A stretch of 64,000 nt of DNA from Bradyrhizobium sp. AZCC 2262 (GTDB lineage: Bacteria > Pseudomonadota > Alphaproteobacteria > Rhizobiales > Xanthobacteraceae), in NCBI RefSeq assembly GCF_036924535.1, contig NZ_JAZHRT010000001.1, positions 7,626,001-7,690,000 of the forward strand, read 5' to 3'. Position 1 is the stretch's first letter. Every line of letters begins with the position of its first letter. The position numbers and the translations under genes were made by a program. The notes beneath the pieces are model-generated. The model was not told the origin of the DNA. It saw only the letters and a program-made list of their open reading frames with translations, and did not search any database. Shown piece by piece: positions 1 through 64,000 of the stretch.

Positions 1-1368
1 CTCGCCGGCTCGATCGAAACATTCGACGCGATCTCGACGCGCGAAGGCGTGATCCGCGTCCGCGGGCTCGACGAATTGATCGAGACAACCGAATGTTTCG
101 TGCATGCCGAGTCGCCGAAGGGCAATCGCCTCGCCGCGGTTTCGCTGTCCGGCGGTAAGCGCGGCCTCTTGATCGACGCGTTCTATTCGGCCGGCTTGAA
201 TTTTGCGCCGCTCACCCCGAACGCGACGGCGCAACTGGCAAAGATGCTCGGTCCCGGCAGCATCGTCGGCAATCCCCTCGATGCCGGTTTTGCCGCGGTC
301 GTGGACCCCTCGGTCTACATGAGCTCGATCAAGATCATGATCGACGATCCCGACACCGACATTGTCATCATCGACGCCGAACTGCCGAAGGCGCCGCATG
401 AAATGCGCGAACGCAATCTGCGTATCGTCAACGAGATGGCCGGCGCTGCAAGCAAGCCCGTGGTCTATATCAGCGCCATGTCGATCGGCTTCACCGAATT
501 CACCAAAGCCTTGCGCAAGTCGCTGCCGAACATCGCGGTCATGCAGGGGCTTGACCGCGCGGTCGGCGCGATCAAGTCGCTGATTGAATATTCTTCCCTG
601 CGCAAGGAAGTGCCCGACATCGCATCGAGCTCGAAGGCTTCCGCGCGTGCGGTGCTGGAGAAAGCGCTCAAAAGCGCCAACGGCGCCGCGGCGCTCGACG
701 AGGTGGCCTCGAAGAAGCTGCTCAAGGCGTACGGCATTCCCGTTTCAAAGGAAGAAATCGTGCAGACGGCTGCTGAGGCGGTGAAAATCGCCAAGAAGAT
801 CGGCTTTCCCGTCGTGGCCAAAGTGGTCAGCGCCGACATCCTGCACAAGTCAGACATCGGCGGCGTGGTGCTGAACCTCAACAGCGCGGCCGAGGTGAAG
901 AAGGCGTTCAACGACATCACCGCGCGGGTCAAGAAAATCAAGAGCAAGCCGAAGCTCGAAGGCATTCTGATCGCGCAGCAGGTCAAGGCCGACCTCGAGC
1001 TGGTGGTCGGCGCGTCGCTCGACGCCGAGATGGGTCCAGTGGTGCTGTTCGGCACCGGCGGCGTCGATATCGAACTGATGAAGGACGTCGCCCTCGCCGG
1101 CGCCCCGCTCGACGAGGCCGAGGCGAAACAACTCATCGCCAAGACCAAGGCCGGCGTGAAGATGAAGGGCTACCGCGGCAAACCGGCGTTGCACGAGGCT
1201 TCCGCCGTGAAGGCGCTGGTCGGCCTCTCCAACCTGATGGCCGACGCCGGCAATCGCATCGCGTCGATCGACGTGAATCCATTTTTGATCAACAGCAAGG
1301 TCGGCGTCGCCGTCGACGGCCTGATCGTGCTGAACAACGCCGCCGCGAACAAGGCGGCGGAACATTAG
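1..1368 (+). CDS. Acyl-CoA synthetase (NDP-forming), C-terminal part, cut by window edge
   Basis: The reading frame is open from base 1, so the gene begins upstream and only its last 455 residues are here. The first part matches the succinyl-CoA ligase-like region of NDP-forming acetyl/acyl-CoA synthetases, including a stretch near residues 300-400 of the visible protein typical of the ATP-grasp subdomain (a KVVSADILHKSDIGGV motif around residues 270-285, which is diagnostic for this family). Family members make acyl-CoA from a carboxylic acid, CoA and ATP, releasing ADP and phosphate. The substrate cannot be read from the sequence. It converges on a protease gene, with a perfect 28-bp inverted repeat between the two stops. 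Confidence 0.85.
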   Translation, partial: LAGSIETFDAISTREGVIRVRGLDELIETTECFVHAESPKGNRLAAVSLSGGKRGLLIDAFYSAGLNFAPLTPNATAQLAKMLGPGSIVGNPLDAGFAAVVDPSVYMSSIKIMIDDPDTDIVIIDAELPKAPHEMRERNLRIVNEMAGAASKPVVYISAMSIGFTEFTKALRKSLPNIAVMQGLDRAVGAIKSLIEYSSLRKEVPDIASSSKASARAVLEKALKSANGAAALDEVASKKLLKAYGIPVSKEEIVQTAAEAVKIAKKIGFPVVAKVVSADILHKSDIGGVVLNLNSAAEVKKAFNDITARVKKIKSKPKLEGILIAQQVKADLELVVGASLDAEMGPVVLFGTGGVDIELMKDVALAGAPLDEAEAKQLIAKTKAGVKMKGYRGKPALHEASAVKALVGLSNLMADAGNRIASIDVNPFLINSKVGVAVDGLIVLNNAAANKAAEH

Positions 1369-1387
1369 GCCTGGCTCGGTGGTCATT

Positions 1388-1506
1388 GTCGTCCCTGCGA
1401 ACGCAGGGACCCATAATCACCGTCGTTAATTGTTACGAAGAAAATTAGCTTCCATAGCCTTGCCGATGGGCCGCGGCGTATGGGTCCCTGCGTTCGCAGG
1501 GACGAC
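1388..1506. repeat. Perfect 28-bp inverted repeat pair, likely bidirectional terminator
   Basis: Positions 1388-1415 and 1479-1506 are exact reverse complements, separated by 63 bases. Each arm is itself a palindrome (core GTCCCTGCGAACGCAGGGAC). The pair lies between two convergent genes. Repeats of this kind are common extragenic palindromes in Bradyrhizobium-type genomes; the terminator role is inferred from position and structure. Confidence 0.7.
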
Positions 1507-1514
1507 AGGTGTGG

Positions 1515-2288
1515 TTACAACCCCATTCCCCACTTCTGCACGGCCTGCAAAATCCAATCCCGGTAGAGCGTCAGCGGCGTAACGCCGGTCATGCCGCCGC
1601 AGCCAGCGCTTCCGTTCGACCCGGTCGACCAGCTCACCACACCGACGATAACAGGACCATCTTGCTTGTCCTCGAATACCGGCGCACCAGAATCACCCGT
1701 GCAGGCGCCAAGCCCCTCGCGCGTGCCCTGCCCCGCGGGATCGACAAGCCTGATCTGCAGCGTGCCGGGCTTGCCGGTCGCGACCAGACCGGCGACGCGG
1801 ATGGTGCCGCCGCTCTTGCCGTCGCCGCGTACGGTCACGCCGATGCCTGCGACGGTGAAGCGGCTGCCGATCATGATGGGGATGTTTGGCATGCCGAGAG
1901 CGGCCAGCGTCTTTCCCTTGGGTGGCGCCACCAATTGCAGCAACGCGACATCTGCCGTCGCACGATGCGCCTGCATAGCCTGCATATTGAAGCCGGGATG
2001 GATGGCGACGGTTTTGACATCCTGCAACGAAGGTTGCCGGTCCGCGCCATATTCGACGATCTTGTACTCCGCGCCTGATGGCACGCAGTGCGCCGCGGTC
2101 AGCACCAGTTTCGGTGCAATCAACGCGCCGGTGCAAAAATTACCGCGCGAGCCGACGATGGTAACAACCGAGCGGGCCACACCTTCCGTCGACGGCGCGC
2201 CGCCGCCGACGATGGCATGCGCGGGAACGGAGAGCAGCAGGGCAAGGTTGGCAATAAGGCCGGCAACCACGCGAGACGGGATTTTCAT
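1515..2288 (-). CDS. Secreted trypsin-like (S1A) serine protease
   Basis: 257 residues from the ATG at 2288, chosen because it gives a normal signal peptide (positively charged start, hydrophobic run at 7-22, cleavage after AHA near 25); an upstream in-frame start would bury it. The mature protein begins IVGGG, the classical trypsin N-terminus. The catalytic triad is visible: His67 in TAAHC, Asp113 in DVALL, Ser200 in GDSGAP. Paired cysteines around His67 and Ser200 fit an oxidised extracytoplasmic fold. It should act in the periplasm or outside the cell. The substrate is unknown, and no inhibitor or partner gene is adjacent. Confidence 0.88.
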   Translation of the reverse strand: MKIPSRVVAGLIANLALLLSVPAHAIVGGGAPSTEGVARSVVTIVGSRGNFCTGALIAPKLVLTAAHCVPSGAEYKIVEYGADRQPSLQDVKTVAIHPGFNMQAMQAHRATADVALLQLVAPPKGKTLAALGMPNIPIMIGSRFTVAGIGVTVRGDGKSGGTIRVAGLVATGKPGTLQIRLVDPAGQGTREGLGACTGDSGAPVFEDKQDGPVIVGVVSWSTGSNGSAGCGGMTGVTPLTLYRDWILQAVQKWGMGL

Positions 2289-2399
2289 CGGCGCAGCAAT
2301 AACCCGCGCGGCGCATGCCGCCAAGCGCCCGATCGGGCTGGTTCCAGCGGGCAATTCGTGTTAGCCGCTCGCCAACGCATTTGTTTCAGGCGAGGAACA

Positions 2400-3032
2400 A
2401 TGATCGAGGCAGTGATCTGGGATTTCGGCGGCGTGCTGACCACCTCGCCGTTCGAGGCGTTTGCGCGCTATGAGACCGAGCGCGGGCTGCCCGCCGACAT
2501 CATCCGGCGCACCAACGCCGCCAACCACCTGGAAAACGCCTGGGCGAAGTTCGAACGCGCCGAAGTCGATATCGAAGCCTTCGACGAATTGTTCGCAGCC
2601 GAATCGCTGGCACTGGGCGCGGCGGTTCGCGGCAGGGACGTGCTGCCGCTGCTGTCGGGCGACCTGCGCCCCGAAATGGTCGAGGCGCTCAAGCGCGTGA
2701 AGGCGCGGTTCAAGACCGGCTGCATCACCAACAACCTGCCCGCCAACGCCATCGGCAGCCACAGCGGCCGCACGCTCTATGTCGCCGAAGTGATGGCACT
2801 GTTCGACCATGTCATCGAGTCCGCCAAAATCGGCCTGCGAAAGCCCGACCCGCGCATCTACCAGATGATGGTCGAGACGCTGAAGGTCGACCCCAAGAAC
2901 TGCGTCTATCTCGACGACCTCGGCGTCAACCTGAAGCCGGCGCGCGAGATGGGAATGACCACGATCAAGGTGGTCAACGCGGCGCAGGCGATCAAGGAAC
3001 TGGAAGTCGCGACCGGACTGGCATTGCGCTAG
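2400..3032 (+). CDS. HAD-superfamily (subfamily IA-like) hydrolase
   Basis: 210 residues starting at ATG 2400, preceded by a purine-rich GGCGAGGAACA. The start is set by the N-terminal HAD motif WDFGGVL (nucleophile Asp8). Motif II appears as TNN near residue 105, the motif III lysine in RKPDPRIYQ near 148, and the motif IV acidic pair in YLDD near 170. As in many YihX-like HADs, the second Asp of the usual DxD is replaced by Gly. Such enzymes dephosphorylate small metabolites; the substrate is not predictable. It may be transcribed with the MoxR gene 109 bases downstream. Confidence 0.85.
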   Translation: MIEAVIWDFGGVLTTSPFEAFARYETERGLPADIIRRTNAANHLENAWAKFERAEVDIEAFDELFAAESLALGAAVRGRDVLPLLSGDLRPEMVEALKRVKARFKTGCITNNLPANAIGSHSGRTLYVAEVMALFDHVIESAKIGLRKPDPRIYQMMVETLKVDPKNCVYLDDLGVNLKPAREMGMTTIKVVNAAQAIKELEVATGLALR

Positions 3033-3141
3033 GCGGAAAATGGCGGAATTTGCCGTCGCCCATGTCGAAACGGCGCTTGTTCTTTGCCGGGAACGCGGGC
3101 AGAACATTGCGAAATCTATCGAATTTCGGAGTTGAAACCCC

Positions 3142-4089
3142 GTGGCTGATATCAGGCCTTCGGCCTCGATCGAGGCAGTGGAAAGCGGCCTTGCAGCGCA
3201 AGGCTATATTGCGAGCCGCCAGATCGCGACTGCGGTCTATCTGGCGCAGCAGATCGAAAAACCCATTTTGGTCGAAGGCCCCGCCGGCGTCGGCAAGACC
3301 GAGCTTGCAAAAGCGATCGCCGCCTGGCGCGGCATGAAGATGATCCGCCTGCAATGCTATGAGGGGCTCGACGAAGCGAAGGCGCTGTACGAGTGGAAAT
3401 ACGCCAAGCAGCTTCTGTACACGCAGATCCTCAAAGACAAGCTCGGCGAAGTCCTCGGCGGCGCTCCGACGCTCGAGGCCGCGCTGAACCAGCTTCACGA
3501 TTTCGGCGACGTGTTCTTCTCCAAGGAATTCGTCGAGCCGCGCCCGCTGCTGCAGGCGCTGGAGCAGCCGGCCGGCTGCGTGCTGTTGATCGACGAAATC
3601 GACAAGTCGGACGCCGAATTCGAATCACTCCTGCTGGAAATTCTCAGTGATTTCCAGGTGACGATTCCGGAACTCGGCACCGTTGTCGCGGTCGCGCCGC
3701 CGACCGTGATCCTGACCTCGAACAGCGAACGCGATCTCGGTGACGCGCTAAAGCGGCGCTGCCTGCATCTTCACATCGGCTTCCCCGAACAGAGGCTGGA
3801 AGAGCGGATCGTCGAAAGCCGGGTGCCCGGCATTTCGCAAAATCTGCGCAAGCAGATGGTGAGCTTCATCCACGAGGTCCGCTCGCTCGACCTGAAGAAG
3901 CTGCCGTCGGTCAGCGAAACCATCGACTGGGCGCGTGTATTGGTGCTGCTGCAGGCTTCCGAGCTTGGCCACGAGGTGGTCAAGGATACGCTGAACGTCC
4001 TCCTGAAATACGAGGCGGATATCGAGGCCACCATGCCTCAGGTTTCCACCTTCATCGCCAAGGCCTCGCGTCAGAACGTCTTCGGATAG
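3142..4089 (+). CDS. MoxR/CoxD-like AAA+ ATPase
   Basis: 315 residues from a GTG at 3142. Walker A is GPAGVGKT (residues 46-53), Walker B is LLIDEID (about 148-154), and a sensor-like TSNSER lies near 195. The compact MoxR layout without extra domains fits chaperone-type AAA+ proteins that work with a VWA partner. The gene is followed after 7 bases by a VWA/CoxE-like gene, so the two almost surely form one transcription unit. CoxD/CoxE-type pairs are known to mature Mo-hydroxylases such as CO dehydrogenase, and a Mo-hydroxylase operon lies immediately downstream on the other strand. A functional link here is inferred. Confidence 0.88.
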   Translation: MADIRPSASIEAVESGLAAQGYIASRQIATAVYLAQQIEKPILVEGPAGVGKTELAKAIAAWRGMKMIRLQCYEGLDEAKALYEWKYAKQLLYTQILKDKLGEVLGGAPTLEAALNQLHDFGDVFFSKEFVEPRPLLQALEQPAGCVLLIDEIDKSDAEFESLLLEILSDFQVTIPELGTVVAVAPPTVILTSNSERDLGDALKRRCLHLHIGFPEQRLEERIVESRVPGISQNLRKQMVSFIHEVRSLDLKKLPSVSETIDWARVLVLLQASELGHEVVKDTLNVLLKYEADIEATMPQVSTFIAKASRQNVFG

Positions 4090-4096
4090 ACAAGCG

Positions 4097-5473
4097 ATGA
4101 GAGAGAACCTGCATCGCTTCTTTCGTGCGGCGCGGGGCGCGGGGGTGAGACTCTCGCCGGCCGAAAGCATCGATGCGATGCGCGCCGTCTCCAAGGTCGG
4201 CTTTGCCGACCGAACGGTCCTGCGGGATACGTTTCTGCTGACGCTGGCCAAGACGCAGGACGAGAAGAAGGCGCTCGGCGATTGCTTTGATCTGTTCTTC
4301 GATCAGCCGGAGCCGCAGGCGCCGCCCGAAGACGGCAAAGCGGACGAGCAGGATCCGTCCGGGTCTAATTCAGCCGCCGATTCGCCCGGCGATTCCAGCG
4401 GCAGCGACGAGCAGGCCGATGGGCTCGGCCAACTCGCCCAGATGCTGCTGGCGCAGGACCGCAACCAGATTTCGGCGGCCATCGCCAACGCTGCGAGCGC
4501 GGCCTCGCTGTCCGACATCCGCTATTTCACGCAGCGCGGCATCTTCTCCGGCCGCATCCTCGACCAGATGGGCATCCAGCGCCTGCGCGACGATCTCGAC
4601 AATCTCGCCGCGACCAACCCCGCCCTGGCCGAGCGGCTGACCAACGCGCTGGACGGGCTGCGCGGCACGGTCCGCGACACCGTCTCGCAGGCGCTGATGC
4701 TGTACGGGCGCGAGGAAGCCGAAAGTCTGCGCAACGAGATCTTGCGCAACGCGCCGCTGTCGCGGATCGAGCCGCGGCAGGTCGAGCAGATGCGGCATCT
4801 GATCCGCCAGATCGCCCGGCGCCTGCGCGAGCGCTACTCCAAGCCGCGCAAGCGCCAACGCCGCGGCCATCTCGACGTGCGCCGCACCATCCGGCGAAAC
4901 GCGGCATGGGGCGGCGTGCCGTTCCTCACCGCCTGGAAACGGCGGCACCGCGACAGACCGAAGATCGTCGCACTCTGCGACGTCTCGGGTTCGGTGGCGC
5001 GGGTGTCGGATTTCTTCCTGCTGCTGATCCACAGCCTGCACGAGGTCGTGGACGACGTCCGCTCGTTTGCGTTCTCTGGACACCTGATCGAGGTCAGCGG
5101 GATCCTGGAATCGAAATCGCCGGAAGAGGCGATGGCCGAGATCATGTCCAAGGTTGGCTTCGGCTCGTCCGATTACGGCAATTCTTTCGACGACTTCGAG
5201 CACGGATGGATGAACGCGATCACACCACAGACCACCGTGATCGTGCTCGGTGACGCCCGCAGCAACAATCTCGATCCCCGCGCCGATATCCTTCGCCGCA
5301 TCGCCGAGCGGTCGAAGCGGGTGGTCTGGCTCAATCCGGAAGGCCGCATGGCCTGGGGCTGGGGCGATTCCGAAATGCCGCGCTATTCGACCTTCTGCAC
5401 CGTGGTCCGCCAATGCGCCACCGCAAAGCAACTCGAACGCGCGGTGTCGGATATCGTGGCGAGCTATCAGTAG
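4097..5473 (+). CDS. CoxE-like VWA-domain protein
   Basis: 458 residues. The N-terminal half is helical with an acidic Gly/Ser/Asp-rich linker (residues 75-115). A basic stretch (KPRKRQRRGHLDVRRT, about 250-265) is typical of CoxE-like proteins. The C-terminal VWA domain carries the MIDAS motif DVSGSV near residue 293. It follows the MoxR ATPase with a 7-base gap and is its expected partner in metal-centre assembly or chaperone work. Its stop is only 6 bases from the stop of the convergent Mo-hydroxylase large subunit, leaving no room for a separate terminator. Confidence 0.88.
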   Translation: MRENLHRFFRAARGAGVRLSPAESIDAMRAVSKVGFADRTVLRDTFLLTLAKTQDEKKALGDCFDLFFDQPEPQAPPEDGKADEQDPSGSNSAADSPGDSSGSDEQADGLGQLAQMLLAQDRNQISAAIANAASAASLSDIRYFTQRGIFSGRILDQMGIQRLRDDLDNLAATNPALAERLTNALDGLRGTVRDTVSQALMLYGREEAESLRNEILRNAPLSRIEPRQVEQMRHLIRQIARRLRERYSKPRKRQRRGHLDVRRTIRRNAAWGGVPFLTAWKRRHRDRPKIVALCDVSGSVARVSDFFLLLIHSLHEVVDDVRSFAFSGHLIEVSGILESKSPEEAMAEIMSKVGFGSSDYGNSFDDFEHGWMNAITPQTTVIVLGDARSNNLDPRADILRRIAERSKRVVWLNPEGRMAWGWGDSEMPRYSTFCTVVRQCATAKQLERAVSDIVASYQ

Positions 5474-5479
5474 GCGCCT

Positions 5480-7711
5480 TCACGCATCGATCGCCTGCTT
5501 GATGCGCTTGCGCGTCAGCGGCAAATTCCGCAGCCGCCTTCCCGTGGCATTGGCGATGGCGTTTGCAATCGATGCCGCCGCCGGCCCCTGCCCGGTTTCG
5601 CCGCTGCCGAGGAACGGCTGGCCCGGGCGATTGATGATGTGAACCTCGATGCTCTCAGGCACGGCATCGAAACGCAGGATCGGATAGGTCTGCCAGTCGA
5701 TGCTGGTTATCCTGGTGTCGTCGAAGCTAACGCTTTCGTACAATGTCCAGCTCATTGACTGCACGATTGCGCCTTCGATCTGGTTGATCAACCCGTCCGG
5801 ATTGACCACCTGCCCGCTGTCAACCGCCGCCACCGCGCGGATCAGACGTGGACGACCGGTCTCACGATTGACCTCAACCTCGGAAGCAATGGCGCAGTAG
5901 GCCGCCAGATTCTTGTAACGCGCAAAGGCAAAGCCGAAACCGCGATCCTGCGGCGATGTTTGGCCGGCCTTCCACCCAAAACTCTGCGCAGCCTTTTCGA
6001 TCACATCGCGACCGCGCGAGTCGTCGAGATGTTTCAATCTGAATTCGACCGGATCGGCACCGGCGAGCGTGGCGAGTTCATCCATAAAGCTCTCGATCGA
6101 GAACACATTGTGGTAGGCGCCGAGCGCACGCATCGCCGAAATCCGCAACGGCATCGCCGGGATGAAGTGATGCACCACCCGCGCGTTGGGAAAATTGTAG
6201 AACGGGATCGCGTTACGATCGCCGCCGCCTTCGGGCAACGGCAACGGTCTGGGCGCCGGCAAGGCAAACGGCTGCGCCATGTGTTGCGCCGCCAGCATCG
6301 ATCCGGCGCCGCCCGGCCGCATCGAATGGGTGTTGCTGAAAACCTCGAAATTCCAGTCCGCGATCTTGCCGTTGCCGTCGAGCGAGGCTTTCAGTTTGGT
6401 CACCATCGCAGGGCCATATGGTTCCCAGGCATGTTCCTGCTCGCGCATCCATTGCACGCGAACGGGGCGGCCGGGCAACGCGCGGGCGATCAGCGCGGCG
6501 TCGGCCGCGGCATCGTCGGCGCCATTATGGCCATAGCAGCCGGAGCCTTCGACATGGATCAGGCGAACGCTGGCCGGAGGCATGCGCAGCATTTCGGCGA
6601 TGCCCTGACGATCGGGATAGACGCCCTGGGTATGCGTCCATACGGTCATCGCACCGTCGACGAATTGCGCCACGGCGCAGGATGGTCCGATCGATCCATG
6701 CGCCTGATACGGCCGCGTATAGATCGCCTCGAGGGTCTTCTGGCCGGTGGCCGAGGCATTACTCCGCTCGAAGATGGTCGTGTTCTGCGACGGCAGGCTG
6801 GTTAACACCGCGAGCAGGTCGTCCTGCTTCGGTAGACTCGCGGTCTCCTTCCACTTCGTAGCGGCAGCAAGCGCGTTCATCGCCTTGATCGACTGGAATT
6901 CCTTTTCCGCGACCACAGCAAGGAAATTGCCGTCACGCACGATTTTGACGACGCCGGGGAGCTTCTCGACGGCGGAAGTGTCGCATTCGGTCAGTTGCGC
7001 GCCATAGCTCGGTGGGCGCACGACACGGGCGTGCACCATGCCGGGCAACCGCATATCCTGGACGTAGGCGGCGCCACCGGTAACCTTGGCCGGAATATCG
7101 ACGCGCGGCACCGACTGGCCGATCACCCTGTATGTCGCCGGGTTCTTCAACTTTGACTTGGGCTGCGCCTGCACATGCAGCATATCGCCAGCAACGAGCT
7201 CCCCATACGACAGGCGCTTGCCATCCGGCGCGATCACCGCACCGTCTGCCGTCCGCAGGTTTTCGACCGGCAGATCGAGCCGCTTTGCTGCTTCCGCAAC
7301 CAGCAGTTCGCGCGCCTGTGCCGCCGCGTTCTGGATCGCAGTACCGCTGTCCTTCATTGAGTTGCTGCCGGACGTATAGCCCTCGTTGGCGGTAACTTTG
7401 GTATCGGCGGTGACGACCTTCAATGACCCGAAGGCCACATCGAGCTCTTCGGCGGCAATCTGCTGAAACGCCGTCTTGAAACCCTGACCGAGTTCGGCCT
7501 TGCCGGTGAATACGGTAATGCCGTCATCGGCATCGATGCGGATCCACGCGTCGAGATAGGGCGACGTTTTCAGGCTACCGGGCGGGCTCGGCGCGGGCGC
7601 CGCCGGGGCATCCTGTTGCTGCGCGAAGGCGCCTGTGAGCGAAAAGCTGACGATCAGCGCGCCGCCGCCTGCCAACACGCGACGGCGATCGAGAATAACG
7701 GGGGCGTTCAT
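5480..7711 (-). CDS. Molybdopterin-binding large subunit of an isoquinoline 1-oxidoreductase-type dehydrogenase
   Basis: 743 residues from the ATG at 7711, chosen because it overlaps the upstream stop as ATGA, has an AGGAG about 5-8 bases ahead, and begins with a twin-arginine signal (LDRRRVLAGGGALIVSFSLTG). Two aldehyde-oxidase/xanthine-dehydrogenase Mo-binding regions follow, including the C-terminal GSGETGQGPAAASIANA cofactor signature near 700-720. Enzymes of this family (IorB, nicotinate or aldehyde dehydrogenases) hydroxylate heteroaromatics or oxidise aldehydes in the periplasm and pass electrons via a 2Fe-2S subunit to cytochrome c. All three components are encoded here in one overlapping operon. 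The substrate is unknown. Confidence 0.9.
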   Translation of the reverse strand: MNAPVILDRRRVLAGGGALIVSFSLTGAFAQQQDAPAAPAPSPPGSLKTSPYLDAWIRIDADDGITVFTGKAELGQGFKTAFQQIAAEELDVAFGSLKVVTADTKVTANEGYTSGSNSMKDSGTAIQNAAAQARELLVAEAAKRLDLPVENLRTADGAVIAPDGKRLSYGELVAGDMLHVQAQPKSKLKNPATYRVIGQSVPRVDIPAKVTGGAAYVQDMRLPGMVHARVVRPPSYGAQLTECDTSAVEKLPGVVKIVRDGNFLAVVAEKEFQSIKAMNALAAATKWKETASLPKQDDLLAVLTSLPSQNTTIFERSNASATGQKTLEAIYTRPYQAHGSIGPSCAVAQFVDGAMTVWTHTQGVYPDRQGIAEMLRMPPASVRLIHVEGSGCYGHNGADDAAADAALIARALPGRPVRVQWMREQEHAWEPYGPAMVTKLKASLDGNGKIADWNFEVFSNTHSMRPGGAGSMLAAQHMAQPFALPAPRPLPLPEGGGDRNAIPFYNFPNARVVHHFIPAMPLRISAMRALGAYHNVFSIESFMDELATLAGADPVEFRLKHLDDSRGRDVIEKAAQSFGWKAGQTSPQDRGFGFAFARYKNLAAYCAIASEVEVNRETGRPRLIRAVAAVDSGQVVNPDGLINQIEGAIVQSMSWTLYESVSFDDTRITSIDWQTYPILRFDAVPESIEVHIINRPGQPFLGSGETGQGPAAASIANAIANATGRRLRNLPLTRKRIKQAIDA

Positions 7712-8205
7712 CGGGCGCTCCTGCTGGCTGGAGCGGAGGCATCCGCCGTATCCATGAGTCTTGCGGCCCGATGCACCGCGCGCAGGATTCGCATATGGGT
7801 GCCGCAGCGGCACAGATGCGGTTCGAGCTCGGCGCGAATCTGCTCATCGGTCGGTTTGGAATTTCTTTGCAGCAGGGCCTGCGCCCGCATCATCATGCCG
7901 GCGATGCAATAGCCGCATTGCGCCGCCTGCTCTTCCATGAAGGCGCGCTGGATCGGCGCGGGCTCCGCGATCGTGCCGAGACCTTCCAGCGTCGTCACCT
8001 GCTTTCCTTCGAGCAGCACCATCGGCGTCACACAGGAGAGCACCGCCTTGCCATCGACAATTACCGTGCAAGCGCCACATTGGCCGAGTCCACAGCCGAA
8101 CTTGGCGGCGTTGAGCTTGATGTCCTCGCGCAGCACGTAAAGCAGCGGCGTATCCGCCTCCGCATCGACCTGATGCTCCCGGCCGTTGACCTTCAATGTC
8201 ATCAT
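7708..8205 (-). CDS. 2Fe-2S small subunit of the Mo-hydroxylase
   Basis: 165 residues. The N-terminal plant-type ferredoxin fold carries CGLGQCGAC plus a later Cys (about 40-70), and the C-terminal helical 2Fe-2S domain carries CGYC and CRCG (about 98-135). This is the standard four-pair pattern of xanthine-dehydrogenase-family small subunits (IorA/CoxS-like). It overlaps the cytochrome c gene by 4 bases upstream and the large subunit by 4 bases downstream, indicating translational coupling. It has no signal peptide of its own, so it is expected to ride out with the Tat-exported large subunit. The C-terminal tail (last ~20 residues) is longer than usual and low in complexity. Confidence 0.92.
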   Translation of the reverse strand: MMTLKVNGREHQVDAEADTPLLYVLREDIKLNAAKFGCGLGQCGACTVIVDGKAVLSCVTPMVLLEGKQVTTLEGLGTIAEPAPIQRAFMEEQAAQCGYCIAGMMMRAQALLQRNSKPTDEQIRAELEPHLCRCGTHMRILRAVHRAARLMDTADASAPASRSAR

Positions 8206-9554
8206 GGCTTGTCTCGCTGCATGGGATCGGCGGGCGCGTTGCGTGGCCCGGGCGATGTCTGGAGAAATACGGTCTGCGCGCGGCGCGCGTCCTGAACTGT
8301 CTTGTCAACGCCGGTCCATGCCGGCTGGTTGCTGAACCGCGCCCGCAGATAATTCAACAGGGCCGTAGCCTGTTCATCATTCATGCTGACGGCAAAGCCC
8401 GGCATGATCGGGCTGCGCTCGCCTTCCACCGCGCGGACGCCCGACAGCACGATGTTGGCGAGGTTGCGCGGGTCGGGACTTGAGATCGCGGTGCTGCGTC
8501 CGAGATTGATTCCGCCGTAGGGAAGCGGCCGGCCGCTTTCATGGCATGACGCGCAGGCCGCGGCATAGATCGACGCGCCAGCCGCGTTGGCCTGCGCAGC
8601 CGTCTTGCCCTGTGCCAGCGCCATCTCGCCCTGCCCCTTGCGATCCGCCGCAGGCGTACCGGACACGCCGGCCATATAGACCGCGATGGCGCGAACATCG
8701 CTCGACGGCACCGACGACAGATTGCTGACGACTTCCGCCATCGGCCCGCGTGCGGTGCCGTGATCGGGATGAAAACCGTCGCGCAAATAGGCGAACAGAG
8801 CGTCGGCGGTCCAGGGCACCGGTGAGTGCGATTGATCGTTGAGCGCATAGGCGTGCCAGTTGTCGACATCGCCGCCGGCAAACTGCGCGCTGTTGCGTTC
8901 CGCACCCAGCGCGTTGCGCGGCGTGTGGCAGGCGCCGCAATGCGCCAGCCCTTCGACCAGATAGGCACCGCGGTTCCATTCAGCGCTTTGCTTGGGATCG
9001 GGCTGATGGGTGTCGTGACGAAGGAACAGCAATTTCCACCCGGCAATGGCGAACCGTTGGTTGAACGGGAAAGAAAGCTGGTTTTCGCGCGCCGGCGCAC
9101 GAACAGGCTGCCGTGTCATCAGGAAGGCATAAAGCGCCCGATCGTCTTCATCGCTGACATTGGTGAAGTGGTCGTATGGGAATGTCGGATAAAGATGCTG
9201 GCCTTCACGATTGACGCCGGACCGCATTGCGCGCTGAAACGCGGCCTCCGACCATCGCCCGATTCCCGTCTCCGGCTCCGGCGTGATGTTGGAGGAGAAG
9301 ATCGTGCCGAACGGGGTCGGCACCGGCAGACCGCCGGCAAAGTTCCTGCCGCCGCGCACGGTATGGCAATCGTTGCAATTGCCGATCGCCGCCAGATCCC
9401 GGCCCTTTTTGACGAGGGCGGCATCGAAGGTCTGCGGCGCCGGAGGATCGATCGTGGCAAACGCCGGCCGCCAGACGATCGCAAAGGCTGCCGCCACGGC
9501 TGCAATCAGCACGACCGCGACAATGCCCGCGATGATCCGCGCCGATCTCGTCAT
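8202..9554 (-). CDS. Triheme cytochrome c, electron acceptor of the Mo-hydroxylase
   Basis: 450 residues with an N-terminal membrane segment (about 7-28) and three CxxCH heme-binding sites: CNDCH (near 60), CGACH (near 206) and CASCH (near 335). The layout matches the cytochrome subunit of alcohol dehydrogenases and of nicotinate/isoquinoline dehydrogenases, which passes electrons from the iron-sulfur subunit to the respiratory chain at the periplasmic face of the membrane. It is the first gene of the three-gene operon; the promoter should lie in the 243-base gap before recQ, where I see no clear box. Confidence 0.9.
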   Translation of the reverse strand: MTRSARIIAGIVAVVLIAAVAAAFAIVWRPAFATIDPPAPQTFDAALVKKGRDLAAIGNCNDCHTVRGGRNFAGGLPVPTPFGTIFSSNITPEPETGIGRWSEAAFQRAMRSGVNREGQHLYPTFPYDHFTNVSDEDDRALYAFLMTRQPVRAPARENQLSFPFNQRFAIAGWKLLFLRHDTHQPDPKQSAEWNRGAYLVEGLAHCGACHTPRNALGAERNSAQFAGGDVDNWHAYALNDQSHSPVPWTADALFAYLRDGFHPDHGTARGPMAEVVSNLSSVPSSDVRAIAVYMAGVSGTPAADRKGQGEMALAQGKTAAQANAAGASIYAAACASCHESGRPLPYGGINLGRSTAISSPDPRNLANIVLSGVRAVEGERSPIMPGFAVSMNDEQATALLNYLRARFSNQPAWTGVDKTVQDARRAQTVFLQTSPGPRNAPADPMQRDKP

Positions 9555-9797
9555 GCGCTCCCCTGTGTTTATTGTTTGGGTCGTGTTCTAACACAAATCT
9601 CCCGCCGACGTTTCGCCCATGAGGGCGCCATTCACCAGTAGTTGACCCCTCCTGGCTGCCCTGAAATGCGCCGCGAGAGCATCGAATCAGGCATGGACTT
9701 GCCATGATCTTTTTGGCCTACTTGGCCTCATCGATTCCGCCGCATCTGCCTCAAAGCCGGCTGCCGCACGGCCACTAACCGGACGACCTCACCCCTT

Positions 9798-11660
9798 ATG
9801 CCTGCCCCCGCAGCCCGCAACCGTGTCTCCGGCACCACCCCTGACGCGCTTTCAGTGCTGAATTCCGTGTTCGGCCTGCCCGGCTTCCGCGGCGAGCAGG
9901 AAAAAATCGTCCGGCACGTGACGGACGGCGGCAATTGCCTGGTGCTGATGCCAACCGGCGGCGGCAAATCGCTGTGCTATCAACTGCCGTCCTTGCTGCG
10001 CGAAGGCTGCGGCATCGTGGTGTCGCCGCTGATCGCGCTGATGCGCGACCAGGTCGCGGGACTGCTGGAGGCCGGCGTCAACGCGGCGGTTTTGAACTCG
10101 ACGCTATCGTTTGACGAAGCCTCGGAGGTCGAGCGGCGGCTGCTCGCTGGTGACCTCGACCTGCTCTACGTCGCGCCGGAACGGCTGCTGACACCGCGCT
10201 GTCTCTCGTTGCTGGGACAGGCCAATATCGCGCTGTTTGCAATCGACGAGGCGCATTGCGTGTCGCAATGGGGGCACGATTTCCGTCCCGAATATATCGG
10301 CCTGACCGTGCTCGCCGAACGCTTTCCCAACGTGCCGCGCATCGCGCTGACCGCGACTGCCGACGAGATGACGCGCGAGGAGATCGTGACCCGGCTCGGG
10401 CTTACAGGCGCACCGAGCTTCATCTCGAGTTTCGACCGTCCGAATATTCGTTATGAGATCGTCGAAAAGCAGAATGCCCCGGCCCAGCTCAAGGCCTTCA
10501 TCAGCGAACGCCACGCGGGCGACGCCGGCATCGTCTATTGCCTGTCGCGGTCCAAGGTCGAGGACACCGCGGCAGCCCTGACCAGCGCCGGCATTCCGGC
10601 GCTACCCTATCACGCCGGCCTCGACGGCAGCGTTCGTGCCCGCAACCAGGATCGCTTCATCAACGAGGACGGCGTTGTCATCGTCGCCACCATCGCGTTC
10701 GGCATGGGCATCGACAAGCCGGACGTGCGCTTCGTGGCGCATCTCGATCTGCCGAAAAGCATCGAAGCCTACTACCAGGAGACCGGGCGTGCCGGGCGCG
10801 ACGGCAAGCCATCCAGCGCCTGGATGGCGTATGGCCTGTCCGACATCGTGCAGCAGCGCCGCATGATCGATGAATCCACCGGGGCCGAAGCGTTCAAGCG
10901 GGTGTCGATCGGCAAGCTCGATGCGCTGGTGGCGCTGGCGGAAACCGCCGGCTGCCGGCGCAGCCGCCTGCTCGGCTATTTCGGCGAGGCCGTCGCCGGC
11001 ACCAATTGCGGCAATTGCGATAACTGCCTGTCACCGCCACAGCTTCGCGACGGCAAGGTCGCCGCGCAAAAACTATTATCCTGCGCCTACCGCACCGGGC
11101 AACGTTTCGGCGCCATGCACCTGATCGACGTGCTGGTCGGCCGCATGACCGAGAAGGTCACGCAATTCGGCCACGACAAGCTGTCCGTGTTCGGCATCGG
11201 CGGCGATCTCAACGAAAAGCAATGGCGCGCCGTGATCCGCCAAATGGTCGCCATGGGGCATCTCAGGGCTGACAGCGAAGCCTTTGGCGCGCTGAAACTG
11301 ACGGAAAGCGCGCGCGGCGTCCTGAAAGGCGAGACGGAAGTCATGCTGCGCGAGGCGGCGCCCGGCGCGCGCATCCGCGCCAGCCGCGCCAAATCAAGGC
11401 GCGGAGATCTGGCGCCGCGCGCCGAGACAAAACCCGCCGATGCCGGCCTGCAGGCGGCGCTTCGGGCATGGCGCTCCGACATCGCCCGCCAGCGAAGCGT
11501 GCCGGCCTATGTCGTGCTGCACGATTCCACCATCGACGGCATTGCCGCCGCGCGTCCAATGACGCTCAACGAGCTGCGCAACATCCCGGGCATCGGCGAC
11601 AAGAAGCTCGAACATTACGGCGACGAACTGCTCGCACTGGTCCGAGCAGCCGACGCGTAA
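9798..11660 (+). CDS. recQ: ATP-dependent DNA helicase RecQ
   Basis: 620 residues, the usual RecQ size. Motif 0/Q region FRGEQEKIV, Walker A PTGGGKS (about 51-57), DEAHC box (about 152) and the C-terminal helicase motif [10 protein letters not shown] (about 325) are present. The RecQ zinc site follows ([12 protein letters not shown] ... CGNCDNC, about 378-405), then a winged helix and an HRDC domain at the end (about 545-615). It unwinds DNA 3'-5' in recombination and fork repair. It stands alone between the divergent cytochrome operon and the convergent acdS gene. Confidence 0.97.
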
Positions 11661-11672
11661 GCCCGCCTCACT

Positions 11673-12686
11673 TCATCCGTTGCGGAAGGTGTAGGCATAT
11701 CCGTTGATCGCGGGCGCGCCGCCGAGATGGGCATAGAGGACCTTCGAGCCCTTCGGGAAGTATCCCTTGTTCACGAGGTCGATCATGCCCTGCATGGATT
11801 TTCCCTCGTAGACGGGATCGGTGATCATGCCTTCGAGGCGCGCGCACAGCCGAATGGCTTCCTTGGTCTCTTCTGAGGGAACGCCGTACGCCGGGTAAGC
11901 GTAGTCTTCGATCAGCACACAATCGTCCTCGACGATCTCGCGGCCAAGTTCAACGAGACCGGCGGTGTTGCGGGCGATGTCGAGCACCTGGGCCTTGGTC
12001 TGGGCCGGGGTGAAGGAAGCGTCGATGCCGATCACCTTGCGCGCGCGGCCGTCCCTGGCAAATCCCACCAGCATGCCGGCATGGGTTGAACCCGTAACCG
12101 TGCAGACCACGATATAATCGAAGGCGAAGCCGAGCTCCTTCTCCTGGCGCCTGACCTCCTCGGCGAAACCGACATAGCCGAGCCCGCCATATTTGTGCAC
12201 GGAGGCGCCGGCCGGGATCGCGTAGGGCTTGCCGCCCTTGGCCTTCACATCCGCGATCGCCTCTTCCCAGCTTTGGCGAATACCGATGTCAAAACCTTCA
12301 TCGACCAACTGCACATCCGCGCCCATCACGCGGCTGAGCAGGATATTGCCGACGCGGTCGTAGACGGCGTCCTCATGCGGCACCCAGCTTTCCTGCACCA
12401 GGCGGCACTTCATGCCGATTTTGGCCGCAACGGCGGCGACCATGCGGGTGTGGTTGGACTGCACGCCGCCGATCGAGACCAGCGTGTCCGCGTTGGAGGC
12501 GATCGCATCGGGGATGATGTATTCGAGCTTGCGCAGCTTGTTGCCGCCGAAGGCCAGACCCGAATTGCAGTCCTCGCGCTTGGCGTAGAGCTCGACCTTG
12601 CCGCCGAGATGCTGCGAGAGCCGCTCCAGCTTCTCGATATGGGTGGGCCCGAATGTGAGCGGATAGCGTTCGAATTTCTCCAGCAT
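11673..12686 (-). CDS. acdS: 1-Aminocyclopropane-1-carboxylate deaminase
   Basis: 337 residues from the second ATG at 12686; an AAAGGGG sits 6 bases before it, whereas the ATG at 12692 abuts that motif. The PLP lysine lies in GGNKLRK near residue 50. The Glu in VYEGKS and the Leu in HLGGAPA near the C-terminus are the residues that distinguish true ACC deaminase from D-cysteine desulfhydrase. The enzyme splits ACC, the plant ethylene precursor, into 2-oxobutanoate and ammonia in the cytoplasm and is a marker of plant-associated bacteria. An Lrp-type regulator is divergently encoded next door, as in other acdS loci. Confidence 0.93.
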
Positions 12687-12692
12687 CGTCAT

Positions 12693-12848
12693 CCCCTTTG
12701 GTGGTCCTGATCTCTCGGGAACGGCCGTATCACCGGGTACCAGAAATGTGCTCTCTAAGTTGTCGGATATCCTTTATGAATATTGCAAAGATGCCATAGC
12801 TGAATACTGTTTCATCCGCTATTTGATAAACTTCCGAGAGATTCTTTC
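12693..12848. promoter_or_regulatory. acdS/acdR divergent control region
   Basis: This is an AT-rich 156-base gap between divergent genes. Two near-identical direct repeats, TGAATATTG (12777-12785) and TGAATACTG (12801-12809), lie 24 bases apart and could be half-sites for the Lrp-type regulator. AcdR is known in other bacteria to act on acdS from this position; the exact sites here are inferred. Confidence 0.5.
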
Positions 12849-13313
12849 ATGAGCGGCCGGCTCGACCGCATCGACCTTAAGATATTGCGTTTGCTGCAGA
12901 ATGGCGGCCGGCTGACCAATGCCGAGCTGGCCGAAACGGCCGGCGTCAGCGCCGCGACCTGTCATCGCCGGACCCAGCGCCTGTTCGACGAGGGGTTCAT
13001 CTCCCAGGTCAGGGCGATGGTGGCGCCGCGCAAGGTCGGCAAGGGAGCGTTGGTCATGGTCGGCGTGGTGCTGGACCGCTCCACACCTGAAAGCTTTGCC
13101 GCCTTCGAGCGGGCAATCGCGCAACTGAAATTCGTGCTGGATTGCCATCTGGTGGCCGGCGATTTCGACTATTTCCTCAAGATCCGCGTCGGCGACATGG
13201 AGGATTTCAACCGCATCCATGGCGAACAATTGATCGCGCTGCCGGGCGTCCGCCAGACCCGGACTTTCTTCGTCATGAAGGAAGTGGTCGACAACGCGCC
13301 GCTCGATTTCTGA
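12849..13313 (+). CDS. acdR: Lrp/AsnC-family regulator of ACC deaminase
   Basis: 154 residues. The N-terminal winged helix-turn-helix spans about 5-60 (DRIDLKILRLLQNGGRLTN then SAATCHRRTQRL as the recognition helix). The C-terminal RAM/AsnC effector domain spans about 70-145 (GDFDYFLKIRVGDMEDFNR). It is divergently transcribed from acdS with a 156-base shared control region, the standard acdR arrangement, so its likely target is acdS and its effector ACC or leucine. The symbol rests on family plus context. Confidence 0.85.
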   Translation: MSGRLDRIDLKILRLLQNGGRLTNAELAETAGVSAATCHRRTQRLFDEGFISQVRAMVAPRKVGKGALVMVGVVLDRSTPESFAAFERAIAQLKFVLDCHLVAGDFDYFLKIRVGDMEDFNRIHGEQLIALPGVRQTRTFFVMKEVVDNAPLDF

Positions 13314-13416
13314 TGCCCGTTGTGGCGCTGCAAAACAGGGCTATCCTACCTTGGCGCGCTTCCGGAATCCTGCGAGACTCTGGTCACACAGCGCGCCATG
13401 TCCTATCAACCGGGGC

Positions 13417-13992
13417 ATGACCATGAAATTCCGCCGGCAGGCTTTCGCCCTTGCCATCGCCCTCATTGCAATGCCGGCTCGCGCCTCGGAAGAGCTTCCG
13501 CGGCCAGAGCCCGATACCATCATCTTTGCGATGATGTCCGGCAAGTGCAGGACGTTCAAGGTCGGCGGGCGGGATCTGCCCTGCCGGGCCGTGGCGTTCT
13601 CCCAGAACGAGGAAGGCAGGGCGAATTTCACGGTCGCGATCAACGACCCCAAGGACGACAGCCACATCATTACGTTTTCCGGTGACAACGGACGAAGGCC
13701 GGACCCCAACGTGTACGAGCTGCCGATCGACCGGATGCTGCTGAAATCCAAGGATCGGCCGAAGGCCGATGGCCTGCCGGTGCCGTCGATCGAATTGGCT
13801 ACGGGCCTCTGTAGGCAGGCCGGGAATTTTGTGACACTTGAGCTTTCCAGCATCAGCTGCAGCGCCATCGACCAGAACGGCAAGAAATACGAACTGCAGT
13901 ACCAGTCCGACGGTACACCCATGGCGGTGCGCCGCATCAAGCGGATGCGCGTCGGTAGCCCCGCGGTGTCGCCCTTCGACGATGTGAAATGA
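13417..13992 (+). CDS. Secreted protein of unknown function
   Basis: 191 residues beginning at ATG 13417 (a second ATG at 13423 is equally possible). A signal peptide is clear (FALAIALIAMPARA, cleavage near residue 23). The mature part has four well-spaced cysteines (about 43, 53, 134 and 148) that could form two disulfides, and ends in a basic then acidic tail. I recognise no family. Neighbours give no clue: acdR upstream, a small unknown gene downstream on the other strand. Confidence 0.6.
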   Translation: MTMKFRRQAFALAIALIAMPARASEELPRPEPDTIIFAMMSGKCRTFKVGGRDLPCRAVAFSQNEEGRANFTVAINDPKDDSHIITFSGDNGRRPDPNVYELPIDRMLLKSKDRPKADGLPVPSIELATGLCRQAGNFVTLELSSISCSAIDQNGKKYELQYQSDGTPMAVRRIKRMRVGSPAVSPFDDVK

Positions 13993-14134
13993 AGGGCCGA
14001 CGGCGGAAAACCGACGGCGGCAGTGTCGATCCACGCTTGGCTCGCGACTGCGCGGACAAGTTCAGGCTAGCGTGAAAGTCCTCGCGGGGAGTGCAGGCGA
14101 TCAGTCAGAGTCAAGCGATTGCCTTCATACGGGC

Positions 14135-14404
14135 TTACCGTGTGCCGCTTCGCTCGCGCCCGCCCTTCGTTGGCAGGATAGCGGTCGCGATCTCAAACGC
14201 GACGGCCCATCTCGGCTTTTCTTCCTCCGCGCCGGGCACGTTGATCTGAACGCCTACACCGTCGTTGATCGAATAGGACGCGGCCAGTGCGGCGGCTTCG
14301 AGGGCGGCACCGCGCGAATCGTAGACGCCACCGATCTTGACGTTGTCGGCAAATACCGACCAGCCCAGCGGCGCCTTCACGATTTCGAACACTGATCGTT
14401 CCAT
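14135..14404 (-). CDS. Small conserved-type hypothetical protein
   Basis: 89 residues, no signal peptide or membrane segment. The N-terminus (MERSVFEIVKAPLGWSVFAD) and the following strand-turn-strand plus Ala-rich helix look like a compact DUF2188-type fold, but the match is by eye only. Codon use resembles the surrounding chromosome. No functional context is visible. Confidence 0.5.
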   Translation of the reverse strand: MERSVFEIVKAPLGWSVFADNVKIGGVYDSRGAALEAAALAASYSINDGVGVQINVPGAEEEKPRWAVAFEIATAILPTKGGRERSGTR

Positions 14405-14423
14405 TAGCTCACCCTGTACCGAT

Positions 14424-14636
14424 TCACCTGTATCGCTTCCGCCCCTCGCCTACGCGGCGAATCCTGGCCATGGGAGGAGCGTCGCGACGGGACGTGGGTT
14501 TGTCACCGGCGGCCTTCACCCACCCGGCGGAACCCCGCCACCCGGTCAACGAATTCAACGCCGGTGCAAGCGCGATTTCCTTCCGCACAGCATCGACAAT
14601 CCGATCGAATTCAACTTCGCTCATCGCACGCTCCAT
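14424..14636 (-). CDS. Possible small hypothetical protein
   Basis: About 70 residues if started at ATG 14636 (MERAMSEVEFDRI). It begins with an amphipathic helix, then a basic tail. Nothing else supports it. The surrounding stretch 14405-14878 holds no other candidate gene. Confidence 0.25.
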   Translation of the reverse strand: MERAMSEVEFDRIVDAVRKEIALAPALNSLTGWRGSAGWVKAAGDKPTSRRDAPPMARIRRVGEGRKRYR

Positions 14637-14878
14637 TGCGCCAGGTCCGGCAATCTGCCGCCAGGACGATAAGAAGGACCGCGCTAAGCACAGATCGCCA
14701 TGCAAGTTTGTTGTTTGAAGGCTCGCCTCCAGTCGCTTCGATGGCAAAAAAGGGCCGAAATCGGGAACGGCCGGATCGTACCCTGCGAAACCGGTGGCCT
14801 TGATGCCCCGTCGGTGCCCTCCCTTGGCCCAACTTGCCCGTTGCGTGCTAGATTCGGCTGCGAATCAGGAGAGTTTGC

Positions 14879-15187
14879 ATGCCGGTAGACAGCGACAGCG
14901 CCATTGCGTGGCACCGCGCCCAGCTCAGGAAGCTTCGCGAGACCCTGAAGAACATCGAAACCGCGAGGTTCACGGTGGGCGAGCCTGCGCAATCGAGCAG
15001 GATCGGCAAAACGCAGAAGGCCATTGCCGAACTCGAGCAGAAAATCCGGCAGTCGCAGCACATCATCGCCGCCTATGAGCGGCAGACCCGGCGACCGCTC
15101 GCCACCGACCAGCGAAGCCTTGCGACCGTGAGATGGAGTGCCTGGAATGCCCAGGCCGCGCATAGCCGCGGCAGCAATTCGCGGTAA
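14879..15187 (+). CDS. Small coiled-coil hypothetical protein
   Basis: 102 residues, preceded by CAGGAGAG seven bases before the ATG, a good ribosome binding site. Residues 15-70 form a charged helical region with heptad-like Leu/Ile spacing (two helices broken by GEPAQSSR), so a coiled-coil hairpin is likely. The last 30 residues are low in structure. No family recognised. Confidence 0.55.
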   Translation: MPVDSDSAIAWHRAQLRKLRETLKNIETARFTVGEPAQSSRIGKTQKAIAELEQKIRQSQHIIAAYERQTRRPLATDQRSLATVRWSAWNAQAAHSRGSNSR

Positions 15188-15287
15188 GCGTTGAGCCGCC
15201 GGGCCATCCGGCAGGCTCCGCGCCCAGCTTTCGAATTGGCGCATCCATCAATTTGGCGCGCTGCCGATGCGTTCGCCGCCGGGCGCC

Positions 15288-16548
15288 CTAATTCCTTGCA
15301 GTCTCTTTTTCTTTCGCCTTGGCCTTGCAGGAAATGAGAAACGTGAACGCCCGCGCATTGCGCGCGATGTCGGCGGTCTTCAACTCGTCCTTGGCGTCGG
15401 AGATCTGATACGGCACCACGCTGTTATCGAGAAAGTCCCGCAGCGCTCCGGTCTTGATGGCGAAATTGATGTTCTCGGGAATGTTGCCCGTGGCCCTCAC
15501 GAATTTGATTGCGTTCAGTTTGGCCGCGACCACGCCGACCACGTCGCCGCTCGAGGCCAATAGCGGCCCGCCGCTATTGCCGGGTTGAACGGCCGCGCTG
15601 ATCTGCAGAAAGCGCGTGTCGTTCAGGATGCCGCTGAGCGAGCTCACGATCCCGGTCGTCACCGTGAAATCGGACGTCAGCAGCCCATGGAAGGGGTAGC
15701 CGATCGCCACCACGCTGTCGCCGGACTGGATCGCCTTGTCCCTGATCCTGGCGATGTTCTTGAACGAGCCGGTAACCTGCAACAGGGCAAGGTCGTTGGT
15801 CTCGTCGCTCGACACCAACCGCAATTTGGCGGGCGCCTCGCCGGACAGATTGCCCAAGATGTCGCCGACGCAGCCCTGCACGACATGCGCATTGGTCACG
15901 AGGTGCCCGTTCGGGCTCACCAGAAAGCCGGTGCCCGTCTGGTCGAACTGTCTGTCGGGCTTGGCCGGTGCCGAATCCGGCGCAGCTGCCGTGGCGACCG
16001 GCTTGGCGGCGGGAAGGACCGAAAAATCGCCGGCGCTGGCCACACCCGATTGCCTGGTCTTGGCGACGCAGTTCGCCAAAATGGGCAACAGCTGTCCGGT
16101 CTGATCAAGGTTGAACTGAAACAGCTGCCCCTGTGTGTAGGCGGTCATGGCTTTTGCCCGTCGGAACTGGGCGATGAGCGAGGAATTGCTCGGCATCGGC
16201 ACACGCACCAGCTTGTCGGCGATCGGAACGCCGTGAACATTGAACGGTTGCTGGCCGTCGAATGTCAGGGTCAGCGGAAACGCCGCGCCGGTCGTCAGCT
16301 TCCATTGTTCATGCATGAAGCCGAGGCTCCAGCCACCACTGTTGTCGATCATCACGAGAAAAAAGACACCGCTGGCGTATCGGGCGCCGGCTGCACAGTG
16401 CGTGAAAGACCCGGTCTCGTCGTTGGTATAGGCGCCGCCCTGCCAGTTGCCGACGCTGATCGTACCGTAGGGGCCCGCGCGCGTCCGCATTCGAACTGGC
16501 AAAAATCGTACTCAGCAAAACTGCGACCGCAGCAGCACCGCATTTCAT
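15288..16548 (-). pseudogene. HtrA/trypsin-like secreted serine protease with a single-base frameshift
   Basis: The 5' end at 16548 encodes a signal peptide (MKCGAAAVAVLLSTIFASSNADA) in one frame, and the rest of the protein continues in another. The switch is explained by one extra base in the run at 16470-16473: removing it gives ARGPYGTISVGNW without a break. The downstream part holds an N-terminal domain of unknown type (about 20-150) and an S1C protease domain with TNAHVV, NDLALLQV and QPGNSGGPL, the HtrA-type triad. No PDZ domain is seen. If the base is a consensus error the gene is intact, about 419 residues and periplasmic; otherwise export is lost. Confidence 0.75.
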
Positions 16549-16818
16549 AAGCGTTTTCCCCACAGGCCCAGGGTGAGCATATTTTGCTTTGCAACCAGAG
16601 TCCATTTGGACCGAGGGCGGGAGACCGAAATTTCCTGCCGCGGAAAGCGGAAAAATTGGCCCGGCATCGGTTTCATGCCGGGGGCGCGGCCCGGCCGCCG
16701 AAGCGCTTTCGTTAAGCTCTTTGCCGGATCATTCGGCACATCGTCGCGATCGTCGTAAGATCGACACCGATTCGCATCCGCCCGCAGCAAAGCAGCTCAT
16801 CGCTTGGCAGGACAACGC

Positions 16819-18045
16819 ATGGACTTGGCACAAGGCGGAGGCAATTTCGAGCAGAGGGACGCGCTGCGTCCACCCGCGGTCGTGCTGATCCCCGGCCTCC
16901 TGATGGCGTTTTACGTCTGGCTGAATCTGCTGACGACCATTCCATATCCAGGCAAGATCGGGATCGACTACAATACCCTCGGCACCGACTGGATGGTCTT
17001 CTACGGCGCGATCCGCTCGGTCCTCGATGGCAACGCGCCGCTGATCTTCGACGGCGATCGCTTCACCGACTTCCTGAACACGAATTTTGCCGGCTGGCTT
17101 TCCAAGCCGCTGGAATTTCGGCCATGGGCTTATCCGCCGAGCTTTCTGCTGATCCTGCTGCCGTTCGCGCCATTGGGATTCTTCGGCTCCTATGTGGCGT
17201 TTCAGGTCGTGACCGGCGCCCTGCTGGCGCTGGCGCTGCGATCGCGTGCGGCAGCCGCCGTGCCATCGCCCGCCCTGCTCGTGGCCGCGCTGGCTTGCCC
17301 GGCATCGGCCATCAATGCGATCGACGGTCAGGCCGTCTTTCTGGTCGCAGCCCTGATCGTCGGCGGGTTTGGCCTTCTCGAACGGCGGCCTTATCTCGGC
17401 GGATTGGTGCTCGGACTGCTGACGTTCAAACCCCAGTTCTGCATCCTGGTCCCGATCGCCTTGATCGCGGCCGGGCAGTGGCGCGCCCTGCTGGCGTCGG
17501 GCCTGTCGGCATTCGCAATGATGATCGCGAGCGGATTGATTTTCGGATGGGACCTGTGGCTGCGCTGGTTTCCGCTCATCATCGAGAATCTCGTCAGCCC
17601 GAGCGAGAAGTGGATCGAGTTCGGCCGCATGTGGGGCCACAGTGTCTACACCTGCGCGGTTCTGCTCGGCGCGCCGCAACGGCTGGCGTCGTGGATTCAA
17701 CTGCTCGCCGTGCTCGGCGCAGCCTCATCCGTCATCATCGCGTTTCGATCGCGGTTGGGGACGAGGGAAAAGACGGCGCTGTTTCTGGCTGCGACGGTGC
17801 TCGCCGCGCCGCATTCCGGACCCTATGATGTGACGCTGCTGGTGATCGCGGCGGCGTTCTGGTTGATGTCGCGCGCCGCGCCGCTGCCGCTGTGGTGCTG
17901 GACGCTGGCGTTCATGATCTGGCTCCTGCCGATGCTGAGCCCGCCTTTGATTTTCCCCGTGGCCAGGATCGCCCCGCTCTTTCCGGTGCTGCTGATCGTG
18001 CTTCTGCTCCGTCCCGGCGTATCGGCCTCGGTGCACGGACGATAG
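16819..18045 (+). CDS. DUF2029 / GT87-family polytopic membrane protein
   Basis: 408 residues from ATG 16819, which has AGGA six bases before it; a TTG at 16804 is less likely. At least eight hydrophobic segments are visible. The first loop contains GTDWMVFYGA, and the long first periplasmic region ends in WAYPP, a pattern typical of DUF2029 (mannosyltransferase-like GT87) proteins. Members use polyprenyl-phosphate sugars to glycosylate envelope lipids or polymers. The specific acceptor is unknown, and no glycan genes are adjacent. Confidence 0.8.
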   Translation: MDLAQGGGNFEQRDALRPPAVVLIPGLLMAFYVWLNLLTTIPYPGKIGIDYNTLGTDWMVFYGAIRSVLDGNAPLIFDGDRFTDFLNTNFAGWLSKPLEFRPWAYPPSFLLILLPFAPLGFFGSYVAFQVVTGALLALALRSRAAAAVPSPALLVAALACPASAINAIDGQAVFLVAALIVGGFGLLERRPYLGGLVLGLLTFKPQFCILVPIALIAAGQWRALLASGLSAFAMMIASGLIFGWDLWLRWFPLIIENLVSPSEKWIEFGRMWGHSVYTCAVLLGAPQRLASWIQLLAVLGAASSVIIAFRSRLGTREKTALFLAATVLAAPHSGPYDVTLLVIAAAFWLMSRAAPLPLWCWTLAFMIWLLPMLSPPLIFPVARIAPLFPVLLIVLLLRPGVSASVHGR

Positions 18046-18311
18046 GAGCGAAGGCCGGACTTCCCGGATTTTCATCGGCAGAACCGTGTGCCGAAAACGG
18101 GCGGCAGCATGACCGAGGGGAGCGGCTAAACGTCCCGGCTCTGACCCGCGTTCGGCCCCTCATTTTAATGGATCACGTGTGGCATCTTGCATACGGTGGA
18201 GCCCCGTTGCTCTGCCCCTTCCGCGTTTAACACCGGAACCAGGGAGGCAAAAAAGACAATCACGCCGCCGATAGCGGCCCGCCCAATTCGCAATAGCCGG
18301 AGGAAAATACC

Positions 18312-19292
18312 GTGAAACCAAGAGTTGTCCGGTGCGCACTGTTTGCACTTATCGCGGTCGTTTTCGCCGTGGCCGGCCAGGCCCAGGCCCAGACATGGCC
18401 GGACAAACCGATCACCTTCATCGTGCCGTTCGCGGCCGGCGGCGGCACCGATGCCTTTGCCCGTCCGCTGGCGGCCCAGCTCGATGCCCAGCTCGGCAAG
18501 CGCGTGCTGATCGAAAACCGCGCGGGCGCCGGTGGTACTGTCGGCGCATCGGCGGCCTCGAAGGCCGCGCCTGATGGCTACACCTTCTTCATGGGCGCGG
18601 CGCATCACGCCATTGCACCCTCGCTCTATCCCAACCTCGACTACAACATCGAGAAGGACTTTATCGCGGTGGCGCTGATCGCGCGGCCGCCGCAGGTGGT
18701 GGTGGTCAATCCGGACAAGGTCGCCGCCAGGACGCTCGCCGAGTTCATCGCCTACGCCAAGGCCAATCCGGGCAAATTGAACTACGGCTCCGCCGGCGCC
18801 GGCACCACGCATCATCTGGCCGGCGAACTGTTCAAGGTCCTGACCAAGACCAACATCCAGCACGTCCCCTATCGCGGGGCCGGCCCCGCGATGCAGGATC
18901 TCATCGCCGGCCACGTGCCTGTTGTGTTCGATGGGCTCGGCTCGTCGGCAGCGCCCGTCAGGGCGGGACAGTTGCGCGCACTCGCCGTCGCCGCGACGAA
19001 ACGCGTGCCGGCCTTCCCCGATCTTCCGACCGCCGCGGAAGCGGGCCTCGCCGGATATGAAGTGTCGACCTGGTACGGCCTGTTCGCACCCAGGAATACG
19101 CCGCCGGCGATCGTCCAGCAGATGGCCAAGGAGTTGCAGAAGGCCATGCAGACAGCAGCCATCAAGGAAGCCTGGGAGCGCAACGGCTCCGATGTCCCTG
19201 ATGTCGCCGGTCCCGCGTTTGCGAAAATGGTGTCCGCGGAAGTCGATCGCTGGCGCAAGGTCGTGACGGAAGCGAACGTGAAGCTGGATTAG
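18312..19292 (+). CDS. Bug/TctC-family periplasmic solute-binding protein
   Basis: 326 residues from a GTG at 18312 with GGAGG at 18299-18303. The signal peptide ends in GQAQAQ. The mature start TWPDKPITFIVPFAAGGGTD and the later PDGYTFF, NYGSAGAGTTHHL and VPYRGAGPAMQDL are signature stretches of the tripartite tricarboxylate transporter binding proteins (Bug). These bind carboxylates or other small organics in the periplasm. No TctA/TctB membrane genes are adjacent, which is common for the expanded Bug families of Bradyrhizobium and Bordetella relatives. Confidence 0.92.
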   Translation: MKPRVVRCALFALIAVVFAVAGQAQAQTWPDKPITFIVPFAAGGGTDAFARPLAAQLDAQLGKRVLIENRAGAGGTVGASAASKAAPDGYTFFMGAAHHAIAPSLYPNLDYNIEKDFIAVALIARPPQVVVVNPDKVAARTLAEFIAYAKANPGKLNYGSAGAGTTHHLAGELFKVLTKTNIQHVPYRGAGPAMQDLIAGHVPVVFDGLGSSAAPVRAGQLRALAVAATKRVPAFPDLPTAAEAGLAGYEVSTWYGLFAPRNTPPAIVQQMAKELQKAMQTAAIKEAWERNGSDVPDVAGPAFAKMVSAEVDRWRKVVTEANVKLD

Positions 19293-19350
19293 CCCAGTAG
19301 ATCAGGCGCGGCATCGTTTCACGACACGTTCGCCGCACTGGGATCGCTGA

Positions 19351-20227
19351 CTAGCTGCCGTCGCGCACGCCATAGCGCATGAAGTCGTCATCGATTCCGG
19401 CGTGGATGATCTTTGCCGCGGAAATATCGGCATCGCCGCCAGCCTTGTCGCCGTTCTTGAGCCTGGCAAGCCCGCGCCCATAGAGCGCAGTCGCGAGCTT
19501 TGGATCTGCCCGTAGCGCGGAGCTGAAATCATCGATCGCCGCACCCGCCTGTCCCATCTTCAGGTGAATCAGTCCACGCGAGTCATGGGTGGCGGCATCG
19601 TTCGGCCATGATTGCAGCACCTTGTTGCAGTCCTCAAGCGCCGCCTGTAACGAGCCGAGGATGGCACGGGTCCAGCAGCGTCCGCTCCACGCGGCTTCCA
19701 GATTGGGCTCAAGGCGAATGGCCTCGTCGTAGTCCCGCGTCGCGCGATCGTATTCGTTCTTTTTCAGGTAGACCCCGGCACGGTTGACGAACGCCCTGCC
19801 GTAGTTCGGATTGAGCTTGATCGCCTGATCGAAAGCTTTGAGGGCAAGGTCGTATTCGCCTTTCCTCAAATAAGCCGCGCCGCGGTTGTTGAAGGGCTTG
19901 GCGAAAGCTGGATCGAGCTTGATCGATTGATCGAAATCCAGAATGGCCCGATCAAAGTCTCCCTTTGCCGTATTGGGCATTGCCGCGATTGTTATAGGCA
20001 ATGGCAAGCGCCGTCGTCGTAGCTTGACCGGAATCGATGAGCGCCGTGCAACCGTCGATCCGGGCTGCAAGCGATGTGCGATCCGAGCCGTTGCACCGCG
20101 CGACATTCCCCAAATAGTCGCTCTTCTTCGGGCTCTGCGCGGCAGCCGGTGACCCCAGCAGCAACAGCAGCAAGGCAAGCGCAGGCGCTACGCCGTGAAT
20201 AATGCGCCTGCTCGCACTCAATTCCAT
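19351..20227 (-). pseudogene. TPR-repeat exported protein with a single-base frameshift
   Basis: The start at 20227 gives a signal peptide (long Leu run, SPAAAQS) and a domain with a Cys pair, ending in AYNNRGNAQYGKG. The following TPR units (DFDRAILDFDQSIKLDPAF and five more) continue in another frame. One extra base in the run at 19961-19963 accounts for the break; without it the text reads GKGDFDRAI, a perfect TPR. The whole protein would have about 290 residues with seven TPR units and sit in the periplasm as a scaffold. It lies 36 bases downstream of the FecR-domain gene in the same orientation, so the two are probably one operon. Confidence 0.75.
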
Positions 20228-20262
20228 GTCAGGCCTTCCGATGTTCGAACCAGAGAACGGGC

Positions 20263-20919
20263 CTAGCATCCTCGACAGATGTTCAGATTTGACTTGGGAA
20301 AAGCCTTTTGGTCCGGCTGCTGCGCCGCTGGCGCGCCCGGCTTTCGCATGACGCTGCTCTTGCCCTCTTCAATCAGCGTGGAAAATCTGACCGTCCCGTC
20401 ATCGGAAATTTCGACGCGCGGCGTGGTGCCTCGAACGCCCATGGTCGCGACGGGGGTGTCGATCTTCATATCGCCGGTCTTCGCGACTTTGCCGGCGACA
20501 AAGGTGAAGGTTCCCTTGGTCAGGTTGACCAGGCTGGAATTGGACGTACTATTTGGATCGTACACGAACTCGTTCAAAACCATGCGCGCGTTGCTCGACA
20601 GGTTGAAGGAAGTGCCGTCGGTGAAGTTGATCCCGGCCTTGCCGTCGGCGCCGGTCGCAACCGCATCGCCCTGATAGACGAGGTCACCTACTTTGGCCTG
20701 AGCAGCCTGACCTGCGGTGCCCACCTGAATGACCGGCGTGCTCGCGCGTTCAATCGTGACCGAGCCCGTGGCAACAACGACTTTTCCAATCGGCTTTGAC
20801 GCGACATCCTGAACGGCGGGTTTGGCGGAATCGCGTTGCGCGTGCGCCGGCGCGCCGAAAAGTCCGGCCGCCGCCAGAACGAAACCTGCCACCCATACGG
20901 CAATCGCACGCGTGCACAT
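20263..20919 (-). CDS. FecR-domain exported protein
   Basis: 218 residues with a signal peptide ending in PAHAQ (about 27). Residues 50-170 form a FecR domain: a leading VATGSVTIER, then GDLVYQGDAVATGADGKAGINFTDGTSFNLSSNARM, then TPVATMGVRGTTPRV. An AAAGGGGGG precedes the ATG. Unlike iron-signalling FecR, no transmembrane sensor or ECF sigma factor gene is nearby. FecR-domain proteins of this form often accompany large repeat-containing surface proteins, and a VCBS-repeat gene is divergently encoded 304 bases away. The C-terminus ends in CRGC. Confidence 0.82.
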   Translation of the reverse strand: MCTRAIAVWVAGFVLAAAGLFGAPAHAQRDSAKPAVQDVASKPIGKVVVATGSVTIERASTPVIQVGTAGQAAQAKVGDLVYQGDAVATGADGKAGINFTDGTSFNLSSNARMVLNEFVYDPNSTSNSSLVNLTKGTFTFVAGKVAKTGDMKIDTPVATMGVRGTTPRVEISDDGTVRFSTLIEEGKSSVMRKPGAPAAQQPDQKAFPKSNLNICRGC

Positions 20920-21223
20920 GACCCCCCCTTTCCCGAGAAGATCTTGTCCGAGAGACCGCTCACTGGCGCCTTGAATCGTCGGCCAAGGCGACGTTGGACC
21001 GCAACATTAGACCCGATGTCGGCGGAAGGCATCATCCACCGCCCTATCAAAAGTATTACATCTTTTGAGCCTAATGCCTAACGCCCATGAGTTGGGGTAG
21101 TTTGGAACGGGAAATCTCGGCAACCAGCCTCTGCTGGCGGCGCGGAGTATTTTGACCTTTCGGGCTGGGCAGAGCCAGACGACGAAAAAATGCATGAGGT
21201 AGGTGGCAGGCGGGGTTAGAGCC

Positions 21224-23791
21224 ATGCTCGTCAGATCCCACGACGAGACGGGGGACGAACGGAAGGCCGTTGCGGCCCCGCTTCCCCGAACGATCGGCAA
21301 CGTTCAGACCGCGGCCGGTTCCGGCCCCCTCCCGCGTGCGATCGCCACTTCCGCTCAAGCAACGGCTGCCGATCCGCGAAACCGCAGTGCCGCCGGCGGA
21401 TTCGGCCTGCTGTCGCTCACAGCACTGACCTTCTCGCTTGTGAAGGAGGTCCAGGCCGCCGATCCGAACGTCACATTCCTGGACGACGGCAACATCTCCT
21501 ACAAGGACCTCGAACATGGCGCCTTCGAGCTCGTCACCAAGGAGCTGATCCCCCGATACTTCCTCGTTGAGGATCCCGGACAGACCGTCGCCTTGCGTCC
21601 GCAAGGTTCCTCGGTCAGCGTCAGTCAGACCACAAACTCCGCTGCGCGAATGGCCGAATTGCAGGCGGCCCAGCAGGAGGCGCTCGCCACCTTCGAGAAA
21701 GGGATGGGGTCAACCGGCTCGAGCACACCTCCGGCTCTCGAACAGTTACCCGTGCAGCCGATCAATTTCACTCCGATTGACAATTCCGCCCCAGAGCAGG
21801 ATTTGCCTGTGCTGCCCGGCTCGATCTTCGCCTCGGTCCCGGAGACCATTCTCGGAAAACTGCCGCCTCCACCGCCGACGCCGCCGACGTTGAATGCGAT
21901 AGCCGGGCCGACTGAAATCGACACCACGGTCTTTGACGTCTTCACTGCGACAAACGGCACTTTCCTTGCCAGCAGCCCCAGCAGCGGCGCGACGCTGACC
22001 TTCGGCATCAGCGGGGGAACCGTCGGCAGCACCGTCATCGCTGGCCGAACCTACGATGTGTCAAAGGCTGGTCCTTACGGCACGCTTTACGTCGAGAGCA
22101 CGACCGGCGACTATACGTTCGTTCCGAACAATGACGCGATCAATGCGCTTGTTGCGCCGACCACCACGGATTTCACGATCACCGTATCCGACGGCACGCT
22201 CTCGGCCAGTCAGCCCTTTACGATCGCCATCAACGGCACCAACGACGCGGCCGTCATCTCGGGCGCCACCCATGGCACGGCGATCGAGGCCGGCGGCGTC
22301 GCCAACACCGCGCAGGGCGCGCTGAGCGCCACCGGGATGCTCAAAAGCGCCGACGTCGATGATGCGCCCAACACCTTCACGGCGGTCAGCACGCCGACCG
22401 AGAGCGCGCACGGCTTCGGCACCTTCACGATGACGAAGGCCGGCGTGTGGACCTACACGGTCAACGATGCCAACAGCGCGGTGCAGGCACTCAATGTCGG
22501 CGACACGCTGACCGACTCCTTCACGGTGACCAGCATCGACGGCACCCCACAGGTGGTGACAGTCACCATCAACGGCGCCAACGACGCAGCAGTCATTTCC
22601 GGCGCCACGACCGGCTCCGTGACCGAGGACGGTAGCACCAAGTGCGACCTGCCGATCGCGACCGGCATGCTCACCGCTACCGACGTCGACAACGCGCCCG
22701 GCTTTACGGCGGTCAATTGCCCGACGGCCAGCAATGCCGGCTATGGCACCTTCACGATGACGGCGGACGGCGTGTGGACCTACAAGCTCGACGACGACAA
22801 TAGTGCGGTGCAGGCGCTCAATGTCGGCGACACGCTGATCGACACTTTCAAGGTGGCCTCCCTGGACGGCACCGCGCAACTGGTGACGGTTACCATCCAT
22901 GGCACCAACGACGCCGCCGTCATTTGCGGAACCAAGGAGGGCTCGGTCATCGAGGCTGGCGGCGTGGCCAATTCCGTATCCTGTAAACCGACCGCGACCG
23001 GCACACTCACCGACACTGACGTCGACAACACTCCCAACACCTTTACGGCGATCGATACGCCAAAGGCGAGCACGGGCGGCTATGGCACCTTCACCATGAC
23101 GACGGATGGTGTCTGGACCTACACGCTCGATAACACCAATTGCAAAGTGCAGGCACTCAATGTCTGCGACAAGCTGACCGACTGCTTTACCGTGACCACC
23201 ATCGACGGCACACCGCAGGTGGTGACGATCACCATCAACGGCGCCAACGACGCCGCCGTTGTTTCTGGCGCCACGACCGGCTCGGTAACTGAAGCTGGCG
23301 CTCACACATACGGTACGCCGATCGCGACCGGCACGCTCACCGATACCGACGTCGACAACACGCCCAACACATTCACAGCGGTGTGTGCGCCGAAGGCGAG
23401 CGCGGGCGGCTATGGCACCTTCACAATGACGGCGGATGGCGTCTGGACCTACAAGCTCGACAACGCCAATTGCGAGGTGCAGGCGCTCAACGACTGTGAC
23501 ACGCTGACCGACTGCTTCAAGGTGACCACCATCGACGGCACCGCACAGGTGGTGACAATCACCATCAACGGCGCCAACGACGCGTTCCACTTCAAGGACA
23601 AGATGTCCGACGTAAGAACTTCGGATGTGATCGATCCTGCAAAGGACATCCCGGCATCGATCAGTTCCTCCGAAAACGCTGCAGGAGCCAGTGCGGCGCC
23701 AGCGATTTCAGAGGCAGCCCAAACGATCGAACTGTCTGCACAATGGCATCACTTGTCCGGCAGTCACGCGCAACACGATCTGATGGTGTGA
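21224..23791 (+). CDS. VCBS-repeat surface/secreted protein
   Basis: 855 residues from ATG 21224 (GGCGGGG eight bases ahead; a GTG at 21203 is possible). No classical signal peptide. Residues 70-230 form a non-repetitive N-terminal region with a Pro-rich linker. From about residue 240 an incomplete and then four complete VCBS units of about 110 residues follow, each with NGTNDAAVISG..., GTFTM..GVWTY and VQALN..D.LTD. The last 70 residues are unique. VCBS proteins of this type are usually exported by type I secretion as adhesins, though no RTX nonapeptides or secretion genes are visible here. The later repeats carry unusual cysteines. Confidence 0.85.
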   Translation: MLVRSHDETGDERKAVAAPLPRTIGNVQTAAGSGPLPRAIATSAQATAADPRNRSAAGGFGLLSLTALTFSLVKEVQAADPNVTFLDDGNISYKDLEHGAFELVTKELIPRYFLVEDPGQTVALRPQGSSVSVSQTTNSAARMAELQAAQQEALATFEKGMGSTGSSTPPALEQLPVQPINFTPIDNSAPEQDLPVLPGSIFASVPETILGKLPPPPPTPPTLNAIAGPTEIDTTVFDVFTATNGTFLASSPSSGATLTFGISGGTVGSTVIAGRTYDVSKAGPYGTLYVESTTGDYTFVPNNDAINALVAPTTTDFTITVSDGTLSASQPFTIAINGTNDAAVISGATHGTAIEAGGVANTAQGALSATGMLKSADVDDAPNTFTAVSTPTESAHGFGTFTMTKAGVWTYTVNDANSAVQALNVGDTLTDSFTVTSIDGTPQVVTVTINGANDAAVISGATTGSVTEDGSTKCDLPIATGMLTATDVDNAPGFTAVNCPTASNAGYGTFTMTADGVWTYKLDDDNSAVQALNVGDTLIDTFKVASLDGTAQLVTVTIHGTNDAAVICGTKEGSVIEAGGVANSVSCKPTATGTLTDTDVDNTPNTFTAIDTPKASTGGYGTFTMTTDGVWTYTLDNTNCKVQALNVCDKLTDCFTVTTIDGTPQVVTITINGANDAAVVSGATTGSVTEAGAHTYGTPIATGTLTDTDVDNTPNTFTAVCAPKASAGGYGTFTMTADGVWTYKLDNANCEVQALNDCDTLTDCFKVTTIDGTAQVVTITINGANDAFHFKDKMSDVRTSDVIDPAKDIPASISSSENAAGASAAPAISEAAQTIELSAQWHHLSGSHAQHDLMV

Positions 23792-23839
23792 CGGAGCTGC
23801 GCCGGTTCCAGCGCGGCCGTTCGACGCCGCACGAGACAG

Positions 23840-24832
23840 CTACTTCGCTTCGCTCGCCTTGATCCCAGAGCTTTCAATAAGCTTGGCCACACGTGGCAGG
23901 TCGGCGGCGAACAGGCTGGCATGCGCCTCAGGCGTCAACTCCTTGTCAGGGAATGGCAAGGTTCCGAGCTGCTTCAGCTTCTCCAAAAGCTCCGGCTCGG
24001 CCAGCGCCGCGCGGAGTGCCGAATTCAGCGCATTGATGGTCTCCTTGGGCGTGCCCTTCGCCACGTAGAGCCCATGCCACATCGAGTAGCTGACCTCGGG
24101 CATGCCGAGTTCGGCGGTGGTCGGCACATCCTTCAACTGTTCAAGACGTTGCGGCGACGTAATGGCGATGCCGTGCAGTGTTCCGGCCTGGATCTGCGGC
24201 AGCGCGTTGGTCACCTGATCCCACAGAAGATCGATCTGCCCCGCCAGCAGATCGCCGATTGCGGGAGCCGATCCGCGATAAGCCACGACCGTCGGTTTGA
24301 AGCCGAGCACATTGCCCATCATCACGGCGCACAAATGGCTGTTTGTCCCGAGACCGCCATGCGCGAAGTTCGCCTTGTCGCCCTGCGCCTTGATCCAGTT
24401 CACATAATCCTTCGGTCCCTCGCCGGGGATCGACTTGCGGCCGATCAGGACCATCGGCGCATTGTTGACAAGGCCGACCGGCTCGAACGCCGTCTTTGTA
24501 TCGTAGCGCAGGTTGATGAAAAGGCTGGGCGCCGCAAGCAGTCCGACGTGATTGATCAGAACCGTGGAGCCGTCGGGAGCCGACCGGGCGACGCGATCGT
24601 TGGCCAGCGTGCTGCCGCCTCCTACGACGTTCTCGATGATGATGGTCTGACCGAGTGTGCGCGACATCCGCTCGCCAATGAGACGCGCTACCGTGTCCGT
24701 GCCGCCGCCGGCCGCGTAGGGAACCACCATCGTTATTGTCTTGGGATTCGATTGCGCGTGGGCCGGCGCCGAAAGGAAGGCAAGCAATACACCGAGGCCG
24801 ACAAGCGCACTCCTGCAAAGCGGATTGATCAC
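23840..24832 (-). CDS. Bug/TctC-family periplasmic solute-binding protein
   Basis: 330 residues if started at the GTG at 24832, which has GGGAGG ahead and gives a normal signal peptide (CRSALVGLGVLLAFLSAPAHA); starts up to 24922 are open. The family signatures PKTITMVVPYAAGGGTDTVA, APDGSTVLINH, HGGLGTNSHL and VAYRGSAPAIGDLLAG are present. It shares its upstream region with the divergent dgoK-dgoA pair, so it may bind a sugar acid, but that is only a guess from position. Confidence 0.88.
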   Translation of the reverse strand: MINPLCRSALVGLGVLLAFLSAPAHAQSNPKTITMVVPYAAGGGTDTVARLIGERMSRTLGQTIIIENVVGGGSTLANDRVARSAPDGSTVLINHVGLLAAPSLFINLRYDTKTAFEPVGLVNNAPMVLIGRKSIPGEGPKDYVNWIKAQGDKANFAHGGLGTNSHLCAVMMGNVLGFKPTVVAYRGSAPAIGDLLAGQIDLLWDQVTNALPQIQAGTLHGIAITSPQRLEQLKDVPTTAELGMPEVSYSMWHGLYVAKGTPKETINALNSALRAALAEPELLEKLKQLGTLPFPDKELTPEAHASLFAADLPRVAKLIESSGIKASEAK

Positions 24833-25059
24833 GACGGCATCCCTCCCCTTGTCGTTATGACGCATTCTTGCTGACGCGTTCATTGGCGAGCCCCCGCCGC
24901 GCTCAAGCAGCCTGGCCCGCATGAGCTCAGATCATGCTGATTGCACCTCTGCAAATCAACTGCAAAGCGAACGCCGAATGGGGTAGGTAAACTCCTCGCC
25001 CGCCAGATCGGCGTGATACGATGTCGCAGAGGCGCAGATGGCATTCGGACGGGGTTAAA

Positions 25060-25974
25060 ATGAAACAGGCGGCCTATGTCGCGGTCGATTGGGGCACGAG
25101 CAGTTTTCGGCTTTGGCTCGTCGACCGGGCCGGCAACGTGCTGGGGGAAAGGCGCAGCCCCGAGGGCATGATGGTGGCGAGCAAGCTCGGCTTCGCGGCC
25201 GTGCTGCAATCGCATCTGGAAGCCGTCGGCGCCGCGCCTGGGCTGCCCGTCGTCGTCTGCGGCATGGCCGGCGCCCGGCAGGGCTGGGTTGAAGCCGGAT
25301 ATGTCGACACGCCGGCGCGGCTCGCATCGATCCTGAAGCATGCTGTCCCGGTACCGGGACAGGGCCGTGACATCCGCATCCTCCCGGGCATCGCGCAGCG
25401 AGACCCCAAGGCGCCGGACGTCATGCGGGGCGAAGAGACGCAGTTGCTCGGTGCGCTGGGTGTGGACGCGGCGGGTGAAGCGGTCGTCTGCATGCCGGGC
25501 ACCCATTCGAAGTGGGTCAGGGCGAATGGCGGGACTGTCGATCGCTTCGCCACATTCATGACGGGAGAGCTGTTCGACGTCATCTCGCGCGAGACGATCC
25601 TGTCCCACGCGGTGACGGGCGCAGATCAAGCGGAAGATATCGACGCATTCAGGTCGGCGGTCACCGCCGCGTTCGAGACGCCTTCGTTATCAGCCAATCT
25701 GCTGTTCCAGGTGCGATCGGGCCAACTCCTCTACGGCGGCACGCCAGCCTCGGCCCGCGAGAAAATATCCGGCACCCTGATTGGTCTCGAATTGGCGGCA
25801 GGGCTCGCTGGCGAAGTACCCAGCACCGGCATCACGCTGGTGGCGTCAGGGCGGCTCCAGACGCTTTACCAGTTGGCGTTTGACACGGTGTCGGTTCCTG
25901 TCAGATCAATCGGCGCCGAGAACGCGGTCCGTCGCGGCCTTTCGATGGCCGCGGAATCATTTTGGAGTGTATGA
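25060..25974 (+). CDS. dgoK: 2-Dehydro-3-deoxygalactonokinase
   Basis: 304 residues from ATG 25060. The N-terminal ASKHA-type phosphate loop AVDWGTSSFRLWLV (about 8-21) and GGxxSAREKISGTLIGLE (about 225-240) are typical of DgoK. The enzyme phosphorylates 2-keto-3-deoxygalactonate in the DeLey-Doudoroff galactonate route. The stop codon is directly followed by the dgoA start, so the two are one operon and catalyse consecutive steps. Confidence 0.9.
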   Translation: MKQAAYVAVDWGTSSFRLWLVDRAGNVLGERRSPEGMMVASKLGFAAVLQSHLEAVGAAPGLPVVVCGMAGARQGWVEAGYVDTPARLASILKHAVPVPGQGRDIRILPGIAQRDPKAPDVMRGEETQLLGALGVDAAGEAVVCMPGTHSKWVRANGGTVDRFATFMTGELFDVISRETILSHAVTGADQAEDIDAFRSAVTAAFETPSLSANLLFQVRSGQLLYGGTPASAREKISGTLIGLELAAGLAGEVPSTGITLVASGRLQTLYQLAFDTVSVPVRSIGAENAVRRGLSMAAESFWSV

Positions 25975-26613
25975 ATGAGCGTTGTCCCGTTTCCCCCGAT
26001 GAAGCGTCCGCTGGTCGCGATCCTGCGCGGAATAAAGCCCGAAGAAACGGAGGATATCGTCGGCGTGCTCATCGACAGCGGCATGACGGCAATCGAGATC
26101 CCGCTCAACTCGCCTGATCCATTCCGCTCCATCGAGATCGCCGTCAAAAAAGCCCCTGCCGAAATCCTCGTGGGCGCGGGCACCGTCTTGACGCTGGACG
26201 ATGTGGCACGGCTCCATGATGTCGGCGGCCGGCTCATGGTTTCCCCCAACGTCGATCCCGAAGTCATCTCCAGCGCCCGGGCCCGCGGCATGGTCACGAT
26301 GCCTGGCGTCTTCACCCCGACGGAGGCGCTGCTCGCGGCCAAGGCAGGCGCCTCCAGCCTGAAATTCTTTCCGGCGAGCGTGCTTGGAGCCGCTGGCATC
26401 ACCGCCATTCGCGCCGTTCTTCCCGCAAACCTGATGATCGCCGCGGTGGGTGGCGTCTCCGACAAGAACTTCGCGGACTACACCAGCGCCGGCATTCTTG
26501 CATTCGGCCTCGGCAGCAGCCTCTACAAGCCCGGCATGACGGCGGCGGAAGTAGCTGTTCGCGCCAAGGCAACGATCGAGGCGTACGACTTGGCCATTCA
26601 ACAGGCGGGATAG
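25975..26613 (+). CDS. dgoA: 2-Dehydro-3-deoxy-6-phosphogalactonate aldolase
   Basis: 212 residues. KDPG/KDPGal-aldolase TIM barrel with the Schiff-base lysine K130 in SSLKFFPA, the catalytic Glu41 in IEIPLNS and the phosphate-binding GGVS near 165. It cleaves KDPGal to pyruvate and glyceraldehyde 3-phosphate. It starts at the base after the dgoK stop. Galactonate dehydratase and transporter genes of the pathway are not in the window. Confidence 0.9.
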   Translation: MSVVPFPPMKRPLVAILRGIKPEETEDIVGVLIDSGMTAIEIPLNSPDPFRSIEIAVKKAPAEILVGAGTVLTLDDVARLHDVGGRLMVSPNVDPEVISSARARGMVTMPGVFTPTEALLAAKAGASSLKFFPASVLGAAGITAIRAVLPANLMIAAVGGVSDKNFADYTSAGILAFGLGSSLYKPGMTAAEVAVRAKATIEAYDLAIQQAG

Positions 26614-26657
26614 GGTAGCGAAAGAAAAATTCGCCAACAGCCCGCGAAACGAGCCCC

Positions 26658-27569
26658 ATGACCAAATCATTGAATGCACCCCTGCCGTTTGACCAGCTTG
26701 CCAAGGCCATCGAAGCGCGCCGTTCTGTCTATGGATACATCAGCGGACTTCGGCTCGACCGCGCCGCCCCTGGTGAGGCCTGGTCAAGCCTGCCCTACCG
26801 CCCCGTCTTCGTCGGTGACACCGAAACAGGCGTTCTTCACGGCGGCGTCGTCACCGCCATGCTCGACGAGAGCTGCGGCATGGCCGTCCAGCTCGCCCTC
26901 GATGGGACGCGATCGATTGCCACGCTGGACCTGCGCATCGACTATCAGAAACCTGCAACACCGGGCCTCGACATCAAGGCACATTCGTTCTGCTATCGCG
27001 TCACCCGCTCGATCGCCTTCGTACGCTCGGCCGCCTACCAGGAGTCCGAAGATGATCCGGTCGCTACCGCGACGGCCTGCTTCATGATTGGCGCGAACCG
27101 GACCAACATGCTGACCGACGAACGGATACACAATGGCGCGCCTCCGGCACTCGAAGCCCCGGAAGATCCGACAAGCCTGTTTGCCAACAGTCCCTTCGCG
27201 CGCTGTCTCGGTATCCGCCTCGGCGAGGACGACACGCTTGTCATGCCTTTCTCGCCAAAGATCATCGGCAACCCGATGTTGCCCGCCATCCACGGCGGCA
27301 TGACCGGCGCCTTTCTGGAAACGACCGCGATTGTGGGTGTGACGCGCGAGCTCGGCGTGCTGGCACCGCCCAAGCCGATCGGTCTGACCATCAATTACCT
27401 GCGCTCCGGCCGCGCGCTGGACAGCTACGCCAGGGTTTCGATCGTAAAGCAGGGCCGGCGCGTCGTCGCCTTCGAAGCGCAGGCATGGCAGGACGACCCG
27501 GCCAAACCCATCGCTTCGGCGTTCGGACATTTCATGCTGAGGAAGACGCCCGGCGCAGATGAAGACTAG
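26658..27569 (+). CDS. Tandem-hotdog PaaI-type thioesterase
   Basis: 303 residues made of two hotdog domains fused in one chain. Domain one (about 40-150) has VLHGGVVTAMLDESCG; domain two (about 175-295) has PAIHGGMTGAFLETTA. Both keep the HGG motif with a following acidic residue, so both may be active. Such proteins hydrolyse acyl-CoA thioesters in the cytoplasm. The gene follows dgoA by 44 bases and may be co-transcribed, though no metabolic link is evident. Confidence 0.83.
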   Translation: MTKSLNAPLPFDQLAKAIEARRSVYGYISGLRLDRAAPGEAWSSLPYRPVFVGDTETGVLHGGVVTAMLDESCGMAVQLALDGTRSIATLDLRIDYQKPATPGLDIKAHSFCYRVTRSIAFVRSAAYQESEDDPVATATACFMIGANRTNMLTDERIHNGAPPALEAPEDPTSLFANSPFARCLGIRLGEDDTLVMPFSPKIIGNPMLPAIHGGMTGAFLETTAIVGVTRELGVLAPPKPIGLTINYLRSGRALDSYARVSIVKQGRRVVAFEAQAWQDDPAKPIASAFGHFMLRKTPGADED

Positions 27570-27892
27570 CGCGCAGGCTGGGCTCATCGAGCATATCCCG
27601 ATCTCGCGCCGAGCCGCCGCGACTCCCACCAAAAATATCGAAAACAACCCCATGCAAAGTAGCCGGCGGCCGCCGCAACCGACGGTTTGGGCCGAAAACT
27701 TGACACGTCGGGCAAATCAGCGGCACAATTTCATCATCCCGGAATTCGCTAAACGACTGCGTGCGCGCAATATCGATGCGATCATGTTCCGCGTGGCTGA
27801 ACCGTTGAGGACACGCCGCCGTCGCTTGCGCAAGGGTGCAGAAACCGCGAAAATCCAGACTGTTTCAGAACGTATCAGGGAATCCCAAACAG
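27570..27892. other. 323-base gap before the nitroreductase
   Basis: The stretch carries an open frame overlapping the end of the thioesterase gene (114 codons) whose product is basic, Arg-rich and unlike any family, and whose end overlaps the nitroreductase start. I regard it as noncoding upstream sequence. No clear promoter box or terminator is seen. Confidence 0.5.
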
Positions 27893-28570
27893 ATGCAGTT
27901 TGACGACGTTGTTCTCGGTCGCCGGAGTATCCGCGGTTACAAACCCGATCCGGTACCCAAGGCGCTGATTGCGGAAATCATTGGTTTGGCGATGCGCGCT
28001 CCGTCGTCGATGAACACCCAGCCCTGGAATTTCTACGTCATTTCAGGCGAACCGCTGGATCGGATCCGCGCCGGCAACACCGAGCGGATGGTGGCGGGCA
28101 TCCCGCAGTCGCGCGAGTTCCGCACGGGTCAGGCCTTTGCGGGCAAACACCGCGACCGGCAGGTCGGTGTCGCCAAGCAATTATTCTCCGCGATGGGGAT
28201 CGAGCGCGACAACAAGGACAAGCGCCAGGACTGGGTGCTGCGCGGCTTCCGTCAATTCGACGCGCCCGTCTGCGTGATCATCACCTATGACCGCGTGCTT
28301 GACGGCAGCGACGATACGCCGTTCGATTGCGGCGCCGTGGCGACCGCCCTGGTCAATGCCGCATGGTCTCGCGGGCTCGGCGCCGTGATCAACAGCCAGG
28401 GCATCATGCAATCACCCGTGGTGCGCGAACACGCGGGCATAGCCGACGATCAGGTCATCATGAAAAGCATCGCGCTGGGTTGGCCGGATGAAACGTTTCC
28501 GGCGAACGCGGTGGTGTCGGAGCGGAAGTCTGTTGAAGAGGCTACAGTGTTCGTCGGTTTCGAGAATTAG
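27893..28570 (+). CDS. Nitroreductase-family FMN oxidoreductase
   Basis: 225 residues from ATG 27893. The N-terminal FMN-phosphate site RRSIRGYKPDPVP (about 10-22), APSSMNTQPWNF (about 38-49) and the C-terminal GWPDETFPAN (about 198-207) are typical of the family. It reduces nitro compounds or quinones with NAD(P)H. The stop codon TAG lies inside the flanking direct repeat of an IS element inserted immediately downstream, so the original 3' context is disrupted. The coding end itself looks normal (VFVGFE). Confidence 0.87.
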   Translation: MQFDDVVLGRRSIRGYKPDPVPKALIAEIIGLAMRAPSSMNTQPWNFYVISGEPLDRIRAGNTERMVAGIPQSREFRTGQAFAGKHRDRQVGVAKQLFSAMGIERDNKDKRQDWVLRGFRQFDAPVCVIITYDRVLDGSDDTPFDCGAVATALVNAAWSRGLGAVINSQGIMQSPVVREHAGIADDQVIMKSIALGWPDETFPANAVVSERKSVEEATVFVGFEN

Positions 28571-29934
28571 TCGGCCGTGAAGAATCCTGGATTTTCAGGC
28601 TGGATTGACCCGGGGAAGGTGGCGATGATTTGCCACAACAAGAGCCTGAGCCAGCAGATCAGGCGGCGGAAGTTATAGCCGACGGCGGCGAGGACGGCGT
28701 TGATGGCGTCGCCTTCACGATGCCAGAGGTAGTTGCGGCCCATGCGGTGCTCGGATTTGAGGTGGCCGATGACCGGCTCGACGGCGGAACGCCGTCGCAG
28801 CTGGCGCTTGATCTGTGGCGTCACCCGCCGCTTCTGTCCTGAGATGAACACCCTGAACTTGTAATCGGGCGGAGCGTTGTGGCCGCGATAGCCCTTGTCG
28901 AGGAGCGCGCGCTCGATGGTGTTGCCGATCAGCGCCTCCATCTCGGGGATGACGGTTGCAAGTGTGTGGCCGTCATAGGGGTTGCCGGGCAGCGCCTTCA
29001 CATGGCTCACGAACTGCCCGCCCTTGGCGTGCGCCAGCGTAGTGGCGACCGAGACCTTGACGCCGAACTCGTAAGGCCGGTGCGCCTTGCCCTTGCCGAT
29101 GCATTCCACCTCCGGCGCGTGCAGCGAGTAGAGCTTCGGGCCACGCTGGCGCTGCTTCTGCTCGAGCACTTGTCGCGCCCGCGCCAGCATGCGCTCCAAC
29201 ACGACCCCCCCGAGCAAGTCGGCGTTGCCGCCGAGTTTGCGGCCTATGTCGCGGATGATGCGGCCGAGATAGATTTTGAGCTTCTTCAAGGCTCTGTTGG
29301 CGCGCTTGAACTGCTTGGCGTGGGCATAACGCTGGTGCTTGATCAGCGCGAACTTGCCCACCCTGGCATAGGACTGGCGCAGCTTGACACCATATCGCTT
29401 CGCCAGCCGGACCAGGATCTCGCGGGCGCGGTTCAGCAGCCTGGCATCGGTCGGGAACATCACGTTCTTGGGCTGCACCGTCGTATCAATGATGACCCGA
29501 TTAAGATCGGCCGGTTTGATCGCCTCGGTCTTGCTGGCCACCGCAAGGCTCTCCTGCAGCAAGGCCTGCAACTTCTCCTCGCCCATCCGCTGTCGCCAGC
29601 GCGTCAGCGAAGAGCGATCGAACACCAACCGGTGCTGGAAGAACTCCTCGCCGCAGAAGAACTGGTAATAGGGGTTCTCCACCCAGCGCTCGCACAACAC
29701 CTCATCAGAGAGGTCGTAGGTGTGCTTGAGGATCGCGAGTCCCGCCATCAGGCGGGTCGGCAATGGCGGCCGGCCCGGCTTGTCCTCATAGACCGCCCCG
29801 AACCGCTGCTCCAGGAACGACCAGTCGATCGTCTGTGCCAGCTTCACCAGCGGGTGGCCCATGTCGATGATCGCGTCCAGCCGCGAGCGCAGAAGATCGG
29901 CTTGTCCCGTCTCTCGTCGTTCCCTTGGTCGCAT
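28567..29934 (-). CDS. IS5-family DDE transposase
   Basis: 455 residues. The N-terminal DUF772-type domain (about 45-120, GRPPLPTRLMAGLAILKHTYDLSDE) is followed by a DDE catalytic region: Asp in VIIDTTVQPKN near 165, a second Asp in ALLDKGYRGHN near 350, and Glu in SAVEPVIGHLKSEHRMGRN near 400. A coiled, basic insert lies between. Its TAA stop (complement of 28567-28569) is supplied by the target-site DNA, not by the element itself. It appears intact, so the IS may be active. Confidence 0.88.
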   Translation of the reverse strand: MRPRERRETGQADLLRSRLDAIIDMGHPLVKLAQTIDWSFLEQRFGAVYEDKPGRPPLPTRLMAGLAILKHTYDLSDEVLCERWVENPYYQFFCGEEFFQHRLVFDRSSLTRWRQRMGEEKLQALLQESLAVASKTEAIKPADLNRVIIDTTVQPKNVMFPTDARLLNRAREILVRLAKRYGVKLRQSYARVGKFALIKHQRYAHAKQFKRANRALKKLKIYLGRIIRDIGRKLGGNADLLGGVVLERMLARARQVLEQKQRQRGPKLYSLHAPEVECIGKGKAHRPYEFGVKVSVATTLAHAKGGQFVSHVKALPGNPYDGHTLATVIPEMEALIGNTIERALLDKGYRGHNAPPDYKFRVFISGQKRRVTPQIKRQLRRRSAVEPVIGHLKSEHRMGRNYLWHREGDAINAVLAAVGYNFRRLICWLRLLLWQIIATFPGSIQPENPGFFTAD

Positions 29935-30104
29935 CGCTCCCTCCGATGCGATGACGGAATCACGGCTCGCGATTCGACGGAATCCTCAAAAATGAAATTG
30001 CAAGCTTTTGGGCAGTCAAAGCCCCAAAGCTTGCAATCTCAAAGCCAATCTCGCCCGGAAAATCGATTCTTGATCAACCGCTTGGATGGTTCTTCACGGA
30101 CGAC
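28571..30104 (-). mobile_element. IS5-family insertion sequence
   Basis: Imperfect terminal inverted repeats TCGGCCGTGAAGAA (from 28571) and its counterpart TCGTCCGTGAAGAA (ending near 30103) bracket a single transposase gene. The flanks share the direct repeat GAATTAG (28564-28570 and 30105-30111), containing TTAG, which fits the YTAR target of IS5-type elements. The exact boundary is uncertain by a few bases. The element sits between chromosomal DNA and the accessory island. Confidence 0.8.
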
Positions 30105-30410
30105 GAATTAGTTATCAAATTACAACAGGCTATTGATCATTGGCGGAGGGAGAGGAACTGGGATCGAACCTTCTCCGCTTAGCCCAGGGTAGTCGCGGGT
30201 ACTCAGGGGGTCAGCGTGCCTTTTGACCGGGCCGTCGGAAGCGCCGGCGGCGCGGCTTAGGACCTTCTAAGCCTTCCCCCGTTTGGGCGGCGCCAGGCCT
30301 TCCCAAGGCCATACTAACCCTCGGCGGGGGCGCTCGCCGGCCGGTGGCGCCGAGGAGCACCACTGGCCCTCAGCCCGCCCGCTCCTAGTCCTCTAGATCG
30401 GCTGCCATGG
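30105..30410. other. Gene-free left edge of the island
   Basis: About 300 bases with no supported gene. It holds the tRNA-like fragment at 30141-30170, then a GC-rich stretch with short palindromes (for example CTTAGGACCTTCTAAG near 30256-30271). Nothing else recognised. Confidence 0.5.
30141..30170 (-). other. tRNA 3'-end-like remnant, possible attachment-site trace
   Basis: Read on the minus strand this segment ends in CTCCCTCCGCCA, the usual 3' end of rhizobial tRNA-Ser, and contains GGTTCGATCCC, a T-loop-like motif. The spacing between the two is wrong for a functional tRNA and no upstream arms follow, so at best it is a degenerate fragment. Its place at the left edge of the island would suit an old integration site. 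Confidence 0.3.
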
Positions 30411-30806
30411 TCAGGCCTCGGGCCTCCCCATGATGTCCGCCAATTCAAACACCCTTCGCCTCAGATCCTCGACCTTTCGAGCTAGAAGCAACTCCTGCCG
30501 ACCCGCCATCGTCAGAATGGCGTCGAGCACCTGATCTGAATGCTGGGCCAACACCACGAGGTGTCGGCCGCAGGGCGCGTATCGTCCCAGGATCCAATTT
30601 TTGACCGTGCGCTCATTTGCGCCGGTCCAGCCCGCGATCAATTTTGCGCGTGAGTTTCGATCCTTCAGTTCTGATTTCAATGCGGATGCAATTTTCATCG
30701 CGAACGCTTGATCGTCAAGGCTGAAATCCGAACTTCCATTTCCGTCGCATTTTGGAAAGGACTTACCCTTTTTAGGAAAGGACTTGCCCTTTTTTGGAAA
30801 CGACAT
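30411..30806 (-). CDS. Small HTH-like protein with N-terminal FPKKGKS repeats
   Basis: 131 residues from ATG 30806, which has GGAGGG five bases ahead. Residues 1-19 are nearly three copies of a seven-residue unit (SFPKKGK). Residues 35-75 look like a helix-turn-helix (SRAKLIAGWTGANERTVKNWILGRYAP), and a helical tail with Leu/Arg follows. It is divergent from the serine recombinase gene with 87 bases between starts, so it could regulate it. I know of no assigned family; DNA binding is inferred. Confidence 0.65.
   Translation of the reverse strand: MSFPKKGKSFPKKGKSFPKCDGNGSSDFSLDDQAFAMKIASALKSELKDRNSRAKLIAGWTGANERTVKNWILGRYAPCGRHLVVLAQHSDQVLDAILTMAGRQELLLARKVEDLRRRVFELADIMGRPEA
30754..30805. 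repeat. 21-bp tandem repeat, 2.5 copies
   Basis: Copies of GGAAAGGACTTACCCTTTTT begin at 30754 and 30775, with a third partial copy at 30796. The 21-base period keeps the reading frame and produces the repeated KGKSFPK peptide of the overlapping minus-strand gene. Confidence 0.85.
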
Positions 30807-30893
30807 TCCACCCTCCTGTCCCATACGATCAGGCGGGTAACTCGGGACCGCCTTGGGAGAGGCCGGCAGTATCGCGTCGGAATTGGGTGCCCA

Positions 30894-32465
30894 TTGACAA
30901 GGCAAATTAAACGCTTCGGAAAAAGCTCAAATCGAGCAGATGGGCCTTCCCTAGCCGCCGCCTATGTTCGAATGTCGACAGACCTCCAGAAATACTCAAC
31001 CGAAAATCAACTCCACACGATCCGCCGCTATGCTGAACAACGCGGCTACACGATCACGCGTGTTTTTGAAGATTCCGGCCGTAGCGGTCTGAGAATGGAC
31101 GGTCGTGACGGATTGCAATCGCTGATGATGGAAGTGGAATCCGGGACGGCGGGGTTTCAAGCAATTCTGGTCTACGACGTCAGCCGTTGGGGACGATTCC
31201 AGGATGCCGATGAAGGTGCTTACCATGAGCACGTTTGCTCTCGGGCAGGCATACGGGTTCACTATTGTGGCGAACAATTTGACAATGACGGCAGCATCGG
31301 TTCGATCCTGCTCAAAAACGTCAAACGCGTCATGGCTGGCGAATACAGTCGTGAACTATCCGTCAAAGTATTCGCCGGGCAATGCCGCCTCATAGAACAC
31401 GGCTTTCGCCAAGGCGGTCTTGCCGGATTTGGTCTGCGGCGCCTACTAATCGATGAGGCTCGGAACCCGAAAGGCGAACTGGGACGTGGCGACCGAAAAA
31501 ATCTGCAGACCGACCGTGTCGTCCTAACCCCTGGTCCGCTCGAGGAGGTCGAACATGTTCACAAGATCTATTCGATGTTCGTTGAGGACGGTAAGTCGGA
31601 GCGTGAAATTGCACTGGTGCTGAATCAACGAGGAATACTAAGTGATCTCGGCCGTCCCTGGACGCGCGCCTCAATACACCAGATTCTGACCAACGAAAAA
31701 TATATCGGCAACAACATTTTTAATCGCGTTTCTTACAAGCTGAAGCAGCGCCGCGTAGTCAATCAGCGAGACACCTGGGTTCGAGCGGATGGTGTTTTCC
31801 CTTCAATTGTAGATCGCGCTCTTTTCGAGCGTGCAAGAACGATCATTGATCAACGCTGCAATCACTATTCCGATGAAGAATTGCTCTCCCTACTTCAGGT
31901 CGTCCTTGACGAAGAGGGATCGTTGTCGGGTCTCATCATCGATGAGCGCGACGGCATGCCTTCGTCAAGTATATACCGATATCGATTCGGCAGTCTCTTG
32001 AGAGCTTACAGCCTAATCGGCTACGCGCCCGACCGTGATTATCGCTATATTGAAATCAACCGGCACATACGCGAGTCCTTCCCCCGACAATTGGCCGAAA
32101 TTGTCACGGGCCTCGAAAGCGCGGGCGGAACCGTCGTCTGTGACCCCATAAGCCAACTGCTCCTGATCAACCAGGAATTTACCGCATCGATCGTGCTCGC
32201 ACGGTCCTTTGAGACCCGGGCTGGTGCGCTTCGATGGCAAATCCGGTTTGACACGGGCCTTGCGCCGGACGTGACGGTTGCCGTCCGCCTGGATCGCTCG
32301 AACGAACGCCCTCTCGATTACTACATTCTTCCAGGCATCGACATGAATACCGGCCGGATCCGGATGGCGGAAGACAACGCACTTTCGCTGGATGCCTACC
32401 GATTCGAATCGCTCGAGTTTCTCTATTCGATGGCGGCCCAAACATCATTTCGGGAGGCAGCATGA
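30894..32465 (+). CDS. Large serine recombinase (resolvase-type N-terminus)
   Basis: 523 residues if started at the TTG at 30894, which lies just before the conserved AAYVRMSTD; the start is uncertain and the frame stays open to 30708. The catalytic Ser is in VRMST near residue 29, and the catalytic-domain Arg cluster in YDVSRWGR follows near 95. A recombinase domain (about 190-300, GLAGFGLRR and TNEKYIGNNIFNR) comes next. The C-terminal ~200 residues are not recognised. Such enzymes insert or excise mobile elements. The stop overlaps the next gene by 4 bases (ATGA), forming a three-gene operon with two ParB-like genes. Confidence 0.85.
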   Translation: MTRQIKRFGKSSNRADGPSLAAAYVRMSTDLQKYSTENQLHTIRRYAEQRGYTITRVFEDSGRSGLRMDGRDGLQSLMMEVESGTAGFQAILVYDVSRWGRFQDADEGAYHEHVCSRAGIRVHYCGEQFDNDGSIGSILLKNVKRVMAGEYSRELSVKVFAGQCRLIEHGFRQGGLAGFGLRRLLIDEARNPKGELGRGDRKNLQTDRVVLTPGPLEEVEHVHKIYSMFVEDGKSEREIALVLNQRGILSDLGRPWTRASIHQILTNEKYIGNNIFNRVSYKLKQRRVVNQRDTWVRADGVFPSIVDRALFERARTIIDQRCNHYSDEELLSLLQVVLDEEGSLSGLIIDERDGMPSSSIYRYRFGSLLRAYSLIGYAPDRDYRYIEINRHIRESFPRQLAEIVTGLESAGGTVVCDPISQLLLINQEFTASIVLARSFETRAGALRWQIRFDTGLAPDVTVAVRLDRSNERPLDYYILPGIDMNTGRIRMAEDNALSLDAYRFESLEFLYSMAAQTSFREAA

Positions 32466-33373
32466 GTAAATCTAAAGCCAAGGCTTCGAAGCGCGTAAAG
32501 ACCATTCCGATTGACCAGATTCGCTTTCTGAATCCACGAGTTCGCAATCGTCGCAACTTTCAGGAAATTGTGCAGAGCATCGCTAATGTCGGGCTCAAGC
32601 GCCCGATTACGGTGAGCCCACGAAGGAGCGAGGCAGACTCAGCAAGCTACGATCTAGTTTGTGGCCAGGGTCGAATCGAAGCCTTCATCCAGCTCGGTCA
32701 GACGGAGATCCCGGCCATTGTAATTGAGGCCGAGGAAAGTGACTGCCTGGTCATGAGCCTCGTTGAAAACTGCGCAAGGCGCCAACATCGAGCGATCGAC
32801 CTATTGCAGGACATCAGCACCCTACGCAGTCGCGGATACAGCGATCGCGAAATTGCGCCAAAGATTGGCGTCAGCGTCGAATACATTCATATGATCGGAA
32901 CTCTATTAGAAAAGGGTGAGGAGCGGCTAGTTACCGCGGTTGAAGCAGGCATCCTTCCGCTAAATATGGCTATCGAGATTGCAAAATCGAGCGACGAGGA
33001 TGTTCAGCACGCTTTGACCCAAGCTTATACCGAAAAGAAATTACGCGGAAAGAAGCTGGTCGCCGTTCGGCGAATTATCGAGCAACGGCGGCGCCGAGGC
33101 AAGCATATGCACGACAGCCGGTTTGGTCGTCGCGATGGTGCCAAGCGTCCCCTCACAAGTGAATCAATCATCCGTGTCTATCGTCAAGAAGCCGATCGGC
33201 AAAAGCTGCTCGTCAAAAAGGCGGAGGTTACTCAAAGCCGCCTACTCTTCATCGTCGAAGCGATACGTGAGCTGCGCGATGATGAGAATTTTGCAAACTT
33301 GCTAAAGGCGGAAAGTCTCGACTCAATGCCAGCATTTCTGGAGCAGAGGATAGCTGACGGAATGGTGCTATGA
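32462..33373 (+). CDS. ParB/Noc-like protein 1
   Basis: 303 residues. The N-terminal ParB CTPase domain shows VCGQGRIEAFIQLG (GxxRxEA box, about 66-79) and LVENCARRQH (the ENxxRR nucleotide motif, about 100-109). A helix-turn-helix follows (YSDREIAPKIGVSVEYIHM, about 126-145). No ParA is encoded nearby. It overlaps both neighbours by 4 bases. With the recombinase and the second ParB it forms a cassette seen in rhizobial accessory DNA; a role in DNA choice or element maintenance is inferred. Confidence 0.85.
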   Translation: MSKSKAKASKRVKTIPIDQIRFLNPRVRNRRNFQEIVQSIANVGLKRPITVSPRRSEADSASYDLVCGQGRIEAFIQLGQTEIPAIVIEAEESDCLVMSLVENCARRQHRAIDLLQDISTLRSRGYSDREIAPKIGVSVEYIHMIGTLLEKGEERLVTAVEAGILPLNMAIEIAKSSDEDVQHALTQAYTEKKLRGKKLVAVRRIIEQRRRRGKHMHDSRFGRRDGAKRPLTSESIIRVYRQEADRQKLLVKKAEVTQSRLLFIVEAIRELRDDENFANLLKAESLDSMPAFLEQRIADGMVL

Positions 33374-34290
33374 GTAAACCGATTGAACCTCAGATTTTGG
33401 ATACGGTCGCACAGGCCTTCAGTTCCGACTTTGTAGTCGTTCCCATTGCATCCATTCTGCCGGTGAAAGCGATAGAAACGACCGCCAAATCCAGCCACAA
33501 ATACCGTCAGATCGCAGCATCTATTCGAGAGATTGGGTTGGTCGAGCCGCCAGCGGTGATCCAAGACAGCCGCGACCCCAATTCATACCTTTTGCTTGAC
33601 GGTCATCTGCGGATCGAAGTGCTCCGAGACCTCGGCCGGACGGAGGTGGAATGCCTGGTCTCTACCGATGATGAAGCCTTTACTTACAATAAGCGCATCA
33701 GTCGACTGTCTCCCGTCCAGGAGCAGCGAATGATCGCCAAAGCGATCGAACGGAACGTTCCGAAGGAAAAAATCGCAAGAGCACTAGATATCAACGTTCG
33801 AAGCTTGTCGCGCAAGGTTCAATTGCTGGACGGCATCTGCGGAGAAGCAGTTGGCCTGCTGAAGGATAAGATGTGTCCCATGGCGGTATTTGACGTTCTT
33901 CGAAAGATGAACCCGCTTCGCCAGATCGAGGCGGCCGAGCTTCTGATCAATGCCAACAACTTCTCGGTCAGTTATGCTTCGGCTATCCTGGCCGGAACGC
34001 CGCAGGCGCAGTTGGTCACGCCACAGACGCCCAAACGGCTTAAAGGAATGACTGCGGAAGCTATTGCGCGCATGGAGCGCGAACTTTCCCGGCTGCAGGA
34101 AGCCATATCTTCGATCCAGGATTCGTACGGCCAGGATCACCTGCACCTTACCGTCGTAAAGGGATATCTCCAGAAGCTGATCAGCAACGACCGCGTGGCG
34201 CGATACCTCGAGCAGTATCAACCCGATCTGTTTATCGAGTTTCAGAAGATCGCCGAAATGACATCGACGCTTCCGAGCGAGGCGGCCTAA
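33370..34290 (+). CDS. ParB/RepB-like protein 2
   Basis: 306 residues. The N-terminal ParB domain has LLDGHLRIEVLRDLG (about 75-90), the DGHxR variant of the box found in RepB-like partition proteins, then a helix-turn-helix (VPKEKIARALDINVRSLSRKV, about 130-150) and a RepB-type C-terminal region ending with a helical, Ser-rich tail. It differs clearly from the upstream ParB-like protein, so the two are not a recent duplication. It starts inside the stop of that gene. Confidence 0.83.
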   Translation: MSKPIEPQILDTVAQAFSSDFVVVPIASILPVKAIETTAKSSHKYRQIAASIREIGLVEPPAVIQDSRDPNSYLLLDGHLRIEVLRDLGRTEVECLVSTDDEAFTYNKRISRLSPVQEQRMIAKAIERNVPKEKIARALDINVRSLSRKVQLLDGICGEAVGLLKDKMCPMAVFDVLRKMNPLRQIEAAELLINANNFSVSYASAILAGTPQAQLVTPQTPKRLKGMTAEAIARMERELSRLQEAISSIQDSYGQDHLHLTVVKGYLQKLISNDRVARYLEQYQPDLFIEFQKIAEMTSTLPSEAA

Positions 34291-34730
34291 GGCGTCAGGG
34301 GACCCGGACCCACAAGCGCGGGGACCGCAGGAGAAGCCGCACGCTGGGGCGGATCAATTGCGGCGATGGGGATGGCGGCGAACCCGTTCGGAGCCCATCA
34401 GGCCGGTCGAGTTTTCGCTGGCCCAAAGATTGAGATGGCGTGTCAGCGTGAAGGTGGCTGCGCTGACACGCCCGCGGCGGGCTGGCGTCGTGCACTAGGG
34501 CACCCTTCGCATGCGGCCCTTACGGAACAGTTTTTGGTTGCGCCGCAATATAGCTTGCCCTTCGTCCGGTGCTTTTTTATCTCGCACAAGACGGTCAAGG
34601 TATGGCCACTGCAGGATCCCGAGCCGATCGAACGCATGACGCGTCAACCTGCTAAATGGCTTGCCGGCTTTGCAGCCTCTCAATAGATAAATGGCCAGAA
34701 CAGCCGGAGCCATTCGCGGAGAAGCGGTCG
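34291..34730. other. Gene-free stretch of 440 bases
   Basis: Short open frames exist on both strands but none has a convincing start, composition or relation to a known family. No terminator hairpin followed by a T-run is evident after the ParB operon. Confidence 0.45.
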
Positions 34731-35082
34731 ATGGAATTTGCGGTAGGAACGCGATATACACGCGCCCAGATCCAGCAATTGCTTGGCGTTCCCGAGGATC
34801 GACGCGGAGGTGACTGGGCGACCGGCTATACGAGATTTGGCGATGAGCTTTTTGTTTTTTGTAACGTCGGGTCCGCTGGACGAACCGGTCACGACTAACC
34901 AAATCGCTGGGATGGCGAGGAAACTCGTTTGGTCAGCAAAAAGCCGCTCAAATATCTCTCAACCCATAATGCGAGCCGTGGCGGATGGTTCATTAACGCC
35001 CAGGCAAACGATCCCGAATCTTAACTCGAAGCGCCACGAGTATTTGTCGCATCACCGTCGACTTTACGGCTTCAACGACTAG
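34731..35082 (+). pseudogene. Remnant of an SRA-like (McrA/DUF3427-associated) domain protein
   Basis: From ATG 34731 the frame reads MEFAVGTRYTRAQIQQLLG, then VPEDRRGGDWATGYTRF and FVFCNVGSAGRTGHD, then a stop. Directly after it the same frame gives PNRWDGEE, and one base later another frame gives LVWSAKSRSNISQPIMRAV. Together these rebuild the pattern of the SRA-like domain found in ScoMcrA-type endonucleases and some helicases, broken by a nonsense codon at the expected Tyr and one extra base in the AAA at 34921-34923. No HNH or catalytic domain remains. It looks like the relic of a modification-sensing restriction gene. Confidence 0.6.
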
Positions 35083-35122
35083 ACAGATCCGCCATAGCCT
35101 CATTGATTTCCGAGAGTGTGAG

Positions 35123-36358
35123 TTAGCTCGCGCGTTCATTTTGGTCCGCAATCACGTCACGAATCCTGGGACGAAGGACGTTGACGAAAGCATTGACGCG
35201 CTCCGCTAACCAATCAAAGGCTTGCTTTCGAATGGCTGCCTCCCCCAAATTTCCCACTGTCTTAGAATCGATGATGCGTTTGCGGCCGTATCTGTCGTCT
35301 GTGAGATGCGCCGTGCCGTTCAAAGCACCCTTTACCTCATCCCAGTTACCGATAATTTCATTCATAGCCGCCTCGCCAGGACTGTTTTGACTTGCTGAGA
35401 GGAACACCCCCACCTCTCCTTTTTGCAAATCCCGGTAGACGGTGAGCCAACTGCTGCCCTGAGGTGCTGGTAGCATGAAAGCGAGATAGCCCTGACGGGC
35501 CGGTTTGGGAACGCTTTGGCTACGGTCGTCCAATCGTAGGTGAGAATCTAGAAATTCCTTCCAGAAGGCCTGTTGTGTGGCGGCTAAAGCGGCGCGATCT
35601 GGATCCGCCCCAACGTCCTCTTCAGCAGCGGCTTCGTCTAGATCCTGCACAACAAAACCTTCTGGCGCCGCCACGACATTCCGTAGCACTGACGTTGTCC
35701 GAGCGACAACGCGGGGAGCCACCAAACGCTCTCCGTTAGGTAGGCGATAGACCGGAAACTCCACCAGGCCGAAAGTGAAGTGCAATCCAGCATGAACCTG
35801 GAGATAGCTTGCGATGACCTCCACATCCTCGCGCACTCCATCGCCGAGAATCAGGAGCAAGAACCGACCCCGGCGCAAATTGGCCGTTACAGCATCTGTA
35901 AATTGTATCTCATCAACAGTTGGCGAAACGGTCCGTACGAGTTTCAAAAGCGCATCCGGCCCCATACCCGTGCGGTTCGCCACCTCACGCTGAAGATCAG
36001 AAAACGACCATCGGCTGAGCACCTTGGCATAATCTAGAATCTGACCGATCACCTCGCGCCGCGCTTCTGGGTTACGCCAGAGTTTGCATTCCACTAGCAC
36101 CGGCAAGCCCGAAGGAGTGATTAGAAAATTGTCAACCCGACCTGCCCTGCCAAGCTGCATCTCGCGACAAACACTAATTGCTCCGACGAACATCGGGTCG
36201 ATTTCTGCGATTGGCAGCGCTGCAGGGTGAGCATGAACCAACTCCTGTATCTCTGCCTCGAGCATGATGGCCCCCCGGCCCTGCTGCGGCGCTGGTTCAA
36301 GCGCGACGGAGCGCCCGTCCGCAGTGAGAAGAACGGGTGAACAATGTTGTCTATTCAA
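35123..36358 (-). CDS. PD-(D/E)XK nuclease-like protein
   Basis: 411 residues from a TTG at 36358, which has AGGAG six bases ahead; an ATG at 36265 is the alternative. The nuclease core is visible at about 70-115: GRVDNFLITPSGLPVLVECK supplies the Asp and the ExK, and NPEARREVIGQILDYAKVL is the following helix, a pattern shared with DUF91/NucS-like and related nucleases. The C-terminal half is unassigned. It is the last gene of a five-gene minus-strand cluster, 84 bases after the SNF2 helicase. It probably cuts DNA as part of the system. Confidence 0.75.
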   Translation of the reverse strand: MNRQHCSPVLLTADGRSVALEPAPQQGRGAIMLEAEIQELVHAHPAALPIAEIDPMFVGAISVCREMQLGRAGRVDNFLITPSGLPVLVECKLWRNPEARREVIGQILDYAKVLSRWSFSDLQREVANRTGMGPDALLKLVRTVSPTVDEIQFTDAVTANLRRGRFLLLILGDGVREDVEVIASYLQVHAGLHFTFGLVEFPVYRLPNGERLVAPRVVARTTSVLRNVVAAPEGFVVQDLDEAAAEEDVGADPDRAALAATQQAFWKEFLDSHLRLDDRSQSVPKPARQGYLAFMLPAPQGSSWLTVYRDLQKGEVGVFLSASQNSPGEAAMNEIIGNWDEVKGALNGTAHLTDDRYGRKRIIDSKTVGNLGEAAIRKQAFDWLAERVNAFVNVLRPRIRDVIADQNERAS

Positions 36359-36442
36359 AGGGTTCTCCTACGCACAAACAGGCTGCTCAGGTACGCAAAT
36401 GGCGATCAATTGCCAGCCAATGTCCGCCCACCTTACAGTGCT

Positions 36443-39400
36443 TTACTGCGCAGACTTCCATACATGCAGCTTGGCACGAAGATCGTTTAACATTTCAGGC
36501 GGGAGAGCTTTGAGACGTAGCCCTTGCTCGCGGCCCTCAGCGCCCTGCCCGTCGTCGGTCCCTGACGCATCGTCCAGTCGTACACGATCATCATCGCTGG
36601 TGACATCACCCCCCGTTAGCACCTCAAAGGTTTGGGCGCGCATTCTAAGCTCTTCGAACATGCGCTCATCATATGTACCGGCAAGGAATGGGACGCCAAC
36701 TTCCAGCAATGGACCCTCGCCTACTTTCGCCGCCTCCCTCTCACGAAATGTCTTACTTCCAATTCTATCGATGCGACCAGTCCTTTGCTCGAGCACTGCC
36801 GGATTCCAAGCAAGGTCATAATGCACAACCCGTCCACAATGCCGATGAAGATCTATGCCCTCAGCGCCGACGGACGTGCAGATCAAAATCTCTGGAAGTA
36901 GAGGGGTATTGAATCCTGCAAAAATTCGCTCGCGCGCTTGCTGATCACCGCCGCCCAAGACAAGCGCAACAAAATTCTGATCACGCAGACGCGTGGCATC
37001 AATAAGGTTGTACCGAGCGCTAAGGCGATTATCGGCAGACCCGCTAGCGCTTAGGACGTCCTCTGCAAAAATGGCCATACGGTCGGCCATGCTTTCATGC
37101 TGTCCCGGAAGAGGCTCCAGAAACCTCTCGGCGAGGAGTTCACCCCAGCCGCGCTCGTCGCGGTCCGATTTCTCCGGCAGTAGCCGCAATAGCATGCTCT
37201 CACGCAAGAGCGCTCGACGGAGCGCCTGCAATACCAACAAACGCGTCTTCCAATCTGGCGGCCCGTGGCCGAAGGTCAAATGAAACAGATGTTCATGAAG
37301 AGAGGCCAACGCGGCAGGAACCTGGTCTGCAATTGACGGCGCCGGTCCGAGCCAGAGGCTCGGGGCTTCAAAGTAACTATCCAAGATTGGAACACTACCT
37401 GAGCGACGCGCCCGTTCGCGGCGCTCTAGCAGCGCGCGCGTAAGCTCCTCGATGTCACGATCCGCGGGTTTTTCAGTTACCGGCTTATAGTAGGCGTGAA
37501 CCCCTCGCTCATCTACGTGAGCCACGTCTTCGGTTTCTGAATCGCTTGGTTCAGATGAAAATGCCGAGCCATAGGGGTGCTCAATCCAGTCCACCACGGA
37601 CATGTCGCGAAGAATCAAACGCAACTCGCTCGTTGCATTTCCAAACAGCCGATGAGCCACCGCAAATTCAACAGCTCGGTGGACGAAAACACGATCAACT
37701 CGCTCCCCGAGCAAATCTTGCTTGTATCGAAGGGCCTGTTGCGCGATTTCGCGGACGTCCTCGGTCTGGAGTGCCAAGTCCCTTCGCGGTACCGAGGCTA
37801 GCTCAGTCCGAGATAGCGATAACAGCACGCGGTCCAAACCCAACACAACGAGGTCGCCCTCGCGTCGGGTCATCCGTCCACGAAGTGTACGCAACGCCGT
37901 TTCACCGCCTAGACACTTTCTACGGCGCTGCTTCAGTTCGACACGGATTCGATCAGCAATGATATCTCGTAGGCGTTGTGCGGTGTTAACCCGAAAGCAG
38001 AAAATAAGGGTCTTCTCGCCATCCCTCCAAGATTTGGTGGCGGCTTCGACAACCTCGCTTAGCTTTGGGTGCTTTGGGTCATCTTTGCCACGGACCATAC
38101 TAAAGAGCGTCTCAAAGTATGGCTTGGCCGCGGGCAATTCGCCAAAGGCCCGACCCAACCGGCGACCCTCTGCTGACTCGAGCAATGTCGAATAGCATCC
38201 CGTTAGCGCACTCCCCAGGGACGAACGGCCTTTGCCTTGTTTGAGCGCTGTCACGCAACGCATGAGAAGGTAATGGGGCAGCTCTCCGTCACCATGAACA
38301 TCGAGACCCGGCGCCGCATGCAGTAGGTGTCGATCCTGTCGAGCCCTTGCTGTGTCAGGTAGCGCATATTCTTGCCCAACAAGGGTCAGGCGATGCTCCG
38401 TATGTCTACGGTGCCGGATGACCAATTTGCCGAGCACCCGCGACAGCCGTTCATTGAATGCAAAAAGCAGGAGAGCTTGGTAAAAGAAAGGTCTCAATTC
38501 TGGATCGAGAGACGCCACTGCATCGCGCGCAATGCTCTGTAGTTCAAGATGACCCTTTTCTGCCAAAATATTAGGTTCGCAGAGCTGACCCCTTACCGTT
38601 TTCAGAGCGGGGGAATTCCAGACCTCGGCGATGGCACCAGCAGACAACGGTACGCGTGACCAATTCTTCGAAAATCGTCGGCCGGCTTGTTCCGCACCAT
38701 GCAATGCCGTTTTTACGTCCACCTGACAGTGCTCGACCAATCGCGCCCTGCGACGCTGGCGCATTTCCACATCCGCGGAGCACTCCAGGCGGGCCGACAC
38801 ATGGAGAATTTCGAGCATTTCAGCTGACCGCAATTGGAACGGTGTCGCGGTCAAAAGGAGCAATCGACGCGTTCGTTCTGCAATCAGTTCAGCAAAATTG
38901 GCATAGCCATTGGCTCCCTTGCTTGGTCCATTCTTCCAATTATGAGCCTCATCGACAATCACCAATGGAAATGAACGATTGAGCATCTCCTCATTCAGCG
39001 CACGGTAAACCTTGGTCAGATAGGTTTCAATTTTCTTGAAGCCATCTTGCCTGTCACGACGAAACGGCTCGCTGAGCTCGCGAGACGCTAGCAGGAATTG
39101 CTCCAGGAGTGCTTGATACCGGCTCGGCCTGTCTAGCCGTTCTAACGCTATAATCGCCTCATTCTCGCTAAAGGGCAGCTGAGAGGCCTCCCATTCCGTT
39201 AGGTCGGTTAGGTGATAGGCTGTCGTTGGCCAGTGATCAGGCGCGCCTTTAAGCAGCCGCTCGCGCGAATCGATGTTGAATCTCGCACCCCAGTAACGAA
39301 AAATAACGCCAAGCAAAAAGCGTCGCTTTAGGTCGTAGTTCCTTAGTTTGCGATCGCCAAACACATTCATTGTTGTGACAACCACTCGGCCACCGCGTCC

Positions 39401-39841
39401 ACCTCGCCGGCGGACAGCAGCAACCAGTTCATCTAGACGATCGGCGGGAACCGGTCGAAAGCGCTCGCGTGCTTCTGGCGAAACACCGCGTGATACACAA
39501 CGCCGAACAAACTCGCTGACCTCTCGGTTCCATTTGTTGAATAGTGCCCCATTGGGCGGTGTAACGATCAAAATCTTCTGATAGCAACCGTCTAGTCCGG
39601 TACTCTGCTCACTGGCGTCCATGCTCTCTAGTACGGAAAAGGCAACGGCCAGTGCCACGAACGTCTTTCCCATACCCACTTCGTCAGCCAAGAGCTGCAG
39701 CTCCCAGCGCCTCGCGTCCCTAGTGTTGAACAGCCTCGCTAAGAGCTCGCGCGCGGTCGCAGTCTGACGTTCTGCGTCGCGTGGATCTTTCATACGCCTC
39801 TTGTCGTGCCCAAGATCTATGTGCTGGCTAAGGGCAATCAC
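36443..39841 (-). CDS. SNF2/superfamily 2 helicase-like ATPase
   Basis: 1132 residues from a GTG that overlaps the upstream PLD gene stop (GTGA). Walker A is DEVGMGKT (53-60), Walker B VIVDEAHNWKN (about 292), motif III LLLTATPFQL (about 330), and the C-terminal motifs ICTSVGAEGIDLH and QRTGRIDRIGSK (about 985-1025) are intact. A long insert between the RecA halves (about 350-800) is typical of DrmD-like/RapA-like SNF2 proteins. It should translocate on double-stranded DNA. In DISARM an SNF2 protein works beside a PLD protein; here the rest of DISARM is missing. Confidence 0.87.
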   Translation of the reverse strand: MIALSQHIDLGHDKRRMKDPRDAERQTATARELLARLFNTRDARRWELQLLADEVGMGKTFVALAVAFSVLESMDASEQSTGLDGCYQKILIVTPPNGALFNKWNREVSEFVRRCVSRGVSPEARERFRPVPADRLDELVAAVRRRGGRGGRVVVTTMNVFGDRKLRNYDLKRRFLLGVIFRYWGARFNIDSRERLLKGAPDHWPTTAYHLTDLTEWEASQLPFSENEAIIALERLDRPSRYQALLEQFLLASRELSEPFRRDRQDGFKKIETYLTKVYRALNEEMLNRSFPLVIVDEAHNWKNGPSKGANGYANFAELIAERTRRLLLLTATPFQLRSAEMLEILHVSARLECSADVEMRQRRRARLVEHCQVDVKTALHGAEQAGRRFSKNWSRVPLSAGAIAEVWNSPALKTVRGQLCEPNILAEKGHLELQSIARDAVASLDPELRPFFYQALLLFAFNERLSRVLGKLVIRHRRHTEHRLTLVGQEYALPDTARARQDRHLLHAAPGLDVHGDGELPHYLLMRCVTALKQGKGRSSLGSALTGCYSTLLESAEGRRLGRAFGELPAAKPYFETLFSMVRGKDDPKHPKLSEVVEAATKSWRDGEKTLIFCFRVNTAQRLRDIIADRIRVELKQRRRKCLGGETALRTLRGRMTRREGDLVVLGLDRVLLSLSRTELASVPRRDLALQTEDVREIAQQALRYKQDLLGERVDRVFVHRAVEFAVAHRLFGNATSELRLILRDMSVVDWIEHPYGSAFSSEPSDSETEDVAHVDERGVHAYYKPVTEKPADRDIEELTRALLERRERARRSGSVPILDSYFEAPSLWLGPAPSIADQVPAALASLHEHLFHLTFGHGPPDWKTRLLVLQALRRALLRESMLLRLLPEKSDRDERGWGELLAERFLEPLPGQHESMADRMAIFAEDVLSASGSADNRLSARYNLIDATRLRDQNFVALVLGGGDQQARERIFAGFNTPLLPEILICTSVGAEGIDLHRHCGRVVHYDLAWNPAVLEQRTGRIDRIGSKTFREREAAKVGEGPLLEVGVPFLAGTYDERMFEELRMRAQTFEVLTGGDVTSDDDRVRLDDASGTDDGQGAEGREQGLRLKALPPEMLNDLRAKLHVWKSAQ

Positions 39842-41907
39842 GCGTGAGCCCCGGACTTCAGGATGGCGCTACGGTAGCGATGAAACGCGCGCTGCGATTT
39901 TAATTCGCCACCGTTCCACTCGATGAGATTCGAAAGCAGTTCTTCTACATCCTTGCGAGCACGAGCTAGGCACTCGCGCCACGTGCCAACGCGCGAAGTT
40001 GGCACGTCAAAGCTATCGGCCTGCGCAAAGCAGGCCAAGATTTCAACCAATTGAAATCCAGCCGCCGTGGGCGAGCGGCGACGCTCGTGCACTGCCCGTA
40101 TTACCTCTCGAGCAAGCGTGAGAGGACTGACTTCGCCCAACAAAGCATGCTTCATCCCAGTTTCGGTCGACCTTGCAGCGGCCCTAAGGTCGTCATGAAT
40201 GCCCTGCAGAGCTTCTACGAATTCGCGAACCTGATAAGATTGAATTCTTGTCGTATCGACCGCAGACTCGTCCTTGCTGCTGACCTTGGCGGCATAGGAA
40301 TCGTCTCCGGGTTCGTCTGGCGGTCGAGGATAGATGTCCTCGATCGATATTTTACCTTGGTAATAGGCAAGTAGCACACTCTCGCCTGGCGGCTTAGCTC
40401 CGGGACTAATTGGTAATAGAAGCCGAGCCTCAAGATCTACGTTGACAGGAAACTCGACAGAATATGAACTCCACAACACACTTACACGCTGATCGCGCAG
40501 TAACTGTTCCAAGACATTGGGTTCTAGTGCCCCGCTCTTAGGCTTGCGGCCGTTGAGTAACGGCAGATCCACGGCCCCCAGCAGTGAAACAGAGAAAGAA
40601 TGGGTCTGCTTGGGGTCCACAAGCGTGAGCTCTAGCTGCAACTGCTTCTTTTCGTTGCCAACCGGCACCAGACGAATGTCGTGAATGAAAGTCGGCCAGA
40701 TAAGATCGTCGTTACTCTTTTCTGGCGGCGTCACGGCACTCCGGCCGTTACCATCTAATGGAATGGGTTGGCCAGTTGCCTTAGGGATCAAGTATGTCAA
40801 ATGCTGGCGTTCGCGACCCCGTCGAAGCATAACGACACCGGCCTCAATATTCGATCGGGCACCAGCAAAGCCCCATCCATGCTCGGTAAAATTTGCCGAT
40901 CCAACATAGGCCATCGTTGTGCTCGGCCCTTCGACCACAACCACTTTTGCGTGGAGAGCTCGTACTGACTGGAAATCCGTGCGTCCTCCGACTTCGGCGG
41001 GCATAACAAAAGGATCTACAGCTTGGATTTCACCGGTCATACCAAGCCGGCGGACGTCCCAAGCAGCAAGTTCTGCAGGGAGCTTTGGACGAAACGACGA
41101 TTGCGATTCTGGCGAAGCCTCGGTGAGTAAGCGGATTTTTGCTCCAGCCAGTTTATTGTCGCCAAATTGGGTTAACAGTTGAGCAATCGGGCCCTGATCA
41201 CCCTTGTCCGACCAAAAGGGCGAAACGATCGTGACTGCGACAATCTTCTCCTCGGGCCATAAGCGAACAAATTCCGTTGCAAGCGACTTTTCGCCCCAGC
41301 TCCACACAAAATGGTCGTCATCAAGAGGTTGCTTACGCCAATCACTCATTACGTCGAGCGCTCGGTTCCGCACTTGCTCAGCAGCTAACGTCCACCAAGA
41401 CCGAAGCGGCTGCTCCATCGTGGTCAGCGCCTGCTGTACAAGCGCCGAAACGCACGGCGTCTGCGCTGTAGCCAAAATAGGCAGGGTAACCTCGCGATTG
41501 TGACGATAACCCGCTTCAGTTAGATTCGCACTGCCGATCAAGAGTCTGACGGCGCGCTCTTGCACCACCAATAGCACCTTCGCATGCAACTTCCTCCCGC
41601 CAGGACCAACCAACGGCATATGTTCAATATGAAGAGAGCGTGGACGGCCACGAAATCGGCGCGCATCCATCATCACAACCGTCGACTCGGTTTGAGCAAG
41701 CGCGCGCTGCATTGCTACACGATTGGACCACGACGTATCTTCCCATGCTCCAAGCCCAAGGAAGGTTGGCAGGTAATCAGAATCAAAAAACGTTGGGTCA
41801 AACTCGAAAGTCGTTGCGAGCATTCCGACAACAATGCCATGCGCGGCAATATCCGGACGGACCCAATCCATCATCTTGCGTCTATCCAGGTCGTCGTCGT
41901 GGCTCAT
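39838..41907 (-). CDS. Phospholipase D-superfamily nuclease-like protein
   Basis: 689 residues. Two PLD half-motifs are seen: HAKVLLVVQERAVRLLIGSANLTE (about 108-131) and HAKVVVVEGPSTTMAYVGSANFTE (about 320-343), each with HxK and the later GSxN. The pair would form one active site for phosphodiester cleavage. The remaining C-terminal 330 residues are unassigned. It overlaps both the upstream unknown gene and the downstream helicase by 4 bases, so the three are translated as a unit and probably form a complex. Confidence 0.85.
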   Translation of the reverse strand: MSHDDDLDRRKMMDWVRPDIAAHGIVVGMLATTFEFDPTFFDSDYLPTFLGLGAWEDTSWSNRVAMQRALAQTESTVVMMDARRFRGRPRSLHIEHMPLVGPGGRKLHAKVLLVVQERAVRLLIGSANLTEAGYRHNREVTLPILATAQTPCVSALVQQALTTMEQPLRSWWTLAAEQVRNRALDVMSDWRKQPLDDDHFVWSWGEKSLATEFVRLWPEEKIVAVTIVSPFWSDKGDQGPIAQLLTQFGDNKLAGAKIRLLTEASPESQSSFRPKLPAELAAWDVRRLGMTGEIQAVDPFVMPAEVGGRTDFQSVRALHAKVVVVEGPSTTMAYVGSANFTEHGWGFAGARSNIEAGVVMLRRGRERQHLTYLIPKATGQPIPLDGNGRSAVTPPEKSNDDLIWPTFIHDIRLVPVGNEKKQLQLELTLVDPKQTHSFSVSLLGAVDLPLLNGRKPKSGALEPNVLEQLLRDQRVSVLWSSYSVEFPVNVDLEARLLLPISPGAKPPGESVLLAYYQGKISIEDIYPRPPDEPGDDSYAAKVSSKDESAVDTTRIQSYQVREFVEALQGIHDDLRAAARSTETGMKHALLGEVSPLTLAREVIRAVHERRRSPTAAGFQLVEILACFAQADSFDVPTSRVGTWRECLARARKDVEELLSNLIEWNGGELKSQRAFHRYRSAILKSGAHA

Positions 41908-43238
41908 GACGCCTGACCCAGGCTCGCCGCAATGAAGCGATCAGCAACTGTCAGCCTATACTCGTGCGGGTGAACGTCATCTATCGATCTTGGTTCGCCG
42001 CTCACTTCTCCGATCTGCGACAGCGTCAGCTCATAGCTGCCGGACTTGCGTTCGATCCATGGAAGCTTGCGGCGACCGCGATCGAATTTGCCGCGCTGAA
42101 CGTCGGCATGGCGGTCCAGCAGCGCTTCAACAAACAGGGATGTTCGGTCCGCCGCTGCCGCGGTATTCACGAAGACCTTAGTATCATTCAGCCGATCTAT
42201 ATCGCGCCGAAACTCCTCGGTCATTCCCGAAGAGAGCGCATTCTGGAGTTCTCTGGCCGCGTCTGAAATCTCGTCCGAGCACCGAACAACTATTGGGTCT
42301 CGCGCGGCGCTCGCCGCCCTTATGACACCCTCGGCTTTGCACAGCCACAAGACCCGTTCAAATCCAAGCAAGACAAGTCGGTAGCATCGTTCAAAGGCGA
42401 GAATAGCGCCGATAGCCTCCTTCAAGTCCAAATAATCTACCCGCCGCGAGGCAGCTCTCTGCATTCTCGCCAAGCGGGACAGTTCGTGCTCACCTTTTTT
42501 CGGTGGTACTTGCTTGAGGAGGTCAACTATGCGCAACCGGATAGGATCTCGAACCAAGGCCTCCTCAAGGCAATCCCCTTCGCCACGACCAACCGGTGCT
42601 GCTACATGGGCACGGCGGCCCCATTCACGTAGACTGCCGACGCTTATAGCGCCCTCTCCGTCACGGATAATGCTGCGCAACTTGGGCGGAGCATCGGTCT
42701 CGTTCAGAAATGCATTTCCTAGCCGTTCGCCCGAATCTTGAGTCGGCAACATGGCCGAACGATTAAGAAGTCGAAGATAACCAGCAACGTTAGCGTAAAT
42801 GCCAATTGCACCGTAACGCGCCTGCACTGCCAACATTTTGAAATTGGCATCAGTGAGGCGGCCGTCGGTTTCCTTAAGTCTTGCGACGTGCGCTTGCGCA
42901 TAGGTCACCCCACGGATGCCAGATGCGGACAGTTCCTCATCTTGTTCAGACGCAAGCACATTCGCGGCCGCCCAGAATCGTTCAAATAGCAACACGCGCT
43001 CTGTCCTCATGCGAGCATCGCTCCGTTCGTTCTCCGCCCCGGCCGGAGCAAGCAAACTGCCAGCACAGATAGCTGAGAAATAACGCGGCCGGCCGGCAGC
43101 ATTGGTCAAGCCGGGCAGTATCTTGTCAGCCAAAAATAGGTAGCCGCGCTCGAAACCAAGCGGATCGATGCTGCTACCTGGCAGATCTGAAGGATCATAG
43201 GCTGTAAGAAACGGCCTTGGAAAGCGATTGAAATTCAA
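41904..43238 (-). CDS. Unknown protein of a PLD/SNF2 defence-type cluster (DUF6361-like?)
   Basis: 444 residues from a TTG at 43238. The N-terminus (LGFERGYLFLADKILPGLTNAAGRPRYF in two runs, about 27-55) resembles the opening of DUF6361-type proteins, which place a LFPG..T.......RYF pattern there, but I cannot confirm the family. The rest is helical with no visible catalytic motif. Its tight overlap with the PLD gene suggests an accessory or specificity subunit. Confidence 0.65.
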   Translation of the reverse strand: MNFNRFPRPFLTAYDPSDLPGSSIDPLGFERGYLFLADKILPGLTNAAGRPRYFSAICAGSLLAPAGAENERSDARMRTERVLLFERFWAAANVLASEQDEELSASGIRGVTYAQAHVARLKETDGRLTDANFKMLAVQARYGAIGIYANVAGYLRLLNRSAMLPTQDSGERLGNAFLNETDAPPKLRSIIRDGEGAISVGSLREWGRRAHVAAPVGRGEGDCLEEALVRDPIRLRIVDLLKQVPPKKGEHELSRLARMQRAASRRVDYLDLKEAIGAILAFERCYRLVLLGFERVLWLCKAEGVIRAASAARDPIVVRCSDEISDAARELQNALSSGMTEEFRRDIDRLNDTKVFVNTAAAADRTSLFVEALLDRHADVQRGKFDRGRRKLPWIERKSGSYELTLSQIGEVSGEPRSIDDVHPHEYRLTVADRFIAASLGQAS

Positions 43239-43323
43239 CGTGGCCCCACGGCGTTGCTAAAGACACACTGACTCGCTGATAACACAGGCTATCCCCGAAC
43301 GGCACGGTCTACGTCCGCAAAGA

Positions 43324-46300
43324 TCAAGGCATTCCGGGCCCGCCTCTTTGGAGAGAGACCGTGCAGGCCAACTCCAAATATCTGCAAAAGGCGTTTACCA
43401 GCTGCATCTGCCGCGGCGTCCGGCACTCGGCCTGAAACACGCGCGGAGATGCCACGAGAATGCAAAGGCACTTTGCCCGCGACGTCGCCACGTTGAGCCT
43501 GTTGAGGCTGTAGAGAAACTCCATCCCTCGTGGAGCGTCGGCATGACTCGATGTTGTCATTGAATATATGGCGATTGGCGCCTCTTGTCCTTGAAACTTG
43601 TCGACAGTGCCAATACGTGCGCCAGGCAATCGCTCCTGCAGTTCGAAGACCTGCGCGTTGTAAGGAGCGATTATCAAGATATCCTCCAACCTGATGGGGG
43701 CTTCCTTCCCTGTGCTGTCGACCCAGCTTGCCTTGCTGCTGAGGATTTCGTCGACGAGCCCTTTGATTTCGTCTGCCTCTTCGGGACAGGAGTTCTGGTT
43801 ACCCTCGTGATGCACGGCAAGATAACGAAGTCCGGATCCGCGGACGCGGCTCAATGACCTGATCTCCTGCCGCTCTAATCCCGCGCGCGATCGAAGTCGG
43901 CCCTCATAGAACAGTTCGGACGTGAAGGTGCAGATATCCGGATGAAGGCGCCAGGTTTCCTCAAGGAAAAGTCCACGACCGCCCTCGATCGTTGCGTGTT
44001 CGCCCAAGACGTGATCAAGCGCAGATGTCGCAACGCCGTCTGGATGACTTCCTTGTATCGGTTGCTCAAGCTGCCTTGGGTCGCCCAGAAGGACAATACT
44101 TTCGGCCGCCTGAGAGACGGCTAATACATTTGCTAGTGACATCTGCGCGGCCTCGTCAACGAACAGAACATCCACAATGCCCGCCGCGTCCGGGCGGGCC
44201 CAAAACCAGCCGGTGGCACCACCAACTTGACAACCATTGCCGAGCCCCTCGATAAAATCTGGGTTCTTGGTCGTCAGCTGAAGGCCCGGAAGAGAGGCTG
44301 CCTTCTCTCTGACCTTTTGAATGCATTGCATTCCAAGTTGTTGCTCGGCAGCTGCCTCCCGCGATTTGTCAAGCAAGTGACGAATGACCTTATGGCTGTT
44401 CGCCGTGACGCCAACTGTGCGCTTGTCGCGCACCAGTGCGCAGATCATGTGCGCACCGGCATGGGTCTTGCCGGCCCCCGGCGGCCCCTGCACCGGGAGC
44501 AGGCTTTGATCCAGCGAGTGCGCCGCTCGCATCGCTCGCGCTAACAACGGCTCGCCAGCTTGCTCTAACGGCCGCCCGCGAAGGCGTGGAGCGACCTTGA
44601 GCAGCAAATCGCGAGCGGCGCGATAGGGTCCGGCCCCGATGATCCCGTGATCTGCAACGTGCTCGCCAATTCGGTAGATCGATTCTGCAAGAACCTGATT
44701 GTCGATGAATTTGTGCGCAAACACGGCTTCGGGATGCAGGCCTGCCGTGTCCTGACGTTTCTTAATGTCGACTGTCCTGTCATCATTGGAAATTGCGACG
44801 ACGCTGCCAAGCTTTTCGCCTCCAACCCGCTTCAAATCGTCATCGGCGCGAACATCCGTTTCCTGAACCGTGAACTCGTAGCGATGAATCGGCGTTTTCA
44901 CCGTTCCCCCAACAGTGCCGAGAAAGGTCAACCCGGCTAGCCCGGCACGCTCATGCAGGAGATCTTCTGCTGACAAGTCACTCAGCCGAAAATACTCCCA
45001 CCAGACCGCTTTATTCTCGCGTCCGAAAAAATCGATCAAATGGGCCAGTAACCAGTGCGCCTGCTGTTCCAGGCTGCGTTCGGCCACATCGTCCGGGACG
45101 CCAGTGATCAATCGAGCCACAAGTCCGGCGACCCGGCGCTTCCAGACACTGAGGTCCTCGCTAATTTCGGCCGCCTTTAAGTGCGGGCGATCGATTGCCT
45201 TCCCTTGCGAGATCAGACCTCGCCGCACTCCCTCAAGCCAGTCCCGCAAAGCGCGCGTCGACGCGCAGTCATCTCGGTTGTAACCGATGATGGCGGCCTG
45301 ATCGCTTGGGTCAATTCCATCAGTATCGGCCAATTCGAGGCAGGCCTGCACCCGAGCCATCGCGCCGCCAACGTCGATCAGTGGGATTGTTCGGTCAAAC
45401 CGGTAGAGCGGCTCCAGCTTCTTGATCGAGTAACTTTCGACGCTGGCGCGGATGCTCTGCCGAACGACGGCGTACAAATCCACGAACACACCCGCGCGAA
45501 GCAGATTGTCGACCTCGTCCTCTCGGGTAGCGTATCGTCCCATTAGCCGCTTCAGCGCAGCCGGCTCGTAGGGCGCAAAGTGGTAGATGTGCAAGCTGGG
45601 GTGCTTTGTCAGCCGCTCTTTGACAAAGTCGATGAAGCGTTCGAACGCTACCCGCTCGTGCTGCCGTGTCGTCGCCCAGTCGCCGACATAGGCGTCCGTG
45701 CCGTCGTCGTTGGCATAAACGTAGCCAAACAGGAACTCGAGCCCGCCGCCGTCCACGAACGGATCGCCCTCGAAATCGAAGAAGATGTCGCCGGCCGAAG
45801 GCTCGGGCAGCCGGAACAAGCCAAATTCCGCCACCAGTGGCAGCACCTCGTGAAGTAGCCGCCCCGCTCCGCGACCATCAACCTGAAGTCGCGCCTGCTC
45901 GCGCACCTTCTCATAGCTTGGCGCAGTGCCCCGATCAGGCCGCCATTGCAGCGGGATGGGCAGTTTGGCGAGGGCGGCCATGGTGCCCACGCCTCGCCGG
46001 AGCAGCTCGTCAATCTGTGTCTTGGCTATCCCTGCGACAAGCGACAGGTGATCGTCGGCGCGCCGCCTCGAAGCACAGGGCTCGCGCCATCGGCAGACCT
46101 CGCAGTGCTCAATCGGGCCGGGATAGAGGCCATCACGTGGAGGCGTAGCCGCAAAGGTCTCCAGACTTCGCTTGATGCGTCGGTAGAACGCCGCAAAATC
46201 GGCCACACGGTAGGCCTCCGGCAGGTACTCCGTCCCGGGTGTCACGACATGGGCCGTCTCCGGGACCTTCTGCTGAACGGTCGCCAATAGGTCCGAGTAG

Positions 46301-46752
46301 AGGCTGAGCTGCAGGACCGTGTTGCCTTTGGTCTCGCGGGCCAACTTGGTGTCGGTGACCTCATATGACCAGGCGCCCAAACCGCTGGGAGTCTCAACCC
46401 GCCGGAGCACGTCAGCGCGGCCGCTCCAATACCCATCCCGTAACGCCGCCTGAACGATAACCGCGTCGCCGCGCGTCATCGCCTGCCGCGTTTGGATAAT
46501 CGAGGCCTGGTCGATGCCAACGCCGGCAATGACGGTGGCGCTCCTGTCCTGCTTGGCGAGATGATCGACAAAGCCCTGCTCATGGATCCTGCCGCGCTCA
46601 ACCAGGGCATCGAGGGCCGGATCGTCGCGGACCTTCGGTTTAGCGAGCTCGCCTTGGGCGACCTTGAGATCGAGGAATGTCAGGTAACGACAATTCAAGT
46701 GCCCAACCAAGTCGCCAGCGCTGAAGACGATCGCCGCACCGTCCTTTTGCAT
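43324..46752 (-). CDS. TM0106-like RecB nuclease / RNase H-like / SF1 helicase fusion
   Basis: 1142 residues. An N-terminal RecB/Cas4-like nuclease (YEVTDTKLA near 130, with the cysteine cluster CEVCRWREPC near 220) is followed by a predicted RNase H-like exonuclease domain (DIFFDFEGDPFVDGG near 320) and a C-terminal superfamily 1 helicase: Walker A GPPGAGKT (about 757), DEAAQ box (about 865), VDKFQGQE (about 1080) and LNVATSRAK. This order matches the TM0106 family. It lies 86 bases upstream of the unknown/PLD/SNF2 genes in the same direction and is probably the first gene of their operon. Confidence 0.87.
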   Translation of the reverse strand: MQKDGAAIVFSAGDLVGHLNCRYLTFLDLKVAQGELAKPKVRDDPALDALVERGRIHEQGFVDHLAKQDRSATVIAGVGIDQASIIQTRQAMTRGDAVIVQAALRDGYWSGRADVLRRVETPSGLGAWSYEVTDTKLARETKGNTVLQLSLYSDLLATVQQKVPETAHVVTPGTEYLPEAYRVADFAAFYRRIKRSLETFAATPPRDGLYPGPIEHCEVCRWREPCASRRRADDHLSLVAGIAKTQIDELLRRGVGTMAALAKLPIPLQWRPDRGTAPSYEKVREQARLQVDGRGAGRLLHEVLPLVAEFGLFRLPEPSAGDIFFDFEGDPFVDGGGLEFLFGYVYANDDGTDAYVGDWATTRQHERVAFERFIDFVKERLTKHPSLHIYHFAPYEPAALKRLMGRYATREDEVDNLLRAGVFVDLYAVVRQSIRASVESYSIKKLEPLYRFDRTIPLIDVGGAMARVQACLELADTDGIDPSDQAAIIGYNRDDCASTRALRDWLEGVRRGLISQGKAIDRPHLKAAEISEDLSVWKRRVAGLVARLITGVPDDVAERSLEQQAHWLLAHLIDFFGRENKAVWWEYFRLSDLSAEDLLHERAGLAGLTFLGTVGGTVKTPIHRYEFTVQETDVRADDDLKRVGGEKLGSVVAISNDDRTVDIKKRQDTAGLHPEAVFAHKFIDNQVLAESIYRIGEHVADHGIIGAGPYRAARDLLLKVAPRLRGRPLEQAGEPLLARAMRAAHSLDQSLLPVQGPPGAGKTHAGAHMICALVRDKRTVGVTANSHKVIRHLLDKSREAAAEQQLGMQCIQKVREKAASLPGLQLTTKNPDFIEGLGNGCQVGGATGWFWARPDAAGIVDVLFVDEAAQMSLANVLAVSQAAESIVLLGDPRQLEQPIQGSHPDGVATSALDHVLGEHATIEGGRGLFLEETWRLHPDICTFTSELFYEGRLRSRAGLERQEIRSLSRVRGSGLRYLAVHHEGNQNSCPEEADEIKGLVDEILSSKASWVDSTGKEAPIRLEDILIIAPYNAQVFELQERLPGARIGTVDKFQGQEAPIAIYSMTTSSHADAPRGMEFLYSLNRLNVATSRAKCLCILVASPRVFQAECRTPRQMQLVNAFCRYLELACTVSLQRGGPGMP

Positions 46753-47094
46753 CCATCCCCCGAAACTGCTGCCGGGACCCTCGGGACACGGCTTTGGCTA
46801 TAACAATACCGGTCTTCAGATGAACGCGATAGGGTGGAACGAGACACTCAAAGCGAGAATCATCCCCCCTGCCTCTGCAGCAGCGGCGTGCCGGCTGGGA
46901 TAGCCGTGCGTTCGCCGATCCATCGTTATGGAACGCTGACTTCCGCTTCTCGCTGGAATCAGGCAATTGTGGAATGTAGGCTTTTGACCCGAGAAACTAC
47001 GCGGGTATGGGCGCGCTCTGCGGTCACGAGCAGTCTAGGGCGCGTCAATATTGAGTGCCGTCCAGCGCTTTCATGTAACCCAGGAACAAAGGTG
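46753..47094. other. 342-base gap
   Basis: Lies upstream of the TM0106-like gene on its promoter side. No convincing gene. A promoter for the five-gene cluster should be here, but no box stands out by eye. Confidence 0.4.
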
Positions 47095-47515
47095 CTATTT
47101 CTCTTTGGGCTTCGCGGCTTCCCTAGCTAATCGCTCCGCCCGCAATCGTTCGTAGTTCTTTTGGAAGGCTTCCTGCGCTTTTTCGTATTCAGTTACCGCC
47201 CTTCGCTTATGTGCCTGCAGAAAAGCTTTTTCCGCCGGTCGTTGCGCGAGGCCTTTCGTCATTTTATCGATCATGAAGTCCTCGGCTGCATTATCGACGC
47301 CGCTGCCCGCGGCTAGCAGATGCCCGAACGTCTTTGATTTTGGCCGTGCGCTGCGACGCTGGCCGCGTTTTGCGGGATTGCGTTTTACGTTTCCGCTCGG
47401 GTTGCGGGTCGTGGACAGGCTCGGGTTGGGTGTTACCGACCGGCTGGGGTTGCGTATTGCGGACCGCCTCGGCCAGCATCTCGAGCAACTCGGCCTTCGT
47501 CTTCTTATCGCTCAT
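47095..47515 (-). pseudogene. Small basic helical protein with a single-base frameshift
   Basis: The start at 47515 gives MSDKKTKAELLEMLAEAV followed by a Pro/Gln and Arg/Lys-rich linker, ending RTAK. Removing one base of the run at 47338-47341 joins it to SKTFGHLLAAGSGVDNAAEDF and then MIDKMTKGLAQRPAEKAFL and a charged C-terminal helix ending KPKEK. The two halves together read as one protein of about 140 residues. I recognise no function. If the extra base is an assembly error the gene is intact. Confidence 0.6.
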
Positions 47516-48018
47516 AGATCACCTCCGTGACCGATGAGACGACGGTAGCGCGGCTACAGTGCCCCGCAAGAAAAACCGCTGATTAAGATTGCTGGTTAAG
47601 TTTAATGGCGGTGAATTCACAGGGAAGAGCACACGTCGAACAGTCGCTGCTTGAGGTGTGCTTTTTGACGCGGTTCGGACATTCGGGAAGAAGTCAGAAA
47701 GTTCAGCCGCAACTGGGATCGCGCCGCGGAGAATCCCGTAATTCTCCGTGCTGGTCGTGATCTCGAAGAACTTCCACGGCGCACCCGAGAGCCCGCCGAA
47801 GCCTCTTCTCCGTACGGAACAAGTTGCTGAGAAGCCACACGACTCGATGGGAATCCGATGCGTGCGATCATTATGTGGCGATGCTGGCTTCTCGCGCTTA
47901 ATGATGTTGTAAGCAGCGAAGACGGCGCCAAGCGCGCCGCAGGGACTAGAACCCTCAAGTAATTTGCCGCGTGATTGGCGATCAGTCGGTACAACACCCG
48001 AAGGAGTCGAACCGCGAC
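47516..48018. other. 503-base gap
   Basis: Contains a 126-codon minus-strand frame (47617-47997) whose product is Arg/Ser-rich and unlike a folded protein, so it is not called. A promoter for the CarD-family gene may lie at its right end. Confidence 0.4.
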
Positions 48019-48618
48019 ATGAGCTTGGACGATCAGAAAGCGAAATCCGGTCGTTACCTAGAGGCGCCGGATGCCGCCTCGGCGCCTCCAGGTGCGCGCG
48101 AAAACGGGAAGATTCGCTTTGAATTCAAGGCGACGGACTTCATCGTCTATCCGGCGCACGGCGTTGGACAGATTCTGTCGATTGAAGAGCAGACCGTTGC
48201 AGGAGCGAGCCTGGAGTTCTTCGTGATCTTTTTCACAAAAAGCAAAATGACCGTCCGCGTTCCCGTCCGGAAAGCCGCGAACGTCGGAATGCGCAAGCCA
48301 TCAGATCTTTCCTCGGTCCAAGGAGTGAAACAGATTCTGAGCGAAACTCCCCGGAAAGGCCGCGGCAACTGGTCCCGGCTTGCTCAGGAATACGAAGGCA
48401 AAATCAAATCCGGAGATATCGTCGCGGTCGCGGAGGTCGCTCGCGATCTTTTCCGACCGGGCGACTCCGGCCAGAGTTTCAGCGAACGGCAGTTGTACGT
48501 ATCGGCGCTCGATCGCCTCTGCGGAGAAATCGCGCTGGTAGACGGAATCTCCGAGGAACAGGCCCTCAAGGAACTCGAGGGCCTGTTGAAGACCGGCAAG
48601 CTCAAGCGTAGCGCCTGA
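48019..48618 (+). CDS. CarD-family transcriptional regulator
   Basis: 199 residues from ATG 48019. Residues 35-95 form the CarD/CdnL RNA-polymerase-interacting domain (DFIVYPAHGVGQILSIEEQ, then FFVIFFTKSKMTVRVPVRKA). Residues 120-190 are the helical C-terminal domain (RGNWSRLAQEYEGKIKSGD, ARDLFRP). CarD proteins bind the RNA polymerase beta subunit and stabilise open complexes. Alphaproteobacterial chromosomes already carry one CarD, so a copy inside the island may be an extra paralogue with an acidic N-terminal extension. Whether it acts on the neighbouring defence genes is unknown. Confidence 0.88.
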   Translation: MSLDDQKAKSGRYLEAPDAASAPPGARENGKIRFEFKATDFIVYPAHGVGQILSIEEQTVAGASLEFFVIFFTKSKMTVRVPVRKAANVGMRKPSDLSSVQGVKQILSETPRKGRGNWSRLAQEYEGKIKSGDIVAVAEVARDLFRPGDSGQSFSERQLYVSALDRLCGEIALVDGISEEQALKELEGLLKTGKLKRSA

Positions 48619-48814
48619 CTGCCTAGGTTCAGGCGACGAAGCTGACACCAATGATCCGACGAATGTCCGCCTCCCTTCAACAGCAGACATTCGCAAATCA
48701 GTTGTTATGGAAAAAAGTGACTCAATGGCCGAGATGGACCGTCAACCAACGATAATTTTGTCGCGTTCAAGACCACACATGCCATGATAGCATACCGCTG
48801 GGTAGGGGAACGGC

Positions 48815-49942
48815 ATGCGCGAACTCGATAAGGTATTTGAGGACTATCTTCCAAACTCGGAGCAAGTAGTCGCCGGCGTGAAGTCCAGGCGAAAGCTGAC
48901 GTCTGGAAACGAGCTTGCAGTCGATGCCACCATCACCAAGGACCTACCCAAGCTTATCGAGCAGATCATTTTCGACTCTGGGAGAGCCGCCAAGAAGTAT
49001 CGAATCTATGGGTCGGTCGGCCAGATAAACTGGACGCTCGCCTATATCCCGTGGGTCGCCATCCTACTGCGAGATATCACGACCTCGACCGAGCGTGGCT
49101 ACTATGTCGTCTTGTTGTTCAGCCAAGACATGCAGAATTGCTTCCTCTCACTGAACCAGGGCTTCACACAATTTCGGGAGGCATTCGGCGACAAGATCGG
49201 AAACAAAAAGATTGCGCAGGTTGCGCGTCTAGCTATCCAAACTCTGCATGTTCCCACAGACTTCATTGCGGGACCGCTTGATCTAGCCGCGACCAAACCG
49301 CTGGGCAAAGGGTACGAGAGTGGCGCAATCATTAGTCGCCGCTATCGTGCCGGCGACGAAGTTTCTATCGACAAATTTCGAAAGGATCTTGTCCAGCTAC
49401 TCAACTTGTACGACGAACTGGTGACCAAACTTGGGTCCAATTTGCTGGATCACCTCGACCTTATATCGTCTGATGACTATCAGGAGGCTGCCAACGAAAT
49501 CGCAACGGAGCTCCCGAGCAAGTCATTGCCAGACGGCGGATTGCCGCCACCTCCGAAGGTTAACGGAAAGCAGGCGGGCAAATACAAGCGCAACCCCGAA
49601 ATGGCAGCGATCGCAATACAAGCAGCGAGCCATCAGTGCGAAGTTGAGCCAACCCACCTGACCTTTACGTCGCGAAAGACCAAGAAGCCATTCGTTGAAG
49701 CGCATCACTTGGTTCCGATGCAATGCCAGGACCAGTTTGAGGTTAGCTTAGACGTTCCGGAAAACATTGTGGCCCTGTGTCCGGGATGTCATCGGAAGTT
49801 TCACCATGCGAGATTCGGCGAACTCAAGCTGCCGCTGGGAACGTTGCTGTCAGCTAGGATCAAAGCATTGAAATCCAGGCAAATTATCACAGACCACGGT
49901 GCGGTGCATAAGATCTATAAAGGCGATGTTGACGAAGATTGA
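48815..49942 (+). CDS. MrcB-N (DUF3578)/HNH endonuclease, modification-dependent type
   Basis: 375 residues; AGGGGAA precedes the ATG. Residues 1-190 resemble the MrcB-like N-terminal domain (SVGQINWTLAYIPWVAIL, then GYYVVLLFSQDMQNCFLSLNQG), known as a modified-DNA-binding module. The C-terminus (about 265-345) is an HNH nuclease with EAHHLVPM and ENIVALCPGCHRKFHH. This arrangement is that of stand-alone type IV-like restriction enzymes that cut modified DNA. It is transcribed alone, towards the Septu-like pair. Confidence 0.82.
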   Translation: MRELDKVFEDYLPNSEQVVAGVKSRRKLTSGNELAVDATITKDLPKLIEQIIFDSGRAAKKYRIYGSVGQINWTLAYIPWVAILLRDITTSTERGYYVVLLFSQDMQNCFLSLNQGFTQFREAFGDKIGNKKIAQVARLAIQTLHVPTDFIAGPLDLAATKPLGKGYESGAIISRRYRAGDEVSIDKFRKDLVQLLNLYDELVTKLGSNLLDHLDLISSDDYQEAANEIATELPSKSLPDGGLPPPPKVNGKQAGKYKRNPEMAAIAIQAASHQCEVEPTHLTFTSRKTKKPFVEAHHLVPMQCQDQFEVSLDVPENIVALCPGCHRKFHHARFGELKLPLGTLLSARIKALKSRQIITDHGAVHKIYKGDVDED

Positions 49943-49971
49943 GAGCTTACACATCCAGCAATTTGATTATT

Positions 49972-50805
49972 CTAAGTGTAAGCCGGCAACTGACCCTCTT
50001 TAAGATATTCTACAAAGTCGGGTGTCTCCAGCACGGCAGAATAGAAAATGTACTCCCACGCATTCCTGGTCGGATGCTCGTAGTTGACCCGAAATGTTTC
50101 AAGCGTCTCGACCACGTCCTGACCAGACGCTCGCATGCTTTGAACGAGACGAAGTAGGCGCCTGTGCTGCCCTCTAAAAAAGTGACCGTATCTCTGGGTG
50201 ATTGCGAGCTCGCGAACATGCGACGTGACAAGCCCCGCTTGTTCGGGCGTCAATCCAGGCACCGGCAACAAGTCGAAAGTCGGCGCGTCAAACGGGGGCT
50301 GTATGGCGATCGCAATAACCTGCTGAGCGACGAATACATCAAAATACGGGTGCAGGAAGAAGCGCGCGCCGTTGGCATCTCCAGTCTTTTCAAGCTTCTC
50401 GGCTTGGCATGCATCGCACATAGGGAACAGATTCATTGGGGTGATGCAAAGATGAGGATACCGCCCCTTCGGCAAATAGTGATCAAGGGTGTTTGGCCTG
50501 CCCGGCTCACCACAAGCTGGACAAAGATTCAGGGCATGCTTACGCAGGGCTTGAAGCATAGCCCCTTGACATGAGCCCTCAGCAGGCGCGGCGTATAAAT
50601 TGAGAAAACTTCCCCTCTTCTGATCGATCGCCGGCCAGGTCTGCACCAGCGCAGGCGAGCCACACGCGTCAATATAGGCTTGTACCCGAGCACGCCACTC
50701 AGCAGCTATGCCCGTGAAGAATGCGGCATTTACACCATTCTGACGTTCAGCAATCACATTGTCGACTAGTTGTAGGCTACATGCAACCGGAACAGGCAAG
50801 GGCAT
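49972..50805 (-). CDS. Septu-like HNH nuclease (PtuB-like)
   Basis: 277 residues from the ATG at 50805, which overlaps the ATPase stop as TAATG; a GTG at 50811 is the alternative. The HNH core is CPACG...NTLDHYLPKGRYPHL (about 93-118) followed by NLFPMCDACQAEK, with two Cys pairs for zinc. The C-terminal half is helical. In Septu the HNH protein is activated by the partner ATPase on phage infection and cleaves nucleic acid. No reverse transcriptase or retron RNA is seen beside it. Confidence 0.82.
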   Translation of the reverse strand: MPLPVPVACSLQLVDNVIAERQNGVNAAFFTGIAAEWRARVQAYIDACGSPALVQTWPAIDQKRGSFLNLYAAPAEGSCQGAMLQALRKHALNLCPACGEPGRPNTLDHYLPKGRYPHLCITPMNLFPMCDACQAEKLEKTGDANGARFFLHPYFDVFVAQQVIAIAIQPPFDAPTFDLLPVPGLTPEQAGLVTSHVRELAITQRYGHFFRGQHRRLLRLVQSMRASGQDVVETLETFRVNYEHPTRNAWEYIFYSAVLETPDFVEYLKEGQLPAYT

Positions 50806-52514
50806 TACCACTGTCCGCGCTCCATAGCCCTGATCTGCACGATAAGCTCTTCATTAAGTCCCTCACCGAGAGCTTCGATCAATCGATCCGCAGAACCAAA
50901 ATTCTGCAGCTGCACTCGAATCCAACCCTCAAATGGTTTTGAGACAGCCTTGTCTCCGAAAACGTAGGAGGAAATCCGTTGAAAATCCCCACCAAAAGTT
51001 TGAAACGGAGGATGGTTCAGCACTAGATCATCCTCCGTCTTTTCAAAAACATGAACGCAGTCGGCAGGCACCTCTCGCACCGTTACGATCGAGTGAGTTG
51101 CAAGCAACGCCGTGGAGTTGAATCGAGCCAATATCGATTTCAACATATCGACGAATTGTACTTCGAGAGTTGGGTGGAGAAAAAGCTCCGGCTCATCCAC
51201 GAGAATCAGACTGTTCCTCCGAATCGCACCAAGAATATTGATAACGATATAGGCGAAGAGCCTCTGTCCAGAACTAAGTTCAATAGGCTTACCGTCACGG
51301 AAGAAGGTAACACCAGATTCCGGGATGAGTGCTTCGTTCAACCAGTCATCACGTAGCGCATGGATCCTGTCAGAAGCTACAGGAATATATCGGCGACGAT
51401 CGTCATCTGTGTCTTCACGGAACTCCAACGGCTCAATAAACCCCGGATCGCTGTAAAAGGTCCGAGCACGGTGTTTGAAGTCAACCTCTACCGTTGCGAA
51501 GTCGAACTCGATTGCAGTCCTAAGGACTCGCTCGACCGTTTCGACCTTCAGCGCCCAATCGCGGATCGAGGAATACTTCTTGTCATCTCGAAGACAGCCT
51601 ACGAGCGATTGAGCGGCATTACGTTTGGGAAACTCGTGTGACAGATGGATACGACCAAGTTTATTTGTTTCTGTTGGATTGGCTCGCCCGCGAAAGCCGA
51701 AGTAGCGATAAGCGTCGCGGTCCTGCATGCGCTTTCCGGCCAAGTCGACTGGGAAGCGCTCAAACGGACTATATGAAACGACTACCAGCTGACTGAGGTT
51801 TGGTTTCGCTACGAATCCCGGTCCCTCTCCTGTTGATGGAGAAATCCAATCCTCCACCATTTGATGTAACACTCGGGACTTACCGTAGCCGTTTGGACCA
51901 ATGAGCACGTTGATTTCGTGTGGAAGCATGTTCTCCGCTTGAAATTTGAGATCCAGCGCGGAGATGTTGCCAAAAATGTTCTCAAAGCGAAAACCGAGAT
52001 CGAGAACCGAAATATTCTGTCGTTCAAAAATCCGCCATGCGTCAAGATAAGCTTTAACGCTCCCACGCTCGCGCTGAAGCGAATTTTTAAATCCATTTGT
52101 CTCAACAAGTCTCTTGGCAGTCTCGTCATCCGCAATGCGAACCATATAGCTCGCGTCGCGCAAAGTCCTGGCAACCTCAATCGCAACTTCCGTACCGATT
52201 GCGCCATCGAGCCGTTCGTAGAAGGCGATCTCGGCGGGAGTCGAGATGTAATTTCTGTCAGGAATCGGGAAGGTCCCGTCCCACCCCTCTGCAAGAAGAG
52301 AATCGAGAGCTGTGCTAGTTGTGAAGACCTCCTCCACTAGCAGCCGGACGAGACCGAGATCGAGAACTTCATCGCCGATACGACAGGTAGTTGGAAAAGT
52401 TGTCTTATAACCGTAGTCATCCCAATTGTTGGAGAGAAGTTCAATAACGTCGCCTTCCAAGGAGGGAGGCGGATTTGTGCGCCTGCTCGGGCGCCCCAAA
52501 TAGACAACTTTCAC
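50805..52514 (-). CDS. Septu-like SMC/ABC-type ATPase (PtuA-like)
   Basis: 569 residues. Walker A GPNGYGKS (about 202-209), ABC signature LSSGQR (about 413-418), Walker B LILVDEPELFLHP (about 433-445) and the switch His in LLATHS (about 470) are all present. The N-terminal 170 residues precede the ATPase and are not recognised; they may sense the trigger. The stop overlaps the HNH gene start. The ATPase/HNH couple matches Septu. The same fusion of parts occurs in retrons and other systems, so the name rests on domain order and the absence of other partners. Confidence 0.82.
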   Translation of the reverse strand: MKVVYLGRPSRRTNPPPSLEGDVIELLSNNWDDYGYKTTFPTTCRIGDEVLDLGLVRLLVEEVFTTSTALDSLLAEGWDGTFPIPDRNYISTPAEIAFYERLDGAIGTEVAIEVARTLRDASYMVRIADDETAKRLVETNGFKNSLQRERGSVKAYLDAWRIFERQNISVLDLGFRFENIFGNISALDLKFQAENMLPHEINVLIGPNGYGKSRVLHQMVEDWISPSTGEGPGFVAKPNLSQLVVVSYSPFERFPVDLAGKRMQDRDAYRYFGFRGRANPTETNKLGRIHLSHEFPKRNAAQSLVGCLRDDKKYSSIRDWALKVETVERVLRTAIEFDFATVEVDFKHRARTFYSDPGFIEPLEFREDTDDDRRRYIPVASDRIHALRDDWLNEALIPESGVTFFRDGKPIELSSGQRLFAYIVINILGAIRRNSLILVDEPELFLHPTLEVQFVDMLKSILARFNSTALLATHSIVTVREVPADCVHVFEKTEDDLVLNHPPFQTFGGDFQRISSYVFGDKAVSKPFEGWIRVQLQNFGSADRLIEALGEGLNEELIVQIRAMERGQW

Positions 52515-53022
52515 ACGCTGCTCCCCAAGCGGCCCGTCCTTTGCTGGATGCTGCTAGTTACACGTGACGCGCAATGTGCCGCTCACGGTGTGACAGCGTG
52601 ACTATGGCGGCGAAGGTTGACATCGGCAACAGCGCAATTGTCAGTTGCAGACCTTATCAAGCCTTTTTCTAGAACGTGTCTGCGAGAGGTTTCGGAGGCA
52701 ATTTCAACTTTTGTGGCAGAACCGCCTTTGGACCCATGCCGTTCGGCCGCAAAGTTTGCCCGCGCCAGCGGGCTCCTTGCACTGGTAGCCTAACCTTGCC
52801 GGTCGACCTGGCGGCCAGCCGTGCCCTCTATGGCAAATCATTTTTGGTGGCCGCCTTGACCACATTCTTGCCTGCGACCGAATTTGGCTCGAGTGGGCAC
52901 TCTGGCGCTCGCGAATCGGGAACCGGAGCCGTGATTCCCGATGCCGCGGCATTCGCACATGAGATGTTACGGAATAAGTCGGCCAGTGGCCGGCCGAGAA
53001 TTGCATGCCTGGCCCAGCCCAT
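52515..53022. other. 508-base gap
   Basis: Lies between the start of the Septu-like ATPase and the end of the pentapeptide gene. Frames on both strands lack any supportable product. A promoter for the Septu-like pair is expected at its left end, near 52515-52650, which is AT-richer than the rest. Confidence 0.45.
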
Positions 53023-54243
53023 CTAACCTCGAAGCTCCAGAACCTTTAGCTCAGCGGGACGGATCACCTTGTCGCCGAGGTCAGCGAGCAGTTGCTCCTG
53101 ATCTGCGTAGCCATGGACCGGCAGAAATGAAGGCCTGTGCCGGTAGAAGTCGAACATGCCCGGCTCCTCCTGCGCCGCGAGGATTATCGTTTGAACGGGC
53201 ACAGAGGGAAGATCCGGCACAATCCCACGCAGCTCTTGCAGAACAGATTTAGCATCGGAGACATCAGCGATGATGAACCTCGCCATTCGAGCGAGCAGCG
53301 TGACTGTCTCGTCCGTGTCGCGGCTCCGGGGCTTCTCAAAGTCGAACAGGATCGGCAGGTAATCGCGCTTCCGCAGTTCTTCACGCAGGGCGTTCAGGAC
53401 AGCCTTTCGCTCATCGGTGAATCGACCGAGGATCAACACCGCTTTGCTGGTGATCGTGTCGATTACATTACGAACCTTCTCGTTATGAAGCATGAGGTAG
53501 ATGAACTGCGCGACCTCGATGTTGTCGGCAGTGATCTCGGGGTCGCCCAAAGGTGTGATCACCTGGTTCCGCTGCTTTGCCCCTTCCAGCTTCAAGCCCC
53601 ATGCGGACACTCCATGGATATGACAGCCAGTGAGATCAGCACCTGTGAAGTCGGTATCCACCAGGGTGGCACGATATAAATCGGCCTCATTGAGCGTCGC
53701 CCTACTGAAGTTCGTACGGAGGAGGTTCGCTGAGGAAAGGTCTGCCCGGCAAAGGTCCGCTTCGTCGAGGTCCGCGTCCTGCAGGTTCGCCCAGATGAGA
53801 TTCGCCCCGCTGAGGTCGGCCCCGCTGAGGATCGCCCCGTGAAGCTTCGCATGGCCCAGTCTCGCGCCGCTGAGGTTCGCGCTCCTAAGGTTCGTCCGTG
53901 ATGGCGGGGCAGCCCCTACAAACATCAGGCTAAGGTCCGCCTCACGGAGGTTTGCGCCACGGAGGTCCGTTCCGCTCACATCTGCGCCGTTCAACTCGGC
54001 CCCATGGAGGTCCGCCCAGCCGAGGTCCGCGCCTCGAAGGTCAGCTCCGCAGAGGTTCGCGCTGCTGAGGTTCACCTGACAGCCCGCAGTATTTAACAAC
54101 GGATTGACGTCCCACCCTCGGAGGTTCACTGCCCTCAGGTCAGCCTTGCTCAGGTCTGGACGATCAATGCGCTTTTCGTGACGCCATTCATTCCAGGCGG
54201 CCACGCCCTGCTGAAGCATTGCGACATGCTCGTCGTTGGCCAT
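53023..54243 (-). CDS. Pentapeptide-repeat protein with a TIR-like C-terminal domain
   Basis: 406 residues from ATG 54243 (GAGGG about nine bases ahead). Residues 30-220 are nearly uninterrupted A(D/N)Lxx pentapeptides, predicted to form a right-handed beta-helix. Residues 265-375 look like a Rossmann/TIR-like domain (KAVLILGRFTDERKAVLNALREEL, then PILFDFEKPRSRDTDETV, then ARFIIADVSDAKSVLQEL). Such proteins may place an NAD-acting or signalling effector on a repeat scaffold, which would suit a defence role. No NADase activity can be claimed from sequence alone. It is transcribed alone. Confidence 0.72.
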   Translation of the reverse strand: MANDEHVAMLQQGVAAWNEWRHEKRIDRPDLSKADLRAVNLRGWDVNPLLNTAGCQVNLSSANLCGADLRGADLGWADLHGAELNGADVSGTDLRGANLREADLSLMFVGAAPPSRTNLRSANLSGARLGHAKLHGAILSGADLSGANLIWANLQDADLDEADLCRADLSSANLLRTNFSRATLNEADLYRATLVDTDFTGADLTGCHIHGVSAWGLKLEGAKQRNQVITPLGDPEITADNIEVAQFIYLMLHNEKVRNVIDTITSKAVLILGRFTDERKAVLNALREELRKRDYLPILFDFEKPRSRDTDETVTLLARMARFIIADVSDAKSVLQELRGIVPDLPSVPVQTIILAAQEEPGMFDFYRHRPSFLPVHGYADQEQLLADLGDKVIRPAELKVLELRG

Positions 54244-54692
54244 GGACGATACCCTCGCTGCCCGATGGAGCTGAGATGTTTTGTGCGTCAAACGATATTC
54301 TCAGACGGACTTGCTGTCGCCAAGTAGAGGCAAGCCGAAAAGCACTAGAAAGGTCAGCTCTGGGTCGATATTGTTGCAAAAGTCTTTTGGGGGGATGAAC
54401 GAAATTTCGTAGAGCCGCTGAAGCGTCTTACGAGCGGCGACGTGAGGGACCATGTCGTTTCATCCATAGGGGGCGTTGAAAAGCGACACAGCGGCGGAGA
54501 AGTCCAAAGATCGACTTTCGCGAGATTTTTCGGGTCGCTCGATTTTCGACTTTTGCAACAGAATCGCCTTGGTAGCAGTCACTAGGCATCGATCCGCAGA
54601 CCACGTAAGGCGGGATTGAACAAAGCCAGGGGCAACCGTAAGCTACGTCGAATGCTAATGATCGTCACCGTCTCCGCCATATTCGGGTGACC
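54244..54692. other. 449-base gap holding a MITE-like element
   Basis: No gene is supported. It contains a 189-base element with perfect 13-bp terminal inverted repeats (separate entry) and short AT-rich flanks. Confidence 0.5.
54372..54560. mobile_element. MITE-like or deleted IS, 189 bp
   Basis: TGTTGCAAAAGTC at 54372-54384 is an exact inverted copy of 54548-54560. The ends resemble the TGTTGCAAA core of IS6-family termini. The interior carries no transposase. No target duplication is visible. A non-autonomous element or an internally deleted IS is likely. Confidence 0.5.
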
Positions 54693-55499
54693 ATGGAGCA
54701 CTTTGGGGAAAATGCGTTGCGTCCAAACCCGTTGAAACCTCGCCTTGCAGCCGGCGGCTGTGCGTTCGGAACAATGACGTTCGAATTCTTCACGCCCGGC
54801 TACCCCGCGATCTGCCGCGAAGCAGGCGCTGAATTTATCCTCTACGATATGGAGCACTCAGGCGTCGGCTTCGAGACAATGAAGGCACAATTCGCATTCT
54901 GCCGTGGGCTTGATCTGGTGCCTCTCGTACGCGTCCCTTCAGGCGACTACCATCACATAGCGCGTGCACTCGACATTGGTGCGATGGGCATCATGGTGCC
55001 GATGGTCGAAACACCCGAGCAGGCAAGGGCGATCGTTGACTGCACCAGATATCCACCGGCGGGGCGACGTGGCGCCGCCTTCGCTGTAGCGGCGCACGAT
55101 GACTATTCGGACGGGCCCGAGACCGAAAAGATCGCCCAAGCGAACGCGCGCACGATGGTGATCGCGCTGGTAGAGACCGCAAGAGGCATCGATAATGTCG
55201 ATGCGATCGCGGCGGTCGGCGGCGTCGACGTGATCTGGCTTGGTCACTACGATCTGACGAACTTCCTCGGCATCCCCGGAGAGTTCGACAATCCAAAATT
55301 CCATGCAGCCGTCGACAGCTTGATCGTGGCGTGCAAGAAGCACGGCAAAACACCAGGTTTTCTTGCCGGCAACGAGCAGTGGGCGCGCGATTTTCGTACC
55401 AGGGGCTTTCGCATGATTGCGTACGGTGTTGACACACTGTTGATGCAAGGCGCGCTCGCGCATGGCATCAAGCTGTTGCAGGGGACCGTGACGAATTAG
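54693..55499 (+). CDS. HpcH/HpaI-family aldolase
   Basis: 268 residues from ATG 54693 (a GTG at 54687 is possible). Beta-barrel landmarks: LYDMEHSGVGFETM (about 47-60), LVPLVRVPSGDYHHIARALD, IMVPMVETPEQARAIV, the metal-binding Glu in ALVETARGIDN (about 160) and the Asp in GHYDLTNFLG (about 190). Members cleave 2-keto-3-deoxy acids to pyruvate and an aldehyde. A metabolic gene amid defence genes is out of place; it is probably cargo or carried in from another locus, since no pathway partner is near. Confidence 0.85.
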   Translation: MEHFGENALRPNPLKPRLAAGGCAFGTMTFEFFTPGYPAICREAGAEFILYDMEHSGVGFETMKAQFAFCRGLDLVPLVRVPSGDYHHIARALDIGAMGIMVPMVETPEQARAIVDCTRYPPAGRRGAAFAVAAHDDYSDGPETEKIAQANARTMVIALVETARGIDNVDAIAAVGGVDVIWLGHYDLTNFLGIPGEFDNPKFHAAVDSLIVACKKHGKTPGFLAGNEQWARDFRTRGFRMIAYGVDTLLMQGALAHGIKLLQGTVTN

Positions 55500-55636
55500 G
55501 TTGGAATAGCTAGGCGTAAGAACGCCGGTGGATTCGGAAAATAGATGTTATGGAAGAAGCAGGCCAAAGGCCGACTCGGTGCTGCGATAGACGCTGATGC
55601 AAATCGACGGACATCACGCCGAACAACTTGCCATAC

Positions 55637-58219
55637 CTAAAAAGCGCCGTCCGTCATATCAGCGTCTCTTATTTGACCCGTTTCCGGATTCCAAAATGCA
55701 TAATGCCAATCCTGCCCGATAGCTTGTATTTGATCGTGAGGGATCCAAGCAGCTCCCCTGTTGCCGCTGTCGTATCGGTACATAAGCATGGTCGATTCGC
55801 CCATCGGCATAAGCTTCGGCTCTATCAAAACGCGGTCGACCAAAACACCTTGATGCAACAGTGCTACTTCGCTTCCAGGCGCGTAAATGAGATATTCTCC
55901 CTCTCCAGCCGCTGGCGCGCCGGTGATCGCAGCCACGCCCGGCGAAAGCGTCTGGAACCAATCTCGTACTTTTGAGACAGTATCTGCATCGATAAAGGCA
56001 TTGGAGCCTGCGAGCTGAGCACCTCTCTCCAGCATGGCAACATAGTCCGGAAATTCGGCAAAAAGCGGCTCGGTTAATCGAAGGCCGCCATAAATGCTGT
56101 CGTAAATTACGATCGTGTCCGTTGCTCGCTTTGGCGCACCCTCAACATAGAAGGCAATATTGGTGTGAGCACAATCAATGTCATTTGGAGAGATGCTCTT
56201 TTCTCTAAGTAGCAGTTGCTTCAAGCCTTCGGCGATACTTGACCTGACGTTAGCTTGGGGCCCAGTTCCCGCGAACCACGGCTCCGTAACTCGGATTAAG
56301 ACACCTGTTGACCGAAATTCGCGCTGCTTTCGGGTCATCCTCGGATCCTGGCCTCGCAAATCGCGGTATAGAAAGCTTTTTCCACCGATCGAAAAGCCTT
56401 CAACAGATTCGTTGACCTGGACATTAATCTCGGCGATTGCGCCTAACGTTCCCGTGAGCAGCCGACCGGCCACGATCTCCTCGGCATTCAGGCTCACATT
56501 GACTGTTTTCTTCAAGATTGGCCGGGTCGGCGCCATACTGCGTGCTGACTCAATCCTGATAGTCCGGTCGAACGATGACGAGCGCCATTCCACGACCTTT
56601 GTCGGACGACGAAGGTGTAGGTAAAGAGCACCGGGATAGGTTTCTCTTATCGCTTGATTCAAAGCGATGTCACCGATCGATTCGCTGAAATCCTTACTAC
56701 CCTCCCTAATCTTGTAGCTCGCCTCTCCCACTTGCCGCAGCGGATAATTATAGTGCGGAGAGTCAGCTCCGAGCTGAGCGACATAGTCGTACTCTCGCGG
56801 CCGGCGCGCTCCCGGCCGAGCTGCCTCGTATACTTTCTCGAAACTTTCTGGCCAAGATACGCCGGGTGGCAATCCTTTGGTGTCATTCCCTAGTGATTCC
56901 GACTCGTCGACTAGGCAACGAGCATGCGCGAACTGAATAAATCGATTATTGAGATAGAGATGCGACGGCTCGACAGATCCGTCATAGTACTCTTGGAACG
57001 TCGTACCATAACGCGCAAAGGCAAGACGCGGCGCTATAACCGCGAAGCAACCATGAGCCGTACGCCCCACGCGCCCAAGCCGCTGACGAAACGACTTCTT
57101 CGACTGCGGAACTCCCAGATTCAGCCCAAGCCTGAAATGGGCGATATCAATCCCCAACTCGAGTGCGGATGTTGAGATCACCCCTCGCAACGCCCCTGTT
57201 CTCAGCGCTTTCTCGATCTTGGTCCTATCTTCAAGTTCGTAGCCGCTGCGATAAGGCAGGACATCATCTTGGTCGATCGATCTGGCAACTCGCTCGACCC
57301 CCTGTCGAGAATTGTGGAACGCAATAAAAGAGCCCTGCGATCCGGCACCGTCGATCACCCTCGAGATAATATCCGACAGGAAAGCCTCGGCCGGCGCAGC
57401 CGTATCAGGTCCATCAATGTGATATAGGGTTCGCCCGAATGTTGGCGCTCCATCGTCGTCTTCGCCAATACCAACGAAGGGCCATCCAGTCAGCTTGTGG
57501 AGGTGTTCGCATGGATCCGCAATTGTAGCTGTCGCTGCAATAATCTGCAGGTGATTGTTTACGCCCGTTTCCTTTGAAGCACGTCTTCGCGCGGCGAGGA
57601 ACCGCCGGAGGAGATAAGCGACATTGCTACCGAAGACTGATTCATAGACGTGAGCCTCGTCCAGCACGACAAATTTTGTCGAACATAACAGGCTTCTAAT
57701 GGAAGGATTCGATACCTGTCGCATAAGCCACGCTTGAAGGACATCGGGTGTTGCGACAAGCAACCGCGCTGACTTTACCGCTTCCATCCGATCGTCAGGC
57801 AGGACCTGACCATGCAGTTCCGCTACTGACTCTTCTGGTATTCCAATTTCAGTCGCCAGCTTCTTCCATCTAGCAAGCTGATCGGAAAGGAGTGCCTTCA
57901 AGGGATAAAGCACGATCGCTTTACCATCACCCTCTGTCAGCTCTTTTGCAATCGCGGCCTGGAATATCAGCGATTTTCCTGAGGCTGTCCCCGTTGACAC
58001 CACGACATTTAAGCCTTCATCGATCGATTTAAGAGCGAGGCTTTGGTGACGCCACAGGGATCCACCCTTTCCGACGTGCTTTTCAAGCCATTGTCCGATT
58101 AGGCCTTCGGAAAACTCCGCGGGAATCGGGAGGAGTCTTTCGGGACGCGGCGCAATATCCACGCTCTCCACAACGCTCACCAGTCCGGAGGCGATCACTT
58201 CCTCAAATCGAGTTTTCAT
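55637..58219 (-). CDS. MrfA-like DEAH-box helicase with DUF1998-type C-terminus
   Basis: 860 residues. Walker A STGTASGKS (about 75-83), DEAH box VLDEAHVYES (about 187-196), motif III ATATIADP (about 226) and motif VI QRLGRVGRT (about 385) are intact. The C-terminal part (VIYDSIYGGLRLTEPLF, about 700-716) follows the MrfA/DUF1998 pattern, but I do not see the four-cysteine zinc cluster of MrfA or Druantia proteins. The gene start overlaps the stop of the STAS-GHKL gene by 4 bases. DUF1998-type helicases recur in DISARM and Druantia defence systems; this pair fits neither. Confidence 0.82.
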   Translation of the reverse strand: MKTRFEEVIASGLVSVVESVDIAPRPERLLPIPAEFSEGLIGQWLEKHVGKGGSLWRHQSLALKSIDEGLNVVVSTGTASGKSLIFQAAIAKELTEGDGKAIVLYPLKALLSDQLARWKKLATEIGIPEESVAELHGQVLPDDRMEAVKSARLLVATPDVLQAWLMRQVSNPSIRSLLCSTKFVVLDEAHVYESVFGSNVAYLLRRFLAARRRASKETGVNNHLQIIAATATIADPCEHLHKLTGWPFVGIGEDDDGAPTFGRTLYHIDGPDTAAPAEAFLSDIISRVIDGAGSQGSFIAFHNSRQGVERVARSIDQDDVLPYRSGYELEDRTKIEKALRTGALRGVISTSALELGIDIAHFRLGLNLGVPQSKKSFRQRLGRVGRTAHGCFAVIAPRLAFARYGTTFQEYYDGSVEPSHLYLNNRFIQFAHARCLVDESESLGNDTKGLPPGVSWPESFEKVYEAARPGARRPREYDYVAQLGADSPHYNYPLRQVGEASYKIREGSKDFSESIGDIALNQAIRETYPGALYLHLRRPTKVVEWRSSSFDRTIRIESARSMAPTRPILKKTVNVSLNAEEIVAGRLLTGTLGAIAEINVQVNESVEGFSIGGKSFLYRDLRGQDPRMTRKQREFRSTGVLIRVTEPWFAGTGPQANVRSSIAEGLKQLLLREKSISPNDIDCAHTNIAFYVEGAPKRATDTIVIYDSIYGGLRLTEPLFAEFPDYVAMLERGAQLAGSNAFIDADTVSKVRDWFQTLSPGVAAITGAPAAGEGEYLIYAPGSEVALLHQGVLVDRVLIEPKLMPMGESTMLMYRYDSGNRGAAWIPHDQIQAIGQDWHYAFWNPETGQIRDADMTDGAF

Positions 58220-59283
58220 GAAAGGGGATCCGCTTTTGCTGCCGGCTTTAAGACCTGCGAAGCAAGCGAGGGACCAAACTTGTTGGCGCCTCCGACGAGC
58301 TTAGCAAGCCGCGCGCCCTCGTCTCGGAATTCCGAGAGCCGCTTTGGAAGGCTTGCGACTGCGCCCGCATCGATTCTCAAGACCACTGTAGTTCCGCGGG
58401 CATTGCATTGCACTGTGACCGTTTCGCCATCAGCAATCCTCATTCCGGCCGTCCCGCTAAGCAGCGTAAACTCGCCCCCGAGGGAGCAAAGTCTTTGGGT
58501 CATAAACAGACCGTATCCACTATTAGCCCAGACGTCGGCCGTTTTACGATTGCGCCAAGCTTTAGAGGAGATACCAGGAAGCAGCGACAGCTTGAGTGCA
58601 TCCGAATCAACTTCGATTTGGAGCTTCGGATTTTCTCGCAACGACTCCAATATTCCGCAGCCAATATCTGAAACCGCCAGCTCTGCACAATTCCTAGCGG
58701 GCCAATATTGAGCCGCTATCGTGTATGTTTCAGCACCACTATGCTCGACAACATTCCGAACAATCTCACGGATTGAATAGGTCAAGGTCTCGACCACTTC
58801 CCCATCGTTCGTTTGTGTCAGGACACGAGCGAGCTGTTGTGCAGCTTCCTCAATCAGCTCCCCAAGCTGCACGTACCTTTCGGCGGCATCTTTGCGCAAC
58901 TCGAGGACATTTACCTCAGTAATCGGCACATACGTATTGCTTCCTAAGGCCTCTGCTGGAGCTTGGCCGTAATCCACCCCAAAGTATTGGAAAAAGCCGA
59001 CATGTGCAGGATACCCTAAATGTCGGTAATTAATCGCCTGCCGCTTCGCATTTGGGCGGGCTGCCCTGAAGTTTCGCAGAGCGTCTCCGACCACCAGCAT
59101 CCATCCCGGCGTCACGAATGTGACTTTCGCGAAATCGAATCTGTAGGCGCTCGCTTCCTCAAGCGAACCGAGCACAGCGCCGAACTCAAGAGCCTTTAGA
59201 GGATCATCCCACCCCGGCACGCCAACTAGCACCCAAGCCCTCCTGCTTTCCGAAAGCGGAACAGAATGGCCACCGCTCGTCAA
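58216..59283 (-). CDS. STAS-like/GHKL ATPase fusion
   Basis: 355 residues from a TTG at 59283. The N-terminal ~110 residues look like a STAS-type domain (FDFAKVTFVTPGWMLVVGDAL). A helical segment follows, then a GHKL ATPase: N-box REIVRNVVEHSG (about 176-187), G1 box VSDIGCGI (about 206-213) and G2 NSGYGLFMTQRL (about 256-267). The histidine-kinase phosphotransfer domain is absent. GHKL ATPases without it include MORC, Hsp90 and anti-sigma factors; a nucleotide-gated switch controlling the overlapping helicase is my inference. Confidence 0.8.
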   Translation of the reverse strand: MTSGGHSVPLSESRRAWVLVGVPGWDDPLKALEFGAVLGSLEEASAYRFDFAKVTFVTPGWMLVVGDALRNFRAARPNAKRQAINYRHLGYPAHVGFFQYFGVDYGQAPAEALGSNTYVPITEVNVLELRKDAAERYVQLGELIEEAAQQLARVLTQTNDGEVVETLTYSIREIVRNVVEHSGAETYTIAAQYWPARNCAELAVSDIGCGILESLRENPKLQIEVDSDALKLSLLPGISSKAWRNRKTADVWANSGYGLFMTQRLCSLGGEFTLLSGTAGMRIADGETVTVQCNARGTTVVLRIDAGAVASLPKRLSEFRDEGARLAKLVGGANKFGPSLASQVLKPAAKADPLS

Positions 59284-60318
59284 TCATAAAAGGGTTAAAG
59301 TATTGCGCCGCAACCAAGAGGAGTGGACCTTCGGATGCCCGCGGACAGCCAGCCGAGCCGACAGTCCGCAGACTTGTTATGCAGGCGATAACGGCGTTCA
59401 ATCGGTTTTCGAACAGGGTTTGATCCCCCTGCGCCGTCTCGGCACGGCGCTGACTACGTGGCCGCGGCTGCCCACCCCTTATCTAATCTCGCGACCATTT
59501 TCGCGCGCAACCACTAGCCGGCTCTGCCGCAAACAGAAAATAAATGCTCCAAATTGCCGGCTATCGCCGCAGCGATGTCGAGCCAGCTAACTTTTCATTG
59601 AGCTAAGTGTCTGAACCAATGGCCACTTTTCCTCAGCTCCAGCAGCGTTCGTATTTCATTCGAATGGCGCTCGCTGAAAATGCGAGGCGGCAGAAAAAAA
59701 ATCCCGGAATGAGAGTAGGGCCGGTCCTCAGGCTAGGCAGCTCGGAGGATTTGACCCACCCCCACCCCCTAGCATCAAGCGCTCCGCGCCTGGCCAAAAG
59801 CTCTCTCTGTCAGTCGCCTGACCTGTGGCTTTTTGTATTTAATTCCAACTTTTTGCGTATGAATGATGGGGACCGGTCTAGACGTCAAAGGTCCTAGTGT
59901 TTTTGGCACCCCCACCCCTATCGATGAGTCTCTAACAACAACACTTCGTCTCGTCTTCCCTCGCTTACAACCATTATGATCTGATTCCTTCTTTGCTTGG
60001 TGGTGAAGGTCGGAGCGGAGGGCATAGGCGAGAAATCCCGAGGCTTGCGCGTCGAGACACTTCCCTACGCCCTCTGCGATCATGCTCGGCGGAGCCAGGC
60101 CGTCGCTGTCGGACCCCGCGCATACGATGGCGCCACGCAGGTCGCGTCTACTTGCGGCGATGTCCATCTCGCCGGCAGCCACCCTCACGCTTTAGGCCGG
60201 GCTCGCTTTGGCTGCATCCCACGGTGGGCAGATCATTGCGCGCCGCCGCCGTTAACCGACCAGCACGCACGAATGCTCGATAAGCACCCTGCTGCCCTAC
60301 AGATCCGCTCAGCGATGG
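59284..60318. other. 1035-base gap without a supported gene
   Basis: Several frames up to about 138 codons occur (for example 59775-60188 on the minus strand), but their products show no fold, family or start signal that I trust. The stretch lies upstream of the STAS-GHKL gene, so that operon's promoter should be at its left end. C-rich tracts (near 59757 and 59910) are visible. Confidence 0.45.
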
Positions 60319-61263
60319 TCAGGCTTCCGACCTTCGCGAAGTCGGGGCGGTATTTTGCTTAACTTTGGGTAATGATAATGTAGCCAGGAGCGCATCAACA
60401 ACCTCATGTTTTGCACTCTCAATTTTCGTCTTCAGCTCGAGCATCCGCGCGCTTGAGTGCGATATTGCGCCTTGGGCCTCTAAATCTTCCAACTCAGCCT
60501 CTAGCGCCCCAAGTTTGCCAAGCAGTTGATCATGCCGACGCAACGGTTTAGCCAGCCTCTTGATCCAGTTCAGGAGAGTTGAATTCTCTTCGATGTCGCC
60601 GGTCGCATACTCGTGGACTGCATTGACGAACCTGACGAATGCCCCATTCTCGCTCGCGGTTGCCTGCCCAGGCCTGCTGTTTTCAAAAACAATCCAACAG
60701 CCGTGAACTAAGTAAGCGGCCGAAGGACCAAGCATCTGCTTCGCGACATTCGTGTTGCCGCCTTTATCGACGACCGCTTCGGCTTCATATCCGGGAAACC
60801 GACGGAGGCGCATAGAAACATAGTGCTCCAAGGCCAGCAATGTTTCCACGAAGCGCCCGTCCGATGCAGGCTCCTGCTCGGATTCCGGCCTCGGCAACAT
60901 GCTTGCTGCAGCGGCTTCGTAGGCATTGACGATGGGACCAATCTGATCAAGCTCGTCCAGAACCCCAAGATATTCGCGGGAATGGTTGTCAAGACCAACG
61001 AGCGCTTCGGCCAAACTCCCTGCGGCTTCCGAAACTCGCCTGAGATTTTCAATCACAGTCTTCTTACGCGGGGCGCCTTCAATCAGTCGCTCGCGCGCAT
61101 TAAACTTGACTGCAGTTTCAACAATGAGATTTTCGACGCATCTTTTGCAAGGGCACAACTGCAGAAGATGCGGGAGATGTGCGGTCCTAAACGGACCGAC
61201 CTCCATCATTGCGCGCTCCAGCGCGTCGCGATCCCCTTTCGGATCGCTTCCTTGCTTACTCAT
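60319..61263 (-). CDS. Unknown helical protein with a CPCKRC motif
   Basis: 314 residues from ATG 61263, which has GGGAG seven bases ahead; an upstream start at 61302 is open. A short cysteine cluster CPCKRC lies near residue 37. The middle region is helical with an aromatic stretch (LLALEHYVSMRLRRFPGYEAE), and residues 250-300 form a coiled coil (LGKLGALEAELEDLEAQGA). No family recognised. It sits 1 kb upstream of the helicase/GHKL pair in the same direction; membership in that system is possible but not shown. Confidence 0.6.
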   Translation of the reverse strand: MSKQGSDPKGDRDALERAMMEVGPFRTAHLPHLLQLCPCKRCVENLIVETAVKFNARERLIEGAPRKKTVIENLRRVSEAAGSLAEALVGLDNHSREYLGVLDELDQIGPIVNAYEAAAASMLPRPESEQEPASDGRFVETLLALEHYVSMRLRRFPGYEAEAVVDKGGNTNVAKQMLGPSAAYLVHGCWIVFENSRPGQATASENGAFVRFVNAVHEYATGDIEENSTLLNWIKRLAKPLRRHDQLLGKLGALEAELEDLEAQGAISHSSARMLELKTKIESAKHEVVDALLATLSLPKVKQNTAPTSRRSEA

Positions 61264-61556
61264 GTGCGGCTCCCGATAAGAAAGAAGGAAACGAACCCGC
61301 ATCGTGAGGTTCAGGTACGTTGCGTGACAGCCTCAGAGGGGTTGCCTCACGGTCCACTAATGTTTGCCATCTCTTCCTTCGATTCGCACCAATCCACCGC
61401 CGCGCTTGGGGAAATCTCGGCCATTTTGGCCGTCGGCCTCCAGCGTCTTTTGCAACGAAAGTCCAGTCAATTTTCTCCAGAGAAGTCGGAAACTCCGCTC
61501 GACTGCCGGGCGGTGTCGAGCGGTCATATCCATCCCAAGGATCAGGGTATTGCTCC

Positions 61557-62003
61557 GTGAAAGAGACCGTTTTGTCACAGTTGACCGCCCTTAAAGGCGC
61601 CTCGGCGGAGGCGCTAAAGTTGCGCTGGCGCGAGCTTTTCGATACTGAGCCGCCAGCTTTTAATCGGCGTTTTCTGGAAGCCCGGTTGTCTTTCCGAATC
61701 CAGGAACTGGCCTACGGCGGCCTGAGCCGCGAAACACGCGAGCGGCTGCGGGCGATGGCGAAGCAGTACGCAACCAGGGATGCCGCCGAACGCAAAGCGC
61801 GCCCCACCCAGCGCCCGGTCGCCGGCACGCGGCTGATCCGGGAATGGCAGGGGGTCGAGCACTGCGTAACCGTGCGCAAGGACGACTTCGAATATTTGGG
61901 TCGCCCCTACAAGTCGCTTTCGTCAGTGGCCCGCGAGATCACCGGCACCAAATGGAACGGCTGGGTGTTTTTCGGGCTTAAGAGCCAGTCGGGACGGGTA
62001 TGA
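61557..62003 (+). CDS. DUF2924-domain protein
   Basis: 148 residues from a GTG at 61557. The body has the DUF2924 landmarks PPAFNRRFLEARLSFRIQELAYGGLS (about 32-57 in two runs), RLIREWQGVEHCVTV (about 92-106) and YKSLSSVAREITGTKWNGWVFFGL (about 118-142 in two runs). DUF2924 proteins are regularly encoded just ahead of a serine recombinase in Rhizobiales elements, as here with a 4-base overlap. It is probably an accessory DNA-binding factor for recombination. Confidence 0.85.
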   Translation: MKETVLSQLTALKGASAEALKLRWRELFDTEPPAFNRRFLEARLSFRIQELAYGGLSRETRERLRAMAKQYATRDAAERKARPTQRPVAGTRLIREWQGVEHCVTVRKDDFEYLGRPYKSLSSVAREITGTKWNGWVFFGLKSQSGRV

Positions 62004-63394
62004 GTATCGCCCACCAGCGCACCAGCCGCAGGCGAGGTTCGGAGAGCCGTGGCGAGGCTTTTGGCAGTGTTTCCGCCCTTAACGAACCGCCAACCCGCAA
62101 ACTGCGCTGCGCGGTTTATACCCGCAAGTCGAGCGAGGAAGGCCTCGACATGGATTTCAACTCGCTGGACGCCCAGAGGGAAGCCAGCGAGTCCTACGTC
62201 GCCTCCCAGAAGGCCGAGGGCTGGGTACATGTCCCCGACCGCTACGATGACGGCGGCTGCTCCGGCGGCACCCTAGAGCGCCCTGCCCTGCAGCGGCTCC
62301 TGGCGGACGTTAAGGCGGGTAAGGTCGACGTCATCGTCGTCTACAAGATCGACCGTCTGTCCCGATCCATGCTCGATTTCATGAACCTGCTTGAGTTGTT
62401 CGAGCAATATGGCGTCACCTTTGTATCGGTGACGCAGTCCTTCAACACCAAGGACGCCATGGGACGCATGACGGTGAGCATCCTCATGGTGTTCGCCCAG
62501 TTCGAACGCGAGGTTATCGGCGAACGCATTCGGGACAAGGTGGCCGCCTCCCGCAAGAAGGGCAAATGGATGGGCGGCTGGACACCGTTGGGTTATGAGG
62601 TCCGAGACCGTAAGCTCATTGTCCACGAAGCCGATGCCGCCCGGGTCAGAACTATATTCAAACGCTTCGTCCAGCTTAAGTCAGCAACCCTATTAGCGCG
62701 CGAAATGGTCGCTGCCGGCGAGCGCAACCGGTACGGCCATCTGCTTGACAAGGGGGTGCTGTACAAGCTCCTCAATAACCGAGTCTACATTGGCGACGCA
62801 GTGCACAAGGGTACGGCCTATCCCGGCGAGCATGAGCCGATCATCGATCGCCCGCTCTGGGACCAAGTTCATGCCCTCCTGAAAGAAAGTCCGCGAAAGC
62901 GAGCGGGCAACACCCGGGCGCAGACCCCGGCAATCCTGAAGGGCCTTCTATTCGGTCCCGATGGCGCTGCCATGTCGCCAACCCACACGCGTAAGGCCGG
63001 ACGGCTCTACAGGTACTATGTGAGCCAGACCGCGATGAAGCAGGGTAAAACTGACTGCCCAGTTCGCCAAGTCCCGGCGGCAGAGATCGAGCGTGTCGTC
63101 CTCGATCAAGTTCGAATGCTGATCCAGACACCGGAGGTCATTATTCAGACCTGGCGCGCTGCACGAAAACAATTTCCTCAGATGCATGAGAGCGAGGTTC
63201 GGTCGGCCCTCGTCGAATTCCACGAACTCTGGAATGACCTCTTCCCCGCCGAGCAATCCCGCATTGTTGAGCTTCTTGTTCAAAGGGTTGATCTGCAGCC
63301 TGACGCAATCGACATCGCGCTCAAGATTGAGGGAATGACCTCGCTCTGCTCCGAGCTTCGAACTTCCGCCAACGTCCCGCAGGCTGCCGAATGA
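62000..63394 (+). CDS. Large serine recombinase
   Basis: 464 residues. The resolvase domain has the catalytic Ser in YTRKSSEEG (about 43) and the IDRLSRS Arg cluster (about 120). The recombinase domain follows (KKGKWMGGWTPLGYEV, then LYKLLNNRVYIGDAVHKG), then a zinc-ribbon-like region that keeps only one obvious Cys. It is coupled by 4-base overlaps to DUF2924 upstream and the HTH-type gene downstream. It differs clearly from the recombinase at 30.9 kb, so two separate integration modules are present. Confidence 0.9.
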   Translation: MSIAHQRTSRRRGSESRGEAFGSVSALNEPPTRKLRCAVYTRKSSEEGLDMDFNSLDAQREASESYVASQKAEGWVHVPDRYDDGGCSGGTLERPALQRLLADVKAGKVDVIVVYKIDRLSRSMLDFMNLLELFEQYGVTFVSVTQSFNTKDAMGRMTVSILMVFAQFEREVIGERIRDKVAASRKKGKWMGGWTPLGYEVRDRKLIVHEADAARVRTIFKRFVQLKSATLLAREMVAAGERNRYGHLLDKGVLYKLLNNRVYIGDAVHKGTAYPGEHEPIIDRPLWDQVHALLKESPRKRAGNTRAQTPAILKGLLFGPDGAAMSPTHTRKAGRLYRYYVSQTAMKQGKTDCPVRQVPAAEIERVVLDQVRMLIQTPEVIIQTWRAARKQFPQMHESEVRSALVEFHELWNDLFPAEQSRIVELLVQRVDLQPDAIDIALKIEGMTSLCSELRTSANVPQAAE

Positions 63395-63828
63395 GTAACG
63401 ACGTTTCGTTCATCGCCGGTCCGTTTAACAAACCGAAGCTTAGTGCCGATGGGCGCACTTTGGTCGTGCGGATTCCCTTCACTTTGCGCCGCCAGGGCGG
63501 TCGCAAGCAGGTCGTCACGCCAGCAAACGCAGCGCCCTGGATACCACCCTCCCCTCGCGTGGACGCCACCTTGATTAAGGCGGTCGTCCGCGGACATCGC
63601 TGGCTCGAGATGCTAGAATCCCGGCGTTATGCTACCATTCGCGATCTTGCTAAGGCCGAGAAGATCAACGAGTCATACCTTGGGCGCGTACTCCGACTTA
63701 CCCTTCTCTCGCCTGACATAATTGAAACGATACTGTCGGGACATCCGGCAAGTGCTCTCGAACTGCCGGTCTTTTTCAAGCCTTTCCCACTCGACTGGGA
63801 AAAGCAGAAACAAAACTTCCTGCGCTGA
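63391..63828 (+). CDS. Recombinase-cassette protein with a possible HTH
   Basis: 145 residues overlapping the recombinase stop by 4 bases. Residues 75-110 (YATIRDLAKAEKINESYLGRVLRLTLLSPDIIE in two parts) look like a helix-turn-helix. The N-terminal half has a conserved-looking FTLRRQGGRKQVVTP. It regularly follows DUF2924 and recombinase genes in rhizobial elements and may act as a directionality or target factor; function is inferred. Confidence 0.7.
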   Translation: MSNDVSFIAGPFNKPKLSADGRTLVVRIPFTLRRQGGRKQVVTPANAAPWIPPSPRVDATLIKAVVRGHRWLEMLESRRYATIRDLAKAEKINESYLGRVLRLTLLSPDIIETILSGHPASALELPVFFKPFPLDWEKQKQNFLR

Positions 63829-63892
63829 CCAGCAACCCCGAAGCTGGCCGGCAACATTAGCGAAAATTTCCAAGCAAGGGCTGGCGTGTTGC

Positions 63893-63937
63893 AACAAAGT
63901 TGAGATGTCCCTAGCCCTGCAAAGTTGAAATGTCACT
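63893..63937. repeat. Tandem sites resembling an IS21-type end
   Basis: CAAAGTTGAGATGTCC (from 63895) and CAAAGTTGAAATGTCA (from 63920) are near-identical direct repeats 25 bases apart. Multiple terminal repeats are typical of IS21-family ends. No transposase is in view because the window ends at 64000. Confidence 0.35.
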
Positions 63938-64000
63938 CGGCTGCCTCGCTGGGAGCGTGAGCCGGCGCCGCGGAGACCACCATATCGGAGCGGCGCCGGC

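What the first reader, a model, noticed from the sequence alone, without database searches (positions are those of the whole stretch)
35123..46752. Five-gene nuclease/helicase cluster not matching a defence system I know
On one strand, with two 4-base overlaps and gaps under 90 bases, lie a TM0106-like RecB/RNase H/SF1 fusion, an unknown protein, a PLD nuclease, an SNF2 helicase and a PD-(D/E)XK nuclease. Three nuclease folds and two helicases in one apparent operon, inside a defence island, suggest a multi-subunit anti-phage machine. PLD plus SNF2 recall DISARM, but its DUF1998 helicase, DrmB and methylase are absent. No methylase is present, so self/non-self discrimination must work another way.
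Basis: partly seen in the sequence, partly recalled or inferred. Interest (0 to 1): 0.85.

Follow-up and report, generated by a model that had tools for sequence, protein, structure and literature searches.

The report
Modular nuclease-helicase phage-defence gene cluster
Five neighbouring genes in a Bradyrhizobium-like genome look like one anti-phage machine, but comparison shows a conserved three-gene core joined to two separately travelling nuclease genes, inside an island of defence genes divided by a repeated short DNA site.

Summary
The middle three (A, unknown; B, two-motif PLD nuclease; C, SNF2 ATPase) form a tight unit: of 20 loci found in other lineages, 16 keep A then B, and 12 of 12 that can be read further keep C. 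A, B and C diverge in step (r 0.94-0.98). They are a divergent branch beside PADLOC's Zac and PDC-M27. The upstream TM0106-RNaseH-SF1 gene occurs in 66 of 265 genus genomes, usually without the trio. Yet in 9 of 37 loci read it lies directly upstream of PLD modules of several kinds (this trio, a true ZacABC, a third trio, pairs, a lone PLD). AddAB-like or Hhe-like genes hold that place in other ABC loci. So a helicase-nuclease 'engine' is a recurrent, swappable partner. The fifth gene is an independent cassette, alone between two repeats in one relative. Following this up revealed same-orientation 38-bp dif-like repeats that divide such islands, this window's included, into cassettes, in several beside serine recombinase and ParB genes. 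That array is the most novel part. Antiphage function is inferred, not shown.

The parts
43324..46752 (-). 'T': TM0106-type RecB-like nuclease (four Cys, probably Fe-S) + RNase H-fold exonuclease + UPF1-like SF1 helicase fusion (1142 aa)
   Evidence: TIGR03491 238 bits, RNase_H_2, AAA_11/12. C21/C217/C220/C226, D114, D134, K136, D326, E328, D495, K762/T763 and D866/E867 are identical in 46 of 46 distinct genus homologues; E131 in 40 of 46. PDB matches SMUBP-2/UPF1. Found in 66 of 265 genus genomes.
41904..43238 (-). 'A': unknown mostly helical protein (444 aa), first gene of the conserved trio
   Evidence: No Pfam, PADLOC or NCBIfam hit. 433 homologues among the candidates scored. 9 of 35 family members weakly hit PDC-M27A. 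AlphaFold2 pLDDT 88, no Foldseek PDB match below E 0.2.
39838..41907 (-). 'B': PLD-superfamily nuclease with two HxK...GSxN motifs (689 aa)
   Evidence: PLDc_2. H108/K110/S126/N128 and H319/K321/S337/N339 identical in 18 of 18 distinct homologues. Model pLDDT 87; best PDB match Tdp1 E 5e-9 (TM 0.32 by query), also SauUSI 1.2e-4. ZacB 2e-22.
36443..39841 (-). 'C': SNF2/RapA-type SF2 ATPase (1132 aa)
   Evidence: Helicase_C, SNF2. PDC-M27C 1e-42, ZacC 9e-32, DrmD 3e-25. RapA in PDB. G58/K59/T60 and D297/E298 identical in 16 of 16 distinct homologues.
35123..36358 (-). Probable PD-(D/E)XK nuclease, PDC-S11-like (411 aa); independent cassette
   Evidence: Weak PDC-S11; D75/E90/K92 motif by eye. 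81-87% identical copies in four genus genomes without a C match. Sole gene between two repeats in G499.
55538..55575 (-). Cassette-boundary repeat (dif-like site), strong
   Evidence: Matrix score 49; no hit of 6 or more in 8 shuffles. The matrix includes this site.
52957..52994 (-). Cassette-boundary repeat, strong
   Evidence: Matrix score 46. The matrix includes this site.
48695..48732 (-). Cassette-boundary repeat, degenerate
   Evidence: Matrix score 17. The matrix includes this site.
46910..46933 (-). Right half of a boundary repeat, about 160 nt upstream of the TM0106 gene
   Evidence: The only match in the whole genome to one variant of the repeat's core, up to 2 mismatches; below the matrix threshold
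30708..34290 (+). Large serine recombinase followed by two ParB/RepB-like genes; island end module
   Evidence: Resolvase + Recombinase, RepB PF07506 twice. Homologues of the same three genes lie at the end of the arrays of G511, G058, G005 and G554.
62000..63394 (+). Second serine recombinase, at the other end of the island
   Evidence: Homologue near the opposite end of the arrays in G511, G058, G428, G005, G519 and G554.

Best explanation
The cluster is a composite of three modules in a defence-cassette island. (1) Core: A-B-C, a three-gene ATP-dependent DNA-targeting system, a divergent branch of the Zac/PDC-M27 group. Proposed working: the SNF2-type ATPase C translocates on or remodels foreign duplex DNA, B (Tdp1-like PLD fold with two HxK motifs) cleaves it, and helical A is the adaptor or sensor that joins them. 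No methylase is needed if recognition resembles Type IV restriction (modified or structurally abnormal phage DNA), as in the PLD-plus-helicase enzyme SauUSI (function recalled). (2) T, the RecB-like nuclease/RNase H-fold exonuclease/SF1 helicase fusion, is a recurrent but optional partner that would process the ends B makes; AddAB-like pairs or Hhe-like proteins hold the same upstream place in other loci. (3) The 411-aa PD-(D/E)XK gene is an independent cassette. Shown: gene order, conservation, modularity, intact catalytic motifs. Inferred: antiphage function, physical complex, substrate, division of labour.
For: A followed by B in 16 of 20 loci from other lineages and by C in 12 of 12 that extend far enough; no T or 411-aa gene in the sequence held. 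4-nt overlaps at both junctions in the five loci measured. A/B/C identity matrices correlate at 0.94-0.98 over 14 loci. Bona fide PDC-M27 locus with the same order. Bona fide ZacABC directly downstream of an 87%-identical T in G667. T upstream of a third trio in four genomes. T directly upstream of a PLD module in 9 of 37 T loci examined; the tree needs 6 changes of that label, at least 3 by supported branches. AddAB-like or Hhe-like genes upstream of other ABC loci. Solitary repeat-bounded 411-aa gene. Catalytic residues conserved. PLD fold matches Tdp1 and SauUSI.
Against: No functional data. Window A has no PADLOC hit, and its profile link to ZacA is a 39-column motif at 24.5% probability; the one ZacA hit among 35 A relatives (E 0.0094) is no better than chance-looking single hits to Cas10, Cas11e and ZorA. 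In 28 of 37 T loci no PLD module was found directly downstream, and 11 of 17 complete ABC loci in the genus lack T upstream, so co-operation of T with ABC may be mere island clustering; the PLD-module label is also somewhat clustered on the T tree (15 of 500 shuffles as low). Third-codon GC of T (0.685) differs from A, B, C and the 411-aa gene (0.55-0.56), which points to separate arrival. Top-120 T homologues share no listed contig length with top-120 A homologues, though that test is weak (clusters list one contig; the window's own T is not listed under its own contig). The Type IV idea rests on analogy only.
Confidence: 0.6

Rival explanations
1. A true five-gene multi-subunit anti-phage machine: all five act together and loss of one abolishes defence.
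For: Same strand, two overlaps, gaps of 84-85 nt; no cassette-boundary repeat found between any of the five at matrix score 6 or more; the 411-aa gene has the same third-codon GC as the trio.
Against: No other locus with all five was found in what I read. T and the 411-aa gene were not found in the sequence held for 20 ABC-type loci of other lineages. The 411-aa gene occurs without a C match in G499, G519, G511 and G533 and as a sole cassette in G499. T has no PLD module directly downstream in 28 of 37 loci.
Confidence: 0.08
2. Pure neighbourhood: three independent defence systems (T alone; ABC; the 411-aa nuclease) that sit side by side only because islands collect defence genes; no cooperation between T and ABC.
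For: T is mostly without ABC; different third-codon GC; T's DNA is conserved in relatives only from about 100-160 nt upstream to at most about 80-100 nt downstream, apart from three loci that share more than 1 kb upstream.
Against: T lies directly upstream, on the same strand, of four different PLD modules within one clade of 11 closely related T genes, and of other PLD modules in two divergent clades. Unrelated helicase-nuclease genes hold the same upstream place in other ABC loci. Chance island adjacency should not favour one order and strand, but I had no island-matched control.
Confidence: 0.27
3. The trio (or all five) is a DNA-repair or plasmid/chromosome maintenance module, not phage defence.
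For: The PLD fold is closest to Tdp1 and the SNF2 protein to RapA/Rad54-type proteins; two ParB/RepB genes and recombinases lie next to it.
Against: Rare and patchy: A in 2 of 100 relatives and 1 of 398 phylum genomes, the window's own included, unlike repair genes. Located among known defence-type genes. Nearest profiles are defence candidates.
Confidence: 0.05

Closest known systems
Zac (PADLOC-DB ZacA/ZacB/ZacC; a true ZacA also hits Pfam DUF6361)
   Same: Same three roles and order (A, PLD, SNF2), same strand, often overlapping; window B and C hit ZacB (2e-22) and ZacC (9e-32); in G667 a true ZacABC sits downstream of an 87%-identical T gene.
   Different: Window A has no DUF6361 or ZacA hit and only a 39-column motif match. 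B and C match in separate stretches, far below a true member.
PDC-M27 (PADLOC phage-defence candidate, M27A/B/C)
   Same: Same order; window C's best profile is PDC-M27C (1e-42); an A-family profile reaches the A gene of a bona fide PDC-M27 locus at 29 bits; 9 of 35 A relatives weakly hit PDC-M27A.
   Different: Window A itself does not hit PDC-M27A; B hits PDC-M27B only at 2e-9; no T upstream in the one PDC-M27 locus read.
DISARM
   Same: A PLD protein (DrmC-like) and an SNF2 helicase (DrmD-like).
   Different: No DrmA/DrmB/DUF1998 helicase and no methylase among the five; DrmD 107.9 bits against a cut-off of 610, DrmC 51 against 133.
ARMADA / BRIGADE / TALON (PMC12458937)
   Same: Large helicase-nuclease defence operons.
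   Different: All are defined by a YprA-family helicase (abstract and 12 of 59 passages seen); none was found among the five genes.
Mokosh
   Same: SF1 helicase similarity of T to MkoA/MkoC.
   Different: Best-scoring stretch is the helicase part only; T's nuclease domains and the SNF2 partner are not Mokosh features (Mokosh composition recalled).
Acinetobacter dif (pdif) modules
   Same: Gene modules bounded by short dif-like recombination sites (recalled; only the listing and abstract openings seen); comparable to the repeat-bounded cassettes seen here.
   Different: Here all strong sites of an array have one orientation, carry an adjacent palindrome, and the cargo is largely defence-type genes on a chromosome; Xer dependence untested.

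Membership tests
Zac | ZacA (DUF6361) subunit | tested here: not met
   No hit of window A to DUF6361 or ZacA; profile-profile probability 24.5% over 39 columns; 1 of 35 relatives hits ZacA at E 0.0094, a chance-like level.
Zac | ZacB PLD and ZacC SNF2 subunits in order A-B-C | tested here: inconclusive
   Order met; partial profile hits 2e-22 and 9e-32, against 1.5e-98 and 2.5e-202 for a true member.
PDC-M27 | M27A, M27B and M27C profiles in order | tested here: inconclusive
   Order met; C 1e-42, B 2e-9, A no hit; A relatives 9 of 35 weak, best 5.6e-4; an A-family profile hits a true M27A at 29 bits in a search of one 20-kb locus.
DISARM | DrmA/DrmB helicase-DUF1998 pair and methylase | tested here: not met
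   None among the five; only sub-cut-off DrmC/DrmD similarity.
Mokosh | Full-length MkoA or MkoC | tested here: not met
   Best stretch limited to about residues 860-1126 of T, the helicase.
TM0106 RecB-like nuclease (TIGR03491) | Score above curated cut-off; nuclease motif and four Cys | tested here: met
   238.2 bits against 97.45; C21/C217/C220/C226 and D114, D134, K136 in 46 of 46 distinct homologues, E131 in 40 of 46.
PDC-S11 (411-aa gene) | Full-length profile match | tested here: inconclusive
   7.6e-7 over the C-terminal part, 5.8e-5 over the N-terminal part with a different S11 model.
Xer/dif modules (the repeat) | XerC and XerD arms flanking a 6-bp centre | tested here: inconclusive
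   Several sites, read as reverse complement, keep CGCATA-N7-TTATG like E. coli dif (dif recalled); the XerC-like arm varies between sites; the host's own dif was not looked for.
Xer/dif modules (the repeat) | Recombination by XerCD | not testable with these tools
   Needs an experiment.

The most novel reading that the evidence does not exclude
Bradyrhizobium-type chromosomes carry defence-cassette arrays: defence genes and operons, each ending in a same-orientation 38-bp dif-like repeat with a palindrome, in several cases between a serine recombinase and a ParB-ParB-serine-recombinase end module. Site-specific recombination shuffles cassettes, and fusions inside a cassette create composite systems in which a helicase-nuclease 'engine' (T, AddAB-like or Hhe-like) is paired with exchangeable PLD-based A-B-C effectors. 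The window's five genes would be one such composite.
Probability: 0.5. Interest if true: 0.78.

Novelty: new variant of a known kind. Interest (0 to 1): 0.58.

Why it matters
It corrects a plausible five-subunit reading into a testable modular one: a conserved A-B-C core without a methylase, plus interchangeable helicase-nuclease partners. It defines a divergent branch of the little-studied Zac/PDC-M27 group, with a mostly helical A protein that gave no significant Foldseek match in the PDB. If the repeat-bounded array is a real recombination platform, it offers a mechanism for how defence islands are assembled and reshuffled, comparable to integrons or Acinetobacter dif modules but loaded with anti-phage genes.

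Tried and rejected

Rows dropped and limits: one search printed only selected loci. The T comparison used 36 fetched loci, chosen by me, plus the window, of 66 genus genomes with a T match; G522's stretch ends about 400 nt after T, so its downstream side is hardly seen, and in G632 a PLD-motif gene three places downstream was not counted. One search counted 66 T rows that include the same gene fetched twice; one search recounts 46 distinct. The boundary matrix was built on 27 hand-filtered sites, window sites included. In one search only blocks of 600 nt or more were counted, and many share the same T gene, so they are not independent.
Full report
WHAT IS THERE. The window is bases 7,626,001-7,690,000 of a 9.48-Mb single-contig genome; named hits among the closest homologues are Bradyrhizobium. 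The five minus-strand ORFs, two 4-nt overlaps and gaps of 85 and 84 nt are as described. GC is 61-65% up to 30 kb and 52-60% after it. I call the genes T (43324-46752), A (41904-43238), B (39838-41907), C (36443-39841) and X (35123-36358). T is a TM0106-type nuclease (238 bits, cut-off 97), an RNase_H_2 domain and a UPF1-like SF1 helicase. B is a PLD protein with two HxK motifs. C is an SNF2/RapA-type ATPase. A hits nothing in Pfam, PADLOC or NCBIfam at E 0.01. X shows a D...ExK motif and only weak PDC-S11 similarity. Catalytic residues are conserved among distinct homologues other than the window's: T's four Cys, D114, D134, K136, D326, E328, D495, K762/T763 and D866/E867 in 46 of 46 (E131 in 40 of 46); B's two motifs in 18 of 18; C's G58/K59/T60 and D297/E298 in 16 of 16 (an earlier count, held duplicates).

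THE TRIO IS THE UNIT. A scan of named genome contigs with the A-family alignment gave 20 loci from Planctomycetes, Verrucomicrobia, Acidobacteria, Myxococcota and others. In 16 of 20, A is followed directly by B, and in 12 of 12 where the contig continues, by C. Of the other four, one contig ends within A and three hold only A fragments. A and C are each broken into two ORFs in one of the 12, a Polyangiaceae MAG. The overlaps are 4 nt at both junctions in the five loci I measured. Pairwise identities of A, B and C correlate at 0.94-0.98 over 14 loci. T and X were found in none of the 20; of the 16 A-B loci, 15 have at least 1.5 kb upstream of A, and of the 12 A-B-C loci, 10 have at least 1 kb downstream of C. 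A is rare nearby: 2 of 100 relatives and 1 of 398 phylum genomes, the window's own included. A close C occurs only in the window's genome, with six weak matches elsewhere among 265 genus genomes.

WHAT THE TRIO IS RELATED TO. PADLOC's best profiles are PDC-M27C (1e-42) and ZacC (9e-32) for C, and ZacB (2e-22), DrmC (9e-12) and PDC-M27B (2e-9) for B. Of 35 A relatives, 9 weakly hit PDC-M27A (best 5.6e-4). One hits ZacA at 0.0094, no better than single chance-like hits to Cas10, Cas11e and ZorA profiles in the same scan. PDC-M27A itself was found in 1 of 219 phylum genomes. That locus (G163) has the same gene order, and my A-family profile, which includes the third trio's A proteins, reaches its A gene at 29 bits within that locus. 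Profile comparison of A with ten ZacA-type proteins gives only a 39-column motif at 24.5% probability. With the third trio's A protein it gives 98.6% over nearly the full length, from only four near-identical sequences. So the trio is a divergent branch beside Zac and PDC-M27, not a proven member of either. A's model (pLDDT 88) is mostly helical, with no PDB match below E 0.2. B's model (pLDDT 87) matches Tdp1 (5e-9, TM 0.32 by query length), polyphosphate kinase, phospholipase D and, more weakly, SauUSI.

T IS A RECURRENT BUT OPTIONAL PARTNER. T occurs in 66 of 265 genus genomes. I read 36 T loci, chosen by me, plus the window. In 9 of 37, T is directly upstream, on the same strand, of a PLD module: the window's ABC; a third, divergent ABC in G027, G510, G602 and G551 (T 37-38% identical; B is split in two ORFs in G027); a true ZacABC in G667 (ZacA 2e-75, ZacB 1.5e-98, ZacC 2.5e-202); a B-A pair in G654; an A-B-like pair in G665 (behind a 149-aa ORF; its A call is by eye); a lone PLD in G041. 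In the other 28 no such module was found directly downstream; one of them (G522) has only about 400 nt there, and in G632 a PLD-motif gene lies three places downstream and was not counted. On the T tree the label needs 6 changes, at least 3 by supported branches, and is mildly clustered (15 of 500 shuffles as low). Within the 11-member clade of the window's T, four members have four different PLD modules. Conversely, of 17 complete ABC loci in the genus (three recognised only by weak A scores), 6 have T directly upstream and 11 do not. Among those 11, G630 and G057 have a UvrD helicase with a PD-(D/E)XK gene (AddAB-like; Pfam run on G630, 65-67% identity for G057), and G644 has an Hhe/PDC-S37-like SF1 helicase-nuclease with a UvrD gene before it. 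Different helicase-nuclease genes thus hold the same upstream place. Against integral membership: T's third-codon GC (0.685) is near that of T genes elsewhere (0.69-0.73) but not of A, B, C or X (0.55-0.56), and the best 120 T and A homologues share no listed contig length, a weak test because each cluster lists one contig.

X IS INDEPENDENT. X has 81-87% identical copies in G499, G519, G511 and G533, none with a C match. In G499 X alone lies between two repeats.

THE REPEAT AND THE ARRAYS. DNA similarity of the window's T region to ten relatives ends at the same base or its neighbour, 42-43 nt before the window's stop codon, in all ten, close to where the relatives' own genes end. In six, T is followed within 36-64 nt by a shared element; in G041 and G654 that element comes after the extra module. 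The element, about GTCGGCC-nnn-GGCCGACTTCTTCCATAACA..., occurs in runs. In all ten arrays with two or more strong sites every strong site has the same orientation, and in 28 of 32 sites the nearest preceding ORF is on the site's strand. The exact 16-mer core is in 19 of 166 genus genomes, while the reversed control pattern is in 0 of 166; the window's own genome is not among the 19. The window has two strong copies (55538, 52957), a degenerate one (48695) and a half copy (46910-46933); eight shuffles gave none at 6 or more. Homologous blocks shared between arrays end within 100 nt of a site in 40 of 93 cases at the 3' end, against a mean of 3.1 (maximum 9) for random placement; 5' ends do so in 12 of 93. 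Many blocks repeat the same gene, and homology also ends where genes end, so this is supportive, not proof. A serine recombinase with two ParB-like genes closes the arrays of the window, G511, G058, G005 and G554, and a second serine recombinase lies near the other end in the window and six others. G041 shows one ParB-like gene in the part read; G428, G519, G499, G654 and G579 show none of the three. The recombinase at 55% identity or more is in 8 of 19 genomes with the exact core and 2 of 30 others, and in 3 of the 8 not near the repeat. The repeat's core, read on the other strand, resembles a Xer dif site (dif recalled); this is a lead only.

HOW IT MAY WORK. Shown: order, conservation, modularity, intact motifs. 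Inferred: C moves on or remodels DNA, B cuts, A adapts or senses, and T degrades from the ends. Absence of a methylase is explained most simply by Type IV-like recognition of modified or abnormal DNA, by analogy with SauUSI (function recalled; structure match). I put the composite reading at 0.6, pure neighbourhood at 0.27 and a five-part machine at 0.08.

LITERATURE. For PMC12458937 I saw the abstract and 12 of 59 passages; for the dif-module papers only the listing (15 of 33 papers) and abstract openings. Searches for Zac, DUF6361, TM0106 and PDC-M27 found no defence paper on these genes in their listings; PDC-S11 is named in two papers (listing). The library is open-access only, so absence there is weak evidence of novelty.

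Noticed in passing
window 46910-55575 and loci L065, L067-L069, L094-L098, L160-L176: Same-orientation 38-bp dif-like repeats with a palindrome divide defence islands of several genus genomes into cassettes.
   Followed up: partly
window 30708-34290 and 62000-63394: Island ends carry a CcrB-like large serine recombinase with two ParB/RepB-like genes, and a second serine recombinase; the same layout recurs in G511, G058, G005 and G554.
   Followed up: partly
window 49972-52514: PDC-M01AB (Septu-like) complete pair, 9e-240 and 6e-110.
   Followed up: no
window 55637-59283: DEAD helicase + HATPase pair ending 61 nt before a repeat; the same pair is a repeat-bounded cassette beside the T cassette in G428.
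   Followed up: partly
L005 6406-13422: A Wadjet-like JetD gene (with an SMC-like gene before it) overlaps the A gene by 4 nt, so the trio follows a Wadjet-type operon in a Verrucomicrobia MAG.
   Followed up: no
L061-L064, L081-L083, L091: Divergent T genes are preceded by a WYL regulator and, on the other strand, a JAB-ThiF gene; this unit exists with and without the trio (Pfam run on L062 only; the rest by sequence likeness).
   Followed up: no
L069, L079, L095, L097: McrBC-like pairs (AAA gene checked by Pfam in L095 only, McrC by eye) lie directly upstream of T in L069, L095 and L097 and downstream of it in L079.
   Followed up: no
L013 1022-6322: A helicase with an MrfA Zn-binding domain (YprA/MrfA-like) lies three genes upstream of the trio in a Myxococcota MAG, a possible bridge to DISARM-like systems.
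   Followed up: no
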